The translations under genes and the position numbers were made by a program. Below are positions 1-64,000 of a stretch of 64,000 nucleotides of DNA, one piece after another; within the stretch, counting starts at the first letter, position 1; the number at the start of each line of letters is the position of its first letter. A model generated the notes under the pieces. That model had not been told where the DNA came from, did no database searches, and worked only from the letters and a program-made list of their open reading frames with translations. Source of the DNA: Verrucomicrobiia bacterium (GTDB lineage: Bacteria > Verrucomicrobiota > Verrucomicrobiia > Verrucomicrobiales > DEV007); contig JAUICH010000004.1 in NCBI GenBank assembly GCA_030427505.1, positions 1 to 64,000 of the forward strand. The letters run 5' to 3'.

Positions 1-371
1 ACGATGCCGTTCGGGTTGATGAGGAAAAGGTTTCCGTTGGCCTGCAAGGCGCCGTGGATGGCGCTGGGATTGCCGGTCACCACGCGGTTCAACGCGGCGG
101 AATTGGCGCCCGGCTGCAGGAATTGGGTCAACTCTCCGGGAGCGATGGAGAAGCTCTCCCAGTTGATGATGGCCTTGTCCGAATGCTGCAGAATGGAGAG
201 GTGGCCGTCGAGTCCTTCACCTATCTCCGCCAGGCCATTGACCACCACGCCACCGGCGGGATTGGCCCGGAGAGGAGCGGACGGAAGAGTAACCAGACAG
301 GGGGCCAGAAGCGCGAGGACGACAGACTTGAATACACGTCTCCTGCGCATTGCGGTGAGCAACGTAGTCAT
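1..371 (-). CDS. N-terminus of a second filamentous-haemagglutinin-type secreted protein (cut by window edge)
   Basis: Reading leftward from the ATG at 371 gives about 123 residues that run off the window. Residues 1-36 form a signal peptide with a basic start (RRRR) and a hydrophobic core, and cleavage is likely after LRA, before NPAGG. The remainder matches the N-terminal secretion domain of the giant protein at 902-18106: by my count 73 of 87 mature residues are identical, including HLSILQHSD and the NPNGI motif typical of the haemagglutination-activity/TPS domain. The two signal peptides differ. An in-frame ATG at 437 would add 22 residues before the signal peptide and is less likely; one at 350 is also possible. 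The protein is probably exported to the cell surface. Its repeat region lies outside the window. Confidence 0.85.
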   Translation of the reverse strand, partial: MTTLLTAMRRRRVFKSVVLALLAPCLVTLPSAPLRANPAGGVVVNGLAEIGEGLDGHLSILQHSDKAIINWESFSIAPGELTQFLQPGANSAALNRVVTGNPSAIHGALQANGNLFLINPNGI

Positions 372-710
372 GCGATGTGGGGATTTGGAGTTGGATGTGG
401 GGAATATCCGAGCCGCGCTATCGCACCCATCCGGCATTCCGGTCATCCAGGGCACCACCCCCAGAAACCGGCCATCCGGCCCAGTAAACGCAAGCTGTTC
501 AAATAGTCGGAACAGCAAAGACGCGTACTCGAATCATTTAAGTTGAACCCGTTTCAGAACGTTCGGTCAAGGCGAAAAAGTTCGGGTACGATGAATTTCT
601 TCACCTCCACATCACCACTTCCCGGGCAAGGCCCCCAAAGAACCCTGAATCTCTCTTACTCCCTGAGCGCCAGAACCCTACGGACTACGAAATAGTACGC
701 AGACGAATTA

Positions 711-724
711 TTAAGATATCTTAA
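711..724. repeat. Perfect AT-rich palindrome
   Basis: TTAAGATATCTTAA is a perfect 14-base palindrome in AT-rich sequence about 340 bases upstream of the left-edge gene's start. It could be a regulator binding site or simply part of an AT-rich promoter. Its role is unknown. Confidence 0.4.
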
Positions 725-822
725 ATAAAATAGACACTATGTTTCCGGAACTGAATATTCCCGGAAGAACGGGCGAAAGCACCAATCCGGCGAGAGGCTA
801 TAGAACGTTGTGCCCCCACCTT

Positions 823-846
823 TTCCGGCGCTATATAGCGCCGGAA
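823..846. terminator. Perfect 24-base palindrome downstream of the giant gene (possible terminator)
   Basis: The arms TTCCGGCGC and GCGCCGGAA flank a central TATATA, so the 24 bases are fully self-complementary. It lies about 55 bases past the TAA stop of the giant gene. A strong hairpin is expected, but there is no T-run on the minus strand after it, so it is not a textbook intrinsic terminator. It may stop transcription in another way or bind a protein. Confidence 0.4.
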
Positions 847-901
847 TTCCTATATATATCGAGCAGTAACGCGCTACCTGGGAAAACCTGACAAGCTGCT
901 A

Positions 902-3900
902 TTACTCTCCTTCCGTGGTGGAGGTATCTCCTTCATCAGTAGGCTGAGCATTGGCCAGTTCGCGCACCAGAATCTCCAGCTGCTGCCTGAGCAGTTCGCT
1001 GGCGCCACCAGGCAGAGCACTGCTATACGGGGCGGGCCAGTAGTAGGTACCCAGGCCAACTCCCCCATTGCCAAACACTTCGTAGCTGCTCCACCCGTCC
1101 GGATTGTTGTAGAGCGGGTAGTTGGTCAAGAACGTCCGGGTGAAAGCACCGGGTTCGTTCCAGCCAGTCTTGCTCTTGTCATCGAAGAGGTCCAGCAGAG
1201 CGTGGAGGGCTTCGCTGTCCGGGAAGTCGTCCAACATGTTCCGAAGTTCCGGCCCTACCGGGGTCCAGTTGTCATCGATGGTCCCCGCCGTGAAGCCCAC
1301 GGTGCCGCCCTGGATGAGGAACAGACCGTTTCCAAAGGTGGAGGAACCGCTGACCGCCACGACCACGCTATCCGGCTCGCCATCCGTGCCCGGAATGATC
1401 GCCACGGGAACAATGTTGACCCCACCGGTGCTGCCGGAGGAGCTACCCGTTCCGGAAGTCGTGCCTCCGGTGCCTCCCGTGCCGCCAGTTCCCCCGGTAC
1501 CTCCGGTACCGCCGGTTCCCCCCGTGCCGCCTGTGTCGATGGGCTCGCCACCGAATTCATTGTAGTACAGGGAGTAGTTACCCAGCGTGGTGTCGTAGTT
1601 CGCGGTATCTTCCGTAACCAGATTTTCGTCGAAGTTCTCTTCCCAGCGGGGGTTCGAAGTGCCGTCACTGACGCCGCTGAAAGCGTTCACCAGGTCCACG
1701 GAGTCCGCCAAGTTGAAATGCTCGCCCAGACTGAAGAAGAACTCGTCAGAGCGTTGGGCATCGGCGGGAGCCGGTGTGCCGATGTAAGCGGTGCCATTGA
1801 GCTGAGTGCCGGCCGCCATGAGGTTGTTCACCCGGAGAGGCAGGTAGAACCGGAGTTCGCCCGAGGGCGCACTGGCGAAGACCGTATCCGCATCCGTCGT
1901 GAGCACCCCGGTACCCGTGACTTCATCCGTCCGGCTGACGGCGATGAAGGTATTCCCGGACACGGCGGTAGCTCCACCCAACCCAGGATCGACGTGTCCG
2001 ATCATTCCGCCCGTGGAGGTCAGGTCCTCGCCCGTGGTCACCTGGATGTCCCCGGAAAGGTTCCCGGTTCCCCCTGAGCCAAAGAGTTGATCGTAGAGCT
2101 GATCGCCGTGTCCGATCTTGGAATAGGCATCGGTACCGGTGCCACGGGTCAAGGTGAGGTCCGCGCCCGCGTCCACGAAGATATTGCCACCCTTGTCTCC
2201 GTCGCTCAGGGTGCCGCCGCTGCCGATCTGCGTGTAGTTGTTGGCGCCATGCGAGCCGGAGATCAGCGTGAGGTTGTTCCCCGCGGACACGAAGATATCG
2301 CTGTTGGAGTCCGCGTTGGCGTTCAGGCCGTTGTTGCCGATCTGGGCATAGGCGTTGTTGACGAACTTCTCATCCGAAGCACTCAGGACAATGTCGTTTC
2401 CGGCGGCGACTTTCACATAGTCCGCCGGGGTGCCCAGGGTAAGATCCCCCGCCGTACCGCGAATGCCATTGTCGCTCCGGGCGCCACCCTGCCCGATCTG
2501 GACAAAGGTGTTCGACTCCGTGCCGGCCATCAAGTTGACGTCTTCACTGGCGTAAACGTCGATGTTCCCCGTCTTGTCTCCACCACTCTGGAACCCGCCG
2601 TGGCCAATGTGAGCGTAGGTCTCGTTTGCGTCCTCCCCTCCGTTCATCGTGAGTGACCCGTCCGTCACCATCACGGTAATGTCGCCGGAGTCGTCACCGG
2701 CCCGGCCGTCGTAAGCGCCGTGACCCAAGCGGGCCGCCGTGCCGTCCGTGGTGCCGCCAATGAGTTGCAGACTGGTGCCTGCCACAACGGTGATACTGCC
2801 GTCGTTAATCCCCGCCTGATTGACGCCGCCGTGACCGAACTGGGCCCAGGAGTCACGCCCACTCAAGCCCTGGATCAGCACATCACCAGAAGCCGTCAAG
2901 GACATGAGCCCCGTGCGTGAACCGGAATGCCCCGTGCCGCCGTGCCCAATCTGGGACCAGGCGGTGCGGCCCAGCCCCCCCAGAATGCTGACGTTCGAAG
3001 CCTGATGAATCAGGATATCGCCAGTCAGGTTGCCGGAGGTGATATCGCCCCCGTGACCGATCATGGCATAGGCACCCGGAGTGCCGCCCCCCTGCACCAG
3101 GATGGTTCCACCGCCTGTGCCAGCGCCGGCGAAACCATTGTTGATATTGATAGTCCCAGAGTGGTTCCCGTCGGCGTCGTAACCGCCATGCCCCACCTGA
3201 CCTTGCGCTTGGGAACCCGTGCCGCCGCGAACACTAATGTCATTCAGCGCGCTGAGTGAAATTTCCCCGCTCTGGTCGTTGCGGTTGTGATAGCCCCCAT
3301 TGCCCACCAGGGCCGCGGCCTGTTCCCCAGCGCCGCCCTGCACCGTGATGCTACCGGAGGTGCTGAGAATCTCTATGTTCCCCGAATTTCCAGTGTTGCC
3401 GGGCCCGGCATTGTTCGGTTCGTCGGATTCCCAACCGCCATTCCCGATCTGGGCGGATTGAGCGATGCTGTTGCCGCCCATGACCGTCACCCCAAGGTCG
3501 CCGGAAACGCTGATATTGGCATTGTGATCGCCGCGGGCATTGTAGCCGCCATTCCCGATCTGAACGTAGCTGCGCAAGCCGGCGGTCTCCGTGGGATTGA
3601 AGGGATTCACCCCCGTCAGGATCACATTGCCTCCAGCATTCACGGAAATCTCATCCGGGTCCGCGGAATCCCCAAAGTCTCCCGTGGAGAAAGCGCCGCC
3701 ATGACCGATCTGAGCAAAGCTGTAGCGGTCCGTGGAGTTGTCCGTGGTTTGCCGCCCGGCGATGACATAGACATTGCCGGTCGTGGCTTCCACATAGATG
3801 TCACCATTGTGATCGCCATTGGTCGAACGGCCGCCATGCCCCAGCAGCGCCCAGTGGTTGGTGCCGAAACCGCCACCCACGCCGGAGATGTTTTCATTCC

Positions 3901-6900
3901 CCCCGATGAAGGAAATGTCTCCAGCGCTCGACGTTACGGAGATATCGCCATTGTGCCCGATGCCGTTACGCAGGACCGCGTTGTCTCCCGTGACGTCGGC
4001 ATCCCAGCCTCCGTGGCCGAGCTGGGCGGAAATGTTCCCGTCAATATTGGAAGGCGCCCCCTCATCCGTCAGAGTACCCGCGATAAACAGCACGGAACCT
4101 TCCGCGGAGACGGTAATGTTACCGGTATTCCCTACGGCATTGTTCGGCGCGCCGGACCGGGACCCGTAACCGCCGTGCCCCATCTGGGTGTAGTTTACAT
4201 TCCGGTCACCCGCGACAAAGACGACGCCCGCGCTGACGACTCCCAAGGGGGTCGTGATGTTTGATTGGGTGGCGGACACGTCGATGGATCCGGAGTAGTT
4301 CCCGTCCGCTTCGTAACCGCCGTGGCCCAGCTGACTGTAGGCGGCGGAATCTCCGTCCGCCTCGCCAATACCCGACTGGAAGTGGATCCGTCCGCCGGTA
4401 GTGGCCACATGAATGTCGCCGATGGCGTTCTGGCGATTACCATAACCGCCGTGACCGAGTTGCGTGTAGGTGACCCCCTGGTTCCCCGCCGTGAAGACGA
4501 TGTCTCCCCCGGCGTCCACGTCGATGTTACCCACGTTGCCGTCTGCGGCCAGGATGGAAGCCGCGTTGGTGGTGTTCAGCCAGTCCGCCTCGTAACCACC
4601 GTGGCCGAGCTGGCTGTAACCACGATCCGAATCCGTGCCTGAAGTGAACTTCACGCCGCCGAGGGCATCCACGTCAATGTTACCGCTCTGGTAACCGCGC
4701 GCGCCGTAACCACCGTTGCCCAGTTGGGCATAGGAGTTGGCGGTGTTGGATTGCTGATCGAACTGACCGGCGGTAAAGACGATCTCGCCACCGCTGTTGA
4801 CGGTGATGTTACCTGAGTGATCGCCCTGAGTGGAGTGCCCGCCGTTACCCAACTGAACATAGGTGGTTTCCCCCCGGTCTTCCAGGGGGTTCGCCGAACC
4901 GTCGGGTCCGATGAAGGTGATGTCACCACCCGTGCCGCTGCTGACCGAAATGTCACCCAAGGTGCCGAGCAGGACGGCCCCGCCGTTTGTGCCGGTACCC
5001 GTGGTGGGCGTAAGGGGGTGGACCCCCGCGTCGTCCGCCGGGATATTCGGTGTGGGCGAACCCCCGTCTGGCGCCGGCACGATCCAGCCGAAGTCCGCGA
5101 AGTCCGTAATGTTGCGGAAATGACTGTCCCGGCCGCCATGGCCGATCTGCGCGTAGTTGTAATAGCCGCGCCGGCTCCAGACGGACCCGACATCGTCTCC
5201 GCCGTGAGCCTTGAAGTGAACGCCGTTCGCTCCGTAAACCGTAATGGCGCTGACTGAGGCGTCTCCGCTGCCGTCGTGCCCGTGGTTACCATAGGCGTTG
5301 TACCCGCCGTGACCGATTTGGGCGTAACTCTCGGTTACCTTGGCCGCCGTGGTGAAGTCGATCGAGCCGCCGGCATAGACATCTATCTTGCCATTGTGAC
5401 CGCTGCCGTTCGCGGAGTTCGGGTCGGCATCGTAGCGGAAGCCACCATGACCGATCTGCACATAGGAGGCGCCACCAAAAGTTCGCGCGGCATCCTGATA
5501 GCCATCGAAGCCGGTGAAGGTGATGTTTCCATCGGCATGCACGTCGATGTCGCCCTGGATGGTGCCGGGGAAGTAGGTCTGGTTGCTGGCGTAACGGCGA
5601 TCGAAGACTCCAGATCCGGAGTCCTGGTCTTCCTGGAAAGAGGATCCGTGTTCGTTGCGGCCGCCGTGACCGATCTGCGCGTACGAACTGCTCGGCCCGC
5701 CCAGGAAGGTAATGGCCCCGCCGGCCGTCACATCGATGCTCCCGGTGTGGCTGCCGGAAGAGTAGATCCCACCGTGCCCGATCTGGGCGTAGTGGCTGCT
5801 ACCCTGGAAGTCGTCCGCCGAGCCGGTATCGATTCCGCGCGCGTCAAAGGTGATGCTGCCAGCCGTCGCTTCCACCTCGATATTGCCTTCATGATCTCCA
5901 GACGTGTAGATACCGCCGTTCCCCAGGTGGGCGTAGTTCTCCGTCCAGTTCCCTGAGGAGAAAACAATATCGCCAGTAGAGGTGGTGACGGAGATATCCC
6001 CCTTGTTCCCGATGCGCTCAGCGGCAGTGGGGGCCGCCTCGTTAAAGAGATCGAAGTTCGGATTATCCGCGTCGAAGCCGCCATTCCCGAGTTGGGCATA
6101 GTTCCGGCGGCCGTTGTTGCCTCCGGTAAAGGTGATGTCATCCACGGCATTGATTTCGATGTCCCCGACATGATCGCCCCGGGCGTTGTAGCCGCCGTGG
6201 CCGAGTTGGGCGTAGGAGGCATTGTCCCCCCACTCCACCGGACCCGCGCCAGCGGCGAAGGCGATGGCTCCATCCGCGTTGATCGTGATCTTGCTCACCG
6301 CGCCGTCCCGGGTTCCATCGTCCCCCTGGTTCCCGTTGGTGGCGTAACCGCCATGACCGAGTTGCGCGTAGGAAACGGTTTCCAGGCCCGCGGTAAAGGT
6401 CACGTCACCGCCATTCGTCGTGGTGACAGAAATGGTGCCGGTATTCCCCAGATCGCCCACGCCACCGTTGTTGGGATTGTCAGCGTCGTAACCGCCATTG
6501 CCCAGTTGGGCGTACTGGATGTCTTCATTACCGCCCAGGAAAGTCACGCCACCGGCTCCGGCGCTAACGGTGATGTTGGCGTGGTGATCGCCCCGCGTGT
6601 TGTAGCCGCCGTTACCCAACTGCGCGTAGCTGCGGTTGCCGCCGAGGGCCGTGGGATTGTAGGGATTCAGGGTGCTGAAGAGAACTCCGCCTCCGGCAAC
6701 AACCGTGATCTCATCCGGGTTGTTCACGTCGCCAAAGTTACCCGTGGAGAACGCACCGCCGTGACCAAGCTGCGCGAAGTTATACTTGTCGCTCGAATTG
6801 TCTTCAGTCTGACGGCCAGCGATGAAGTTCACGTCGCCCAAAGTGGCTTCCACATGAATGTCTCCATTGTGATCGCCACTGGAACTGCGGCCACCGTGAC

Positions 6901-9900
6901 CCAGGATGGCGAAGTGATCCCGCCCGTGACCGCCGCCAATGCCGGTGATGGTCTCATTCCCACCGAGGAAACTGATATCGCCCTCATTGGAAATAACGCT
7001 GATGTCGCCACTGTGGCCCTCGCCGTCATACAGGGTAGCCCCGTCGCCGGTCACGTCCGCGTCCCAGCCGCCGTGGCCCAGCATGGCGTAGAGGCGCCCG
7101 TCTTCGTCGGTGGCATTGGTTTCCGTCATGGTGCCGGCGGCAAAGATGATGGAGCCGTCCGCCTGAACGGTGATGTCACCCGTGAATCCACTGGACACGC
7201 CCGGGGCGCCGGAGCGGACACTGCGGCCGCCGTGGCCGAGCTGCGTGTAGTTGTCCCGCCGGTCTCCCGCCGTGAAGACCACACCCGCGTCAATCAGGCC
7301 CGCCAGAGTGAGCAATTCCGAAGAGGTGGCGAAGACCTCGATGGCGCCTTCGTAGTTCCCGTCCGCCTCGTAGCCACCGTGGCCGAGCTGGGAATAAGAC
7401 TCCGTGTCGCCATCATCCACCCCGATGGTGGAGGCAAACTGAACCCGGCCACCCGTTGTGGCGACGTGAATGGCGCCGCTGGCATTTTGCTTGGTATTGG
7501 CGCCGCCGTGACCCAGTTGGGTGTAGGTATGCACCTGGTCGCCCGCGGTGAAGATAATGTCTCCGTCCGCGTCCACGGAAATGTCCCCAACGTTGCCGTC
7601 CGCCGCCAGGATGGTGGCGGCATCGCTGGTGTTCAGCCAGTCGGCATCGTACCCGCCGTGACCGAGCTGGCTGTAGCTTTCGCTGGAACGTCCGGAGGTA
7701 AAGGTAATGTCCCCGCCGGCATCCACGTCGATATTACCACTATGGTAACCCCGGGCGCCATAGCCGCCGTGGCCTAGCTGGGCATAGGCGTTGTCGTTGT
7801 CGCCATCAGCCGCACCGGTCACGTTAGGCATCTGATTGGCGGTGAACTCGATGGATCCGCCGCTGTTCACGGTAATGGAGCCCTTGTGATCGCCAGAGGT
7901 GCCGTATCCGCCATTCCCCAGCTGCACGTAGCCGTTGGCGGAGCGGTCTTCCTGCCCGCTGCCCGCGGTACCATCCGCGCCGCGGAAGATGATGTCGCCG
8001 CCGTCACCCGTGGTGACGCTGATGTTCCCGATGGTGCCGAGGATCTCCGCGTTGGTGATGACACCGGTTTCTCCCACGCCACCGTTCGCCGCCGGCGGAG
8101 CGGTGCCGGTCCCGACACTGGGAGTCAGCGGGTGATAGCCGGTATCCGCTTCGGCTACGTAGGGATCCGGCGGCGGCGCGCCGCCGTTGTTGGCATGCTC
8201 GTCGCCATACCAAGCCGGGGTGGCAAAGTCGATCTGGCGGTTGTCCGATTCGCGGCCGCCATGACCGATCTGGACGTAGTTGTAGTAGGCTCGCTGGCCC
8301 CAGTTGTTGTTGATGTTGTCCCCCCCATGGGCGAGCGCCACGATGCCGTCCTCCGCGTGAACGTTGATGGCGTTGTTCGCCGCCATGGTCGCGTCATCCA
8401 CGCCGGAGCCGTCGTGACCGTGATTCCCAAAGGCGACATAACCGCCATGACCGATCTGGGCGTAGGCCTCACTGACCCGCGCGCCGGAATCAATGGAAAG
8501 CAAGCCACCGGACAGGACCGTGATCATGCCGTTATGACCGGTTCCATTCGGAGAGTTCGGATCCGCGTCGAACTTGTAGCCGCCATTGCCGATCTGCACG
8601 TAGGTGCCGCCGCTGGAGGAGCCGGTGTAGGCGTCGAAGCCCTTCATCGTCACGTTTCCACCCGCGTTTACATAAATGTCCCCAGACGCGGTACCTGGAT
8701 AATAACGGTCGCTGCTCAAACGGCGGCGGTTGAACATCCGGTCGGTCCCGTTGCTGACCTCGTCATAGGAATCGTGATTGTTCCGGCCGCCGTTCCCAAT
8801 CTGGGCGTAAGAGCTGCCCCGCGCCGCGTAGAGAGACACTGCGCCATCCGCGTTGACGCTGACGTCGCCCGTGTGGTCGCCTGAGGAATAGAGGCCTCCA
8901 TGACCGAGATGAGCATAGTGGTTTGAATTCGTCAGGGCGTCGTTCAGTCCAGCGTCAAAAATGACATCACCGCCGCTACTGGCCACCGTGGTGGCGGTGA
9001 CGGAAATGGTACTGCCGATGCGCATTCCAGTGACGGGGTCCAAGTCGGAAATGCCGTCGTTGTCGGTGTCCTTGGCGCCATGGTCGCCGTCCGTGGAATA
9101 GCCGCCATGACCGAGCTGGACATAGGCATCAGAACCGCCGTCCGTGTAGAAGTGAACGTCGCCACCCGTGGCGGTGACGGTGATGTCGCCAAAATTACCC
9201 AGCCGTTCTTCATCCGTGGGCATGCCGCGGCCTCCGCCGTCCACCGAATTGGTAAAGTACCCGTAAGGCCAGCCGTCGGGATTGGGATTGTCCGCGTCCC
9301 AGCCGCCATGGCCCAGCTGGGCATAGCCCCGATAGGCGCCGCTCGCGTGGAATTCAATGTCTCCCACCGCGCTGACCAAGATGTCTCCCGAGTGATCGCC
9401 CCGGGCCTGATAACCGCCGTGGCCGAGCTGGCTGTAACCTTCATCCCTGCCCCAGGTATTGGTCAGTCCGCCGGCGGCAAAGTTGATGGAGCCCGAGGCA
9501 TTCACGGTCACGTTTCCGCTGTGGTTCCCTTCGGTACCACGCCCGCCGTGGCCCAGCTGCGTGTATGAGTCGTTCCCCGAACCGGAAGTGAAGTTCACGT
9601 CCCCGCCGCCGGTGGTGGTAACCATGATGTTGCCTGAGTTCCCCTCGTCGCCCACGGGGGCGCCATTTGGATCGTCGGCATCCCAGCCACCGTGGCCGAG
9701 TTGGGCCCAGGTTTGGGTCTCGTCTCCACTCGTGAAATTCACCCCGCCCGCACCGGCGGACACGGTGATGTCGCCACTATGCTCGCCCCGCGAACCGGTA
9801 CCGCCATTCCCCAAGTGGGCGAAGTTTTGGCTCGCTCCACCGCCACCGGTGAAGTTCACGCCACCCGCACCCGCGCTCACATGGATCGGAGCGGAGTGAT

Positions 9901-12900
9901 CGCCGGAGAAGTTATAACCGCCCAGCCCCAGTTGTGCGAAGTTCTGATTTCCAGTAGCGCCTCCCTTGAAATTGATGGCGTTCCCCGCCGTCACCCGGAT
10001 TTCGTCCGCTTGGAGATCGCCATTCGCGCTGATACCCCCATGGCCAAGAAGCGCATAGGAGTAGATATCGTTGCTATTGTCATCCGTATCGTTCCCGGCG
10101 GTGAAATTGATACTGCCGGTCGTGGCTTCCACGGTGATGGACCCGAAGTGATCGCCACTGGTGAAGGTACCGCCGTGACCCAGGTGAGCCTCGTGGAAAC
10201 GGCCGCCACCACCGCCGATGCCCATGATGGGATCGTCCGCGGCGCTGATGCCACCGATGAAGCTGATGTCTCCCGCGGAACTGGTCACGGAAATGTCTCC
10301 GGAATGCGCCCAGTCGTCCTCACCGGTATGACTGGCATCCTCACCCGCCGGGTCGGCATTGTAGCCGCCGTGGCCCAGCCGGGCGGAGAGGCGGGCGTCT
10401 TCATCCGTGGAGGAGTCTTCCGTCAGTGTGCCCGCGATGAAGTAGATGCTGCCGTCCACGTCCACGGTGATGCTGCCGGTATGCCCTTCCGGCGTGCCGG
10501 GCGAACCGGTGCGGGAGTTGGTCCCGCCGTGACCCAACTGAGCGGAACTATCCCGCCGGTCTCCCGCGGTGAACAGGAGGCCCACGTCTTCCGCTCCCGC
10601 GCCAAAGTCAAAAGACGAAGACGTGGCCGATACGTCGATGTTACCGTGCTGAGCGGTATCCGACTCGTAACCGCCATGGCCCAGTTGGGCATACGCTTCC
10701 GTGTCGCCATCGTCCACGCCCAGACCCGCGGTGAACTGAATGCGGCCGCCGGTCGTCGCTACGTGGATGTTGCCATCGTTGCTGGAACGGTTGTGCGCTC
10801 CGCCGTGGCCCAACTGGGTGTAGGTCCGGTACTTCTCGCCGGCGGAGAAGATGATGTCTCCGCCCGCGTCCACAAAGATGTTTCCTTCATTTCCCGGAGA
10901 TGCCTGAATCGTGGTGGGATCGGATGAGTTGGGATCATCCGAATCAAAGCCCCCATGGCCAAGCTGGCTGAAATCGTGATCGTCCGAGCCGGAGGTAAAC
11001 AGGATGGCGCCCGCGGCATCCACGTCGATGATCCCCTGGTGATCGCCACGGGAGGTATAGCCACCGTTACCCAGCATGGCGAAAGCATCGCTGTGAGAAT
11101 CCGGATTGGTATCTCCCGGATCCATGGCGCCGGTGAACGTGATCGTTCCCCCGGAGTCCACCGTGATGTTGGCGATGTGGCTGTCTCCACTGGAGTGCCC
11201 GCCATGGCCGAGCTGAACATAGGTCCGGTAGTCCGCGCCGCCGATGAATCTGATGTCGCCTCCGGCATTCACATTGATGTCACCGGTAAATCCGGTGGTG
11301 TCATTGGTCACCCCCACGCTGGAAGCCCGGGTATCCTCGTCGCGGACTTCGTAACCGCCATGCCCCAGTTGGGCGAAAGAGGCATTGGCGCCGTCCACGG
11401 AATTTCCGCCCAGGAATTCAATCTCTCCGGCAGCATCCACATCAATGGCGCCGCTCATGTTCCCCGCGATGCGGATGCCGCCATGGCCGACGTGGGCGAA
11501 GGCGGCGTCGTGGTTCCCCGTGCTGTTCGAGTCCCCCTGCACGGCGTGCATGATCAAGTCTCCCCCGCTGTCCACCGTGATGCCGCCCGTGTGATCCCCG
11601 TGGCTGCGGTCGCCGCCGTGGCCAATCTGCACGTAGGCTTCCTGCGCGCGATTGCCGATGGTGCCCTCGGCTTCGGAACCCGCCAGCATCTGGATGTCAG
11701 CCCCGTCGCCGTTGGTCCGCACCGTGATGCTGCCCGAGAACCCGCGCACCGTTGCAAAAACCGCTCCGCGATAGTTCCCATCCGCGTCGTCATCCACAAA
11801 CGGAGTCAGGGGATGCATGCCCGTATCATCAGGATTTCCGGTCGGGCCGGTGGTCACCTGCAGGACCGCGAAGCCATCGTTGGCGCTGCCGTCAAATTCA
11901 TCCACGTAGTTGAAACCCGAACGCCAGCCGCCGTGACCGATCTGGGCAAAGTTCCGGCTGCCCCCGGCATCCGATCCCCAGGCGGAAAACCGATCCGAAC
12001 CGGTGGCGTAGAAGGAGATACCGGTCTCGGCCTCCACCAGGATGTCGCTGCCGCTGGTGCCGCCCCCGTGGTTCCCGAAGGTCTCGGTGCCCCCATGACC
12101 GATCATGGCGTGCGCATTAAATCCATCGCCCGCCCGGAACGAAATGGCGCCTGCCTGGCTGATGACCGTGATGTCCCCATTGTGGCCGTCGCCGTTCACC
12201 GAAGTGGCGTCGGGATTGGCGTGATACTGGTAGCCGCCGTGACCGATCTGCACATAGGCCCGGTCGCCATTCTCATTGCCGCCGCGGAAGGTAATGTCGT
12301 TCACCGCGTTTACGACAATGTCTCCTTTTAGAGTGCCCGGGCGGAACTGGCGGTTGGAACCATAGCGCTTGGTTTCTCCCGACGGACTGCCCCAGGTGGC
12401 GGTGGAAGTACCGTGTGAATTGCGCCCACCGTGGCCGATCTGAGCTTGGGAATCATGCCGGCCCGCGGTGAAGTTGATCTCATTCGCGGCATACACCGTG
12501 ATGTCTCCGGTGATGTCTCCATTAGAGTAGTAGCCACCGTGGCCGATTTGAACCGGGGTGTTGCTTGCGGTGTTGCCCTCGCCGTTGGCGTCGAAGTTGA
12601 TGGAACTGGTGCCGTTCAGCGCGGCGTGCGTCGTTTCGTCCACCCCGGCGAGCACGGTGATGTCTCCGCCATGGTCTCCCGCGGTTTCGCGGCCGCCATG
12701 ACCGATCATGGCAAAGGTGTTGCTGCCGGTGCCGCCCTTGAAATCGATGTTCCCGTCCAGGGTCTGCACAAAGATGTTGCCCGTATGACCGGTGGTATCG
12801 GGCTGGCCAAGATCGAAGTTAAACGGGTCGTCGCTGTCATACGGCTCCACGGCTTCCCAGCCGCCGTGCCCCAGTTGGGCGTAAGAAACATTCGACTGGT

Positions 12901-15900
12901 TGCTGTCCACGCTCAGGTCTCCCATACCGCCCCAGAACTCAATGTTGCCATTCGCCGTCACCCGAATCTCGCCCTTGTGGTCGCCCCGCGCGGAGCGCCC
13001 GCCGTTTCCGAGCTGAGCCTGGCTCTCCCTGCCTTTGCCGCCTTCGAAGTGAATATTCCCCGTGGCATCCACCGAGATTACGTCCGTGGCCAGGCCCAGG
13101 TCGCCGTACGCTTGGGTGTTGCTGTGCCCCAGTTGGGCGAAGTTGTATTTTTCGACGCTATTGTCCGTGGTGAAGCCACCGCCAAGGAACTCAATATTTC
13201 CGGCGTTGGTCACATTCCCTCCTCCGTCACGAGTACCGGCGGACACGGTAATGTTTCCGTGATGGTCGCCGCTGGCGTAGATGCCGCCGTGCCCCAGGAG
13301 CGCATAGTGGGTGCGTCCGTAGCCGGTTCCTTCGCTGTCGAGGTTCTGGTCGCCGCCCTGGAAGTAGATGTCGTTGTCCGAATGAACTGAGATGTCTCCG
13401 TAGTGACCCACGCCATTGCCGGAGTTATCCGTATCGGTGTCAGAGGCGTCATAACCGTATCCCCCGTGGCCCAGTTGGGCGGTAAGACGGCCGTCTTCAT
13501 TGGTGGCCAAGAATTCCTCGGTTCCCGCCACAAAGCGGATGTCTCCTTCGGAATCGATCGTGATATCTCCGAAAACGCCCACCGGATCCGCGTCGCCCTG
13601 CCCGGACCTGCCGCTACGGCCCCCGTGCCCCAATTGCACGGAGTTGTCCCGCACGTTGCCCGCCCGGAAATTCAGGCCATAACCATTGATGTCCGAACCC
13701 GCCGTGATGGAGATGGCTCCCGATGTATTTCCGTCGGCGTCAAAACCGCCGTGCCCCAGTTGGGCATAAGACTGATAGTCCGTGTCATCGATGCCAATGC
13801 CGGCCAGGAAAGAGATGCCCCCTCCCGCGCCGATGGTGATACCCCCGGAGTGAGCCCCCTGATTGTACGCGCCGCCTAACCCGAGCTGAGCGTAGGTGTT
13901 CTGCCAGTTCCCAGCCTGGAAGAGAATGTCGCCCGTGGTGTCGAGGAAGATATTTCCGACATTCCCAGGGGTATCGTTGGCGGCATTGTTAGGATTGTCG
14001 GCTTCGTAGCCGCCATGGCCCATCTGGACGTAGCTCCGGTCCCGGTTGCCTTCGCGTCCCGTGCTTCCGGTGGGCCCGATGAACTTCACGTCGCCCGCCG
14101 CATCCACGTCGATGATGCCGTTGTGATCGCCCCGGGCGCCGTAACCGCCGTGACCGATCTGGGCGTAGGCTTCGACACCGCGGTCCTGGTCAGTGATCAC
14201 CCCGGCGCTGTCCCGGGTTTTTCCGAGAATGCCGTCTCCGGAAGTGTCGAAGAGAATGCCTCCGCCCTGGGCATCCACTTTGATGTTACCGGAGAAGTCC
14301 CGGTTATTGCTGTGGCCGCCGTGGCCGATCTGAAGGTAGTCCCGGTCGGATACTTTGCCCAGCGTCTGGAAGGTAATGCCGCCACCCGCCGTGACGTTGA
14401 TGTCGTCATCGACCACTGTACTGTCCATATTATAGCCTCCATGGCCAATCTGCGCGTAGCGGTCCCACGCGTACCAGTAGCCCCGCTGAATCGAGCCGCC
14501 GGCCAGTTGCGAATTATACCAACTTTCATAATCTGTAGACAGGTTCATCGCGTCCGGGTCCTTGGCATCCCGGATGGAGAAGGTAATATCTCCGCCAGAC
14601 GTCACATCGATCTGGGAATCGCCATTGATGTTCCCCTGCGTGTCCCGGCCGCCGTGGCCGATCTGCGCGTATTCGTAAAACCAGGTCCCAGAGGTAAAGG
14701 AAATGGGGCCATTGGTGGCTTCGACCTCGATGGTGCCTTCCATGTCACCATCCGCGTTGATGCCCCCGTGGCCGATCTGGGCAAAGCTGTAGCCATAGCC
14801 CCAGTCGCGCGCGGTCACGGCGTCTTCTCCCCCCTTAAATTCAATACTTCCGTTTACGGTCGAAACCTTAATGTTCCCCGTCTTGTCTCCACGCGGGTGG
14901 TATCCCCCGTGACCGATCTGAGCATAGTCGCCATGATTGTTCCCCGCCGTGAAGCGGATGCCGTCCTCAGCCTGCACGGTGATGCTTCCGGTGATATCGC
15001 CATTGTCGTGATTGGGCTGCGAACTGAAGAATCCGCCGTGGCCGATCTGCATGGCGCTGCGGCCCAGGCCCCAGACATTGGTCGTGGGCCGGTTGTAGCC
15101 ATCAAAGGTAATCTCACCGCCACTCGTTACCTCGATGTTGCCGCTCAGGGTCTGATCGGAGAAGTTCTGGTTCCCTTCCGCCACCCAGCCATGACCGATC
15201 TGACCGGGGGAGTCCCAGCCAAGCCCGGCGTCAAAGTCAATGTCGCCCCCGGCTTCGACGGTGATGTCTCCATTGAAAGATCCAAACTGATAGGTGCCAC
15301 CATGACCGATCCGGGTGCCTCCCGTGCGGCTGGAGTTGTCATTACCTTTCATGATCAGATTCCCGTCCGTGCCAGTGAGGAGACCGGTGCGGACGGTGAT
15401 CGGCGCGTCCACGGGGTTAACCGCCACGTTGTCCGGCGTCACGATACTGTAGCCCGTCCGGCTGGCCGGTCCGCCATTGACCCCGCCGCTGGGCCGGTCG
15501 GTGTTGTTGAGGCCACCGTGACCGATCTGGACGTAGGAGTAATTTCCATTACCGGCGAAGCCGTCTACGTCGTCCAAGGCTTCGACCCGGATGGCGCCTG
15601 TCGCGCCGCTGCCAGCATCGCCGGCATGTAACACGGCCCCCTGGACGTTGCTGCCAGCATCAGACCACCACTCATTGGAACCCGTAACGCCATTGGGAGC
15701 GCCCGTGTCCCGGAAACCGATGTGAGCCCACCGGTTCCCGCCATTTCCGCCGCGCAGGTAAACGTCATACGCCGCGATGCTGGTCTCGCCATAACGGCTG
15801 CCGATTTCCACGGCGCGTGAAGAAATACGCCCGGCCGTGGCGTCCGTGTTGATGAAGATGCTGCCTTCGCCAAGGCCGTAGCTGGCAGTATCGTCGAAGA

Positions 15901-18106
15901 TATCGTCCATGGCGAAGAGCCCAGGCGTCAGCTGAGGCGTTTCCGGCCCAGGAAGCCCGGTCGATCCATCCCAGCCGGAAACCAAGTAGATGCCGCCGTC
16001 CCCCGCGTTCCGCACGTGAGCCTGGGCATAGATATCTCCTTCTGCCACGATCGCCAGCGTCCCGCTGGAATACCACTCCACGTCATTTAGAATGGTCAGA
16101 TTACCATCCTGACCGCTCAAACCTCCGGGATCGGACGTGGTGATAATGACATTGTTACCCAGTTGCAGCGACTGACTGAGAGCCACGTTGTCGATATTGA
16201 AGTTTGGCCCGGATGTCGTTCCGCCGGTGCCGATGGTCCCATTGTTAGGGTCCAGCAACAAAGTCCCCGCCGGACCGTTGGTGGCGGTGGTGTCCACGAA
16301 ACCATTGAACCCGAGGTTCTGGGCTCCGGAGACCTCCACAAACCCACCGGCGTCGACGCCCGTGGCGCTGATGCTGCCCTCGAAAACCGTGTCACCGTCG
16401 GACCAGACGATAACCGTACCGCCGTCGCCACTGCCCGTGGCGTTCGCATTAATCTGCGCGCCGGGCGCGACGGTGGTCCTGGACGAGTTCCTCACCGTGG
16501 AATCCTTGCCTTGAAAACCACCGCCAATCTTGACCGTGCCGCCACCGGTGTTGCCGCTAGCGTTGACGTTCGCGGTGGAGGTCAGTTCCACGATGTCACC
16601 TTCCACGACAACCAGACCGCCATTTGCTTCGGCGCTGCCAGCGTCCAGGGTCCCGCTCACCGTGGCCTGGTTCTCACCCGAAATGACGATGCTCCCCCCG
16701 TCTCCGGAGGTTCCCGCCGCTGTCACAATGCCGGCGACAGTCACCGTGTCTTCACCGCGAACGGAAACGGAACCGCCCGCCGCGCCGCTGGCATCCACAT
16801 TGGAAGAAGAGGCCAGCACCACGTCACCGCCCTGCACCATGATCTGGCCGCCCAAGCCATCCCGGCTGGAGGCGCTGAGGTTACCCGCGACATTCACCGT
16901 GCTGTCCGCGGCTCCACCGACATAGACCGAGCCGCCATCGCCCGCGCCGCCGTTGGCACTGATGTTGGCCCCCGCGCCCACGTCGATTTTGCTGGATTCC
17001 ACCAGGGCGATGTCTCCCGCCAAGGGGTTGAAACCGATCTGCACCGAGCCGCCACCGCCTTCACCATTGGCGGTAAGGTTGGCGCCGCCGGGCACGTTTA
17101 TCTCTTCACCACCGATCACGATGGATCCCCCCAGGCCATCCCCCGTGCCATCGGCACGGATGTTACCGCCAGCGTTCACAATGCCACCAGCCCCGGCGTC
17201 GATGAAAATTCTCCCGCCGTCACCACTGGGCAGGGTGGCGACGATGTCACCGGTATTGTCAATCCGCCCGCCTTCTGCTTTCAAAAAGACGGATCCGCCG
17301 CTGTTCACGGCGCCCGTGGCGCGGATGGACCCCTGGTTATTGATCGCCAGCGCGTACATATTGCCGTGCGCTTTCAACTCCACGGCCGCCCCTTCGATGG
17401 AGCCGGTATTGAGAACTCCCGTTCCTCCGGCCACGCCCGCCGTGGGCCGAACGAACACTCGCTCGCCATTGGCGTCCGGCGCGGCGGAGATCAGCACTTC
17501 CTGACCCGCCGCCAGCCCCACGGTGCCGTTGACCGCAGTGATGGAACCAGCATTGTTGATGGTATGGGACACTAAGAAGACATCGCCCCCCACGGCATTG
17601 ATGCGGCCAAAGTTCGTGATGCCCGCGTCGCTCGCCCCACTGAAAAGCAGGTCGCCCCCAGCCAGGAACTGCTCGTTGCTCAGGTCCAACGTGGAAGCCA
17701 CAAAGCCATTTACATCCACGGAACCCGTCGCCCCCACGACGATTCCGTTGGGGTTGATCAAGAGGATCTTACCGTTGGCCTGCAGCGCCCCATGAATGGC
17801 CGATGGCGCTCCGGAAACGACCCGGTTCAGTGCCGCTGAATTCGCTCCTGGCTGAAGAAACTGCGTGAACTCTCCAGCTTCAATCGAGAAATTTTCCCAG
17901 TTAATGATGGCCCTGTCTGAGTGCTGCAGGATGGAAAGATGTCCATCGAGTCCATCCCCAAATTCGGCGGCCCCGTGAACCACCACGCCACCGGCGGGAT
18001 TTGCTCTGGCCGCGCCCGGCAGGAAAATCAGACTGGGTAGAAGACCCGCCAGGGCGAGGGTTTGGAGGAGGGAGTTGCCGCGAAAAAGCGGTAGGAGCGC
18101 ACTCAT
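902..18106 (-). CDS. Giant secreted repeat protein with haemagglutinin-type N-terminus and about 90 IGHGG units
   Basis: This single unbroken reading frame gives about 5,734 residues. I chose the ATG at 18106 because a clear signal peptide starts there (MSALLP..., cleavage after ARA at residue 35); the frame stays open back to 18181. Residues 36 to about 300 resemble the TPS/haemagglutination-activity domain, with NPNGI at about 118-122. Beta-strand-rich Gly/Asn/Thr sequence follows, then roughly 90 units of 35-80 residues built on the pattern [YF]-[AVST]-Q-[IL]-G-[HN]-G-G, (S)GDHxG, [DN]I-x-V, DI-x-F-x-[AG]-G. After the repeats come a Thr-Gly-Gly linker (1461-1533 in DNA) and a C-terminus of about 150 residues ending in an acidic Thr/Glu tail. 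I see no cysteine after the signal peptide. No autotransporter barrel and no TpsB-type transporter gene were seen in the window. It is probably a fibrillar adhesin or surface-layer beta-helix protein; that function is inference. Confidence 0.9.
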   Translation of the reverse strand: MSALLPLFRGNSLLQTLALAGLLPSLIFLPGAARANPAGGVVVHGAAEFGDGLDGHLSILQHSDRAIINWENFSIEAGEFTQFLQPGANSAALNRVVSGAPSAIHGALQANGKILLINPNGIVVGATGSVDVNGFVASTLDLSNEQFLAGGDLLFSGASDAGITNFGRINAVGGDVFLVSHTINNAGSITAVNGTVGLAAGQEVLISAAPDANGERVFVRPTAGVAGGTGVLNTGSIEGAAVELKAHGNMYALAINNQGSIRATGAVNSGGSVFLKAEGGRIDNTGDIVATLPSGDGGRIFIDAGAGGIVNAGGNIRADGTGDGLGGSIVIGGEEINVPGGANLTANGEGGGGSVQIGFNPLAGDIALVESSKIDVGAGANISANGGAGDGGSVYVGGAADSTVNVAGNLSASSRDGLGGQIMVQGGDVVLASSSNVDASGAAGGSVSVRGEDTVTVAGIVTAAGTSGDGGSIVISGENQATVSGTLDAGSAEANGGLVVVEGDIVELTSTANVNASGNTGGGTVKIGGGFQGKDSTVRNSSRTTVAPGAQINANATGSGDGGTVIVWSDGDTVFEGSISATGVDAGGFVEVSGAQNLGFNGFVDTTATNGPAGTLLLDPNNGTIGTGGTTSGPNFNIDNVALSQSLQLGNNVIITTSDPGGLSGQDGNLTILNDVEWYSSGTLAIVAEGDIYAQAHVRNAGDGGIYLVSGWDGSTGLPGPETPQLTPGLFAMDDIFDDTASYGLGEGSIFINTDATAGRISSRAVEIGSRYGETSIAAYDVYLRGGNGGNRWAHIGFRDTGAPNGVTGSNEWWSDAGSNVQGAVLHAGDAGSGATGAIRVEALDDVDGFAGNGNYSYVQIGHGGLNNTDRPSGGVNGGPASRTGYSIVTPDNVAVNPVDAPITVRTGLLTGTDGNLIMKGNDNSSRTGGTRIGHGGTYQFGSFNGDITVEAGGDIDFDAGLGWDSPGQIGHGWVAEGNQNFSDQTLSGNIEVTSGGEITFDGYNRPTTNVWGLGRSAMQIGHGGFFSSQPNHDNGDITGSITVQAEDGIRFTAGNNHGDYAQIGHGGYHPRGDKTGNIKVSTVNGSIEFKGGEDAVTARDWGYGYSFAQIGHGGINADGDMEGTIEVEATNGPISFTSGTWFYEYAQIGHGGRDTQGNINGDSQIDVTSGGDITFSIRDAKDPDAMNLSTDYESWYNSQLAGGSIQRGYWYAWDRYAQIGHGGYNMDSTVVDDDINVTAGGGITFQTLGKVSDRDYLQIGHGGHSNNRDFSGNIKVDAQGGGILFDTSGDGILGKTRDSAGVITDQDRGVEAYAQIGHGGYGARGDHNGIIDVDAAGDVKFIGPTGSTGREGNRDRSYVQMGHGGYEADNPNNAANDTPGNVGNIFLDTTGDILFQAGNWQNTYAQLGLGGAYNQGAHSGGITIGAGGGISFLAGIGIDDTDYQSYAQLGHGGFDADGNTSGAISITAGSDINGYGLNFRAGNVRDNSVQLGHGGRSGRSGQGDADPVGVFGDITIDSEGDIRFVAGTEEFLATNEDGRLTAQLGHGGYGYDASDTDTDNSGNGVGHYGDISVHSDNDIYFQGGDQNLDSEGTGYGRTHYALLGHGGIYASGDHHGNITVSAGTRDGGGNVTNAGNIEFLGGGFTTDNSVEKYNFAQLGHSNTQAYGDLGLATDVISVDATGNIHFEGGKGRESQAQLGNGGRSARGDHKGEIRVTANGNIEFWGGMGDLSVDSNQSNVSYAQLGHGGWEAVEPYDSDDPFNFDLGQPDTTGHTGNIFVQTLDGNIDFKGGTGSNTFAMIGHGGRETAGDHGGDITVLAGVDETTHAALNGTSSINFDANGEGNTASNTPVQIGHGGYYSNGDITGDITVYAANEINFTAGRHDSQAQIGHGGRNSHGTSTATWGSPSGETKRYGSNRQFRPGTLKGDIVVNAVNDITFRGGNENGDRAYVQIGHGGYQYHANPDATSVNGDGHNGDITVISQAGAISFRAGDGFNAHAMIGHGGTETFGNHGGGTSGSDILVEAETGISFYATGSDRFSAWGSDAGGSRNFAQIGHGGWRSGFNYVDEFDGSANDGFAVLQVTTGPTGNPDDTGMHPLTPFVDDDADGNYRGAVFATVRGFSGSITVRTNGDGADIQMLAGSEAEGTIGNRAQEAYVQIGHGGDRSHGDHTGGITVDSGGDLIMHAVQGDSNSTGNHDAAFAHVGHGGIRIAGNMSGAIDVDAAGEIEFLGGNSVDGANASFAQLGHGGYEVRDEDTRASSVGVTNDTTGFTGDINVNAGGDIRFIGGADYRTYVQLGHGGHSSGDSHIANITVDSGGTITFTGAMDPGDTNPDSHSDAFAMLGNGGYTSRGDHQGIIDVDAAGAILFTSGSDDHDFSQLGHGGFDSDDPNSSDPTTIQASPGNEGNIFVDAGGDIIFSAGEKYRTYTQLGHGGAHNRSSNDGNIHVATTGGRIQFTAGLGVDDGDTEAYAQLGHGGYESDTAQHGNIDVSATSSSFDFGAGAEDVGLLFTAGDRRDSSAQLGHGGTNSRTGSPGTPEGHTGSITVDVDGSIYFIAGTLTEDSSTDEDARLSARLGHGGYNADPAGEDASHTGEDDWAHSGDISVTSSAGDISFIGGISAADDPIMGIGGGGGRFHEAHLGHGGTFTSGDHFGSITVEATTGSINFTAGNDTDDNSNDIYSYALLGHGGISANGDLQADEIRVTAGNAINFKGGATGNQNFAQLGLGGYNFSGDHSAPIHVSAGAGGVNFTGGGGASQNFAHLGNGGTGSRGEHSGDITVSAGAGGVNFTSGDETQTWAQLGHGGWDADDPNGAPVGDEGNSGNIMVTTTGGGDVNFTSGSGNDSYTQLGHGGRGTEGNHSGNVTVNASGSINFAAGGLTNTWGRDEGYSQLGHGGYQARGDHSGDILVSAVGDIEFHASGAYRGYAQLGHGGWDADNPNPDGWPYGYFTNSVDGGGRGMPTDEERLGNFGDITVTATGGDVHFYTDGGSDAYVQLGHGGYSTDGDHGAKDTDNDGISDLDPVTGMRIGSTISVTATTVASSGGDVIFDAGLNDALTNSNHYAHLGHGGLYSSGDHTGDVSVNADGAVSLYAARGSSYAQIGNGGRNNHDSYDEVSNGTDRMFNRRRLSSDRYYPGTASGDIYVNAGGNVTMKGFDAYTGSSSGGTYVQIGNGGYKFDADPNSPNGTGHNGMITVLSGGLLSIDSGARVSEAYAQIGHGGYVAFGNHGHDGSGVDDATMAANNAINVHAEDGIVALAHGGDNINNNWGQRAYYNYVQIGHGGRESDNRQIDFATPAWYGDEHANNGGAPPPDPYVAEADTGYHPLTPSVGTGTAPPAANGGVGETGVITNAEILGTIGNISVTTGDGGDIIFRGADGTAGSGQEDRSANGYVQLGNGGYGTSGDHKGSITVNSGGSIEFTANQMPNVTGAADGDNDNAYAQLGHGGYGARGYHSGNIDVDAGGDITFTSGRSSESYSQLGHGGYDADWLNTSDAATILAADGNVGDISVDADGDIIFTAGDQVHTYTQLGHGGANTKQNASGAIHVATTGGRVQFASTIGVDDGDTESYSQLGHGGYEADGNYEGAIEVFATSSELLTLAGLIDAGVVFTAGDRRDNYTQLGHGGRSVRSGAPGVSSGFTGDITVQADGSIIFAAGTMTETNATDEDGRLYAMLGHGGWDADVTGDGATLYDGEGHSGDISVISNEGDISFLGGNETITGIGGGHGRDHFAILGHGGRSSSGDHNGDIHVEATLGDVNFIAGRQTEDNSSDKYNFAQLGHGGAFSTGNFGDVNNPDEITVVAGGGVLFSTLNPYNPTALGGNRSYAQLGNGGYNTRGDHHANITVSAGAGGVTFLGGNEDIQYAQLGNGGYDADNPNNGGVGDLGNTGTISVTTTNGGDVTFTAGLETVSYAQLGHGGYATNGNQGDDGTRDGAVSKITINADGAIAFAAGAGPVEWGDNASYAQLGHGGYNARGDHVGDIEINAVDDITFTGGNNGRRNYAQLGNGGFDADNPNFDLFNEAAPTAAERIGNKGDISVTTSTGDIVFSSGNWTENYAHLGNGGIYTSGDHEGNIEVEATAGSITFDARGIDTGSADDFQGSSHYAQIGHGGIYSSGSHTGSIDVTAGGAITFLGGPSSSYAQIGHGGRNEHGSSFQEDQDSGSGVFDRRYASNQTYFPGTIQGDIDVHADGNITFTGFDGYQDAARTFGGASYVQIGHGGFRYDADPNSANGSGHNGKIDVYAGGSIDFTTAAKVTESYAQIGHGGYNAYGNHGHDGSGDASVSAITVYGANGVHFKAHGGDDVGSVWSRRGYYNYAQIGHGGRDSHFRNITDFADFGWIVPAPDGGSPTPNIPADDAGVHPLTPTTGTGTNGGAVLLGTLGDISVSSGTGGDITFIGPDGSANPLEDRGETTYVQLGNGGHSTQGDHSGNITVNSGGEIVFTAGQFDQQSNTANSYAQLGNGGYGARGYQSGNIDVDALGGVKFTSGTDSDRGYSQLGHGGYEADWLNTTNAASILAADGNVGNIDVDAGGDIVFTAGNQGVTYTQLGHGGYGNRQNAIGDIHVATTGGRIHFQSGIGEADGDSAAYSQLGHGGYEADGNYSGSIDVSATQSNITTPLGVVSAGVVFVAGDRNVNYTQMGHGGYGSRSGAPNNAVGNTGNITVSAEGSVLFIAGTLTDEGAPSNIDGNISAQLGHGGWDADVTGDNAVLRNGIGHNGDISVTSSAGDISFIGGNENISGVGGGFGTNHWALLGHGGRSTNGDHNGDIYVEATTGNVYVIAGRQTTDNSTDRYSFAQIGHGGAFSTGDFGDSADPDEISVNAGGNVILTGVNPFNPTETAGLRSYVQIGNGGYNARGDHNANISVSGDLGVTVMGGNSIAQSAQIGNGGWESDEPNNAGPGNTGNSGNIEILSTSGSITVQGGAGEQAAALVGNGGYHNRNDQSGEISLSALNDISVRGGTGSQAQGQVGHGGYDADGNHSGTININNGFAGAGTGGGTILVQGGGTPGAYAMIGHGGDITSGNLTGDILIHQASNVSILGGLGRTAWSQIGHGGTGHSGSRTGLMSLTASGDVLIQGLSGRDSWAQFGHGGVNQAGINDGSITVVAGTSLQLIGGTTDGTAARLGHGAYDGRAGDDSGDITVMVTDGSLTMNGGEDANETYAHIGHGGFQSGGDKTGNIDVYASEDVNLMAGTESNTFVQIGQGGARSDNGIRGTAGDLTLGTPADYVKVAAGNDIVLSASDEKFVNNAYAQIGNNGLNANADSNSDIFVSAGNNLTLISGSHGANNYTQIGSGGTLSDGDKGGNIFVDAGADLTLTRGTGTDAYSKIGHGDQLYDQLFGSGGTGNLSGDIQVTTGEDLTSTGGMIGHVDPGLGGATAVSGNTFIAVSRTDEVTGTGVLTTDADTVFASAPSGELRFYLPLRVNNLMAAGTQLNGTAYIGTPAPADAQRSDEFFFSLGEHFNLADSVDLVNAFSGVSDGTSNPRWEENFDENLVTEDTANYDTTLGNYSLYYNEFGGEPIDTGGTGGTGGTGGTGGTGGTGGTGGTTSGTGSSSGSTGGVNIVPVAIIPGTDGEPDSVVVAVSGSSTFGNGLFLIQGGTVGFTAGTIDDNWTPVGPELRNMLDDFPDSEALHALLDLFDDKSKTGWNEPGAFTRTFLTNYPLYNNPDGWSSYEVFGNGGVGLGTYYWPAPYSSALPGGASELLRQQLEILVRELANAQPTDEGDTSTTEGE
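1461..1533 (-). repeat. Thr-Gly-Gly tandem repeat encoding a linker
   Basis: Short tandem repeats encode about seven TGG triplets followed by a Ser/Gly/Thr-rich stretch in the giant protein. Codons vary between triplets, so this is selected protein sequence rather than a fresh DNA slippage tract. It separates the repeat body from the C-terminal segment and is probably a flexible linker. Confidence 0.8.
3380..4724 (-). repeat. Higher-order repeat copy 4 inside the giant gene (partial)
   Basis: The first nine or so units of copy 4 track copy 3 closely. Beyond about 3380 the units become irregular and shorter and no longer follow the super-repeat order. There is no fourth HPLTP insert. The end coordinate is approximate. 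Confidence 0.6.
4725..7778 (-). repeat. Higher-order repeat copy 3 inside the giant gene (about 3.05 kb)
   Basis: Copy 3 is closest to copy 4. Shared features include YGARGYHSGN versus YGARGYQSGN, a DADWLNT loop, WDADVTGD, and an AGRQTxDNS segment in the same order. HPLTP falls near 5016. The closeness of copies 3 and 4 suggests the latest duplication was here. Confidence 0.7.
7779..11076 (-). repeat. Higher-order repeat copy 2 inside the giant gene (about 3.3 kb)
   Basis: Copy 2 repeats the unit order of copy 1 and copy 3. It includes a long non-repeat insert containing the signature HPLTP near 8128 (compare 11808 and 5016 in the neighbouring copies). It also holds a calcium-loop-like DTDNDGISDLDP stretch near 9041-9076 that the other copies lack. 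Confidence 0.7.
11077..14160 (-). repeat. Higher-order repeat copy 1 inside the giant gene (about 3.1 kb)
   Basis: This copy runs from the GHGG unit followed by YGARGDHNG to the equivalent unit at about 11070. The order of distinguishable units is the same as in copies 2-4: a DVDA unit, a unit with a long Asp/Asn loop, a G-V-D-D-(T/G)-D unit, a RSGRSG-type unit, an 'EDGRL' unit, an ALLGHGG unit and a DNS unit. Copy 1 has extra units absent from copy 3, and its individual units are the most divergent. Confidence 0.7.
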
Positions 18107-18407
18107 ATAGGTGGGGCAGGGAGGGTTGCGTGACTGGCACGACACCAGAACCCGATCCCTTCCACAGGGATCACCCACCACAAAAATAAACTCGGGGGAA
18201 GCTTTGGATTCTAATCGTCAGGCCAGCAACTATCCTATGATCTTCAGAAATCCTGTCAATTTGGGTCAAGCCTAAAACCCTGGAAATGGCTCAATAATGC
18301 GACCAAGTGTGCAGATTTTTGCCACAATGTGTCTCAGAGACAGGATTCTAAGGACACTTTATCTTACCGGTAAGGAAACCTTTTGACCGCCACGGCCCTC
18401 TCAATCT
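18107..18407. other. Intergenic region upstream of the giant gene
   Basis: About 300 bases lie between the giant gene's start and the stop of the M14 hydrolase gene, both on the minus strand. The region should contain the giant gene's promoter. It holds two short perfect inverted repeats, TGTCTC-A-GAGACA at 18330-18342 and CTTACCGGTAAG at 18363-18374. The second sits about 35 bases past the hydrolase stop but lacks a T-run. No gene was seen. Confidence 0.5.
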
Positions 18408-19544
18408 TCACCAAGCCTCCCAGGAATCTTCCACCTGCTCGATGTCTTCCCCACTTCGGAGAATGTGCTGTTCCATCTTTCCGGGATCGCGGGTCAGGGC
18501 GATGTGGAACAGGGCGTCCCCCTCGTCCACCGTGGCTTCGAAGGTCCTGGCAATGATGACGCCTTCTTCCTTTGCATACACAGTGGTTTCGTGACGGCCG
18601 AAGGGGTCCGCGACGATGCCGAGCACGGTGTCCGGCCCGACGGCCTTCCCGATTTCCACATAGGGAGTGAAAATGCCGCCCCGGGGAGCCCGGGTCCAAA
18701 AGGTAAAACGGGAAACCAGGGTCTTCATCCGGCGGCGCGGGCCGTTCAACAGTTGACTTCCCTCTTCGGCCCCACTCCCCCCTTTGTCTCCGCTCTTTTC
18801 CTTGGGCAACATGCCGAGATAGCGCATCACGGAAATCACTCCCCGCACCCCGTAGCGGACAGACGCGGGGTCCAGCCGGTGGGCTTCGCCGCCTTCGAAC
18901 ACGATGGACGACTTCCCTTCCCCAAAAAGCGTCTGCCGCAAAGACCCGTCCCGAATGGCGGACTCCAGCACGACCGGAGCGTGAAACGCTTTGGCCATGG
19001 CCAGGCTTTCTTCGTCACCGGCGGAATAGCGCACCTGGGGCAGGTTTGGCCGGTTCAGAGCGCCCGTGTGGATATCGATGGAATGGGTGCAGTGCACCAG
19101 GACCTGATTCACAAAGCAGTAGGCCAGCCGGGCCCCCAGCGATCCCGCCGAGGAACCCGGAAACAGGCGGTTCAGGTCCCGCCGGTCCGGGAGGTAGCGG
19201 GAACGAGCCAGGAAAGCGGGAACATTGACCACCGGCACGGCGATGAGATCGCCCCGCAAACGGTTTAGCAAGGCGGTGCGGAGCACCCGGCGGACGATTT
19301 CCACGCCATTGATCTCGTCTCCATGAAGGGCGGCGCTGACAATCAGGCAAGGCCCAGGCCGCCGCCCTCTTCGGACATGCACGGTCATGTTGACGGGCTG
19401 GTAGTCGATCATGTGACCGACCGCCACGTCCACCACGCCACGTTCGCCGCGCTGAAATTCCTGTTCGCCGATCCGCAGGACACTTCCCTGGGAACCGTCG
19501 CTGGCCGAATCGGAACCGCCGCTGATCTTGCTAGCCTTTGCCAC
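18408..19544 (-). CDS. Succinylglutamate desuccinylase/aspartoacylase-like (M14 family) zinc hydrolase
   Basis: This protein of about 378 residues belongs to the AstE/AspA branch of the M14 zinc carboxypeptidase superfamily. The zinc-binding pattern is visible as HGDE in its first half and DIHTG about 80 residues later. A C-terminal beta-rich segment resembling a biotinyl/lipoyl fold (G-x-A-V-G ... G-I-V-A-D-P ... V-D-E-G-D) is usual for these proteins. The GTG at 19544 overlaps the rimK stop (GTGGCAAAGGCTAG); the frame is also open to a TTG at 19580, which would overlap rimK by about 50 bases. It is translationally coupled to rimK, third in a rimB-rimK-this operon. The substrate is unknown; removing amide-linked glutamates added by RimK is one attractive but untested idea. 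Confidence 0.8.
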
Positions 19545-20436
19545 GAGTGCGAGTCTTGCCCTTCGCGGCGTTTTTCTCAATAAAAGACACGATCATTCCC
19601 GCCACGTCTTTACCCGTAGCAGTTTCCACGCCTTCCAGACCGGGCGAAGAGTTGACCTCCATGACCACGGGGCCGTGGTTGGAACGGAGGATGTCCACCC
19701 CCGCCACGTTCAGGCCCATGATGTTTGCGGCCCTCACGGCGGTGGAGCGCTCTTCTGGGGTGATCTTGACCACTGAGGCGGAGCCGCCCCGGTGCAGGTT
19801 GGACCGGAACTCCCCTTCCTTGGCCTGGCGCTTGATGGCCGCCACGACTTTCTCGCCCACCACCAGGCAGCGAATGTCCGCGCCGCCGGCCTCGGCGATG
19901 AATTCCTGGACCAGGATGTTCGCGTTCAGCCCCCGGAAGGCTTCGATGACGCTCTCGGCGGCCTTGGTGGTTTCGGCCAGCACCACGCCGACACCCTGGG
20001 TGCCTTCCAGCAGCTTGATCACCAGCGGCGCGCCCCCACAGATGGAGATGAGGTTTTTGGACGCCCGGGTGTCGTGGGCAAAGGTGGTGACCGGCAGGCC
20101 AATGCCTTTCCGCGCCAGCAGTTGCAGGCTGCGCAGCTTGTCCCGGGAACGGGACACGGCCACGGATTCATTGAGGCTGTAGACGCCCATCATTTCGAAC
20201 TGGCGGACGACGGCACAGCCGTAAAAGGTGTGGGACGCGCCCACCCGGGGAATGATGGCGTCGTATCCGGCCAATTCGTCATCTCCCAGGTAAATCGAAG
20301 GCCGGTGGGAGGTGATGTTCATGTGGCACCGCAAATAGTCGATGACTTTCACCTCATGACCGCGCTCTTTGCAGGCGCGAACCAAACTTTGCGTGGAGTA
20401 TAGATTTCTGTTTCTGGAAAGAATTCCGATACGCAT
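19531..20436 (-). CDS. rimK: RimK-type ATP-grasp glutamate ligase
   Basis: The 301 residues match RimK, the ATP-grasp enzyme that adds glutamates to the C-terminus of ribosomal protein S6 and can make poly-glutamate. Recognisable features are the N-terminal [38 protein letters not shown], the ATP-grasp lysine stretch [20 protein letters not shown], the DIRCLVVG core and the metal-binding [12 protein letters not shown] near the end. An AGGAGG Shine-Dalgarno sits 4 bases before the ATG at 20436. It is flanked by a RimB-like protease upstream and an M14 hydrolase downstream, all on the minus strand. Substrate specificity (S6 or another protein) cannot be told from sequence. Confidence 0.92.
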
Positions 20437-20499
20437 GGGGCCTCCTATGGGGGTGGAAATGGTAGCAGAGCGTTTGCTTTATTGTGGGTTCGTTTCGAA

Positions 20500-21051
20500 T
20501 CAGGGATTGGGGCTGGCGTATTTGCCCGACAAGTCTCCGCCCATCAAGTAAGAAGATCGGGGGTCTACCAGAAATCTCCCTCTCAGGGCGTGGCGGCCGA
20601 GTAACATCCTGAATTTCATGTTCTCGCGGTTGGTCAGACTCAGCTGAATGAACCAGCTGAACCCACCCAGGAGAGCCTTGGTCCGGATGAAGGGACGGCG
20701 CTCCACATGACCGCCGGAGTCTTTCACCTCCCGGTAGTCGATAACCTGGGAGACGCATTCCATCTCCAGGTCGCCGCGGTGGGTCAGAGGATGGAGGTGA
20801 AACTTCACCCACTCATTCCCGTCTTTCTCGAAAATCTCGAAATCGTGAGTATGAAGGGCGGAGGTGCGGGCGCCGGTATCCACCTTGGCCTTGATGCCGG
20901 GAATTCCCAGGTCCGGAAATTCCAGCCACTCGCGCCATCCCACCACCAGCTTCTCCGACCCCGGATCTTTCCGGGGACGTTCCAGGCTGGCGGGCCAAGT
21001 TTCAGGTGGTCCCAATTCCCGAATAACCGGGGCTGCCGTGTAGATCGCCAT
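20500..21051 (-). CDS. rimB: RimB-like retropepsin-fold protease (ATP-dependent zinc protease family)
   Basis: This protein of 183 residues has the family signature KVDTGARTSALH, with the catalytic-type Asp-Thr-Gly of retropepsins, and a later segment MLLGRHALRGRFLVDP typical of the family usually annotated as ATP-dependent zinc protease. In Pseudomonas the same family (RimB) is encoded with RimK and acts on the glutamylation system. The N-terminal 35 residues before VGWREWLEFPDLGI are outside the core domain. It starts the operon, 63 bases before rimK. The gene is divergent from the ECF sigma gene at 21223, and the 170 bases between them should hold both promoters. Confidence 0.85.
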   Translation of the reverse strand: MAIYTAAPVIRELGPPETWPASLERPRKDPGSEKLVVGWREWLEFPDLGIPGIKAKVDTGARTSALHTHDFEIFEKDGNEWVKFHLHPLTHRGDLEMECVSQVIDYREVKDSGGHVERRPFIRTKALLGGFSWFIQLSLTNRENMKFRMLLGRHALRGRFLVDPRSSYLMGGDLSGKYASPNP

Positions 21052-21222
21052 GCGGCCAAGAATAACGGGACCCGTTAAAATTGCGAACCCGCAGGGCGAT
21101 TTTTTGGCTGGTTTCGCCCCAGGGACGCGGGAACTCCATGGCGCCGAAACCCTTACCGGTGAAAATTTCCTGACTTTTTTCGGGCAATCTGTCCGGCGAC
21201 GGGAGTTAAAAGGGTAGACCGC

Positions 21223-21765
21223 ATGGCGAACCCCTCCTCCAACGACGCGCTTTACGAAGCTTTCGTGCTCGAGTTTTCCCGGGCCGAGCCGGGCCTGAGA
21301 GCTTTTGTGCGCTCCCTCGTGCCCACCTGGGAGGACGCGGACGAGGTGGTGCAGAATACCAGCCTGGTGCTGTGGAAAAAATTCCCGGAGTTCGAGCCGG
21401 GCACGGAATTCGGAAGATGGGCCGCCGTCATCGCCCGGTTCGAGGTCTTAAAATACCGGCGCACCCGGGCGCGGGACCGGCATGTCTTCAGCGAGGACCT
21501 GGTGGAGATCCTGGCCGACGAGTTTGACGAGGAAAGCGAAACGCTCCAGCGGGAACGGAATGCCCTGGAAACTTGCCTGCGTAAGCTGCCGGACCATCAG
21601 CGTCGGCTGGTGAAGTCCGCCTACGCACCCGGCAGGACCATTCGCGAAGTGGCGGAAGAACTCGGCAAGTCCGCCACAGCCTTTTATAAAACGCTGAACC
21701 GCATCCGGCAAACCTTGCTGGACTGCATCGAGCGCACGCTGAAGGAGGAGGGCCACGCGGTATGA
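21223..21765 (+). CDS. ECF-type RNA polymerase sigma factor
   Basis: At 180 residues this is the usual ECF size. Region 2 is visible around residues 25-75 (LRAFVRSLVPTWEDADEVVQNTSLVLWKK, then FGRWAAVIARFEVLKYRRTR). Region 4 with its helix-turn-helix is at about 120-175 (LPDHQRRLVKSAYAPGRTIREVAEELGKSATAFYKTLNRIR). The wording is close to the Planctomycetes/Verrucomicrobia family in which sigma is encoded beside a FecR-domain protein. Its stop overlaps the next start (ATGA at 21762-21765), so the two are translationally coupled. It probably directs transcription of the downstream module and of itself. Confidence 0.93.
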   Translation: MANPSSNDALYEAFVLEFSRAEPGLRAFVRSLVPTWEDADEVVQNTSLVLWKKFPEFEPGTEFGRWAAVIARFEVLKYRRTRARDRHVFSEDLVEILADEFDEESETLQRERNALETCLRKLPDHQRRLVKSAYAPGRTIREVAEELGKSATAFYKTLNRIRQTLLDCIERTLKEEGHAV

Positions 21766-23372
21766 GCGCTCCCGGCGACAGAGAGCTTCAGGAGTGGATC
21801 GCCGCCTACTGCGACGGGCGGATCGGCGCGGAGGATTTTTCACTCCTGGAAACCCGGCTGCGGGAGGACCCGGAGGCCCGCCGCCTCTACCGGCGCTATC
21901 TGAACCTGGACGCGGCCCTTCAGGATTCTTCGGAGGACGAAGAATCCCAGGCGTGGCAATCACCCGGCAACCCAGCCCACGACCGGAAAGTGGTGACTGG
22001 CCCCTGGGTCTGGGGGCTCGGCACGGCTTTGGCGGCGGCTCTCGCGCTGAGTCTGATCCTCATATTTGCCCGATCCGGCGCGGGACCGGAACCGGCGGAG
22101 ACGATGGCGGAAGGTTTCGCCATTTTGACCGAGACGGTGGACTTGGTCTGGGGAACTCCCAGCGAACCGGGCGCGGTCTTCCGCCGGGGCGATACCCTGG
22201 CGGCGGAGCACCTGCGTTTTGAGTCCGGGCTGGCTCAGATTGAATTCTTCGGCGGCGCCACGGTCATTCTGGAAGGCCAGGTGGATTTCGAGATCGTCTC
22301 GCCCACGGAAGCCTTTCTCCACGGCGGACGGCTCCGGGCCACCGCGCCGCCCGCCGCGCGCGGATTCATCATTCGCACGCCGGACATTAAGGTGGTGGAT
22401 CTGGGAACGGAGTTCGCCATCGATTCCTCGGCGGGCCGCTCGGAGATTCACGTGCTGGATGGCGAGGTGGAATTCGAAGGCGCGGACGGGAACCGCCACC
22501 GCGCGGTGAAGGGCGAGGCCTTTGCCTATTCCCAGGATCAGACCGCGCCCCAGAGCATTCCGGCGGACGCGGGCGGGTTCACGGGTGTGGCGGACCTGGA
22601 CCAGCGGTCGCAGCACTCCGCCCAGAAGGGCTACGAACGCTGGGCGGCCTTCTCCCAGAAACGGCGCCAGGACCCGCGTCTGATTACGTACTACGCCTTT
22701 GACGAACCCGGCACCTGGGACCGCGTGCTGCGGAACTCTCAGGCTCCCCGGAACCCGGAACAGGACGGCGCCATCGTCGGCGCGATGCGTTTCCCCGGGC
22801 GCTGGGACTACCCGAAGAGCGCGCTGGAGTTCAAGCGCACCGGCAGCCGGGTCCGGGTGTTCATCCCGGGCGAATTCACCTCGCTGACCTTCACCTGCTG
22901 GGCGCGGGTGGACAGCCTGGACCGGAAATACAATGCGCTGTTCCTGGCGGATAATTATCAGCCCGGCGAACCGCACTGGCAGTTCCAGGAAGACGGGCGC
23001 CTCATGTACTCCATGAAGATCCGCGAGGAAGGAAAGATGAGGAACTACATCTACTACACCCCACCGGTGTGGGACATCTCCCTGAGCGGCCAGTGGATGC
23101 ACTTGGCGGCGGTCTTTGACGCCAGCACGCAGACGGTGATCCAATATGTGAATGGAAAGGAAGTCAGCCGGGAACGCGCCCAAAAAGACGCGGAGGTCCA
23201 CACCACCCGCATCGGCGCGGGCGAGATCGGCAACTGGGGCCTGCCCACCAAGGACGATCCCTGGTTCGCGGTGCGCAACCTGAACGGCGCCATTGACGAG
23301 TTTGCCATCTATTCCGCCGCCTTGGAGGGAGCGGAGATCCGTGAGATATTCGAACAAGGAACCCCCTACTGA
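21762..23372 (+). CDS. FecR-domain membrane regulator with C-terminal LamG-like domain
   Basis: This 536-residue protein has an N-terminal cytosolic part of about 80 residues (ELQEWIAAYCDGRIG..., DPEARRLYRRYLNLD), which resembles anti-sigma N-termini in PVC bacteria. One membrane segment follows at about 83-104, then a FecR domain at about 120-270 (GGATVILEGQVDFEIVSPTEAFLHGGRL, IRTPDIKVVDLGTEFAI, VLDGEVEF). From about 300 to the end is a concanavalin/LamG-like beta-sandwich (ITYYAFDEPGTWDRVLRNS, FTCWARVDSL, GAIDEFAIYSAALE). The topology suggests a sensor that binds a carbohydrate or protein outside and controls the sigma factor inside. It overlaps the sigma gene by four bases. Confidence 0.88.
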   Translation: MSAPGDRELQEWIAAYCDGRIGAEDFSLLETRLREDPEARRLYRRYLNLDAALQDSSEDEESQAWQSPGNPAHDRKVVTGPWVWGLGTALAAALALSLILIFARSGAGPEPAETMAEGFAILTETVDLVWGTPSEPGAVFRRGDTLAAEHLRFESGLAQIEFFGGATVILEGQVDFEIVSPTEAFLHGGRLRATAPPAARGFIIRTPDIKVVDLGTEFAIDSSAGRSEIHVLDGEVEFEGADGNRHRAVKGEAFAYSQDQTAPQSIPADAGGFTGVADLDQRSQHSAQKGYERWAAFSQKRRQDPRLITYYAFDEPGTWDRVLRNSQAPRNPEQDGAIVGAMRFPGRWDYPKSALEFKRTGSRVRVFIPGEFTSLTFTCWARVDSLDRKYNALFLADNYQPGEPHWQFQEDGRLMYSMKIREEGKMRNYIYYTPPVWDISLSGQWMHLAAVFDASTQTVIQYVNGKEVSRERAQKDAEVHTTRIGAGEIGNWGLPTKDDPWFAVRNLNGAIDEFAIYSAALEGAEIREIFEQGTPY

Positions 23373-23382
23373 TACCCCCAGT

Positions 23383-26184
23383 ATGCCGAACCTGTCTTTC
23401 TTCAGAACGAAACGCCGGACCCGGCGCGGAGCCGCGCTGGTCTCCGCCGCCGTCTTTTCTCTTACCTTGGCCGGGCTCACGGGCTCTGTCATAGCCGCCG
23501 AAAAAGAAGCGGAGCCGGACGCGGGCGAAAAGCTTTTTGCCCTGCAAGTTAAACCGCTGCTGACAGAGAAGTGCCTGGCCTGCCACGGGAAAGACCCAGA
23601 CAAGATCAAGGGCGACTTCGACCTGTCCACCTTGGAAAGCCTGAAGAAAGGCGGCGAGACCTTCGGCCACGAGGTGCTGATCCCCGGCGATGCCGCCGCC
23701 AGCATTCTCTACACCACGGTAACGCGTGAGGAGGAAGACTATGAGATGCCGCCCAAGGAAGCGGAGAAACTCACCCAGGAAGAAACCTGGCTGATCCGCG
23801 ACTGGATCGACTCGGGCGCGCCCTGGCCGGATGAGGACCGGATCGCCTGGATTCAGGAGAACTTCGCGGAAGGGGTGATCGTGAAAACCAGCGGCGGCCT
23901 GGCGGACGAGTGGACCTATCGGCGTTATCAGCCGGAAAATCTCTGGGCCTACCAGCCAGTGACCAAGCCAGAAACTGGGGAGCGGGTGGACGACTTCATC
24001 GACGCGAAGCTCACAACCGCCAGACTGGAACCGGCCCCGGCGGCGGACCGCCGCACCTTGATCCGCCGCGTGACGCTGGACCTGCTGGGCCTGCCACCCT
24101 CGCCGGAGGAGGTGAAGGCTTTTGTGAACGATCCCCGCCCGGACGAGGAAGCCTTTGCCAGTCTGGTCGATCAGCTTCTGGCCAGCCCGCACTATGGCGA
24201 ACAGTGGGGCCGCCATTGGCTGGACGTGGTGCGCTACGCGGATTCCTCCGGCTTCGCCAACGACTACGAGCGGCCCAATGCCTGGCGTTACCGGGACTAT
24301 GTGATCCGCAGTTTTAACGATGACAAACCTTACGATCAGTTCATCCGCGAACAGATCGCCGGCGATGAGATTGATCGCGACGATCCCGAAATGCTGATCG
24401 CCGCGGGTTTCCTGCGGATGGGTCCCTGGGAGCACACCGGCATGAGCGTGGCGAAAGTCACGCGGCAACAGTTCCTGGACGACATCACGGACTCCGTCGG
24501 CCAGGTCTTCCTGGCGCACGCGCTGCAATGCGCCCGCTGTCACGACCACAAGTTCGATCCGGTGCCGACGCGCGACTACTATTCCCTCCAGGCTTGCTTC
24601 GCGACCACGCAGTTCGCTGACGTGAAAACCGAGTGGGTCCCAGGTGAGAATCTGGACGGGATGGAGGAAGACAAGCACTACCACACCCTGGCGAGCCGCC
24701 AAAATCAAGCGACTCTCGCCAAGCTGGCGGAGATCGAAGCGGCAAACGACTTGGCCTTTTTCCAGGAACGGGGCCTGCCTTACAAGAACCGGCAGGAGGC
24801 TAAGAAAGCCGGTGCACCAAAAGAAGATATTCCCAGCGGCAACAACTTCACCAATCCCGACGAATTTGGCCAGGAACGCATTGCGCGAAAATGGAATACC
24901 CGGTTCGACTGGGAATTCGACCGCTACAAGCCCGTGGCTTTCACGGTTTACAATGGCAAGACGCGGAATCCCAAGATGTATAGCCCGCAGCGGATGCCGG
25001 AAGACCCGATGGGCGAAGGCGAACTGGAGCGGACCGCCATCCTCACCGGCGGCGATCCGTTTTCGCCTGGGCAGAAAGTGTCTCCCGGTCCCCTCAGCGC
25101 GGTACCCGGCGCGCTGGACGTGAAGTTTCCCAAGACCGTGAACGGACGCCGCACCGCTCTGGCGGACTGGATCGCGGACCCGGACAATTCGCTGACGGCC
25201 CGTGTCATGGTGAACCGCGTCTGGACCTGGCACCTCGGTCAGGGCATCGCGGGAAATCCGAATAACTTCGGCGCCACGGGCAAGAAACCCACCCACCCCG
25301 AACTGCTTGACTGGCTGGCCACGGAATTCATCGAAAGCGGCTGGTCCGTGAAGCACCTCCACCGGCTTATCCTGAATTCCGACGCCTGGCGACGGTCCTC
25401 CGAACATCCGGACCATGACAAGCTGCGGGAGAAAGACCCGAACCACCAACTTTACGCCACCTTCATTCCCCGGCGGCTGGAGGCGGAAGAGATCCGCGAC
25501 CTGATGCTGGCCTGCTCCGGCGAGTTGAATCCAGAACTCGGCGGCATTCCGATCCGCCCGGACATCAACCTGGAAGCCGCGCTGCAGCCCCGGATGATCA
25601 TGGGCACCTTTGCCCCCAGCTATCAGCCCAATCCCGAACCTGAACGCCGCAACCGCCGCTCCATCTACGCCCACAAGATCCGCGGCCTGCGCGATCCCTT
25701 CATGGAGACCTTCAACCAGCCCGGCCCGGACAAGTCCTGCGAGTTGCGGGACATGTCGAACGTGACGCCGCAGGTCTTCATGCTGTTCAACAGCCAGGAG
25801 TCCTACGACCGCTCGCTGGCCCTGGCCAACCGCCTGGTCGCGGAAACCTCGGGCGACGATGAAGCCGCCATTCAAATGGCATTCCAAACCGTGTATGGAC
25901 GCCCGGCGGAGCCGGAGGAACTGGACGCCACGCTGAGCCATTGGCGAGCCCTGACCGAACAACAGAAGACGGCGAGCCCGAAACCCCTGGAACTCCCCGT
26001 GACGGTGGAGCGCCGCGCCAATGAGGAAAACACGGGCAAAGTCTTTTCCTTCACTGAAAAACTCTTCGCCCTGGAAGACTACGTTCCCGATCTGCAAGGC
26101 TGCGAGGTGGATGCCCGGACGAGGGCACTGGCGGACGTCTGCCTGGTCCTGTTTAACTCCAACGAGTTTATCTACGTTTACTAA
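23383..26184 (+). CDS. PSD1 and planctomycete cytochrome C domain protein (DUF1549/DUF1553)
   Basis: This secreted protein of about 933 residues starts at the ATG at 23383, which sits just before a signal peptide (basic RTKRRTRR then AALVSAAVFSLTLAG) and 10 bases after the previous stop; the frame is open further upstream to 23293. A single c-type heme motif CLACH lies at residues 64-68. A DUF1549 (PSCyt2) region follows (DDFIDAKLTTARLEPAPAA, RRVTLDLLGLPPSPEEV). The C-terminal DUF1553 (PSD1) region is clear (RTALADWIADPDNSLTARVM, VNRVWTWHLGQGI). Such proteins are hallmarks of Planctomycetes and Verrucomicrobia and are nearly always followed by a DUF1501 gene, as here. The biochemical role is not established; a periplasmic redox function in polysaccharide use is commonly inferred. 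Confidence 0.93.
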   Translation: MPNLSFFRTKRRTRRGAALVSAAVFSLTLAGLTGSVIAAEKEAEPDAGEKLFALQVKPLLTEKCLACHGKDPDKIKGDFDLSTLESLKKGGETFGHEVLIPGDAAASILYTTVTREEEDYEMPPKEAEKLTQEETWLIRDWIDSGAPWPDEDRIAWIQENFAEGVIVKTSGGLADEWTYRRYQPENLWAYQPVTKPETGERVDDFIDAKLTTARLEPAPAADRRTLIRRVTLDLLGLPPSPEEVKAFVNDPRPDEEAFASLVDQLLASPHYGEQWGRHWLDVVRYADSSGFANDYERPNAWRYRDYVIRSFNDDKPYDQFIREQIAGDEIDRDDPEMLIAAGFLRMGPWEHTGMSVAKVTRQQFLDDITDSVGQVFLAHALQCARCHDHKFDPVPTRDYYSLQACFATTQFADVKTEWVPGENLDGMEEDKHYHTLASRQNQATLAKLAEIEAANDLAFFQERGLPYKNRQEAKKAGAPKEDIPSGNNFTNPDEFGQERIARKWNTRFDWEFDRYKPVAFTVYNGKTRNPKMYSPQRMPEDPMGEGELERTAILTGGDPFSPGQKVSPGPLSAVPGALDVKFPKTVNGRRTALADWIADPDNSLTARVMVNRVWTWHLGQGIAGNPNNFGATGKKPTHPELLDWLATEFIESGWSVKHLHRLILNSDAWRRSSEHPDHDKLREKDPNHQLYATFIPRRLEAEEIRDLMLACSGELNPELGGIPIRPDINLEAALQPRMIMGTFAPSYQPNPEPERRNRRSIYAHKIRGLRDPFMETFNQPGPDKSCELRDMSNVTPQVFMLFNSQESYDRSLALANRLVAETSGDDEAAIQMAFQTVYGRPAEPEELDATLSHWRALTEQQKTASPKPLELPVTVERRANEENTGKVFSFTEKLFALEDYVPDLQGCEVDARTRALADVCLVLFNSNEFIYVY

Positions 26185-26244
26185 AGCCCGGCGCCTTCCT
26201 TCCTTTTTTCCTAAGAAACCCTCCCCCATTCCGAGGACTCGAAC

Positions 26245-27675
26245 ATGAAAAGAACTTCCCCTCCCAAGCACCTGTCTCTCGGCAGCCTGCCCCGGCGCGA
26301 CTTTCTCTATGGCCTGACGGCCAGCCTGGGCAGCGTGGCGTTTTCCTCTCTCCTCGGCAAGGAAGCCCAGGCGGCGGCGGGCGCGACCGCGAAGATCGCG
26401 CACTTTCCCCAGGCCCGGGCGAAGCACTGCATCTTTCTCTATATGGAGGGCGGCCCCAGTCACCTGGACACCTTTGACCCGAAGCCGAAGCTGAAAGACC
26501 TGCACCTCCAGGAGTTCAATCGCTCCGGCGAAAAGCAGTCCGCCATGTCCAGCGGAAAACGCTACTACGTGCAGAGCCCCTTTGAGTTCATCAAGGCGGG
26601 CGAGTCCGGCGCGGACATGTGCACGCTGTGGGAAAACCTGAAGGACGTGGCCGACGACATCTGCTTCTATCGCGGCTGCCAGGTGGAATCGGTCAACCAC
26701 CCCACGGCCAACTATCACGTAAATACGGGCAACCAGTTCGGCGGCGATCCGGCCATAGGCTCCTGGGTGACCTATGGCCTGGGTTCGGAAAACGAAGACC
26801 TGCCCGGCTTCATCGTCCTGCCGGAACTGGCTCACCCGCAGGGCGGCGCTTCGAACTGGTCCAATGGCTACCTGCCAACCAACTTTCAGGGCACGCCGCT
26901 ACGGCCCACGGGCAGTCCCATCCTGGACCTGAGCCCTCCGCCCGGCGTCACCACGGAACGCCAGCGGAAAAACCTGGACCTCCTCCAGAGTCTCAACCAA
27001 AAGCACGCCGCCAAGCACCCGGGACATGGCGATCTCTCGGCCCGCATGGAAAACTACGAACTGGCCTTCCGCATGCAGATGCAGGTGCCGGACATCGTGG
27101 ACATCAGCCAGGAAAGCGCCCAGACGCAAGCCATGTATGGCATCGGTGAAGAACCCACCGACAGTTTCGGACGCCGCTGTCTCCTGGCGCGGAAGCTGGT
27201 CGAAAGCGGGGTTCGCTTCGTCCAGGTCTATGCCAGCACCTGGGACTCGCACGACTACATCGCCAAGGCGCACGGCGCGCTCATTCCCTCCGTGGACAAA
27301 CCGATTGCCGCCCTGATCAAGGACCTGAAACAGCGTGGCCTGCTGGATGAAACGCTTATCGTCTGGATGGGAGAATTTGGCCGCACCCCGGACAACGGCA
27401 TCCGCGGCGGCGGCCTGGCCTATGGACGGGACCACAACCCCGACGCCATGACCGTCTGGCTGGCGGGCGGCGGCTGCAATGCCGGACACACCGTCGGCGC
27501 CACGGATGAGATCGGTGCCTCTGCGGTGGACAACGTGCACCACATCCGCGACTTCCACGTGACGTTGCTGCGCCTGCTGGGACTGGATGACAACAAGCTG
27601 ACCTACTACCACGCCGGCCGCTTCAAGCAGCTTTCCCAGTTCGGCGGTCAGATTATTCCGGAGTTGATCGCCTGA
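26245..27675 (+). CDS. DUF1501 protein, Tat-exported
   Basis: This 476-residue member of the DUF1501 family is related to the alkaline phosphatase/sulfatase superfamily. Its N-terminus has a Tat signal (LPRRDFLYGLTASLGSVAFS). Family landmarks include FLYMEGGPSHLDTFDPKP near the start of the mature protein, VNHPTANYHVNTGNQ, ESGVRFVQVYA, TWDSHD, and near the end LIVWMGEFGRTP and GRDHNPDAMTVWLAGGG. It lies 60 bases after the PSD1 gene, with GAGGA as a possible ribosome site, and the pair surely acts together. Like its partner, its exact reaction is unknown. Confidence 0.93.
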   Translation: MKRTSPPKHLSLGSLPRRDFLYGLTASLGSVAFSSLLGKEAQAAAGATAKIAHFPQARAKHCIFLYMEGGPSHLDTFDPKPKLKDLHLQEFNRSGEKQSAMSSGKRYYVQSPFEFIKAGESGADMCTLWENLKDVADDICFYRGCQVESVNHPTANYHVNTGNQFGGDPAIGSWVTYGLGSENEDLPGFIVLPELAHPQGGASNWSNGYLPTNFQGTPLRPTGSPILDLSPPPGVTTERQRKNLDLLQSLNQKHAAKHPGHGDLSARMENYELAFRMQMQVPDIVDISQESAQTQAMYGIGEEPTDSFGRRCLLARKLVESGVRFVQVYASTWDSHDYIAKAHGALIPSVDKPIAALIKDLKQRGLLDETLIVWMGEFGRTPDNGIRGGGLAYGRDHNPDAMTVWLAGGGCNAGHTVGATDEIGASAVDNVHHIRDFHVTLLRLLGLDDNKLTYYHAGRFKQLSQFGGQIIPELIA

Positions 27676-27717
27676 GGCCACGCTGCTTTCTTTCAACTCC
27701 CCAAAATTCCCCCATCC

Positions 27718-30060
27718 ATGCCCCAGAAATATTTTCGGGTCTTGCCGCTATTTGTGGTGAGCCTTCTGGTTACCGCCATCTTGCTCCCGCGTTTGGTGTG
27801 GGGACAAGCAACCAAGAACGACGAATCCCGTCCCCCGAACTTCATCGTCCTCTTCGCGGATGATCTGGGGTATGGCGACCTGAGCTGCTACGGCTCGGAC
27901 ACCATCGCCACGCCGGAAATCGACCTCATGGCGGCGGAAGGCATGCGCCTGACCAGTTTCTATGCCTCGGCCCCATTTTGCAGTCCCTCCCGCGCGTCCA
28001 TCTTGACAGGGCGCTATCCGTTACGGGCCGGTGTGCCCGCCGTGCTGTTCCCGCATGAGAATACCGGCCTGCCACCGTCCGAGATCACCATTGCCGAACA
28101 ACTGAAGCAGGCGGGTTACGCCACCCTCTGCATTGGCAAATGGCACCTCGGCACTCCCCTGCCCCTCCGGCCTCATCGCCAGGGCTTCGATGCTTTTTAC
28201 GGCCTGCCCCACAGCAACGATTCCGAGTGGCCGCCGGGAGAACCGTTTCGCGCCCAGTTTTCCCGCGCCCCGCTTCCCCTGATGTCCAACGATGCCATCC
28301 TGGAAGCGCCGGTCTACCAGGAAACCCTGACAGAACGCTACACAGAACGAGCCATCGAGTTCATTCTCCGCAACCGGAACCGCCCCTTCTTCCTCTACTT
28401 GCCGCACACCTTTCCCCATACGCCGCTTTACGCATCCGAACGGTTTCGCGGCAAATCTCAGGGCGGTCTGTATGGCGACGCGGTGGAAACTCTCGACTGG
28501 TCCACGGGCCGCATCCTGGACACATTGCGAAAGACCGGTCTGGACGAGAATACGCTGGTGGTTTTCACCTCAGACAACGGACCTTCCCCTGGGGGAAAGA
28601 ACTCTCGATTCGGCGAACGCGGCGGAGGCGGCAGCGCCGGTCCCTTGCGGGGTCACAAGGGCCAGACCTTCGAAGGGGGCATGCGCGTCCCCGGCATCTT
28701 CTGGTGGCCGGGCCGGATTCCCGCCGGTGGCGAAAGCGGCGCCGTGACCTCCATCCTGGACCTGTTCCCCACCGTGTGCGCTTTGGCCGGACAAGCGCCG
28801 CCAGAGAACGTCACCATCGACGGCAAAGACCTGATGCCGCTTCTTTCCGGCGAAACCGGAGACGGCCCCAATGATCTCTTCTGCTACTACTTTGGAAACC
28901 AGCTTCAGGCCGTCCGCAGCGGGCCCTGGAAACTGTTTCTCCAAATCGATGAGTTCCCAAAGAAACGCACCCAATCCCTCTGGTACGATCTGGACGAAAG
29001 TGGAAAGCTCTTCGAACGCCACCACCGCCTTTGGCCTAAACCGGAACTTTACAACCTGGAGAAGGACATTGGCGAAACCAAAGATGTCGCCAAGGACCAC
29101 CCTGACATTGTCGCCAGGCTGACCCAGGAAGCCGCCGCCTTTGACGCCGCGCTACAGAAGGACAAAACGCCGCAGACCTATGTGGACGGTCCCGCGCCGC
29201 CGAAAGCCGGAGAGATCCGCGTGGAGAAGGCCGAGTTGAAGGTTCCTGACGCGGTGCGGGCGAGCTATCGCCTGCCGTATGCCGAAACGCCGGACGGCCC
29301 CCAGTTTCTGGACCTGTATGTCCCCAGGGCCAAAGCCCCCCACCCCGCCGTGGTGCTCATTCACGGAGGCGGCTGGGTGAAGGGCGCGCGAGAAGATTTC
29401 ACCACTGTCGCCATCCGGCTGGCCAGCGAGGGTTATATGGCTGCCACCATTGACTACCGGCTGGCCGCCGAAGGGAAGAAGACCTACCCCGAAGCCTTGC
29501 ACGACTGCAAAAGCGCCGTCCGCTGGCTGCGGGCCCATGCCGCCGAGTATGGCGTGGACCCGGATCGTGTCGCCGCGGTAGGCAGCAGCGCGGGCGGGCA
29601 GTTGGCGGCTATGTTAGGCGTCACCGGGAACAAGGAAGTCTTCGAAGGCGAAGGCGGTCACCCGGATGAATCCAGCGAGGTCCAGGCAGTGTGCGTAATG
29701 GCCGGTCCGGTGGACCTGACCAGCGAAGAAATGATCGCCTACTCCCGGCAAAGCCCCACCTGGTTCGCCAATCTCTACCTGGGCAAGACCTTTGATGAAG
29801 ACCGCCAACTCCACCGCCAAGCCTCGCCAATTCATCATGTGGACGAAACCGCGCCACCCTTCCTCTTCATAGACGGGAGCGAAGACACCCCCGGCGAACG
29901 CTACACGGAGTTCCGTGAGATGCTGGACAGCCTGAAGGTGCGAAACGAACTGAAAGTGATCGAAGGCGGCAAGCACGGCATGTGGAAATTTCATCCCTGG
30001 TTCGAGCCTACCATGGAAACTCTGATCCCGTTTCTGGACTCGGCGCTGAAGGCGCCATGA
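27718..30060 (+). CDS. Sulfatase fused to an alpha/beta-hydrolase esterase
   Basis: This 780-residue two-domain secreted enzyme has an N-terminal signal segment (LFVVSLLVTAILLPRLVWG). Residues about 38-500 form an arylsulfatase A-type sulfatase: metal-binding FADDLGYGDLSC, the formylglycine motif C88-S-P-S-R92, then ILTGRYPLRAG, CIGKWHLG, and TSDNGPSPGG. Residues about 520-780 form an esterase of the acetyl-esterase/BD-FAE kind: oxyanion motif HGGGW near residue 548, nucleophile elbow GSSAGG near 622, a likely acid in FLFIDGSEDTP, and the catalytic His in EGGKHGMWKF. Both active sites look intact. The fusion would pair removal of sulfate with removal of acyl groups from the same glycan. Natural substrate unknown. 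Confidence 0.92.
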   Translation: MPQKYFRVLPLFVVSLLVTAILLPRLVWGQATKNDESRPPNFIVLFADDLGYGDLSCYGSDTIATPEIDLMAAEGMRLTSFYASAPFCSPSRASILTGRYPLRAGVPAVLFPHENTGLPPSEITIAEQLKQAGYATLCIGKWHLGTPLPLRPHRQGFDAFYGLPHSNDSEWPPGEPFRAQFSRAPLPLMSNDAILEAPVYQETLTERYTERAIEFILRNRNRPFFLYLPHTFPHTPLYASERFRGKSQGGLYGDAVETLDWSTGRILDTLRKTGLDENTLVVFTSDNGPSPGGKNSRFGERGGGGSAGPLRGHKGQTFEGGMRVPGIFWWPGRIPAGGESGAVTSILDLFPTVCALAGQAPPENVTIDGKDLMPLLSGETGDGPNDLFCYYFGNQLQAVRSGPWKLFLQIDEFPKKRTQSLWYDLDESGKLFERHHRLWPKPELYNLEKDIGETKDVAKDHPDIVARLTQEAAAFDAALQKDKTPQTYVDGPAPPKAGEIRVEKAELKVPDAVRASYRLPYAETPDGPQFLDLYVPRAKAPHPAVVLIHGGGWVKGAREDFTTVAIRLASEGYMAATIDYRLAAEGKKTYPEALHDCKSAVRWLRAHAAEYGVDPDRVAAVGSSAGGQLAAMLGVTGNKEVFEGEGGHPDESSEVQAVCVMAGPVDLTSEEMIAYSRQSPTWFANLYLGKTFDEDRQLHRQASPIHHVDETAPPFLFIDGSEDTPGERYTEFREMLDSLKVRNELKVIEGGKHGMWKFHPWFEPTMETLIPFLDSALKAP

Positions 30061-30313
30061 GGGCGTTTCTCTCCACAGCTTGAGGCAACCCCGCCATACT
30101 GTTGGAACAGCAAGGGAACCGAGAGAATGTCCTGCCCTCTCCAAAATTGCTGGAAGCGTGAGGCGGCGAAAGGTGGTCCTCGACCTCCGGGGTCCGAGCC
30201 GGACTGGCAGAGAACTCGGGAACCGGGCGAACGAGGTGGGGCGGAGAAGACTTCGCTCCATTCACAAACGAAAGAGACCGAGCCGCGCCAGTCGCATCAA
30301 TGTCCTAACAAAG

Positions 30314-31855
30314 ATGACACGTTTCCTTGATCTGCTTTCGAGAACGCGCTCGGAGATCGCGTTCCACCTTCGCTTTGCGGTCCCGTTAGCTGAACAACAT
30401 TGGGGCAGGCCAGTCGGCTTCTTATTCGGAATTTTCGCGGCGTGGATACTACTGCTGCTATCATCCCCCACAGCACGAGCAGCGGAAACCCCGCCCAACG
30501 TGCTCGTCATCATCGCGGATGACTTGAATCTTTCGCTCGGCTGCTACGGAGCGGACCACATGCACAGCCCAAACCTCGACCGGCTTGCCTCCGAGGGCGT
30601 GCTCTTCCGGCGCGCCTATTGCCAGACGGCGCTCTGTGGTCCTTCGCGGAACAGCTTTTTCTCCGGCGCCCGGCCTGACTCGACACAGGTGTATAACAAC
30701 CGCGCCACCTTCCGCGAAGCGCTTCCGGACGTCGCTTCGCTGCCTCAGCACTTTAAGAGTCACGGTTACTTCACCCGTGGCTTTGGAAAAGTCCTGCACG
30801 ATGGTCAGGACGATCCGGCTTCCTGGAGCGAGCCGTTCTACTTTCCCGAAGAACGTGTCTACGCCCGGCCGGAGAACCGGAACAAGGTTCCGATTATCGA
30901 CCGCGCCGATGTAGCGAACCGGGCGAACCCGCTCTTCGAAACCGCGGACGTGGAGGACGAAGCCTATTGGGATGGCCTGACCACGGGAGAAGCACTTGCC
31001 ACGCTGAGCCGGGTAGCCACTGAAGATAAGCCCTTCTTCCTGATGTTGGGCTACCACAAGCCGCACACTCCCTTCAACGCGCCCGCTGACTACTGGGATC
31101 TCTATGACCGCGGACGCATCCCGCTAGCGGCGAATCCCTTTCCGCCCGCGAACGTTCCCGAGAAATACGCCATGAGCGATTTCCGCTACGTGCGCAGTTT
31201 TCAGGGCGTGCCGGAAAGCGGTCCATTCCCGGACGCGTATGCCCGCGAGGTTCGCCACGCTTACTTCGCCTGTGTCAGTTTCATCGATGCTCAGGTGGGA
31301 AAACTCCTGGCGGCGCTGGAGAATTCCGGAACCCGGGAAAACACCATCGTCGTTTTCTTTTCCGACCACGGCTATCAGTTGGGCGAACACGCCATGTGGT
31401 GCAAGCACACCAACTTTGAAACTTCCACCCAGGTGCCGCTCATCGTGTCCGCCCCCGGCAAAGCGTTCGCTCGTGGCGCGTCCTGCGAAGCTCTGGCCGA
31501 ACTCGTCGATCTCTACCCCACCCTGGCGGACCTCTGCGGGCTTCCCCTGCCCGATCACCTGGAAGGCAACAGCCTGGCGCCCTTGCTAAGAAATCCAGTT
31601 TTGGCATGGCCGGATCTGGCACTCAGCCAGTTTCAGCGGGCCGGGGCCCGCGGGTATTCCATCCGGACTCCAGAATTCCGCTACACAGAGTGGCGCGACT
31701 TGAAGACAGGCGGACTTTCGGCCACGGAACTTTACGATCACCGGACGGACCCGATGGAAAACGAAAACGTGGCGGGCGAAGCCGCTTACGCCGCCAAAAT
31801 TCCGGAACTTTCAAAGCTGCTCGCCGCGAAACGAAAAGCGCTCACGCTCCACTGA
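30314..31855 (+). CDS. Sulfatase, iduronate-2-sulfatase-like
   Basis: From the ATG at 30314 the protein has about 513 residues. The frame is open further upstream to 30080, but that extension is Arg-rich and unlike protein. A hydrophobic segment at about 34-50 (GFLFGIFAAWILLLLS) serves as a signal or anchor. Sulfatase landmarks are NVLVIIADDLN, the catalytic C108-G-P-S-R motif within ALCGPSRNSFFSGARPD, FGKVLHDG, LGYHKPHTPF, FFSDHGYQLGEHAMWCKHTN. The CGPSRNSFFSG wording and the order of motifs resemble iduronate-2-sulfatases, a broad label in PVC genomes. It follows the sulfatase-esterase gene by about 250 bases of apparently non-coding DNA. Its 3' end overlaps the convergent membrane-protein gene by 14 bases. 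Confidence 0.9.
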   Translation: MTRFLDLLSRTRSEIAFHLRFAVPLAEQHWGRPVGFLFGIFAAWILLLLSSPTARAAETPPNVLVIIADDLNLSLGCYGADHMHSPNLDRLASEGVLFRRAYCQTALCGPSRNSFFSGARPDSTQVYNNRATFREALPDVASLPQHFKSHGYFTRGFGKVLHDGQDDPASWSEPFYFPEERVYARPENRNKVPIIDRADVANRANPLFETADVEDEAYWDGLTTGEALATLSRVATEDKPFFLMLGYHKPHTPFNAPADYWDLYDRGRIPLAANPFPPANVPEKYAMSDFRYVRSFQGVPESGPFPDAYAREVRHAYFACVSFIDAQVGKLLAALENSGTRENTIVVFFSDHGYQLGEHAMWCKHTNFETSTQVPLIVSAPGKAFARGASCEALAELVDLYPTLADLCGLPLPDHLEGNSLAPLLRNPVLAWPDLALSQFQRAGARGYSIRTPEFRYTEWRDLKTGGLSATELYDHRTDPMENENVAGEAAYAAKIPELSKLLAAKRKALTLH

Positions 31856-32687
31856 CACGGCGTGGAAAGATCAGGGCCGTGATGAACAGGAGCACGCCCG
31901 CCGCCTGCGTGGCCACGCCCGCGCACATCAGGCTTTTCAGCGCAAAGGCGAGTTTCCTACCCAACGGCACGCCGCCTTCCGTTTGGCCGTTCAGGGTATC
32001 GGAGGTGAGTTCCTGGATGGAGGAGTCTATCTGAAAACTCTGCACCGCGGCGTGGAACGCCGGAGCAAATAAGAGCGCTCCGGACAGGAGGCTCATCCAG
32101 ACGACCGCCGTCATTTTCCAGTTTTCGTGATGGAGCCAGTCTTTCCTACCCAGGTAGCCCAGCGGCGTGACCAGGGTCAGGAAGATCAGGGCCAGGAAAA
32201 AGCAGAGCCAGCTCCGGTCGAGGAGCGGTAGGGGCGTCGTTCGCGCGACGGCAATCGGATTGCCCAATTCCCGCTGGCCCAGCACTTCCAGACTGCCCAC
32301 GGAGCGGAGGGCCGCCTGAAGCATGAACATTCCGGCGAGGAACACCGCGACAGCTCCCGCCCCAACCATCAGCCGCCCCCACCAACGGAGCGCCGCCACG
32401 CCGCCCTGACGAACATGGCACCAAACCGCCCCTCCCAGGGCCAGCCCCAAGCCAATGAGAAAGACGGTAGTGAAGGTGAAATCGCGCTTCAGATTCCCGA
32501 TCTCCAGGACGTCCACCCGCGGCACGCCCTCGATCGTGTAGGGCAGATCGATCTTGGCGGGTTTGGTCGCAATGAGCAGGATCTCCGGCACTTCCGTGAG
32601 CAATTCCGAGCCGTAACGGGCCCGCAAAGCGCCCCAACAGACCAGGCCCAGCACCAGCGCCACCAACCAACACACCCAACGTCGCAT
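31842..32687 (-). CDS. Predicted multi-pass membrane protein of unknown function
   Basis: This protein of about 281 residues starts at the ATG at 32687 (a GTG one codon upstream is also open). I see about five hydrophobic segments, including VCWLVALVLGLVCWGALRA at the N-terminus, TTVFLIGLGLALGGAVWC, MVGAGAVAVFLAGMFML, WLCFFLALIFLTLVTPLGYL and a C-terminal CAGVATQAAGVLLFITALIF. A soluble loop after the first segment (about 25-70) probably faces outside. I recognise no family. It lies 30 bases after nadE and may be co-transcribed with it. Confidence 0.7.
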   Translation of the reverse strand: MRRWVCWLVALVLGLVCWGALRARYGSELLTEVPEILLIATKPAKIDLPYTIEGVPRVDVLEIGNLKRDFTFTTVFLIGLGLALGGAVWCHVRQGGVAALRWWGRLMVGAGAVAVFLAGMFMLQAALRSVGSLEVLGQRELGNPIAVARTTPLPLLDRSWLCFFLALIFLTLVTPLGYLGRKDWLHHENWKMTAVVWMSLLSGALLFAPAFHAAVQSFQIDSSIQELTSDTLNGQTEGGVPLGRKLAFALKSLMCAGVATQAAGVLLFITALIFPRRVSGA

Positions 32688-32717
32688 CACGCCGGATACC
32701 AGCTACTTCGCGGAAGG

Positions 32718-34355
32718 TCAACTCCGGAACCGTTGTGCGATGGGAAACCGCCTGCCAAATCCGAAGGCTTTGGTCGTGACGCGAATGCCTGGCGCGGCCT
32801 GCTGGCGCTTCCATTCATTCAACTCCACGCGGCGGGCAATCCAGCGCACGGTTTCCTCGTCATAGCCCCGGGCCACGATGTCCGGCGGGTCCAGGCTGTC
32901 TTCCACGTACAACTCCAGGATGGCGTCCAGCACCTCATACGGCGGCAAGGTGTCCTGGTCCTTCTGGTCCGGGCGCAACTCCGCGCTCGGCGGTTTGTCG
33001 ATAGTGTTCCAGGGAATGACTTCCCGTTCGCGGTTCAACCAGCGGGCGATCTCATAGACCTTGGTCTTCGGCAAGTCGCTGATTACGGCCAGGCCGCCGC
33101 ACATGTCGCCATAGATAGTGCAGTAGCCCACCGCCAGCTCGCTCTTATTCCCGGTGGTCAGGAGCAGATGGCCGAACTTGTTGGCCATCGACATGAGGAT
33201 CAGGCCGCGAATCCGGGCCTGCATGTTTTCTTCCGTCACGTCCTCCGGACGGTCTCCAAACACCGGTTTCATCTGGGCGCGGAGCGCGTCAAAGATTTCC
33301 CGGATGGGCACCTCGAGACATTCGATTCCCAGGTGCTGGGCCAGCAATTGCGAATCGCTCACGCTGCCCGCCGACGAGTAATGACTGGGCATGGTGACCC
33401 CGTGAACGTTTTCCGCCCCAATGGCTTCCGCCGCCACGGCTGCCGTCAGTGCCGAGTCGATCCCTCCACTGAGACCGATAACGGCCGACTTGAACCCGCA
33501 CTTGGCAAAGTAATCCCGCACCCCAAGGACCAACGCGGCAAACATCTCCGCCGGTTCCTCCAGTCCTTCAAAAGGTAGGGGGCTGGCTTCTTCGTGGAAA
33601 GGGTCCACCACCGCGACCTCTTCCCGAAAACCCGCGAGCCGCGTGTGAACCGCACCTTTAGCATTAATCACGAGCGAGTTGCCGTCGAAGATCAGGTGGT
33701 CATTCCCGGCGACCGCGTTGCAATAGACAATCGCGCAGCCGGTTCCTTGGACCACACCCCGCAGCATGGCTTCCCGCTCCGCTGGTTTCCCGGCGTGGTA
33801 GGGCGAGGCACTGAGATTGACGATCAATTCGCACCCGGCATCGGCCAGGGCCTTGGGCGGATTCTCCACATAGAGCCGGGCCGGCAGGTATTCCTCCGTC
33901 CAGATGTCCTCGCAGATCGTCACGCCGATCCGCCGCTCGTTCAGGTCGAACCACCCCACTTCCGAGGCGGGCTGAAAGTAGCGGCTTTCGTCAAAGACGT
34001 CGTAGGTGGGAAGAAGGCATTTCGCGAAACGCTGCCGGATTTCTCCATTCTGGAGCAGGGCCGCGGCATTCAGAAACGGTCTCCCAGCGGGACCGTGGTG
34101 CACGTCGGCGTAGCCTACCAGAAGCGGAACCTCTCCCACTTCCTTGGCCAGGTTCTCCAAGGCAGCCAGATTTCCCGGCACGAAGTGCGAGCGAAAAATC
34201 AGGTCCTTTGGCGGATACCCGCAAATAGCGAACTCCGGTGTCAGGACGAGTTCGGCGCCGGAAGCCACGCACTCGTCATATCCACGTTTGATGCGTTCAC
34301 AATTGGCGGGGAAAGCCCCGATGGTTGCGTTTATCTGGACGAGTCCGGTCTTCAT
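32718..34355 (-). CDS. nadE: Glutamine-dependent NAD+ synthetase
   Basis: This 545-residue protein makes NAD+ from nicotinic acid adenine dinucleotide, ATP and glutamine. The N-terminal nitrilase-type glutaminase domain (about 1-260) shows its triad: Glu in LTPEFAICGYPPKDL, Lys in FAKCLLPTYDVFDE, Cys in GVTICEDIW. The C-terminal synthetase domain begins with the P-loop-like GLSGGIDSALTAAVAAEAIG and contains LLTTGNKSELAVGYCTIYGDM and FPIAQRFR at the extreme end. Length is normal for the two-domain form. The N-terminal segment MKTGLVQINATIGAF is a typical nitrilase start. Confidence 0.95.
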   Translation of the reverse strand: MKTGLVQINATIGAFPANCERIKRGYDECVASGAELVLTPEFAICGYPPKDLIFRSHFVPGNLAALENLAKEVGEVPLLVGYADVHHGPAGRPFLNAAALLQNGEIRQRFAKCLLPTYDVFDESRYFQPASEVGWFDLNERRIGVTICEDIWTEEYLPARLYVENPPKALADAGCELIVNLSASPYHAGKPAEREAMLRGVVQGTGCAIVYCNAVAGNDHLIFDGNSLVINAKGAVHTRLAGFREEVAVVDPFHEEASPLPFEGLEEPAEMFAALVLGVRDYFAKCGFKSAVIGLSGGIDSALTAAVAAEAIGAENVHGVTMPSHYSSAGSVSDSQLLAQHLGIECLEVPIREIFDALRAQMKPVFGDRPEDVTEENMQARIRGLILMSMANKFGHLLLTTGNKSELAVGYCTIYGDMCGGLAVISDLPKTKVYEIARWLNREREVIPWNTIDKPPSAELRPDQKDQDTLPPYEVLDAILELYVEDSLDPPDIVARGYDEETVRWIARRVELNEWKRQQAAPGIRVTTKAFGFGRRFPIAQRFRS

Positions 34356-34580
34356 AGAGTCTGTAGTCTGGGTAAAGAGTTAAGAAATTCAGGAAACACA
34401 CAAAGGATTTTCTCTCCGGGATGGATCGAGGCCCTTTTTGGGGACCAGAACCCGTGCTTTGCGCGAATGCAGCGCACGAGGCTCCCGGTGAATAGGGAGA
34501 GAAAGAAGGAGCGTCACTCGCTCAAAGGTGAGACGTCGCCGCGAAATGGCGAAAAATCAGCGCTCCCTCACCCTCTCCGA
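34356..34580. other. Non-coding gap between nadE and the nucleotidyltransferase gene
   Basis: These 225 bases have no convincing gene. A purine-rich plus-strand stretch around 34495-34560 resembles degenerate intergenic repeat sequence, but I cannot define a repeat unit from this window alone. Confidence 0.4.
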
Positions 34581-35348
34581 TCAGGAGGAGGCGGAGGAAG
34601 AGGAGGCCTCGGAGGAGGGAGAAGCTGGATCGGCGTTGAGTTCCGCCAACACCTCGGGATCGCGCACGTCGGCCCAGTCGCCCTGGAGCACCACGGCTTC
34701 GATCTTGAGACCGTCGTTCACCATGTCGCGAATGGCATCGGTCAGCTCATACTCGCCGCGCGGCGAGAGCTGAAGCTTCGCGGTGTAGTCGTAGATGCTG
34801 GGAGCAAAGGCGTAGATACCCGCATTGTAATACGGACTGGTGGGTTCGTCATCTTTGGGTTTTTCGATCAGGTTGGTCACCAGACCGTTTTCGCCGATGA
34901 AGACCGCGCCGCCTTTGCGCACGTCCTGGTCAATTTTGACAGTCAACTTTCCGTCCAGACCCGCCATGCCCACCAGGCCGGCATAGCTTTCCTGGGGTAC
35001 CAGGATGTCTCCATAACTGAGAATGAAGGGCTGGTCCTGGGAAAAGTCTTTAGCCAGTTCCACCACTTTGCCAGTACCGTTCTGCACTTCCTGAATGGTG
35101 TAGGAAATCTTGCAGCCGAAGTTCGAGCCGTCCCCGAAATGGTCCGTAATGACGCCGGCCCGATACCCCACCACGATGAGGATCTCCGTCACGCCATTGG
35201 CGACCAGGCCTTCCACGATGTATTCCAGGATGGGCCGGCCCCGGACGGGAATCATCGGCTTGGGCAACTCGTCGGTCAGTTCGCGCATGCGGGTCCCCTT
35301 GCCCGCGGCAAGGATGACGCCTTTATGAATCTGACTGCCTGTATCCAT
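34581..35348 (-). CDS. Sugar-phosphate nucleotidyltransferase (RmlA/GalU-like)
   Basis: This 255-residue single-domain nucleotidyltransferase has the signature GVILAAGKGTRMRELT followed by KPMIPVRGRPILEYI, the nucleotide and sugar-phosphate binding core of the NTP-transferase family. DVRKGGAVF and NAGIYAFAPSIYDY are also typical. It probably activates a hexose-1-phosphate with a nucleotide for cell-surface glycan synthesis; base and sugar specificity are uncertain. The C-terminus ends in a low-complexity Ser/Glu tail (from about residue 240) that is not part of the fold. It starts 18 bases after the aminotransferase stop, suggesting an operon. Confidence 0.85.
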   Translation of the reverse strand: MDTGSQIHKGVILAAGKGTRMRELTDELPKPMIPVRGRPILEYIVEGLVANGVTEILIVVGYRAGVITDHFGDGSNFGCKISYTIQEVQNGTGKVVELAKDFSQDQPFILSYGDILVPQESYAGLVGMAGLDGKLTVKIDQDVRKGGAVFIGENGLVTNLIEKPKDDEPTSPYYNAGIYAFAPSIYDYTAKLQLSPRGEYELTDAIRDMVNDGLKIEAVVLQGDWADVRDPEVLAELNADPASPSSEASSSSASS

Positions 35349-35366
35349 CTTTCGTCTGCTTAGCTT

Positions 35367-36551
35367 TTAAAGCCGGCTGATGAAGCGCCCCATCCGGTTC
35401 AGCGCCTCCTCCAACTGGTCCATCGCGGTGGCGTAGCAGCAGCGGACAAATCCCTCTCCGCCTTTTCCGAAGGCCGTGCCCGGTACGACGGCCACGTTCT
35501 CTTCTTCCAGCAGGCGGAAGGCAAAGTCCTTGCTGCTCAGCCCGAACTTTCCAATCTCCGGAAACGCGTAAAACGCTCCTCCTGGTTCGAAACACGGAAT
35601 TCCCATCTCTTCAAATCGTTTCAGCAGAAGATTTCGCCGCATGGCGTAAGAACGGCGCATTTCCTCCATCATGGGCGCGCCGTTTTCCAGCGCCTCAATA
35701 GCCGCGGCCTGGCTGGTGATGGGGGCGCAGAGCATGGCGTACTGGTGAATTTTCATCATCGCCTCCGTCAGCACATGCGGGGCGCAGGCATAGCCCAGGC
35801 GGAAACCGGTCATGGCGAAGGCCTTCGAAAACCCGTGCAGGAAGATGGTCCTCTCTTTCATGCCCGGGAAGGTAACGATGGAGGTGTGCTTCGCGGGTAT
35901 GATCCCATTGTCCTCTCCGTAAACGATCTCGCTGTAGATCTCGTCCGTGATGACGATGAGGTCGCGCTCCACGGCCAGCTTGGCGATTTTCTCCAGTTCC
36001 TCCGGCGGCTCCACGGCGCCGGTGGGATTGGTGGGAAAATTCAGCATGATGACGCGGGTGCGGTCCGTGATCTTCTTTTCCACGTCCGCGGCGCGAAGGG
36101 CAAAGTTGTCTTCGGCACGGGTTTCCACCGGCACGGCCACGCCGTAGGCCATGACGATGCTGGGGCTGTAAGACACGTAGCAGGGCTCGTGATAGATCAC
36201 CTCGTCCCCGGGGTTCAGCAGGGCGCGGCAGGCGAGATCCAGCGCTTCGGAAACGCCAACGGTTACAATGATCTCTTTAGCAGGATCGTAGGAAACATGG
36301 AAGTAGGAGTCCACGTACTTCGAGATGGCCTTGCGCAGGCTCAGCAGTCCCAGATTGGACGTGTAGCTGGTCTCTCCTTTTTCCAGGGAGTAGATGGCGG
36401 CCTCGCGGATGTGCCAGGGGGCGGCAAAGTCGGGTTCGCCCACGCCGAGCGAAATCACGTCATCCTTGGCCTGCACCAGCTCGAAGAAATCACGGATTCC
36501 CGACCGGGGAATCCCACGAAGCTGATGACATATTTGATCTTCCAGGTTCAT
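35367..36551 (-). CDS. PLP-dependent aminotransferase (class I/II, aspartate aminotransferase family)
   Basis: This protein of about 394 residues starts at the ATG at 36551; a TTG four codons upstream is also open. Fold-type I landmarks are VISLGVGEPDF, TSYTSNLGLLSLRKAI, VTVGVSEALDLACRAL, NFPTNPTGAV, VITDEIYSEIVYG, and the PLP lysine in HGFSKAFAMTGFRLGYACAP. It moves an amino group between an amino acid and a 2-oxo acid; the substrate is not evident. An Lrp/AsnC regulator lies about 90 bases upstream on the same strand, so regulation by an amino acid is plausible. Confidence 0.92.
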   Translation of the reverse strand: MNLEDQICHQLRGIPRSGIRDFFELVQAKDDVISLGVGEPDFAAPWHIREAAIYSLEKGETSYTSNLGLLSLRKAISKYVDSYFHVSYDPAKEIIVTVGVSEALDLACRALLNPGDEVIYHEPCYVSYSPSIVMAYGVAVPVETRAEDNFALRAADVEKKITDRTRVIMLNFPTNPTGAVEPPEELEKIAKLAVERDLIVITDEIYSEIVYGEDNGIIPAKHTSIVTFPGMKERTIFLHGFSKAFAMTGFRLGYACAPHVLTEAMMKIHQYAMLCAPITSQAAAIEALENGAPMMEEMRRSYAMRRNLLLKRFEEMGIPCFEPGGAFYAFPEIGKFGLSSKDFAFRLLEEENVAVVPGTAFGKGGEGFVRCCYATAMDQLEEALNRMGRFISRL

Positions 36552-36638
36552 AAAGGGTAGCAATACAAAGGTGTCGGGAACGTTCCCGGGGCAACCGGGA
36601 CCGCCGAACGGTGGCGCGGAACCCGGAAAGCCGAACGA

Positions 36639-37118
36639 TTAGGGGGCGACGGAAAGCCGCGCCTTTTCCGCCTCGGCCTGGGCCAGGAAACCGTTCTGCT
36701 TATAGACCTTCAGCTGGAAATGCGTGGCGGTGGAAATGACACCTTCCAGCGTACTGAGTTTCTCCGCGACAAAGCGGGCGACTTCCCGCAGGGTCTCCCC
36801 TTCCACTTCCACGGCCAAGTCGTAGCCGCCACTGATGAGGTAGCAGCTGGTCACTTGATCGAATTTGGAAATCCGCATGGCCAAACGGTCGAAGCCACCG
36901 CCCCGTTCTGGGGTGAGACGCACCTCGATCATCGCGCGCACGCCCTGGTCCCCTGCCTTTTCCCGGTCCACAACGGCGTGGTACCCCATGATGACGGCGC
37001 TCTCTTCCAATTCGCGGATCTGGTCCGCGATTTTCTCCGCGTCTTGCCCCAACAGTACGGCCAGTTGCTCTGGCGTTTGTTTGGCGTCTTTCTGCAATTC
37101 TTTCAACAAGGGATCCAT
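36639..37118 (-). CDS. Lrp/AsnC-family transcriptional regulator
   Basis: Starting at the ATG at 37118 it has about 159 residues (a GTG at 37133 is the other option). The N-terminal third is a winged-helix DNA-binding domain (LLKELQKDAKQTPEQLAVLL, IRELEESAVIMGYHAVVD) and the rest is a RAM effector-binding domain (VRAMIEVRLTP, VTSCYLISGGYDLAVEVEG, FVAEKLSTLEGVISTATHF). Proteins of this family sense amino acids and often control adjacent amino-acid metabolism genes; the aminotransferase directly downstream is the obvious candidate. Confidence 0.9.
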   Translation of the reverse strand: MDPLLKELQKDAKQTPEQLAVLLGQDAEKIADQIRELEESAVIMGYHAVVDREKAGDQGVRAMIEVRLTPERGGGFDRLAMRISKFDQVTSCYLISGGYDLAVEVEGETLREVARFVAEKLSTLEGVISTATHFQLKVYKQNGFLAQAEAEKARLSVAP

Positions 37119-37188
37119 AAACAGGTGTGTCACTTTTCCAAAAACCTTCCACGCCGCTGGGGATCAACGGCCCATGGCGAGCGGCGCG

Positions 37189-38271
37189 TCATACGCCATC
37201 GCCAAAGACAATTCCCACACTTCTCGCGGTTTGCACGATTTCTCCATCCGGATCCACCAATTTCAAGTGGCAAACCGCGTCCGCGATCGGGACCGATCCC
37301 ACCTGATATTGCTGGTAGCTGACCATACGGCCAAAATTCCCCTCCTCTATCATGGAGACGGCTTTCACGCCAAAGCGGGTAGCCAGGACACGATCCCAAC
37401 TGGTGGGGCTACCCCCGCGCTGCAGGTGGCCAAGAGTACAAGAGCGGGCTTCCTTGCCCGTGAGCCGCTCTATTTCCTTCGCCACCCGGTCACCGATCCC
37501 GCCCAGCTTGAATTCTCCGCCCGCCAGGTCTTCCGTCTTGTAGATCTGTTCGCCTCCTTCTTGTTTGGCGCCTTCGGCCACCACGATGAGGGAACTGTGC
37601 AGCCCGGCGGCATCCCGTTCCCGGACCTTTCTCGCCACTTCACTGAGTTGGAAAGGAATCTCGGGAATCAAGATGGCGTTCGCGCCACCGCCGATGCCTC
37701 CGAAGAGCGCGATCCACCCCGCGTGACGCCCCATCACCTCCACGACCATGGCGCGCTTGTGGCTCTGAGCGGTCCAGTGCAGGCGGTCCAGGGCCTCCAC
37801 CACAAAGGACACGGCGGAGTCGAACCCGAACGTCATCGTCGTGGCTTCCAGGTCGTTGTCGATCGTTTTAGGGACGCCAATGACGGGAATGCCAGCCTCG
37901 TGAAACTGGAGCGCCGTGGTCAGGGTGCCATCGCCGCCCACCACGATCAGTGCTTCCACCTCCAGGGATTTCAAGGTGCGCCGGGCTTTCTCAATCAGCT
38001 CGGCTGGAATCTTCATGACGCCACCTTCGCCAGCCTTTCCGGAAAAGTGGCCCCGGTTGGTGGTTCCCAAAATGGTACCGCCCAATTTCAGAATACCGGT
38101 CGTGGAAGCAGTGGTCAGGATCTGGAAGTCACCTGGCGGAAGCAGTCCTTCAAAGCCATCGCGGAAGCCGACAACCTGCCAGCCCAGCCGGGTGGCCGCG
38201 CCCACGACCCCATGGGTGACGGCATTCAGGCCAGGGCAGTCGCCGCCTCCATTGAGGATTCCGATTCTCAT
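37189..38271 (-). CDS. pfkA: 6-phosphofructokinase
   Basis: The 360 residues belong to the PfkA family, phosphorylating fructose 6-phosphate in glycolysis. MRIGILNGGGDCPGLNAV opens the nucleotide site, VGGDGTLTTA is at about 111-120 and PKTIDND at 134-140, with the catalytic Asp in TIDND; EVMGRHAGWIAL binds the sugar phosphate. The phosphoryl-donor positions read Gly (GGDGT) and Lys (PKTIDND). In this family Gly at the first site goes with ATP use and Asp with pyrophosphate, whereas Lys at the second is shared by PPi enzymes and some ATP enzymes. ATP is therefore the more likely donor but this is not certain. Confidence 0.92.
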   Translation of the reverse strand: MRIGILNGGGDCPGLNAVTHGVVGAATRLGWQVVGFRDGFEGLLPPGDFQILTTASTTGILKLGGTILGTTNRGHFSGKAGEGGVMKIPAELIEKARRTLKSLEVEALIVVGGDGTLTTALQFHEAGIPVIGVPKTIDNDLEATTMTFGFDSAVSFVVEALDRLHWTAQSHKRAMVVEVMGRHAGWIALFGGIGGGANAILIPEIPFQLSEVARKVRERDAAGLHSSLIVVAEGAKQEGGEQIYKTEDLAGGEFKLGGIGDRVAKEIERLTGKEARSCTLGHLQRGGSPTSWDRVLATRFGVKAVSMIEEGNFGRMVSYQQYQVGSVPIADAVCHLKLVDPDGEIVQTARSVGIVFGDGV

Positions 38272-38324
38272 GACCGAGCATCTTCAGGGACCCGCGCCTC
38301 GCGGCCGGAACCCGGCCGGATAGC

Positions 38325-39311
38325 TTATCGGGGCAACCGGAGCAAATCTTTGGCGCTGGCCACCGGCATCCCTCCATTAATCCAGGCTTCGTACTGGCCC
38401 CAGCCAGCCTGAATCAGTTGAGCCGTCTGCCCAAAACGATCGGGCGAATTCAATACCACGCAAACGATGCGGTAGGGAATCCGCCGCTTTTGATTCTCGT
38501 TCAGCGGAATGATCTTGTCTTGCTTCCTGGCGCTGGCGATGAGGCATTCGCCAGCCCGCTGCGTGGTACCGGTCTTCACGCCATCGACCCCGTAGGTTCC
38601 CAGCAGCTTGTTCGTGTTCTTCACGACGAAACTGAGACTTTGCCCCGCGCGATCGAAGGTGACCTGCCGCTCGGTTTGCGAACAGATGAAGTTGAAAGAC
38701 GGCTTCTTCAAGGCATACAGCGTCAGCAAGGCCATGTCCCGGGCTGAGGAGTATCCCACTTTTCCATAATGATCCAAGCCACTGGGATTGGTAAATTCCG
38801 TGCTGGTCATGCCCAGGGAAACGACCAGGGCATTCATCTGACCGACAAAGACTGACATGGGATCCCGGCCGCCGGCGCGCGCCATCATCTGCCTGCCAAA
38901 ATGTTCGGCCAAAGTGTTCGCCGCAACATTGTCCGAACCCAACATCGCGGAATGCAGGGCCGAGCGAACCGAGATACGGTCTCCCGGCGCAAGCCCCAGT
39001 GGGTTGGCGCCCCCGCCCGCAACGGCTTGGGGGGATACCATCATCATGTCCGACGTGCTGCCCCGGGAAGCATCGATCCAGTCCAGAACCACGCAAGCCG
39101 TCGCCACCTTCGTCAGGCTCGCCACCGGCACTTCCCGCTCGGACTTGTATTCTGACAGAATCTTCCCATGGGTGGCGTCCACCACGATGTAACTGGTTCT
39201 CCCCTGCGCGCCGGACTCTGGCACCGCGGCGCAGCTGAGAAGCGTCATGGAAAGAACATACAGCAGGACGTTCCTGCGGCGGCAAATACAGCAAAAAAGA
39301 TGGTCAGCCAT
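38325..39311 (-). CDS. D-alanyl-D-alanine carboxypeptidase (S11 penicillin-binding protein)
   Basis: This 328-residue serine peptidase trims the terminal D-Ala of peptidoglycan stem peptides. All three motifs are present: S65-L-T-K68 within VPVASLTKVATA, the SDN triad in MLGSDNVAANTLAEH, and KTG in GVKTGTTQRAG. The N-terminus is a signal peptide with a possible lipobox (LLSC, Cys27). There is no obvious C-terminal amphipathic anchor helix, so it may be lipid-anchored or soluble in the periplasm. It lies 53 bases upstream of pfkA on the same strand. Confidence 0.93.
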   Translation of the reverse strand: MADHLFCCICRRRNVLLYVLSMTLLSCAAVPESGAQGRTSYIVVDATHGKILSEYKSEREVPVASLTKVATACVVLDWIDASRGSTSDMMMVSPQAVAGGGANPLGLAPGDRISVRSALHSAMLGSDNVAANTLAEHFGRQMMARAGGRDPMSVFVGQMNALVVSLGMTSTEFTNPSGLDHYGKVGYSSARDMALLTLYALKKPSFNFICSQTERQVTFDRAGQSLSFVVKNTNKLLGTYGVDGVKTGTTQRAGECLIASARKQDKIIPLNENQKRRIPYRIVCVVLNSPDRFGQTAQLIQAGWGQYEAWINGGMPVASAKDLLRLPR

Positions 39312-39423
39312 GGAAATTACGGGACGCGGGTTTATTGGCGCTCAATCTATCGAAGGCAATACGCTAGGCAACCGTAAATGGATTGGCGCACTTCTGGCGA
39401 TCCAGGCGTCTGCCTGAAAATTG

Positions 39424-39461
39424 AAAAACCCCGTTTCGGCTTACTCGAGGCCGAAACGAGG
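39424..39461 (-). terminator. Intrinsic terminator after the small HTH gene
   Basis: On the minus strand a stem formed by CCTCGTTTCGGC and GCCGAAACGGGG is followed directly by TTTTTC. It lies about 40 bases past the stop of the HTH gene at 39500 and is a textbook rho-independent terminator. It isolates that gene from the carboxypeptidase gene downstream. Confidence 0.88.
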
Positions 39462-39499
39462 TATTCGATCAAACTTCAGATGAAAGCGGCAGCGCTGAG

Positions 39500-39844
39500 T
39501 TACAGCATTGCCTTGAGACTTTCATACTCACTTTGCAGCTCTTCAATTTGCTCCTGAATTTCCATCAGGCGCTGAAGCACTGAGCTGGTATCGGAAGAAG
39601 CGGCCGCGGCCGGAGCTGCCTTGCGGCGTCCGCCCTTGCGAGTAGCCTTGCGGGCCGCGGGAGCGGCCTTCTTGCTGGCTCCCTTTTTCCCTTTCACTCC
39701 AGCTTTCTTGAGCCACTGAGCCACTGTAATCGGGCTCAACTCATATTCTTTTGCCGCGGCGGACTGACCACCACGACCGTTTTCCTGGTTGTATTTCACA
39801 ACGAAATCAACCACTTCCTGCTTCTTTTCGGGGCTGTAACGCAT
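39500..39844 (-). CDS. Small HTH protein with histone-like Lys/Ala tail and coiled coil
   Basis: This 114-residue protein has three parts. Residues 1-48 form a helix-turn-helix like the N-terminal domain of transposases and Psq proteins (SPEKKQEVVDFVVKYNQENG, then SAAAKEYELSPITVAQWLKK). Residues 49-80 are a Lys/Arg/Ala/Gly tail (KGKKGASKKAAPAARK and on), very like histone H1 or HU-tail sequences. Residues 85-114 are a predicted coiled coil rich in Leu and Glu (VLQRLMEIQEQIEELQSEYESL). No catalytic domain is present, so it is not a transposase. It is a single-gene unit with its own terminator. I infer a nucleoid-associated or DNA-bridging protein; it could also be a regulator. Confidence 0.85.
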   Translation of the reverse strand: MRYSPEKKQEVVDFVVKYNQENGRGGQSAAAKEYELSPITVAQWLKKAGVKGKKGASKKAAPAARKATRKGGRRKAAPAAAASSDTSSVLQRLMEIQEQIEELQSEYESLKAML

Positions 39845-40310
39845 AGGTATAAATCTTTGGCGAAAAGTGATTATTATAGGGCCTCACGGCTCACAAACAA
39901 TCCTTTTTATGAAAATAGTGTCTTTCCTCCAAGTAGCCGGATCACCTAGGTTTCTACTTTAATATACTAAGTCAATTCGCGACATTTACCCAAAATCGAT
40001 GCTGAGGTTTTCAGCGCAAAAAGCATCAGAAATATCCGTTGCGAATACGGAATACGCGGGAGTCTTCGCAAAAATCGCGTCCTTCTTTGAAACCGCTGGA
40101 GGTGTTTCCTGACCCGTTCCCGAGAATTCCGGGCAAATAATAAATTCAACTAAGCGATCTTGTACTAGTTGGCGCCTTCCTCCTTACCGGTTTCGGTTCC
40201 TGCTTTTGGTCAAATTCAGAATTCGGCGGCATTCTATGTACTTTCTCTTTCCCGGTAATTTCTGTAAAGCTACACAGCTACCACAGCCAATCTCCCTCCC
40301 CTATTGCGCG
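39845..40310. other. AT-rich divergent intergenic region
   Basis: About 465 bases separate the small HTH gene (minus) from the membrane protein gene (plus). Runs such as 39955-39972 are distinctly AT-rich compared with the rest of the window, as expected for promoters of an abundant DNA-binding protein. A weak basic 60-residue frame at 39967-40149 has no convincing start or family and was not called. Confidence 0.5.
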
Positions 40311-40910
40311 ATGTCTTTAACCCCCTCATCAGATTCCGACCTTCCCACGCATTCGTCAGTCTTCAGGGATATTCTCAGTGCCGCTCTCGCCTTTGCGCTG
40401 GTTTCGGTCCTCTCATTCTCCATCTGGGCCTTCGGAAGCTCGTTTGCCAAAGGTCCCGCCATACTCTATTCCCTGTGCGCGTTGGTGTTTTTGGCAGGAG
40501 GCGGACTATCCATGATACCCATCCTTAGAAAGAGGATGAGCGCTCCAAAGTATGCCGGGCTTTTCCTGGTTTCCTTTCTAGCCTATGCCATCCTCTGGTG
40601 CGCCGGATGGTTTGGTCTGCGTGGCAAGGCGGGCGAGATCTTTGGCTCCATGGCGGGAATTCTGGCTCTCTGCTGGATCCACCGGATCGCGTTTCGCTAT
40701 AGCGGTCCCTGGCTTCTCTGGGCAGGCTTTCTATTTCTGACCCATTCGGCGGGCTATTTCCTGGGAGACTGGATTTTTCAGACCGCCAAGGGTTGGCCGC
40801 CCTATTTGCCCAAGCTGGTCTGGGGATTTCTATATGGCGCCGGTTTCGGAGCGGGGCTGGGCTGGCTGTTGAATGAATTTCAAAGGCCAGCTTCGCCAAC
40901 GAAGGGCTAG
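40311..40910 (+). CDS. Predicted multi-pass membrane protein of unknown function
   Basis: From the ATG at 40311 the product has about 199 residues; the frame is open to 40206 but that extension lacks protein character. After a Ser/Pro-rich N-terminus there are about six hydrophobic segments (AALAFALVSVLSFSIWAFG, ILYSLCALVFLAGGGLSMI, AGLFLVSFLAYAILWCAGWF, GSMAGILALCWIHRIAF, WLLWAGFLFLTHSAGYFLG, LVWGFLYGAGFGAGLGWLL). No motif points to a function. It stands alone between two minus-strand genes. Confidence 0.65.
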   Translation: MSLTPSSDSDLPTHSSVFRDILSAALAFALVSVLSFSIWAFGSSFAKGPAILYSLCALVFLAGGGLSMIPILRKRMSAPKYAGLFLVSFLAYAILWCAGWFGLRGKAGEIFGSMAGILALCWIHRIAFRYSGPWLLWAGFLFLTHSAGYFLGDWIFQTAKGWPPYLPKLVWGFLYGAGFGAGLGWLLNEFQRPASPTKG

Positions 40911-40966
40911 TGCTCAGACAAATCCCCTAACCGCCCGGAATAGATGAGAAAGGAAGACTGAATCAG

Positions 40967-40980
40967 CGCCGCAAGCGGCG
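40967..40980. terminator. Short GC hairpin downstream of the membrane protein gene
   Basis: CGCCGCAAGCGGCG can form a five-base-pair stem with a CAAG loop and is followed by AATTTTC on the plus strand. It lies about 55 bases after the membrane protein stop. The T-run is weak, so terminator function is only possible. Confidence 0.35.
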
Positions 40981-41140
40981 AATTTTCAATAGACGCGGCC
41001 CATTTTCCGCCTGGCTGCGTTCCGCTTCACTCCATGGGGACCACCCAACGCCATTCAGCGAGCCTTGCCAGCCGAAAAATGGTCTCGCGCCGGGCAGTCC
41101 GCATATTTGTCCAAACACCCTAGCCCCTTTGCCACGGAGA

Positions 41141-43045
41141 TCAGGGCCGCCATCTTTGAAAAGCCTCGATGGCTTCATACTCCGCCATGCCCAGTGAGTC
41201 GTAGTTTTTCGCGATTTCCCGGTTCTGGTCGGCGGTCGAAAGTTCTTCTCGTCCGATTGATTGAAACTTCCGCACCGCATCCATCTTCAAGGCCAATTGA
41301 TCCGGACTCATGGGAACCGCCATGTCTATCTCGTGAGAATCCACCCGCTTGTCGCGTCCCCGGTATAGCCAGACGAAACAGTTCCCCAGCCAGGATTGCT
41401 CCTTCAATTGCTCCAGGGAAGATCTGAGGGCAGTGAAACACAAGGCCTGAACCGAAGAGGGATCCGCCGCGCTACCCGTGGCGAATATCTGGTGAGGCTC
41501 TATTCTTTCCAAAACCTTCTTCACAATGGCGACGTCGTCATCCGTCAGGTGGAACCGCCGGTAGCGCCCCTTTTCATAAAAAGGCATATCGACGAATAAG
41601 TTAGTAGAATCTCCCGCTCCAAATACTTTGGAGGCATCCCGGGCTTCTCCACGCAGGATGAGCCCCTTCAGCCGGCGAACATTTTCAGGATCGATCCCGA
41701 ACTCTCCCTTTTCGTCCAATTGCGCGATGATACTGGCGGCATAGGACGTCTGGCTTTTCCAGCCCTCGTCTCCTAACACTTCCCCCATTTCCAGAATGAC
41801 ACTGGAAAATTTCCGCGCGGCCACATCGGACACCCGCAGGCTTCCGGATGTTTGATATACAATGGTCACCTGGTGTCCCTGATCCACGAGCCGGTGGATG
41901 GTGCCCCCCATGGAAGTCACGGCGTCCTGTGGCTCCGGACTGAAAATGACGACTCGCTTGGGATAGGGCTGTGCCCGCTCTGGCCGGTTGGTGTCATCCG
42001 AACCTTTCTTCCCGCCCGGCCAGCCGGTGATGGTATGCTGGAGCTGATTGAAGACCCGGATATTAATATCATATGATGGGCCCTGCTCGGTCAGAAGTTC
42101 ACCGACTCCGTTTTCGTTGTATTCCTCATCGACCAGCTTCAGGACCGGCTTGTCCAAAGTTGTGGCCAGCCAGACTACGGAGCGTTTCTCCAGCTCTTCA
42201 TCCCAGGTAACGGAACGAACCAGCCACGGGCGGCAGGAGCGGGTGAGTTGAGAGGCCGCTGCCGTATCGACCAAGAAGGTGGCATTGGGGTGTTCCTGAA
42301 GGAAGCTGGCGGACACCTGGTCGGTCACCGTTCCTTCCACTGCCGAGTGCACGATCTCCGCTTTGTTCTCGCCCCAGGCCATCAGTACCAGGCTCCGGGC
42401 CGCCAGAATGGTGCCCACCCCCATGGTAATGGCGAAGCGCGGTACATTCGCTTCGCCAAGGAAGTCCGCCGCCGCGTCCTGCCGCGTCACCCGGTCCAGG
42501 GTAATCATGCGGGTTTGGGAGTCGCGCGTGGAACCGGGTTCGTTAAAACCAATGTGACCCGTTCGGCCAATGCCGAGAATCTGCAGATCGATTCCTCCGG
42601 CCTCTTCAATTTTCCGCTCATATTCGCGGCAGTAGTCATAGACCTCGTCCACCGGCAGGGTACCATCCGGCACATGCACGTTCTCCGGCGGCATGTCCAC
42701 ATGGGCGAACAACTGATCCTGCATGAAGGAAAAATAGCTTTCGCGGTGGTCTCGCTCCAAACCGCAGTATTCGTCCAAGTTGAAGGAGATCACGTTCCGG
42801 AAGCTCAGCCCTTCTTCCTTGTGAAGGCGCACCAGTTCCCGATAGAACGGCACCGGAGTGGAACCCGTGGCCAGCCCCAGCACCGCGGTCCGGCCTTCCG
42901 CCTGACGGGCGCGAATGAGATCCGCCACTTCAGCCGCCAAACGGGCGCTGGCCTCGGCCGGCGTGGGAAAGATCAACGTACGGGCCTTCTCAAATCTTTC
43001 TTCCTGGGTGAGCCGCTTTCCGGCGGATTCGATGATACTGCTCAT
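41141..43045 (-). CDS. nagB: Glucosamine-6-phosphate deaminase fused to a degenerate PIG-L/LmbE deacetylase domain
   Basis: This 634-residue protein has residues about 20-290 as NagB, converting glucosamine 6-phosphate to fructose 6-phosphate and ammonia: VLGLATGSTPVPFYRELVRL, ISFNLDEYCGL, GIGRTGHIGFNEPGS. The rest resembles the PIG-L/LmbE de-N-acetylase domain found in long NagB proteins of Bacteroidetes and relatives. There the zinc motif is normally SPHPDDD followed by SMGGT; here residues 369-379 read SPEPQDAVTSM, losing the His-Pro-Asp-Asp ligands. The later ADPHGTHR-like site reads ADPSSVQA. The second domain is therefore probably not catalytic and may be regulatory or structural. The gene is divergent from the sulfatase at 43153, consistent with use of sulfated amino-sugar glycans. 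Confidence 0.9.
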   Translation of the reverse strand: MSSIIESAGKRLTQEERFEKARTLIFPTPAEASARLAAEVADLIRARQAEGRTAVLGLATGSTPVPFYRELVRLHKEEGLSFRNVISFNLDEYCGLERDHRESYFSFMQDQLFAHVDMPPENVHVPDGTLPVDEVYDYCREYERKIEEAGGIDLQILGIGRTGHIGFNEPGSTRDSQTRMITLDRVTRQDAAADFLGEANVPRFAITMGVGTILAARSLVLMAWGENKAEIVHSAVEGTVTDQVSASFLQEHPNATFLVDTAAASQLTRSCRPWLVRSVTWDEELEKRSVVWLATTLDKPVLKLVDEEYNENGVGELLTEQGPSYDINIRVFNQLQHTITGWPGGKKGSDDTNRPERAQPYPKRVVIFSPEPQDAVTSMGGTIHRLVDQGHQVTIVYQTSGSLRVSDVAARKFSSVILEMGEVLGDEGWKSQTSYAASIIAQLDEKGEFGIDPENVRRLKGLILRGEARDASKVFGAGDSTNLFVDMPFYEKGRYRRFHLTDDDVAIVKKVLERIEPHQIFATGSAADPSSVQALCFTALRSSLEQLKEQSWLGNCFVWLYRGRDKRVDSHEIDMAVPMSPDQLALKMDAVRKFQSIGREELSTADQNREIAKNYDSLGMAEYEAIEAFQRWRP

Positions 43046-43152
43046 GGGATTTCTCTGGGGGGCGCTTGCGCGCTAAAGCATTAGAGAATCGCCGGGGGCT
43101 GGCAAACAGAATCGCTTTGCCATTGCCAGACCCCTCCTCTACCCTCCTTTCC

Positions 43153-44562
43153 ATGACCCCAGCCCGATTTTTCACGGCCATTACCGCCACGTTTTTTCTA
43201 TGTGTTTTCACTTTTGCCGGGAGAGTTTCGGCGGAAGATCGCCCTCCGAACTTTGTGGTCATCTTCGCGGACGACCTCGGCTATGGGGACCTGTCCTGCT
43301 TTGGGCATCCCACCATTCGCACTCCCAATCTGGACCGCATGGCGGCGGAAGGGCAGAAGTGGACAAACTTCTATGTGGCCGCCTGTGTCTGCACGCCCAG
43401 CCGCGCCGGGCTGCTGACGGGCCGTTATCCGGTTCGCAATGGGATGGCTTCGGATAAGAAACGTGTGCTCTTTCCGGAGTCCACGGGCGGCCTGCCGCAG
43501 AGCGAGATCACCATTGCCCGCATGCTGAAGCAGAAGGACTATGCCACTGCCGCCGTGGGCAAATGGCACCTGGGTCACCTGCCTGAGTTCCTGCCCACCA
43601 GCCACGGTTTCGACTCTTTCTTCGGTATCCCGTATTCGAACGACATGGATCGCGTGGCCAGCAAGGGCAAGCATCGCGACCTGATCCTTAACCCTAAAGT
43701 GGAGTACTTTAACGTGCCCCTGATGAGGAATGAAGAGATCGTGGAACGTCCAGCGGACCAGACCACCATCACTCGCCGCTACACAGAGGAAGCCGTCTCT
43801 TTCATTAAAAAGGAAAAGGACCATCCATTTTTCCTCTACCTGGCTCATTCCATGCCGCATGTGCCGCTGTTTCGCTCGCCGGAGTTCGAAGGCGTCAGCG
43901 ACCGGGGGTTTTATGGCGACGTGATTGAGGAAGTAGATTGGTCGGTGGGTCAAGTGCTGAACGCCCTGCGAAAAGAAGGCCTGGCGGAGAATACCCTGGT
44001 CGTGTTCACGTCTGACAACGGTCCCTGGCTTCTCTTCGATCAGCAGGGAGGCTCCGCGGGGCTGTTACGCGATGGCAAGGGCAGTGCCTGGGAAGGCGGC
44101 ATGAGAGAGCCCACCATCTTCTGGTGGCCCGGCAAGTTGAAACAGGGCCCCGTGCATGACATGGGAAGCACGCTGGACTTGCTGCCTACCTTTGCAGCCC
44201 TTTCCGGCGCGCAAAAGCCAGAGGACCGTGTCCTGGATGGCTACGATATCTCCCCCGCCCTTCTTGGCACCGGACCCAGCCCCCGGCAGGAAATGTACTA
44301 CCACCAGGACGTGGAACTCTATGCGGTGCGTTCAGGCTGGTACAAATGCTACTTCAAAACCATGACCTCCTACATCGGGCAAAAGGAACCGGACGTGCAC
44401 GACCCACCGCTGCTCTTCGACCTGGGTTCGGACCCCTCCGAAAAATATGACATTGCCGCGGAGCATCCTGACATTATTGCCAAGATGCGCGAACTGGCGA
44501 AAAAGCATCTCGATTCACTTAAGCCGGTGGAGAACCAACTGGAAAAGCATGTCACGAACTAG
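43153..44562 (+). CDS. Sulfatase (arylsulfatase A family)
   Basis: Starting at the ATG at 43153, just before a signal peptide (FFTAITATFFLCVFTFAGRVSA), the enzyme has 469 residues. Sulfatase landmarks are NFVVIFADDLGYGDLSC, the formylglycine motif C80-T-P-S-R84 in ACVCTPSRAGLLTGRYP, AVGKWHLGH, HSMPHVPLF, VFTSDNGPW and near the end LFDLGSDPSEKYD. It hydrolyses a sulfate ester, probably on a sulfated sugar, after maturation of Cys80 by a formylglycine-generating or anaerobic maturase not seen in the window. It is related to the sulfatase domain at 27718 but without the esterase part. It lies about 110 bases from the divergent nagB start. Confidence 0.93.
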   Translation: MTPARFFTAITATFFLCVFTFAGRVSAEDRPPNFVVIFADDLGYGDLSCFGHPTIRTPNLDRMAAEGQKWTNFYVAACVCTPSRAGLLTGRYPVRNGMASDKKRVLFPESTGGLPQSEITIARMLKQKDYATAAVGKWHLGHLPEFLPTSHGFDSFFGIPYSNDMDRVASKGKHRDLILNPKVEYFNVPLMRNEEIVERPADQTTITRRYTEEAVSFIKKEKDHPFFLYLAHSMPHVPLFRSPEFEGVSDRGFYGDVIEEVDWSVGQVLNALRKEGLAENTLVVFTSDNGPWLLFDQQGGSAGLLRDGKGSAWEGGMREPTIFWWPGKLKQGPVHDMGSTLDLLPTFAALSGAQKPEDRVLDGYDISPALLGTGPSPRQEMYYHQDVELYAVRSGWYKCYFKTMTSYIGQKEPDVHDPPLLFDLGSDPSEKYDIAAEHPDIIAKMRELAKKHLDSLKPVENQLEKHVTN

Positions 44563-44627
44563 CGTGTAGCGTGGCGTTTCATTTCCGGAGACCGCCCTTC
44601 CCCTTCGCCTGAAACCGCGACGCTTGA

Positions 44628-45302
44628 ATGTCCTCCTTTAAAGACGGGAAATCTCCGCAGCGCGATCCGGAAACCCGGTCGGAGAAGATCGTGCTATGGG
44701 TCTTCGGGCTCCTCTTTGTGGGGCTGATGCTGGTGGAGGTCATGCGCGACTATCAGCCGGCCAAACTCAGCATTCCCTTTTTCCTCATTTCGTGGCCGAT
44801 CCTGCTGGTTCTCCACGAGATGGGTCATGCTCTGACCGCCCGCTGCCTGGGCTGGGAAGTAAAGCTTGTCAGCATAGGCTTTGGCGCGGTGCGCTGGCGC
44901 ACCCGCTGGCTGGGGATGCCGGTGGAAGTGCGCACCTTCCCCATCTCCGGCTTTGCCCTGCCCCAACCCAGGGATCTGATCGCTCCCAGGCTGAAGACTT
45001 TTCTCACCTATGCGGGCGGCCCCGGCGTGGAGATCTTCCTCGTCCTGGGGCTGGCCATTATTTTCACGCCGGCAACCCTCCTCACAGCGACCGATTCCGT
45101 TCCGATCATTGCCACGCAGAGTTTCTGCGTGGCGGCTCTCATGGGAATCTTCTTCACCCTCCTTCCCTTTCCCGCGGAAATGGAAGACGGCAGCCAGTCC
45201 TGGTCCGACGGCCTGGGGATGATCCTGTGCTGGCGCTTACCCGACGAGTATTTTCATCGGGTGGTTAGCGGGGATGGAGGGGAAGAAACCGCCCCGTCAT
45301 AG
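44628..45302 (+). CDS. Site-2-protease-like (M50) membrane protein
   Basis: This 224-residue membrane protein carries the zinc-protease motif HEMGH (residues 63-67) in a hydrophobic context, FFLISWPILLVLHEMGHALTA. Further membrane segments are at about 20-37, 135-155 and 160-185. Near the C-terminus FTLLPFPAEMEDGSQSWSDG resembles the NxxPxxxxDG element that supplies the third ligand in M50 proteases. It lacks a PDZ domain, so it is a minimal form. Substrates are unknown. Its end overlaps the convergent SDR gene by six bases. Confidence 0.78.
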   Translation: MSSFKDGKSPQRDPETRSEKIVLWVFGLLFVGLMLVEVMRDYQPAKLSIPFFLISWPILLVLHEMGHALTARCLGWEVKLVSIGFGAVRWRTRWLGMPVEVRTFPISGFALPQPRDLIAPRLKTFLTYAGGPGVEIFLVLGLAIIFTPATLLTATDSVPIIATQSFCVAALMGIFFTLLPFPAEMEDGSQSWSDGLGMILCWRLPDEYFHRVVSGDGGEETAPS

Positions 45303-46067
45303 GGCCCGGGCAAAGGCGCCGCCGTCCACCAGCAGGACTTCGCCCGTGACGTAGCTGCTGGCTTCGCTGGCCAGGAAAATGGCCGGGCCGGCGATCTCGC
45401 GGGTCTGGCCCCAGCGGTCGAGCGCGGTGCGGTCGGAAAACTCTTTCTTCTCCACGTCACTCAGGAGGCTCATGGGCAGGTCGGTCAGGAAGGGGCCAGG
45501 CGCGATGCAGTTAACCGTGATATTGTCTTTCCCCAAATCCAACGCGCTGGCCTTGGCCATGCCAATCAGGGCGGATTTGGTCGCCGAGTAAACGTTCCGC
45601 GCTTTCTTGGACCCCACCCCCAACACGGAGGAAATGTGAATGATCCGGCCCCACTTCCGCTCTTTCATCTGCGGCACCAGGGCGCGGGTGAGGCGCATGA
45701 TGCTGGTCAGGTTCAGTTCCACGATGCGATCCCAGTTTTCGTCCGTGATCTTGTCGATCGGTTCCGGGGTGTTGGAGCCCGCGTTGTTGATCAGGATGTC
45801 CACCCGGCCAAATTTCGCCATGGCTTCCAGGGCCAGTGCGTCGGTTTCGGCGCGGTCGGTCATGTCCACGACCTTCCACTCCACGCGGCGCCCGAGCCCG
45901 TCCGCGATTTCCACGGCGGCGGATTCCAGTTCCTCTGCCGAGCGGCTGCAGATCATCACGTCCGCGCCGCACTCCGCCAGGCCCCGCGCCATGGCTTTGC
46001 CCAGTCCTTTACTGCCGCCGGTGACCAGCGCCACCTTACCCGTGAGGTCGAAAAGATCGCAATTCAT
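45297..46067 (-). CDS. Short-chain dehydrogenase/reductase
   Basis: This 256-residue classical SDR shows the NAD(P)-binding TGGSKGLG near the N-terminus, NNAG at about 90-95, and the catalytic Ser (HISSVLG) and Tyr-Lys pair (YSATK). GWDRIVELNLT-type wording (ENWDRIVELNLTS) and the C-terminal VTGEVLLVDGGA are normal. It oxidises or reduces a hydroxyl, most likely on a sugar acid given its neighbours: it is divergent from a UxaA-family dehydratase at 46197 and near a FAH-family hydrolase at 48017. Gluconate- or 2-keto-3-deoxy-sugar-acid dehydrogenases are the closest types by style; the exact substrate is not established. Confidence 0.9.
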   Translation of the reverse strand: MNCDLFDLTGKVALVTGGSKGLGKAMARGLAECGADVMICSRSAEELESAAVEIADGLGRRVEWKVVDMTDRAETDALALEAMAKFGRVDILINNAGSNTPEPIDKITDENWDRIVELNLTSIMRLTRALVPQMKERKWGRIIHISSVLGVGSKKARNVYSATKSALIGMAKASALDLGKDNITVNCIAPGPFLTDLPMSLLSDVEKKEFSDRTALDRWGQTREIAGPAIFLASEASSYVTGEVLLVDGGAFARAL

Positions 46068-46196
46068 AGGCTGCGATCATGGCCGCGACGCCACGCGCGA
46101 GCAAGCGGTTTACGGCAATCTTTAGCGGTCCGCGGAACGCAATGCCGCCGCACGGCGTGCTTGCGTGTCCGCCTCCCGGCGCTATGCTCCGCGCAG

Positions 46197-47864
46197 ATGA
46201 AAGCGGCCCTCCAAATCGACTCCCGTGATGACCTGGCCGTCGCGCTCCGCGAACTGGCGCCCGGCGAAATGCTGGACTTCGGCCAAGGCCCCGTGGAAGT
46301 CACCGAACGCATTCCGGCGAAGCAGAAAGTCGCGCTCAAACCTTTCCATGTGGGCGACACCGCCACCATGTATGGCGTGCTGGTGGGCAAGGCGCTGCGG
46401 GCCATTCCCCAGGGCGGGCTCATTTCCACCGCCAATCTCGCGCACGAAGCCTCGCCCTTCGACGTTCCCGGCCGCCAACAGGTGACCGACTGGTCCGCAC
46501 CCGATGTAAGCGCTTGGAAAGAAGTGACTTTTGACGGTTTTCACCGTTCTGACGGAAGCGTGGGAACGGCGAATTACTGGCTGGTGGTGCCTCTGGTTTT
46601 CTGCGAAAACCGGAATATCGAGGTGCTCCGGGAATCCCTGGAATCGGTGCTCGGTTACCGGCGGTCCACCAGTTACGAAAGCTACGCCCGTGGGCTACTG
46701 GATCACTGGAAAGCTCACGGCAGCTTCCGGGAAATGCTGGAGGGCCAGTATCAGGAGAACTTGGAAATCCGCGATTTCCTGCCAGCCGAAGACCGCCCCT
46801 TCCCCAATGTCGACGGCGTGAAATTTCTCACCCACGGCATGGGCTGCGGCGGCACCCGGGAAGACGCGCGGACCCTCTGCGGCTTGCTGGCGGGCTATAT
46901 CACCCACCCCAATGTCGCCGGAGCCACCGTGCTGAGCCTGGGCTGTCAGAATGCCCAGATTTCCGTGCTGGAGGAAGCCATCGCCGAACGCGCGCCGGGT
47001 TTTGACAAGCCGCTCCACATTTTCGAGCAGCAAGCCTGGCCTTCCGAGCGGCAAATGCTGGAGGCGGCGATGAAGCAGACCTTCGCGGGCGTGGCCCGCG
47101 CCAATGAGTACACCCGCGCTCCCGCGCCGCTTTCGAAACTGATCCTCGGCGTGGAATGTGGGGGCTCCGACGGCTTTTCCGGCATTTCCGCGAACCCCGT
47201 CATCGGCCAGGTCTCGGACTTTCTCGTCGCCCTGGGCGGCAGCGTCATCCTTTCCGAATTTCCCGAACTCTGCGGCGTGGAGCAGGAACTCATCAACCGC
47301 TGCGTGGACGACGCCTCGGCGGCCCGTTTCGGCGAACTGATGAGCCTCTACCATTCCCGCGCCGAAGCCGTGGGCGCGGGCTTTTACCAGAACCCCTCCC
47401 CCGGCAACATTCGGGACGGTCTCATCACCGACGCCATCAAGTCCGCCGGCGCGGCGAAAAAAGGCGGCACCTCGCTGGTCACCAGCGTGCTGGACTACCC
47501 GGAGTGGGTCACCAAGCCGGGCCTGAACCTGATGTGCACCCCCGGCGGCGACGTGGAATCCACCACCGCCATGGCGGGCGCTCACGCGAACATCATGTTC
47601 TTCTCCACCGGGCTCGGCACCCCCACGGGCAATCCCATCTGCCCCGTGCTGAAGGTGGCCACGAACACGGAACTCGCCAGCCGCATGCCGGACATCATCG
47701 ACTTCGATACCGGCGCCATCATTCGCGGAGAAAAAACCCTGCTCGAACTGGGAGCCGATCTTTTCGACATGGCGATCGCCGTCGCTTCCGGCAAGGCCTT
47801 CCCCAAAGCCCAACTTCTCGGTCAAAACGATTTCCTGCCCTGGAAACGCGGTGTCTCCCTGTAG
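46197..47864 (+). CDS. uxaA: UxaA-family sugar-acid dehydratase (altronate dehydratase-like)
   Basis: The protein of about 555 residues starts at the ATG at 46197; the open frame upstream to 45636 only runs antisense to the SDR gene. An N-terminal SAF-like domain (about 1-95) precedes the large UxaA region with GSVGTANYWLVVPLVFCENRN, HGMGCGGTREDA, VECGGSDGFSGISANPVIG and near the end GTPTGNPICPVLKVATN. Enzymes of this family dehydrate altronate and related aldonates to 2-keto-3-deoxy acids using a metal. Substrate could be altronate, or fuconate/galactarate-type acids. It leads a probable two-gene unit with the FAH-family gene. Confidence 0.88.
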   Translation: MKAALQIDSRDDLAVALRELAPGEMLDFGQGPVEVTERIPAKQKVALKPFHVGDTATMYGVLVGKALRAIPQGGLISTANLAHEASPFDVPGRQQVTDWSAPDVSAWKEVTFDGFHRSDGSVGTANYWLVVPLVFCENRNIEVLRESLESVLGYRRSTSYESYARGLLDHWKAHGSFREMLEGQYQENLEIRDFLPAEDRPFPNVDGVKFLTHGMGCGGTREDARTLCGLLAGYITHPNVAGATVLSLGCQNAQISVLEEAIAERAPGFDKPLHIFEQQAWPSERQMLEAAMKQTFAGVARANEYTRAPAPLSKLILGVECGGSDGFSGISANPVIGQVSDFLVALGGSVILSEFPELCGVEQELINRCVDDASAARFGELMSLYHSRAEAVGAGFYQNPSPGNIRDGLITDAIKSAGAAKKGGTSLVTSVLDYPEWVTKPGLNLMCTPGGDVESTTAMAGAHANIMFFSTGLGTPTGNPICPVLKVATNTELASRMPDIIDFDTGAIIRGEKTLLELGADLFDMAIAVASGKAFPKAQLLGQNDFLPWKRGVSL

Positions 47865-47961
47865 GTCCGTCCTCTCATCCAACGCTTGAGACTTGGCCAA
47901 TCCTGATTTGAACGTATCGTCCACCCGTTCCTTCTAAAACCTTCCTTCGCCAAAAAGCATC

Positions 47962-47988
47962 TTGCGACTTTTGCGCCTTTTTGCGGCC
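47962..47988. repeat. Three near-tandem TTGCG repeats in the intergenic gap
   Basis: The gap between uxaA and the FAH gene contains TTGCGACTT, TTGCGCCTTT and TTGCGGCC back to back. This resembles the short 'TTTGCG' intergenic repeats scattered through many bacterial genomes. It is about 30 bases before the FAH start. Whether it is a genome-wide repeat cannot be judged from this window. Confidence 0.4.
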
Positions 47989-48016
47989 AACCTTTAAATT
48001 TACTAACAAACTCACC

Positions 48017-48871
48017 ATGAAACTCATTCGCTTCGGAGCCCCCTTGAAAGAAAGACCCGGCCTGCTGCTGGAAGACGGCACCCGCGTTCTGGCCAGTGCC
48101 TGCTGCGACGACTACACTGAAAGCTTTTTCGAAAGCGGCGGCCTGGAGCGGCTCCGCGAATGGGCGGACGCGAATGCCGCCAACGCGCCGCGCGTGGATG
48201 CCTCCGAGCGCTTGGGACCTCCGATTTCCCGCCCGAGCAAGATCATTTGCGTGGGCCTGAACTTCAGCGATCACGCCGCCGAAACGAACGCCACGCCCCC
48301 CGCCGAGCCCATCCTCTTTTTTAAGGCTACCTCCGCCTACTGCGGCCCCAACGACAATCTCATCATTCCCCGCCACAGCACGAAGACCGACTGGGAAGTG
48401 GAACTGGCCGTCGTCATCGGCAAGACCGCCCGCTACGTGGAAGAAAGCGACGCCCTCGACTACGTGGCCGGCTATGCCCTGCACAACGACTACAGCGAAC
48501 GCGCCTTCCAGATCGAACGCTGCGGCCAGTGGGTGAAGGGCAAGAGCTGCGACAGCTTCGCCCCCCTGGGGCCCTTCCTCGCCACGCCGGACGAGTTCGA
48601 AGACGTCAACAATCTCCGCATGTGGCTCAAGGTAAACGGCGAGACCATGCAGGACGGCAACACCTCCAACCTGATCTTCAAGGTTCCGTTCCTGGTTAGC
48701 TACATCAGCCAGTTCATGACCCTTCTGCCCGGAGACGTCATCTCCACTGGCACCCCCGCCGGCGTCGGCATGGGAATGGACCCGCAGCGTTTCCTCAAAG
48801 CGGGTGACGTGGTGGAACTAGGCATTGAGGGACTCGGGGACTCGCGGCAGGAGGCGGTGGCTTGCGCCTGA
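48017..48871 (+). CDS. Fumarylacetoacetate hydrolase-family protein
   Basis: The protein of 284 residues starts at the ATG at 48017 (MKLIRFG, a common start in this family); an upstream ATG at 47981 is in repeat-like sequence. The FAH fold is clear: KIICVGLNFSDHAAE, the metal-binding Glu pair in TDWEVELAVVIGK and Asp in LHNDYSERAFQ, then LIFKVPFLVSYISQFMTLLPGD and the signature STGTPAGVGMG. Family members cleave or hydrate 2-keto acids, including 2,4-diketo-3-deoxy-L-fuconate hydrolase and oxaloacetate decarboxylase. Position after the UxaA-like dehydratase and near the SDR fits a diketo sugar-acid hydrolase. Confidence 0.9.
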   Translation: MKLIRFGAPLKERPGLLLEDGTRVLASACCDDYTESFFESGGLERLREWADANAANAPRVDASERLGPPISRPSKIICVGLNFSDHAAETNATPPAEPILFFKATSAYCGPNDNLIIPRHSTKTDWEVELAVVIGKTARYVEESDALDYVAGYALHNDYSERAFQIERCGQWVKGKSCDSFAPLGPFLATPDEFEDVNNLRMWLKVNGETMQDGNTSNLIFKVPFLVSYISQFMTLLPGDVISTGTPAGVGMGMDPQRFLKAGDVVELGIEGLGDSRQEAVACA

Positions 48872-48900
48872 GATCGGTACGAACAGGAATACGGCCGCTC

Positions 48901-50160
48901 TTACGCCATCTCCTGCTCGACCACTTCCCGCAACCGCTCCCGGTGGTGTTCCGAGACCAGGGCCTGCTCCGCCAGATCGGCGGCCACGGCGCTGAATTTC
49001 TCGGCGGCTTCGCTCAGTTCGTCACCGCCAAACTGGCGCAGGGAGCCCAGGGTTTTCTGAAGCCGGACCGCTACCTCGATGGTTCCGGCGCCGTCCCGGG
49101 CAATGGAGGTGAAGGCGTCTTCCACGAGTTCCGCCGGCAGGATGGCCGGAACTTTCACGGCGCCGAACTTCACGCTTTCGTCCTCATCCGTTTCGGAAAG
49201 CGTTTCGCCCCACTTATGGAACAACTCGATCTGAGAGGCCAACACCCCGATGGCCGAACCGGGATCGTTAATCCCTGGTGAAAGAGCCCGGCCCGCGATT
49301 TCTGCCAACAGGATAAAACAGAACCGGGGGTCCGTCTCGGCGCTGCGTTCGTTTCCCAGGGTCATCGCGGCCCGGAGGCGGTCGTCACCATTCGTTGGCC
49401 ACTTCCCGTCAAAGGTCACGGTGGCCAGGGCTTGTTCGGGAGTAACCAAGGTGCCAGGCCGAAAGCGCAGCCAAATTTCGCCCTCCACTTCTTCCGCCAG
49501 AGCTTGCAGATCTTCCATTTCCACATGCATCAGGTAACCGCACTTCATCGCCCTGATTTCCATCCCGGAATCTGGCGGTGTTTCCCGGGTTTCCACGCCT
49601 CCGAAGCCACGAAGGATCTCCGCCGATGAAAAGGTCTCGCGGGCCATGTCCATGATGCGCTCCACCGTATCTCCCAGGCGGCCTAGGCGGGTCACACGAT
49701 CCACCCAGCGGAGAAAGGAAATCAGCACCCAGCCCACCATCACGCAAAAGGCGAGAAACAGGAAAAACCGGCCCGCGTCGCCAAAGTCCAGCGCGCTCAG
49801 CGCGGTGATGGACACCACCGCGTAGATGAAGGTGGCCAGGAAGGACGCCAGCATGCCCTGTACCCCGCCGTCCCGCATGACGATCCGGGTGGCCCGCGGG
49901 CTGGCGGACGTGGCCACCGCCGCAAAGGCGGAAGCCACGGCGGACACCGAAAAGGTCGCCACCGTCAGCATTGTGGACGCGAGGATGCCAAACAGGTGGA
50001 TCAGTGTGTCTTTGGAGATCTTGACCGGCCACTCCACCGGGCTCAAATCATCTCCAAACCAAGCGACGCACACCCAGGCCACGGCCGCCAGACTCATCAG
50101 CGTCGGCCGGATCCAGAGCTGCGTCGCCAGGCGCTTGAGCCAGAATTGGATGCGAGACAT
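48901..50160 (-). CDS. DUF2254 membrane protein
   Basis: This 419-residue protein has four clear membrane segments in the first 150 residues (LMSLAAVAWVCVAWFGDDL; LIHLFGILASTMLTVATFSVSAVASAF; GVQGMLASFLATFIYAVVSITAL; FFLFLAFCVMVGWVLISFL) and a large soluble C-terminal domain. The segments ATFSVSAVASAFAAVATSASPRA and ALSPGINDPGSAIG are characteristic of the DUF2254 family. Function is unknown; an ion channel or transport role is sometimes guessed from the topology. It stands alone, convergent with the FAH gene. Confidence 0.85.
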   Translation of the reverse strand: MSRIQFWLKRLATQLWIRPTLMSLAAVAWVCVAWFGDDLSPVEWPVKISKDTLIHLFGILASTMLTVATFSVSAVASAFAAVATSASPRATRIVMRDGGVQGMLASFLATFIYAVVSITALSALDFGDAGRFFLFLAFCVMVGWVLISFLRWVDRVTRLGRLGDTVERIMDMARETFSSAEILRGFGGVETRETPPDSGMEIRAMKCGYLMHVEMEDLQALAEEVEGEIWLRFRPGTLVTPEQALATVTFDGKWPTNGDDRLRAAMTLGNERSAETDPRFCFILLAEIAGRALSPGINDPGSAIGVLASQIELFHKWGETLSETDEDESVKFGAVKVPAILPAELVEDAFTSIARDGAGTIEVAVRLQKTLGSLRQFGGDELSEAAEKFSAVAADLAEQALVSEHHRERLREVVEQEMA

Positions 50161-50296
50161 TCTGCTTAGGATACGAATGGTGGAGGCGATGTCGCCTTGT
50201 CTGGTTCCCGTAATTTACAAGCTAAGCCTGCATCGAGACATCATGACCAAGATAACGTAGTATCGCGAAGATATTTGAGACGCCCAATGGCGGCCG

Positions 50297-50632
50297 TCAG
50301 CCTTGGTTTTCAAATTTCTGCCGAAGAAACTCATAGTATTCCCGCTCTCTATGTTCGTCCCCCACCCTATCCCGCGCCACAATGGAAGCGGGACTGGCTT
50401 CCATTTCTCCCCCACCTTCCAGAACGCGAATCCTGATCTCGTCGCCAGGATTCAACCGCCGGGAAAGCCAGCGCAGAGACGTTTCCTTTCCTTTTTGCCC
50501 GGTCAGTTCCAGAGAGACCTCCATGTTGCCCTCCTGGTCCGGAGCCACGGTCACAATAGCGCACACCACGCCCTCCCTTACCGAAGCACGGCACTCTTCC
50601 TCCTGATTCAGTTTGCAGGTCAGCGCTATCAT
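50297..50632 (-). CDS. Small hypothetical protein
   Basis: From the ATG at 50632 the product has about 111 residues; the frame is open to 50671. Composition is protein-like: a beta-rich first part (CRASVREGVVCAIVTVAPD, MEVSLELTGQKG), the phrase LNPGDEIRIRVLEGG, then a charged helix at the C-terminus (GDEHREREYYEFLRQKF). No signal peptide. I recognise no family. It is divergent from the large cytochrome gene at 50788. Confidence 0.6.
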   Translation of the reverse strand: MIALTCKLNQEEECRASVREGVVCAIVTVAPDQEGNMEVSLELTGQKGKETSLRWLSRRLNPGDEIRIRVLEGGGEMEASPASIVARDRVGDEHREREYYEFLRQKFENQG

Positions 50633-50787
50633 TGCGTTGCCATGGATACCAACGTCCGCCCGGCAAGTCACTTCATCTCTTTCCGAACCGGTCGCTTCGG
50701 CTCCCAGTTACGCCACTTGAATCTCCGCGATCCCTCTGTCTATTCTTTCGCGTCCAGGTGCGCGACTGGCGTAGCTCACCCCCCTCC

Positions 50788-53700
50788 ATGAAAAAGACTC
50801 TCACTTTCCTATTCATGCTGGGCGCGGGTCTCAGCTGGTGTTCCGTGGCTGAACTCACCCATGCTGCTGACTCCACCTTCCCCACCCTCTACAACACCGA
50901 AAAGGAACCCAACGCCCAGCCCATGCCGCCTCAGGACGCGTTGGCGGCTTTGCATTTGCCGGAGGGGTTTGGGGCCACGCTCTTCGCGGCGGAGCCGGAA
51001 GTACAGAACCCGGTGGCGATGGCGTGGGACGCCAGGGGCCGGATGTGGGTGGCGGAGAACTACACCTACGCGGAGCGCTCCACGCGCTTTGCCCTGGATT
51101 TGCGGGACCGGGTCCTGATCCTGGAGGACAAGGATGGCGACGGGCGGGCGGATTCGCGGAAGGTGTTCACGGACGAAGTCCAGATACTGACCAGCGTGGA
51201 AGTGGGCCGGGGCGGCGTGTGGCTGATGTGCCCGCCGCAGGTGCTCTTTATTCCTGATCGGGATGGCGATGACGTGCCGGACGGCGCGCCGGAGGTGGTG
51301 CTGGATGGCTTTACGGTGGCGGACAGCAACTACCACAACTTCGCCAATGGTCTACGGTGGGGGCCGGACGGCTGGCTGTATGGCCGCTGCGGCCACTCCT
51401 GCCCCGGCAAGATCGGCGTGCCCGGCACGCCGGAGAAAGACCGGGTGCCGATCGAAGGCGGCGTCTGGCGTTTCGATCCCGAGCGGAAGGTGGTGGAGGT
51501 TCTCTCCCACGGTACGACGAACCCCTGGGGCCACGATTGGGACCGGCACGGCGAGGGCTTTTTCATCAACACCGTGAACGGCCACCTCTGGCACCTCATC
51601 CCCGGAGCGCACTACAAGGAATCCTTCGGCGCGGACCCGAACCCCGGCGTTTACGAGCGGCTGGACATGCACGCGGACCACTGGCACTTCGACACCAGCG
51701 GAAACTGGTCGGACTCGCGGGACGGCAAGGCCAACCAGTTCGGCGGCGGTCACGCCCACATCGGCATGATGATCTACCAGGGCGATCAGTGGCCGGAGGA
51801 ATGGCAAAACCGGCTCTACACCCTGAACATGCACGGCCGCCGCGCCAACGTGGAGCGCCTGGAGCGCACCGGCAGCGGCTACGTGGGCCGCCACCAGGCG
51901 GACATTTTCCTGTCGGACGATCCCTGGTTCCGCGGCATCGACATCCGCACCGGCCCGGACGGCTCGGCCTACATCCTGGACTGGAGCGACACGGGCGAGT
52001 GCCACGAAGCCACCGGCGTCCACCGCACCAGCGGCCGGATTTTCAAAATCAGCCACGGCCAGCCGGAGAAGCCGGACTTGAGCGATCTCCAGACGCTCAG
52101 CCCGGAAGGTGTGTCCCGCATCCTAAGCCAGACAAATCCCTGGCAGGACCGGCGCCTTCGAATTCAACTGGCCGCCACGGGCGCGGCGCCGGAAATCGAA
52201 AGCCTGCTCCTGCAAACCGCGCGGGATGAAACGGCAGACACCGTCACCCGTCTGCGCGCGCTGTGGCACCTGCACGCGGCGGGGATTACGAAGCCGTCCG
52301 AATGGGAAGCGCTGCTCACCACCCTGCTCGACGCTCCGGACGAACACCTCCGCGTCTGGGCGATCCGCCTGCTCACGGACAACTGGCCGCTCGACACCAT
52401 CACCGGTCCCGTCCCCGGCGCGGACTATCCTGACAAACCCACCCTGCGGGAGCGTTTCACGGACCTGGCTAAGACGGACGCCTCCGGCCTGGTGCGGCTG
52501 ACGCTGGCGTCAACCCTTCAGCGCCTGCCCGTGAAGGGACGCACCCCACTGGGCCTGGCGCTGGCGGCGCACGCGGAAGACGCGGAGGATCACAACCTGC
52601 CCGCCATGGTGTGGTATGGCCTGATCCCCCTCGGTGACAGCGATCCCCTCGCCCTGGTGGAAGTGGCAAAAGTCTGCGAATGGCCTAGCACCCTGCGCTG
52701 GATCGCCCGGAATCTGGCCACCCGTGTGGAAGACGAGCCCAAACCCCTGAATGCGCTGCTCACCTATGCCGCCAAGGCGGAACCCGCCAAGCAGCTCAGC
52801 CTTTTAAGGGGAGTCAGCGATGGCTTCCAGGGCTGGCGCAAAGCGCCCAAACCAGCGTCCTGGGACGCGCTGACTGCCGCCATCGGTAACTCTAAAAGCG
52901 CGGACCCGGCGCTGAACGGGCTCGTCACCGAACTCGGCGCCGTCTTCGGCGATGGCCGGGCCCTGGACGCGGTGAAGAAAGTGGCGCTCGACGACAGCGC
53001 GGAGATCACCATGCGCGTCGCCGCGCTGGAAACCCTGATCGACAGCCGGCCTCCGGACTTGAAAGAACTCTGCGTGTCCCTCCTGGATGCCCGCATCCTG
53101 AACGCCACCGCCGTGAAGGGACTCGCCCTGTATGACGATCCCGCCCTGGGCGCCAGCCTGGCTCAGCGCTACAAGAAGTTCCAGCCCGAGTCCCGCCCCT
53201 CCGTGATTGATGTGCTGGTGTCCCGCCCGGCCTTCGCGGGCGCGCTGCTGGATCAGGTCAAGAAAGGCGCCATCCCGCGCGCGGACCTCACGGCCTTCCA
53301 CGCCCGGCAGATCCGCGCCTTTGAAGATCCCGAGTTAACGGAAAAACTCACCGCCGTCTGGGGCGAATTGCGCGAGTCCAGCGAGGACAAGCGGCAACTG
53401 GTCGCCACCCTGAAGACACAGCTCACGCCGGACACCCTCGCCCAGGCGAATCTCAGCCAGGGCCGTCTCCTTTTCACCGGCATCTGCGGCGCCTGCCACA
53501 CCCTCTACGGTCAGGGCGGCAAGGTGGGGCCCGACCTGACCGGCTCCGGCCGGGCGAACCTGGACTACCTCCTGGAAAACATTTCCGATCCCAGCGCGGA
53601 GGTTAGCGCGGACTACCGGATGAGCCTGCTCACCCTGAAAGACGAGCGCGTCCTCAGCGGCGTCATCGCCTCGGAAACGGACCGCACCCTGACCCTCCGC

Positions 53701-53865
53701 CAGCTCACCGAGGAAATGACGGTGGAAAAAGAGCAGATCGCCAAACGGGAAACCTCCCCCTACTCCATGATGCCGGAGGGCCTCCTCCTGGCGCTCCAGC
53801 CAGACCAGATTCGCGATCTGGCCGCCTACCTGATGAACCCGGTGCAGGTGCCGCTGCCGGAGTGA
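50788..53865 (+). CDS. PVC-type heme-binding CxxCH protein (membrane-bound dehydrogenase family)
   Basis: This secreted protein of 1,025 residues has its ATG at 50788, directly before a signal peptide (KKTLTFLFMLGAGLSWCSV). The N-terminal half resembles a beta-propeller dehydrogenase (LPEGFGATLFAAEPEVQNPVA, MWVAENYTY, DGDGRADSRKVF, RWGPDGWLYGRCG). The middle is helical HEAT-like sequence. A C-terminal cytochrome c domain has one heme site, GICGACH, followed by GGKVGPDLTGSGR and VSADYRMSLLTLKDERVLSG. The combination is typical of Planctomycetes and Verrucomicrobia. It probably oxidises a sugar or other carbohydrate-derived compound outside the cell membrane, but no substrate has been proved for the family to my knowledge. 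Confidence 0.92.
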   Translation: MKKTLTFLFMLGAGLSWCSVAELTHAADSTFPTLYNTEKEPNAQPMPPQDALAALHLPEGFGATLFAAEPEVQNPVAMAWDARGRMWVAENYTYAERSTRFALDLRDRVLILEDKDGDGRADSRKVFTDEVQILTSVEVGRGGVWLMCPPQVLFIPDRDGDDVPDGAPEVVLDGFTVADSNYHNFANGLRWGPDGWLYGRCGHSCPGKIGVPGTPEKDRVPIEGGVWRFDPERKVVEVLSHGTTNPWGHDWDRHGEGFFINTVNGHLWHLIPGAHYKESFGADPNPGVYERLDMHADHWHFDTSGNWSDSRDGKANQFGGGHAHIGMMIYQGDQWPEEWQNRLYTLNMHGRRANVERLERTGSGYVGRHQADIFLSDDPWFRGIDIRTGPDGSAYILDWSDTGECHEATGVHRTSGRIFKISHGQPEKPDLSDLQTLSPEGVSRILSQTNPWQDRRLRIQLAATGAAPEIESLLLQTARDETADTVTRLRALWHLHAAGITKPSEWEALLTTLLDAPDEHLRVWAIRLLTDNWPLDTITGPVPGADYPDKPTLRERFTDLAKTDASGLVRLTLASTLQRLPVKGRTPLGLALAAHAEDAEDHNLPAMVWYGLIPLGDSDPLALVEVAKVCEWPSTLRWIARNLATRVEDEPKPLNALLTYAAKAEPAKQLSLLRGVSDGFQGWRKAPKPASWDALTAAIGNSKSADPALNGLVTELGAVFGDGRALDAVKKVALDDSAEITMRVAALETLIDSRPPDLKELCVSLLDARILNATAVKGLALYDDPALGASLAQRYKKFQPESRPSVIDVLVSRPAFAGALLDQVKKGAIPRADLTAFHARQIRAFEDPELTEKLTAVWGELRESSEDKRQLVATLKTQLTPDTLAQANLSQGRLLFTGICGACHTLYGQGGKVGPDLTGSGRANLDYLLENISDPSAEVSADYRMSLLTLKDERVLSGVIASETDRTLTLRQLTEEMTVEKEQIAKRETSPYSMMPEGLLLALQPDQIRDLAAYLMNPVQVPLPE

Positions 53866-53943
53866 TCCGGCATCCGCCTTCTCGCCCCAAGAAGGATCGT
53901 TTTCATCTTTTGTGACGAATCCGTCACTTTTTACTTGAACGAA

Positions 53944-53973
53944 CTTTCAAATGAACCTCTCTTCATTTGAAAG
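53944..53973. promoter_or_regulatory. Perfect 12-base inverted repeat, probable ArsR-type operator
   Basis: CTTTCAAATGAA and TTCATTTGAAAG are exact reverse complements separated by six bases (CCTCTC). The site is 23 bases before the ATG of the ArsR-family gene, where an autoregulatory operator would block transcription. Dimeric winged-helix ArsR repressors bind AT-rich 12-2-12 or similar palindromes, so the fit is good. A further half-site-like TTCAAAT follows at about 53979-53985. Confidence 0.8.
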
Positions 53974-53996
53974 CCTCTTCAAATCATCTTACCCCC

Positions 53997-54317
53997 ATGA
54001 CGGATTCCGGTATCGAGTTCGAAGTTTCCTGCGCGGACCTGCTCAAAGTCCTGGCTGACGAAACCCGCCTGGCCGTGGCCCGCGAGCTGATGCGGGGCGA
54101 GCGCTTCGCGGGAGACCTCTGCCGGAGCCTGGAGATCGAGCAAAGCCTGCTCTCCCACCACCTCCGCATTCTGCGGGAGGCCGGCATCGTGGAATCCGAA
54201 CGGCATGGGAAAGCCGTGCTCTACCGGCTCTCCCCCGCCGTGGAATCCAAACGCCGGGGCGACGCTCTCGATCTCGGCTGCTGCCGCCTGACTTTCGGCG
54301 GTCCGGACGGCTACTGA
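53997..54317 (+). CDS. ArsR-family transcriptional regulator
   Basis: This protein of about 106 residues starts at the ATG at 53997 (an ATG ten codons upstream would cut into the operator side). A winged helix-turn-helix is clear: ADLLKVLADETRLAVARELM, FAGDLCRSLEIEQSLLSHHL, LREAGIVESERHGKAVLYRL. The C-terminus has a vicinal Cys pair (LDLGCCRLTFGG) and there is a Cys in each of SCADLL and DLCRSL, so thiol-based metalloid or metal sensing is possible. It is upstream of pstSCAB on the same strand with an 80-base gap, and it probably controls the phosphate transporter. Arsenate/phosphate cross-control is one explanation. Confidence 0.88.
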   Translation: MTDSGIEFEVSCADLLKVLADETRLAVARELMRGERFAGDLCRSLEIEQSLLSHHLRILREAGIVESERHGKAVLYRLSPAVESKRRGDALDLGCCRLTFGGPDGY

Positions 54318-54397
54318 CGCCCCGCATTTCCCCTGGTAGAATCTCCTCTCCAGAGGTTCTCCACATCCCTCGCCATGCTTTTTCAAAAACCCGATCC

Positions 54398-55240
54398 ATG
54401 CATAAAATACCCTCTTACATACCTCAGCCTCTTTTGTTTAGCCTGACTTCCATTGGTATTGCGGCCACCCTCCTGTGTTCCTGTGGCAAGAAAGACGAGA
54501 CTCGGCAACTGATCCTCACCGGCTCCAGCACCTGCGCCCCCATGGTGGCGGACATGGCGAAGCGTTTTGAGGAATCCCACCCCGGCACGCGGATCGATGT
54601 GCAGTCCGGCGGCTCCTCGCGCGGCATCGCGGACGCCACTTCCGGCCTGGCGGACATCGGCATGATTTCCCGGAACTTGAAAGAAGGCGAGGACCTCACT
54701 CCCCACCGCATGGCCATGGATGGCGTGTGTGTCATTGTCCACCAAGACAACCCGGTAGAGAACCTCACGAAGCAGCAGGTCATCGACATCTACACCGGCA
54801 AGATCGAGAATTGGAAAGACGTGGGCGGAGCGGATAAAGCGATCGTAGTGGCGAACAAGGCCGAGGGCCGCGCCACCCTGGAGGTCTTCCTGGGCTACAC
54901 CGGGCTGGATAACGCGGACATCCAGGCGGACATCGTGGTCGGAGAAAACCAGCAGGCCATCAAGACCGCCGCCGGAAATCCGAACGCCATTTCCTACGTC
55001 TCCATCGGCGAAGCGGCCTATGAAGCGGAGCACGGCACGCCCATCAAGCTGATCCAGGCGGATGGCCTGGCGCCCACCACTGGGGCGGTGGCGAACGGCA
55101 GCTTCCCCATCACCCGCCCGCTGCAACTCGTGACCAAGGGCGAAGCCACGGGCCTGGCGAAGGAATTCATCGACTACGCGACCTCCGAGGAAGTGCATGA
55201 CCTGGTGGAGAAACATCTCTTTGTCCCGGCAGGGAACTGA
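54398..55240 (+). CDS. pstS: Phosphate-binding lipoprotein PstS
   Basis: This 280-residue substrate-binding protein belongs to the Pst phosphate ABC transporter. The N-terminal signal ends in a lipoprotein box (ATLLCSC), so it is membrane-tethered. Phosphate-binding landmarks are TGSSTCAPMVADMAKRFE, VQSGGSSRGIADATSGLADIG and SRNLKEGE, then VDIYTGKI-type wording (VIDIYTGKIENWKDVGG). Its 3' end overlaps the pstC start by 44 bases, so translation is coupled. Confidence 0.92.
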   Translation: MHKIPSYIPQPLLFSLTSIGIAATLLCSCGKKDETRQLILTGSSTCAPMVADMAKRFEESHPGTRIDVQSGGSSRGIADATSGLADIGMISRNLKEGEDLTPHRMAMDGVCVIVHQDNPVENLTKQQVIDIYTGKIENWKDVGGADKAIVVANKAEGRATLEVFLGYTGLDNADIQADIVVGENQQAIKTAAGNPNAISYVSIGEAAYEAEHGTPIKLIQADGLAPTTGAVANGSFPITRPLQLVTKGEATGLAKEFIDYATSEEVHDLVEKHLFVPAGN

Positions 55241-56099
55241 CCGTCTGGTGGGTGGAGGTCTGGGCCTGATGGCCGTGATCTCCGCCAGCGTGGTCTTTTT
55301 CATTCTGATTTTCGTCTGCCGGGGCGCCCTGCCGGCCTTGCGCGAGGTGGGGCTGACCCGGCTGCTGACGGATGGACGTTGGTTGCCAGCCAGCAGCAGG
55401 GAGCCTCAGTACGGCGTGACCGCCATGCTGGCCGGCTCCCTGCTCGTCACGGCCGGCGCCATGCTACTGGCCACGCCCCTGGGCCTCCTGAGCGCTCTTT
55501 TCGAGCGCTTCTACGCGCCCCGGAACTTGGGCCGCTGGTACCGTCGCGTGCTGGAACTGCTGGCGGGCGTGCCGTCCGTGGTCTTCGGCCTGTGGGGCCT
55601 GATGGTGCTGGTGCCCGCCATCAACCGCTGGCATCCGCCCGGACAGAGCCTGCTGGCCGCCACCCTCATCCTGGGCCTGATGGTCCTGCCCACGCTGGCG
55701 CTGACGGCTTCCGCCGCGCTGGAAAGCGTTCCGGCGGCTTACTTTCAGGCCGCCTCCGCCCTGGGCATGGGCCGGGCGGCCACCATCCTGGGCGTGGCCC
55801 TGCCCGCCGCGCGGACGGGCATCGGCGGCGGCGCGTTGCTGGCGGCGGCCCGGGCCATTGGCGAGACCATGGCCGTGGTGATGGTCTGCGGAAACATCGC
55901 GCAGATCCCCGGCAGCGTGTTCGATCCCGTGCGGCCCGTCACCTCCACCATCGCGCTGGAAATGGGCTACGCCACGGCCGCGCACAGGTCGGTGCTTTTC
56001 GCCACGGCGCTATTGCTCATTCTCATGGTTGCCGGTCCCCTGGGCCTGGCGGCTTTTGTTAAGACTCAGCAGAAAAAGAGGACCGTCCGTCATGCCTGA
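55197..56099 (+). CDS. pstC: Phosphate ABC transporter permease PstC
   Basis: This 300-residue inner-membrane permease has about six membrane segments (LGLMAVISASVVFFILIFVC; TAMLAGSLLVTAGAMLLATP; ELLAGVPSVVFGLWGLMVL and others). The EAA-like loop that contacts PstB is visible as YFQAASALGMGRAATILGVALPAA, and ARAIGETMAVVMVCGN is diagnostic for PstC. The ATG at 55197 lies inside pstS; later starts (GTG 55248 or ATG 55269) would also leave the membrane core intact. Confidence 0.92.
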   Translation: MTWWRNISLSRQGTDRLVGGGLGLMAVISASVVFFILIFVCRGALPALREVGLTRLLTDGRWLPASSREPQYGVTAMLAGSLLVTAGAMLLATPLGLLSALFERFYAPRNLGRWYRRVLELLAGVPSVVFGLWGLMVLVPAINRWHPPGQSLLAATLILGLMVLPTLALTASAALESVPAAYFQAASALGMGRAATILGVALPAARTGIGGGALLAAARAIGETMAVVMVCGNIAQIPGSVFDPVRPVTSTIALEMGYATAAHRSVLFATALLLILMVAGPLGLAAFVKTQQKKRTVRHA

Positions 56100-56958
56100 T
56101 CCCTCCAGACACCGCCGGACGCGAACCGCCGACCGCCTACTGGGCGCCCTGTGCTGGGCGAGCGCGCTGGCGGTGGTGGCCGTCTTCCTCTGGCTGCTGT
56201 GGGACCTGCTCAGCCAGGGACTATCCCATCTATCCTGGTCTTTCCTGACCGGCACGGTGGAAGACGCGGGCCGCGGCGGCGGGATCGCGCCGGTCATCCT
56301 TTCCACGTTGCTTATCTTGCTGGTTTGCCTGGCCGTGGCGGTGCCTTTGGGCGTGGGCTGCGCGACGTGGCTGTCGGAATACCAGCGGCCGGACGGGGCC
56401 CTGGCGGGCGCCATCACCAAGGCCGTGGACCTCCTGGCCAGCGTGCCCTCCATTGTGTTTGGACTCTTTGGCATGGTGTTTTTCTGCCAGGTGCTGGACC
56501 TGGGGTTCTCCATCACGGCGGGCGGGCTGACCCTGGCCTGCATGATCTTGCCCATCATCATCCGCACGACTTTGACCGGGCTGCACAGCGCTCCGAACGA
56601 GCTGCGCCTGGGCGCGGCGGCCCTGGGGATGACGCGGCACAGCGCCCTGCGCCACCTCCTCATCCCGGCGGCGGTGCCGGGCATCGTGGTGGGCGTGACG
56701 CTAGGCATCAGCCGGGCCATGGCGGAGACCGCCGCCCTCATTTTCACCAGCGGGTATGCCACCCGCATGCCCTCCAGTCTGTCGGACTCCGGCCGCGCGA
56801 TGTCCGTCCACATCTATGACCTGGCGATGAATGTCCCCGGCGGCGCGGCCAATGCCGCCGCCAGCGCCGCCATCCTGCTGGCCGTGCTCACCGCTATTAA
56901 CTTCACTGCCTCCAAACTCAGCGACCGCTGGCACGCGAAAGCCGTTGTGACCCGATGA
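56092..56958 (+). CDS. pstA: Phosphate ABC transporter permease PstA
   Basis: Starting at the ATG at 56092 (eight-base overlap with pstC) the protein has 288 residues; the frame is open to 56029. Six membrane segments are apparent. PstA hallmarks are GGGIAPVILSTLLILLVCLA, SVPSIVFGLFGMVFF, the coupling loop LRLGAAALGMTRHSALRHLL and GISRAMAETAALIFTSG. It forms the channel with PstC. Confidence 0.92.
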   Translation: MPDPSRHRRTRTADRLLGALCWASALAVVAVFLWLLWDLLSQGLSHLSWSFLTGTVEDAGRGGGIAPVILSTLLILLVCLAVAVPLGVGCATWLSEYQRPDGALAGAITKAVDLLASVPSIVFGLFGMVFFCQVLDLGFSITAGGLTLACMILPIIIRTTLTGLHSAPNELRLGAAALGMTRHSALRHLLIPAAVPGIVVGVTLGISRAMAETAALIFTSGYATRMPSSLSDSGRAMSVHIYDLAMNVPGGAANAAASAAILLAVLTAINFTASKLSDRWHAKAVVTR

Positions 56959-57800
56959 ACGATCTTTCCCTTCCCTCCAGTCCCGGCATCCGTCAGGGTG
57001 ACGCTTCCTTGAACCCGAAAAGTCAGCCAGAGCCCGCATCCGTCATTTCCGTCCGGGGTCTCCAACTCCGCTATGGCGATCTGGTGGCGTTGCGAGACGT
57101 CAATCTAGAGATTCCCAGCTCTCAGGTTACCGCTGTTGTCGGGCCGTCCGGTTGCGGGAAAAGCAGTTTTCTGAGTTGCCTGAACCGCCTGACCGACCTC
57201 ATTCCGAGTTGCCGGGCAGAGGGCCGCATCCGTTTCGATGACGTGCCGGACCTCCTCCATCCTAAAGTCGATCTCCTGGAACTGCGCCGCCGCGTCGGCA
57301 TGGTGTTTCAAAAGCCGAACCCCTTCCCCCTCTCCATCCGGCGGAACTTCGAACTGCCCCTGCGCGAACACGGCGTCCCGAAAGACGAAATTCCCGGCCG
57401 CATGGAATCCACTCTGCGGGAAGTGGGGCTGTGGAAGGAAGTAGCGGACCGGCTGAACTCCGGCGCGCAACTGCTCTCCGGCGGCCAGCAGCAGCGCCTC
57501 TGCATCGCCCGCGCCCTAGCCCTGAAACCGGACGTCATCCTCTTCGACGAACCGTGCAGCGCGCTGGACCCCATGTCCTCCGGCATCGTGGAAGAACACA
57601 TCGCCGCGCTGAAGGATCGCGTGACGGTCGTGATCGTCACCCACAACCTCGCGCAGGCCCACCGCATCGCGGACCGGCTGGCGGTGTTCTGGGTGCGGGA
57701 CGGCGCGGGCACCCTCATTGAGGACGGCCCCGCGAGGCGGGTCTTCGAAAGCCCGCGCGATCCGGACGCGGCGCTGTATTTGCGGGGGGCGAAAGGGTAA
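56955..57800 (+). CDS. pstB: Phosphate ABC transporter ATPase PstB
   Basis: This 281-residue protein has all ABC ATPase motifs: Walker A GPSGCGKSSFLSCLNR, Q-loop VGMVFQKPNPFP, signature LSGGQQQRLCIARAL, Walker B VILFDEPCSALDP and the switch His in VVIVTHN. The SCLNRLTDLIP and FQKPNPFP wording is PstB-specific. It overlaps pstA by four bases (ATGA). A 30-residue N-terminal extension precedes the ATPase fold. No phoU or two-component pair follows, unlike many pst operons. Confidence 0.94.
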   Translation: MNDLSLPSSPGIRQGDASLNPKSQPEPASVISVRGLQLRYGDLVALRDVNLEIPSSQVTAVVGPSGCGKSSFLSCLNRLTDLIPSCRAEGRIRFDDVPDLLHPKVDLLELRRRVGMVFQKPNPFPLSIRRNFELPLREHGVPKDEIPGRMESTLREVGLWKEVADRLNSGAQLLSGGQQQRLCIARALALKPDVILFDEPCSALDPMSSGIVEEHIAALKDRVTVVIVTHNLAQAHRIADRLAVFWVRDGAGTLIEDGPARRVFESPRDPDAALYLRGAKG

Positions 57801-57806
57801 TCCCTG

Positions 57807-59699
57807 TCACAGCTTCAGCGATATGCCCACCTCGATCACCTGGCTGAGCGGGATCTCGTAGTACTTGGCGGCGTCCACCGCGAAGAGCGCGAGGAAGGAA
57901 TAGATGAGGCTACGCACTGGACCGAAGGGCGTCTGGGCGTCATGAGTCAAACGCTCACGGCCCAGGAAGAAGCTGGCGGTGGTGCGCTCGAAGTGGTAAC
58001 CCTTTTTCTCGGCCATGTTCAGCGCGTCTTTAACGCTAGGCTCCTCCATATAACCATAGTGCGCCACGATGCGGGTCACGCCGTCTCCCAGGTCGCTGAT
58101 ATCGACCCGGTTCCGGTGGGCCATGTAGGGCAGCTCGCTGCTGGTCTCAAAATGCAGGAGGGCGATTTCGGAATGCAGCACGCCATTGTGTTCCCAGTTG
58201 TGCAGCAGAGCGGGCGGAACGTTCTCCGCATTGGCGGTTAGAAACACCGCCTGTCCCTTGAAACGGTGTGACGGGTGACTCGTCAGTTTATCGCGGAACT
58301 CGTCCCAGGTGATGACGTGGGCCTCGATCTGCTGCCGGAGCACCTGGCGGCCCTGACGCCAGATAATCATCAGGCTGAAGACAATGGCGGCAATCACCAG
58401 CGGGAACCAGGCACCATGGAAAATCTTACTGATGTTGGCCGAGAAGAAGGTCAGATCCACCACCAGAAACAGCGCCGTGGGCAGGCCAGCCGCCCACCAA
58501 CGCCAGCCCCAAAGGTGCCGGGCCACCACGAAGAAGAGGATGGAGGTTATGGTCATGGTCCCCGTCACCGCCACGCCATAGGCCGCCGCCAGGCTGCTGG
58601 ATCCCTGAAACCCGATGACCAGGGAAAGGGTGCACAGCATGAGCACCCAGTTTACCGGTGGCACGTAGATCTGCCCGATCTGCTGGGCCGAAGTATGGAT
58701 GACACGCAACCTGGGCAAGTAACCGAGCTGGATGGCCTGCCGCGTCAGCGAGAAGGCGCCCGTGATGACGGCTTGGGACGCAATGATGGTCGCCAAGGTG
58801 GCCAGCAGCACCATGGGAATCTGGGCCCAGTCGGGCACCAGGGCGTAAAAGACGTGTTCCGTCTCATCCGGATGCGCCAGGAGAAAGGCTCCCTGGCCGA
58901 AGTAGTTCAGCAGGAGCGCGGGCAACACCAGGCACCCCCACACCACGCGGATGGGCCATTTTCCAAAGTGTCCCATGTCGGCGTAGAGCGCCTCCGCGCC
59001 GGTCACCACCAAGAAGACCGAGCCCAGGACCAGGAACCCCTCCAGGCCATTGTGAAACAGGAAACTCAAACCATGCCACGGCAGGAGCGCCGCCAGGATT
59101 TGAGGGTGCTGCACCACCTGAGTGCCGCCAAGAATCGCCAGTACGGTAAACCAGACCAGGATGATCGGGCCAAACAGAATTCCCACCCGCTCCGTGCCAT
59201 GGTGCTGGATGACGAACAGCCCCACCAGGATGACCAGGGTAATGGGAATGACCAGATGAGTCAGCCCAGGAGCCGCGCTCTTCAGTCCTTCCACGGCGCT
59301 GAGGACGGAGATCGCCGGCGTGATCATCCCATCGCCATACAGCATGGACGCGGCAAAGAGGCTGATGGTGATCAGCACCACTTTGGTCTTTCGGGAGCTT
59401 AAGTCCGCCTTCCGGATCAGGGAGGTCAGCGCGATGACCCCGCCCTCCCCATGATTGTCGGCCCGGAAGATGAACGTGAGGTACTTCACCGTCACGATCA
59501 ACATCAGCGCCCAGAACATGAGGGAGAGGACGCCCAGGAGGTTTTCCGGATCGGGCGATACGGCGTAGTCGCCATGGAAACACTCCCGGATGGCATACAG
59601 CGGGCTGGTGCCGATGTCGCCAAAGACGACTCCCAAAGCTGCCAGGGCGAGCTTGGGAAACGGTTGCGAGGGAGCGGGTGGACCTTGAGTATCGGACAC
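57807..59699 (-). CDS. kup: KUP-family potassium uptake transporter
   Basis: This 630-residue potassium-proton symporter carries the family signature GVVFGDIGTSPLYAIRECF near the start and has about twelve membrane segments in the first 450 residues, with a soluble C-terminal part. Other Kup wording: ALTSLIRKADLSSRKT, YGDGMITPAISVLSAVEGL, LEGFLVLGSVFLVVTGAEALYADMGHFG. The start used is a GTG. It is convergent with pstB, six bases apart. Confidence 0.93.
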   Translation of the reverse strand: MSDTQGPPAPSQPFPKLALAALGVVFGDIGTSPLYAIRECFHGDYAVSPDPENLLGVLSLMFWALMLIVTVKYLTFIFRADNHGEGGVIALTSLIRKADLSSRKTKVVLITISLFAASMLYGDGMITPAISVLSAVEGLKSAAPGLTHLVIPITLVILVGLFVIQHHGTERVGILFGPIILVWFTVLAILGGTQVVQHPQILAALLPWHGLSFLFHNGLEGFLVLGSVFLVVTGAEALYADMGHFGKWPIRVVWGCLVLPALLLNYFGQGAFLLAHPDETEHVFYALVPDWAQIPMVLLATLATIIASQAVITGAFSLTRQAIQLGYLPRLRVIHTSAQQIGQIYVPPVNWVLMLCTLSLVIGFQGSSSLAAAYGVAVTGTMTITSILFFVVARHLWGWRWWAAGLPTALFLVVDLTFFSANISKIFHGAWFPLVIAAIVFSLMIIWRQGRQVLRQQIEAHVITWDEFRDKLTSHPSHRFKGQAVFLTANAENVPPALLHNWEHNGVLHSEIALLHFETSSELPYMAHRNRVDISDLGDGVTRIVAHYGYMEEPSVKDALNMAEKKGYHFERTTASFFLGRERLTHDAQTPFGPVRSLIYSFLALFAVDAAKYYEIPLSQVIEVGISLKL

Positions 59700-59832
59700 A
59701 ATAAGGCTACGCGACCACCCGGCAGTTTGGGTGACAACGCTCCCTCATCAGACCAAGAGAACGCCCAGGGGTCAAAGGCGGAATGACGCCAGTTTTCTGC
59801 CGCATGTGCCCAATGCAACCGAGGGGCCTTGT

Positions 59833-61107
59833 TTACCCTCTCTCTTCCTCTGGCAGAAAATTCTCCAAACTCTCCGCGTAACAAGCCTCCAAAGCCGCGA
59901 TCTGCTCTTCGAACCCGAACTTCGCTTTTACGGAAGCGGCGGCGTTTTCGGAGAACAGTCCCAGCGTTTCGGGATCGCCCAGCAACTTTAGAATGGCATC
60001 GGCCAGGGCGGCGCTGTCTTTTTCGGGAACGAGGTAGCCGTCTTTCTGGTCATCCACTGCTTCGGGAATGCCGCCGTGTTGCGTGGCGACTACCGGCAGG
60101 CCGGCAGCCATGGCTTCTACCATGGCGTTGGGAACGCCTTCCTGGTCCTGGCTCTTGGTGAGTTCGCTGGGGTGAAGAAAGGCGTGCGCCCGGTCGAACT
60201 GCTCCAGGAGTTGGGCCTGATTCACCCACCCCAGCATTTCCACGTTCTGTTCGAGCCCGGCATCCGCGACAGCTTTCTGGAGACGCTCTTCCTCCGGCCC
60301 GGTGCCGCAGAGAACGAACTTCAGTTCCGGCCAGCGTTCCACGACTTTGGGAAGGGCTTTGATCGTAGTGAAGAGGCCCTTCTTTTGAATGAGGCGGCAG
60401 GCCTGGAGGAGACGCCACTTGCCGTCCGCCGGAGCTTCGCGGCGCTTGTAGGGAATGGATTCCAGCGGCACGGGCGTGCGGTTGAGGCGCAGCTTTTCCT
60501 CCGGACAACCGAGTTCGCGGAGCCGGGCCAACAGGCTTTCGCTGCGGGCCAAGACGAGTTGTGCTTCATCGAAAACGCGTCCCAGTTCCTCCAGGTAACC
60601 GGGATCTTTAACGAACTTCACCACGTCCACCCCATGGAAGGAGACCAGCCAGGGAATGCCAGCAGCTTCCAGCATGCGGCGGTATTTCACGGCCTTGTGC
60701 CCATAGTACACATGCACCAGGGCAGGCCCCCACTTCTCTAACAGGTCCACCAAATCGTAGGGATGATAGTACTCCCCGTCCCGGCCCACATGGCCGATGG
60801 GCATGGGCGGCGGCCAGGTTTTCAGGACATGCTTGTACCAGAAGCGGAGGAGGAAGTTCCCCTTGTAACGCGGGCGGGTGCGCTTTTCCATTTCGACAAC
60901 TGGCTCGAAGGGAAACTGATCCAGGTTCGCCACCTGTTCCGCGAAGACCACGGTGCGGAAACGTTTCAGGTTGGCGATCTGCCGGTAGAGGCTTTGCATT
61001 TCCGGCTTCAGGTAGGTGCCGCACAGGCTAACCACCAGGGGCCGGGCATCCTCTTCCGTTCCCGGAATTGGGGAAGCATTTGCCAGTGTCTCAGTTGCTT
61101 CGGTCAT
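59833..61107 (-). CDS. Glycosyltransferase family 4, copy B
   Basis: The product has 424 residues from the ATG at 61107, chosen because it overlaps the upstream stop as ATGA; a start eight codons earlier is possible. GT-B fold landmarks are PWLVSFHGVDV, ACRLIQKKGLFTTIKAL, VLCGTGPEEERLQKAV, then the nucleotide-sugar site SQDQEGVPNAMVEAMAAGLP and ATQHGGIPEAV. It is clearly paralogous to the adjacent gene (KPEM..YRQ, SFHG, LARSESL, RELGCPEEK, LNRT). It adds a sugar from a nucleotide donor, probably to a surface glycan or lipid-linked acceptor. Confidence 0.9.
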   Translation of the reverse strand: MTEATETLANASPIPGTEEDARPLVVSLCGTYLKPEMQSLYRQIANLKRFRTVVFAEQVANLDQFPFEPVVEMEKRTRPRYKGNFLLRFWYKHVLKTWPPPMPIGHVGRDGEYYHPYDLVDLLEKWGPALVHVYYGHKAVKYRRMLEAAGIPWLVSFHGVDVVKFVKDPGYLEELGRVFDEAQLVLARSESLLARLRELGCPEEKLRLNRTPVPLESIPYKRREAPADGKWRLLQACRLIQKKGLFTTIKALPKVVERWPELKFVLCGTGPEEERLQKAVADAGLEQNVEMLGWVNQAQLLEQFDRAHAFLHPSELTKSQDQEGVPNAMVEAMAAGLPVVATQHGGIPEAVDDQKDGYLVPEKDSAALADAILKLLGDPETLGLFSENAAASVKAKFGFEEQIAALEACYAESLENFLPEEERG

Positions 61108-62279
61108 GCTTGCTTCGCTTGCGCTTTCCAAAGTTCCAGCGCTTCCTGGTAGATGGCTTCCAGCTTCCGCACCTGGGCGCCGTGCTCGAAATTCTCCCGC
61201 ACATCCGCCGCGGCGGCCGCTCCCATTTGTTTCCAGAGACTGGTGTCAGCGGTCAGCTCATTCAGCCGCGCCAGCAGAGCGTCCCCGTCGTTCTCCGGCA
61301 CCAGATAGCCCGTCAGACCATCTTTCACCGCCTCCGGAATGCCCCCGTGCAGGGTGGCCAGAACCAGCAGGCCGGTGGCCATGGCCTCCAGCATGGAGTT
61401 TGGCACGCCTTCCTGGTTTTGATCCGCCGTCAGACGGCTGGGGTGGATAAAAACGTGTGACTGGTGGTAGAGATCCCGCAGGGCGTCCGGACTGAGAAAC
61501 CCGGCGAACTCCACCCGGTCCGCCACACCCAGGGCGGCGGCCTGGGATTTCAGATCCTCCAGCAGAGGCCCCTCGCCCGCGATAGTCAGGTGGGCACCCG
61601 GATGGGCCTGGGCAAATTTCGCGAAAACGTCCAGCGTCAGGTCGAGCCCCTTCTTTTCGATCAGACGGCAGGCCTGAACCAGCCGCCAGGCACCGTCCGC
61701 CGGCGCCTCCCGCTCCACGAGGGGGAACTGATCCATGGGAATGCCCGTGCGGTTCAGGCGGATCTTTTCCTCCGGACAGCCCAGTTCCATCAGGCGGTCT
61801 TTCAGGCTTTCCGAACGCGCCATGACCAGGGGGATGGCCTGAAGGAGCGCCTTCAGGTTTTCCAAGTAGCCGGGCCGGTCTTCGCGCGGCTGCACGTCCA
61901 TGCCGTGAAACGACACCACCGCCGGGCAGGGCCAGCGCTGGAGAAAAGGCAAAAGATGCACCCCAGTGTGGCCAAAGTAGACGTGCATCAGGTCCGCCTG
62001 GCGGCGTTCCAGGATGCGGTTCAGCACCCCATACTCGCCCCGGTAAACGATGGGCGGCTCCTTGCGGATGTACTTGAGCCAGAAGCGCCGGACGAAGTTG
62101 CTCCGCACCTTGGGGTGCACCTCCACGTCGGGGAATGGAAACTCCTCTTCGCAGCGGCGCTCTTTACACACGATAAACGTGTCAAACCGCGTCAAAGCGG
62201 TGACCTGCCGGTAGATGTGCCGCATCTCCGGTTTCAGGAACGTGGTGCAGTAGCTGGCGACAACGGGTTTGATGGACAC
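61104..62279 (-). CDS. Glycosyltransferase family 4, copy A
   Basis: This 391-residue GT4 enzyme uses a GTG start (MSIKPVVASYCTTFLKPEMR). Core motifs are VVSFHGMDVQP, MELGCPEEKIRLNRTGI, LVQACRLIEKKGLDLTLDVF, LTIAGEGPLLEDL, NQEGVPNSMLEAMATGLLV and ATLHGGIPEAV. The DQNQEGVPNSMLEAMATG stretch contains the acidic EX7E-type donor site. It is encoded just upstream of its paralogue with a four-base overlap, so the pair probably makes two successive linkages in one pathway. Confidence 0.9.
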   Translation of the reverse strand: MSIKPVVASYCTTFLKPEMRHIYRQVTALTRFDTFIVCKERRCEEEFPFPDVEVHPKVRSNFVRRFWLKYIRKEPPIVYRGEYGVLNRILERRQADLMHVYFGHTGVHLLPFLQRWPCPAVVSFHGMDVQPREDRPGYLENLKALLQAIPLVMARSESLKDRLMELGCPEEKIRLNRTGIPMDQFPLVEREAPADGAWRLVQACRLIEKKGLDLTLDVFAKFAQAHPGAHLTIAGEGPLLEDLKSQAAALGVADRVEFAGFLSPDALRDLYHQSHVFIHPSRLTADQNQEGVPNSMLEAMATGLLVLATLHGGIPEAVKDGLTGYLVPENDGDALLARLNELTADTSLWKQMGAAAAADVRENFEHGAQVRKLEAIYQEALELWKAQAKQA

Positions 62280-62397
62280 GGACCGGCGCGGCTGTGGGTG
62301 GTGAGTCGATTCGGGCGGGAAGCGTCGAGTATTGTGGCGGGCCAGTGGCTCGTCAACCGAAGTCTCCTACCGCGCCACCAATGGACCAAATGCCCGG

Positions 62398-63621
62398 CTA
62401 GTCCGGCCGGTGTCCCACCGTCTCCTTCAGGTAGGCTCGAAGTTCGCCGAGGCCCTCCCCCGTTTCCGCGGAGATGGGGAAAATCTTCACGCGCTTGAAA
62501 CGCTGCTTCACGATCTTGAGGTTCTCTTGGGCTTCGGGAAGGTCGATCTTGTTGCCCACGATGACCCAGTCCCGCTTGGCCAAGTCTTCGTCGTAGAGCT
62601 TAACCTCCTTGCGCAGCGTCTGGAGATCGGACACCGGTTCGCGGAAATCGACGCCCGCCAGGTCCACCACGAAGAGCAGCACCTTGCAGCGCATGATGTG
62701 GCGGAGAAACTCGTGCCCCAGCCCCACGTTCTCGTGCGCGCCCTCGATCAGGCCGGGAATGTCCGCCACCGTGGCGCGGCTGTATCCGGAGAATTCCAGC
62801 ACACCCACCATGGGTTTCAGCGTGGTGAAAGGATAGGCCGCGACCTTCGGCTTGGCGGCGGAGAGCTGACCGAGCAAGGTCGATTTTCCGGCATTCGGAA
62901 AGCCCACCAACCCCGCGTCCGCGATATGGCGCAGTTCCAGGTAGAACCAGCCGTCCTCACCCTTCTCGCCCGGCGTGGTTTCCAGGGGTGTCTGATTGGT
63001 GGAGCTCTTGAAGTGAACGTTCCCCTTCCCCCCGGCTCCGCCCTGGCAAAGCACGAAGCGCTGGCCGATTTTCGTCAGATCGGCCACCAGTTCCCGGCCT
63101 TCGTCATGGCTGTTTTCCGCCGCCGATTCTTCCCCGCTGTCTTCTAATTCTTCTTCAAGCGCTTGATCTTCCGCTTCTGGATCGTCCACCAGGACCACTT
63201 CTTCCAGGTCCTCGTCATCTCCCCTCTCGAAGAAAGCCTCCACATCCGAACCCGCCGGCGTTTGATAGTCCGCCTGGTCCAAGTCCCAGGCCAGATCATC
63301 GTCGCCCACCACGGGTTTTGGAGGACGCACCCGGTAGATCAGGGTGCCGGCGGGAACTTTCAGCACCAATGGCTTGCCGGATTTTCCCGTTTTCAGGCGC
63401 CCTTTGCCGTGTTCGCCATCCTTGGCACGCTGGTTGGGTTGGTAGAAAAACGCCCGCAGGTTGTCGGTGTGCGGATCGACCTCCAGAACTATATCGCCGC
63501 CTTTCCCACCGTCACCGCCGTCGGGACCGCCTTTCGGGACATACTTTTCGCGGCGGAGGCTGGCGCAACCGTTCCCGCCGTCTCCGGCTTTGGCAAAGAT
63601 TCTGATGTGATCGACAAACAT
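62398..63621 (-). CDS. obg: Obg-family GTPase with a long acidic insertion
   Basis: This 407-residue essential ribosome-assembly and stress GTPase has an Obg domain at 1-98 and 177-225 (MFVDHIRIFAKAGDGGNGC, GGDGGKGGD, RAKDGEHGKGR, QGGAGGKGNVHFKSS). The G domain starts with G1 GFPNAGKS at 240-247, G3 DIPG(L), G4 NKID and G5 SAE. Between about 99 and 176 there is an extra segment of some 75 residues rich in Asp and Glu; normal Obg proteins continue directly here, and the G1 motif sits about 75 residues later than in Bacillus Obg. It ends soon after the G domain, so the optional C-terminal OCT domain is missing. Confidence 0.92.
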   Translation of the reverse strand: MFVDHIRIFAKAGDGGNGCASLRREKYVPKGGPDGGDGGKGGDIVLEVDPHTDNLRAFFYQPNQRAKDGEHGKGRLKTGKSGKPLVLKVPAGTLIYRVRPPKPVVGDDDLAWDLDQADYQTPAGSDVEAFFERGDDEDLEEVVLVDDPEAEDQALEEELEDSGEESAAENSHDEGRELVADLTKIGQRFVLCQGGAGGKGNVHFKSSTNQTPLETTPGEKGEDGWFYLELRHIADAGLVGFPNAGKSTLLGQLSAAKPKVAAYPFTTLKPMVGVLEFSGYSRATVADIPGLIEGAHENVGLGHEFLRHIMRCKVLLFVVDLAGVDFREPVSDLQTLRKEVKLYDEDLAKRDWVIVGNKIDLPEAQENLKIVKQRFKRVKIFPISAETGEGLGELRAYLKETVGHRPD

Positions 63622-63762
63622 GGGGTGGCGGAAAAAATACGGGGCGCCGGGTTCCCGTGGGAATCCCCCAGGATACGGCGGCGCTCCCTATCCTACTCGC
63701 CCCGGCGGATTCCGCCAGAGGGAAGGCTAAAGGGCTAAGCGACAAACGGGCGCCGTGCCGCG

Positions 63763-64000
63763 CTATGCCCGGGAGGCCGTCACTTTCCGGTAGAGATCCA
63801 GCGTCTGGTTCGCGATCTCCGACCAACTGAAGTGCTTCAACACCCGCTCGCGGCCGGCTTTGCCCATGCGTTCGCGCATTTCCCGGTCGCGCATCAGCTC
63901 ATTGACTCGCGTGGCCAAATCCCCAGCGAAAGCATCGGGATGCAGCGCCTCAAAAGGACTCTCAGTCTGCTGTTCCAGCGGCACCAGGAAACCGGTTTCG
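63763..64000 (-). CDS. C-terminal fragment of a GT4 glycosyltransferase (cut by window edge)
   Basis: About 78 residues are visible, entering from the right edge. They start ETGFLVPLEQQ, the classic post-active-site stretch of GT4 enzymes (TGFLVP), followed by LATRVNELMRDREMRERMGK and the terminal helix FSWSEIANQTLDLY. The shorter frame beginning at 63984 is only an internal GTG; there is no start inside the window. Confidence 0.82.
   Translation of the reverse strand, partial: ETGFLVPLEQQTESPFEALHPDAFAGDLATRVNELMRDREMRERMGKAGRERVLKHFSWSEIANQTLDLYRKVTASRA

Follow-up and report, generated by a model that had tools for sequence, protein, structure and literature searches.

The question raised by this locus is what kind of protein is encoded by a single open frame that runs on the minus strand from position 18181 to position 902 of the window (the whole 64,000-nucleotide stretch of a Verrucomicrobiales genome that was analyzed here) and that repeats one short, glycine-rich unit over most of its length. 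The ATG at 18106 is the first before a good signal peptide, and the span of the original prediction (902-18106, given with no strand) proved to be right. The product has 5,734 residues (~579 kDa, pI 4.34), with 11.4% D+E vs. 3.7% K+R and no cysteine; the GC content at codon positions 1, 2 and 3 of its gene is 61, 51 and 74%. Judging from its sequence, the gene encodes a two-partner-secretion (TPS) exoprotein of the TpsA type, with relatives that include the filamentous haemagglutinin of whooping cough, because its N-terminus consists of a predicted signal peptide followed by a TPS domain. The gene and its parts are laid out as follows:

902..18106, minus strand: giant TpsA-type gene (5,734 aa; the frame stays open upstream to 18181)
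18002..18106, minus strand: signal peptide MSALLPLFRGNSLLQTLALAGLLPSLIFLPGAARA, then NPAGG (read by eye from the sequence)
17243..17941, minus strand: TPS secretion domain (PF05860, E=1.4e-26; TIGR01901, E=3.2e-21)
17744..17755, minus strand: NPNG motif within the TPS domain (at residue 118)
15539..17242, minus strand: haemagglutinin-like region between TPS domain and repeats, conserved in paralogs and relatives (GWDGSTG segment)
2129..15538, minus strand: array of 90 GHGG units (36-116 aa each, core 37 aa)
1553..2128, minus strand: conserved cap module that closes the array (KIGHGD ... ELRFYLP ...)
905..1552, minus strand: Gly-rich linker and C-terminal domain (GWNEPG..., acidic tail), conserved among paralogs, mostly at low model confidence

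The predicted signal peptide is a hydrophobic stretch that ends, as read by eye, in GAARA-NP, and the matches of the TPS domain to PF05860 and TIGR01901 both exceed the curated cut-offs of Pfam and NCBIfam. Its only sequence relatives in the PDB are HMW1 (2odl, E=4e-32), EtpA (8vba) and HxuA (4rm6). The role of the NPNG motif in the TPS domain is taken from PMC5422565, as is the observation that a second motif, NPNL, is dispensable in a second TpsA subfamily; a motif scan found NPNL neither in the giant protein nor in any of its paralogs, which groups the protein with the HMW1/HxuA/EtpA type and not with FhaB.

Within the first ~860 residues, the signal peptide and the TPS domain are joined by another beta-rich stretch; the last ~400 comprise the cap, the linker and the C-terminal domain. 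Between them, a strict pattern finds 90 consecutive units with motif positions from 886 to 5319 (P0001 numbering) and a 91st motif, IGHGD, at 5356 that opens a different module, in good agreement with the count of about 91 made by eye; the description of the protein as built almost wholly of such units went too far, as they fill only residues 882-5351 (78% of the protein) and both ends differ. Spacing between units in the giant protein is 36-116 aa (median 46.5), and across this protein and its relatives the mode is 37 aa (2,810 motif-to-motif spacings in the loci examined). The 37-residue core reads [AS]-Y-A-Q-[LI]-G-[HQN]-G-G-x-x-A-x-G-[DN]-H-S-G-x-[IV]-x-[VI]-x-A-x-G-D-[IV]-x-F-x-G-G-x-G-x-x, in which G6, G8 and G9 were imposed by the search pattern; among the positions free of it, conservation reaches 86% for G14, 91% for G18, 90% for G33 and 79% for Q4. 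In the giant protein itself, the H position is held by H in 67 units, N in 16, L in 2 and other residues in a few.

The unit had no convincing match among the models of Pfam, NCBIfam or PHROGs, so that the earlier statement that it belongs to no named family stands for the repeat and falls for the protein, which is a TPS exoprotein. A literature search for an IGHGG or GHGG repeat returned nothing relevant, and the literature on Verrucomicrobia combined with TPS, giant genes or haemagglutinin does not describe it. The only PDB matches of the unit profile, designed “Cake” propellers, contained almost no individually significant stretch and were taken as periodicity or composition; a beta-propeller is the less likely reading, as the structural models instead align lengthwise with beta-helices. 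RTX/haemolysin-type calcium-binding repeats, which are arrays of the nonapeptide GGxGxDxUx, were rejected (2 GGxGxD in 5,734 aa and no Pfam match).

The long beta-helix that had been proposed is borne out by AlphaFold models of two parts of the array, both of which are regular beta-solenoids: model 1 (residues 4992-5759, 10 units) has repeats mostly at pLDDT 93-97 and a pTM of 0.71, with the C-terminal ~200 residues at low confidence, and model 2 (residues 3465-3989, 11 units) has a mean pLDDT of 89.8 and a pTM of 0.92. Each modeled unit carries three main strands, near YAQL, ITV and DIxF. Foldseek alone found no significant match in the PDB for either model (best E 0.045 and 0.11), and the basis of the fold assignment is VIA-align together with secondary structure. 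Model 2 aligned best with Vag8 (Z 19.4, rmsd 4.0, 284 residues), and also with an SRRP adhesin (Z 15.9), HxuA (Z 14.8, rmsd 4.1), the HxuA TPS domain (Z 14.5, rmsd 2.9), an antifreeze beta-helix (Z 14.3) and Ag43 (Z 10.8); model 1 aligned with TibA (Z 13.8), pertactin (Z 13.5) and PL6 lyases. The alignments with PL6 lyases, tailspikes and the S-layer protein RsaA (Z 8.6) were counted as shared fold only. Since ~26 chain residues align per unit, one GHGG unit appears, in these models, to form one coil, and we infer that the repeat region is a right-handed parallel beta-helix, its handedness being taken from the alignment to right-handed structures (TpsA proteins and autotransporter passengers).

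Above the level of the unit there is a longer period: when the units are compared one with another, similarity is highest between those that lie 20 and 41 units apart, and local alignment places four super-repeat copies that start near residues 1338, 2366, 3465 and 4483 (P0001 numbering):

12542..14170, minus strand: super-repeat copy 1 (homologous core of the ~1,020-1,100 aa period; local alignment)
9449..11086, minus strand: super-repeat copy 2 (unit comparison, codon comparison, local alignment)
6215..7789, minus strand: super-repeat copy 3 (local alignment; 11-unit modeled segment)
3113..4735, minus strand: super-repeat copy 4 (62-65% identical to copy 3; 65% over 470 residues)

Codon-level comparison of three copies gave 54-65% protein identity, with dN of 0.31-0.44, dS of 1.26-1.57 (near saturation) and dN/dS of about 0.23-0.31, and third codon positions were the most changed. 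A dN/dS of about 0.24 between copies implies that the frame is a selected protein; on this codon evidence, the super-repeat is an old, selected protein sequence and no artefact. Copy 3 is about equally close to copy 4 (62%) and to a segment in another metagenome-assembled genome (MAG; also 62%), which suggests that the super-repeat either did not arise by recent local duplication or is undergoing homogenization. The architecture of the giant protein also recurs in dozens of other genomes, and this, taken together with the selection on the super-repeat copies, argues that the array is not a product of chance.

The cap module stands once, at the end, in most relatives and has several internal copies in modular ones (five in the 4,419-aa paralog), an arrangement that one would expect of a closing element for beta-helix segments. 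The C-terminal domain that follows (GWGEPG...YxSFxxFG, acidic tail) is clearly homologous among the large paralogs in a MAFFT alignment; phmmer with this domain as query matched only the query itself. Its presence throughout the large paralogs speaks against a variable toxin and is consistent with a role in anchoring or as a stop.

The giant gene is one of many. The genome (6.41 Mb, 56 contigs) yielded 14 TPS matches, 13 of them above cut-off and some cut by contig ends, and at least 10 repeat-bearing proteins that amount to 47,267 aa and 141.8 kb, or 2.2% of the genome; several of these paralogs are neighbors. Their open frames are:

Paralogs: 5,734 (window gene), 7,388, 8,266, 6,324 (cut) and 4,419 aa
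Further paralogs: 3,969, 4,407 (cut), 2,384, 2,214 and 2,162 aa

They differ strongly in loop lengths and are alike in being nearly free of cysteine and acidic (pI 4.05-4.5); the largest reaches 804 kDa. Directly downstream of the giant gene, another such exoprotein begins:

3..371, minus strand: start of a second TPS exoprotein gene (cut at the contig end)

The TPS domain of this second protein matches the one located at the C54 contig end with 100% identity over 87 aa, and a 122-base stretch is common to the ends of C54 and of the window contig, C45. Two other contigs, C41 and C48, start inside such TPS proteins with 127 identical bases. These identical ends point to a probable assembly break within TPS and post-TPS sequence that the genes have in common. 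A promoter and terminator scan of the gap downstream of the giant gene gave nothing above chance.

Six ShlB-type TpsB transporter genes are present in the genome and directly adjoin, among others, the genes of the 4,419-aa and 2,384-aa paralogs and of a 2,859-aa TPS exoprotein on contig C34. None was found on C45 (308 kb, cut just downstream of the giant gene) or on C41 and C48, the contigs that probably continue it, and the transporter of the giant protein is for this reason assumed to be shared; its TpsB may thus be one that serves other exoproteins as well. That one TpsB can serve two or more effectors is known, but it is not the rule (PMC5422565). At C34:65068-73644, the 2,859-aa exoprotein, which lacks a GHGG array, is followed by a TpsB gene (73648-75420) and then by the 7,388-aa GHGG protein, and the single TpsB there may serve both exoproteins. 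The modular paralog at C47:234154-247410 (minus strand) has its five cap modules set between GQGG arrays and a TpsB gene directly downstream; GQGG in place of GHGG forms a second repeat sub-type, found also at two further loci (L062 and L066).

Upstream of the giant gene, a minus-strand cluster (18408-21051) encodes an AstE/AspA-type deacylase (PF24827), a RimK-type ATP-grasp ligase (PF08443) and a putative ATP-dependent zinc protease (PF05618). Beyond it, on the plus strand (21223-31855), lie genes for an ECF sigma factor, a FecR/Laminin_G_3 protein, a PSCyt1/PSCyt2/PSD1 protein, a DUF1501 protein, a sulfatase fused to an alpha/beta-hydrolase (27718-30060) and a second sulfatase, together a typical PVC polysaccharide-desulfation cluster.

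The reading that we prefer, with a probability of roughly 0.7, is that the giant protein serves as the exoprotein, TpsA, of a type Vb (two-partner) secretion system and forms a very long secreted surface fibre, probably an adhesive one. The TPS domain and the VIA-align matches to TpsA proteins and autotransporter passengers bear out the secretion, and the possible adhesive fibre, of the original prediction; the adhesive role is argued by analogy with other TpsA proteins, as none of the domains found in the giant protein has a known ligand specificity. The many giant acidic paralogs might instead sheathe the cell as a secreted structural coat or biofilm-matrix fibre, with none of them an adhesin for a specific target. 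This we consider rather unlikely, although there are at least 10 such paralogs, of low pI and almost without cysteine, no variable binding domain was recognized, and the VIA-align matches include RsaA and the self-associating Ag43: the RsaA match is weak and reflects a common arrangement, and the strong differences in loop length among paralogs suggest different surfaces rather than one lattice. It is quite unlikely, too, that the GHGG unit represents a beta-helix coil class of its own, with an unbroken His/Gln/Asn ladder along one edge, and that the family's giant set is a dedicated surface organ (a hull of 50-90 nm fibres) whose specific recognition or ion-capturing role would have no counterpart in studied TPS systems.

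A metal-binding histidine ladder on one face of the helix, as had been suggested, has now become very unlikely. H does occupy position 7 in 70% of the 37-aa units (Q 15%, N 10%) and position 16 in 48%, in a protein that is very acidic, but N and Q freely replace H at position 7 (Q is the usual residue in the 4,419-aa and 2,384-aa paralogs), and H16, far from being positively coupled to H7, is commoner with Q or N at position 7 (112/174, 64%) than with H (191/547, 35%). As H7 and H16 form no conserved pair, metal coordination by both is unlikely as a general property, and the pattern fits a ladder of polar turns instead. That the protein is a contact-dependent inhibition or polymorphic toxin, a long stalk carrying a C-terminal toxin as in CdiA, is most improbable: the secretion route is alike and the size class is similar (180-650 kDa for CdiA, PMC5422565), but the C-terminal domain is common to the large paralogs instead of variable, the VENN motif is absent from every paralog, the downstream gene is another TPS exoprotein and not an immunity gene, and Pfam and NCBIfam scans found no toxin domains. 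A giant polysaccharide-active enzyme with the beta-helix fold of a lyase, matching a sulfatase-rich neighborhood, is scarcely credible; the window holds three sulfatase genes and VIA-align matches PL6 lyases and tailspikes at Z 10-13, but sequence identity is about 10%, beta-helices are common to many non-enzymes, and there is no lyase or hydrolase family match in Pfam or NCBIfam.

The secreted-fibre reading suggests the following course of assembly. The giant protein would be exported by Sec via its signal peptide, the TPS domain would lead its threading through an Omp85/TpsB pore, and the chain would fold at the cell surface, one coil after another, to form a fibre. A rise of 0.48 nm per coil is known for beta-helices, and with about 130 coils the fibre would be roughly 50-60 nm long. 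In it, the Q-[IL]-G-[HNQ]-G-G turns would stack their polar side chains into a structural ladder, the loops that lengthen some units (to as much as 116 aa) would bear a variable binding surface, and the C-terminal domain would have an anchoring or stop role. The cell would use the fibre as a surface adhesin or coat.

Compared with known systems, the giant protein resembles the TpsA proteins HMW1, EtpA and HxuA in its predicted N-terminal signal peptide, in a TPS domain with NPNG and no NPNL, and in the long, imperfect repeats from which its probable right-handed beta-helix is built, with repeats of a higher order as well (in EtpA, four of 228 residues, each made up of nine coils; PMC10284417). 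It differs from them in a unit that falls outside Pfam and NCBIfam, a coil of at least 37 aa with a GHGG turn, a super-repeat of ~1,020-1,100 residues (~20 coils), a dedicated cap module and the absence of an adjacent TpsB gene among those found; its paralogs, at up to 804 kDa, exceed the ~100-650 kDa stated for TpsA proteins (PMC5422565). With FhaB of Bordetella it shares the TPS pathway and, by the preferred reading, the long, adhesive beta-helical fibre, but FhaB belongs to the NPNL-bearing subfamily, and the Pfam Fil_haemagg repeat models miss the giant protein. The autotransporter passengers Vag8, pertactin, TibA and Ag43 are the best structural matches (Z 19.4 to 10.8), but they have their own fused barrel (type Va) and neither a TPS domain nor a GHGG unit. 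In size class, the protein is like the giant genes of bacteria and the huge proteins of the PVC group (PMC11573180, PMC12057145), a group noted for proteins of >5,000 aa; the passages found in those papers contain no description of the GHGG repeat. This is, then, a protein of a known kind, a TpsA exoprotein; what sets it apart is that its repeat is undescribed, its size unusual and its expansion within the family striking.

The GHGG repeat marks its Verrucomicrobiales family. In a set of 114 genomes from the order, each with a completeness of at least 90%, the unit profile matched 28: 27 from the same family (its own genome included) and one from another. A search of 84,980 species genomes confirmed 183 pattern-bearing stretches, and the 61 loci retrieved come mostly from Verrucomicrobiales MAGs; the longest open frames in relatives reach 8,293 aa. 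In an Opitutia locus (L058), a TpsB gene adjoins the GHGG protein. Other bins with the repeat are assigned to Alphaproteobacteria (including Roseibium), Gammaproteobacteria, Armatimonadetes, Planctomycetaceae, Anaerolineae and Ca. Theseobacter; for single contigs, binning errors are possible. In the gammaproteobacterial, Armatimonadetes and Roseibium bins (L047, L046 and L056), the repeat protein has a TPS domain and directly adjoins a ShlB-type TpsB gene; its occurrence in these three and in the Ca. Theseobacter bin (L061) reflects either horizontal transfer or misbinning. A scan of IMG/VR gave 21 pattern matches and no relatives, and the repeat was not found in plasmid records.

The surprise is a moderate one, because the logic of TPS secretion was already known. 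The GHGG giants offer a way to measure how TpsB pores handle passengers of >650 kDa, and a natural beta-helix coil of such regularity could be of use in repeat-protein engineering. For the bacteria themselves, the GHGG repeat covers a large region of protein space that had gone uncatalogued (2,810 spacings; 2.2% of this genome), and its description supplies a family and a fold for otherwise hypothetical giant proteins in uncultured Verrucomicrobiales.
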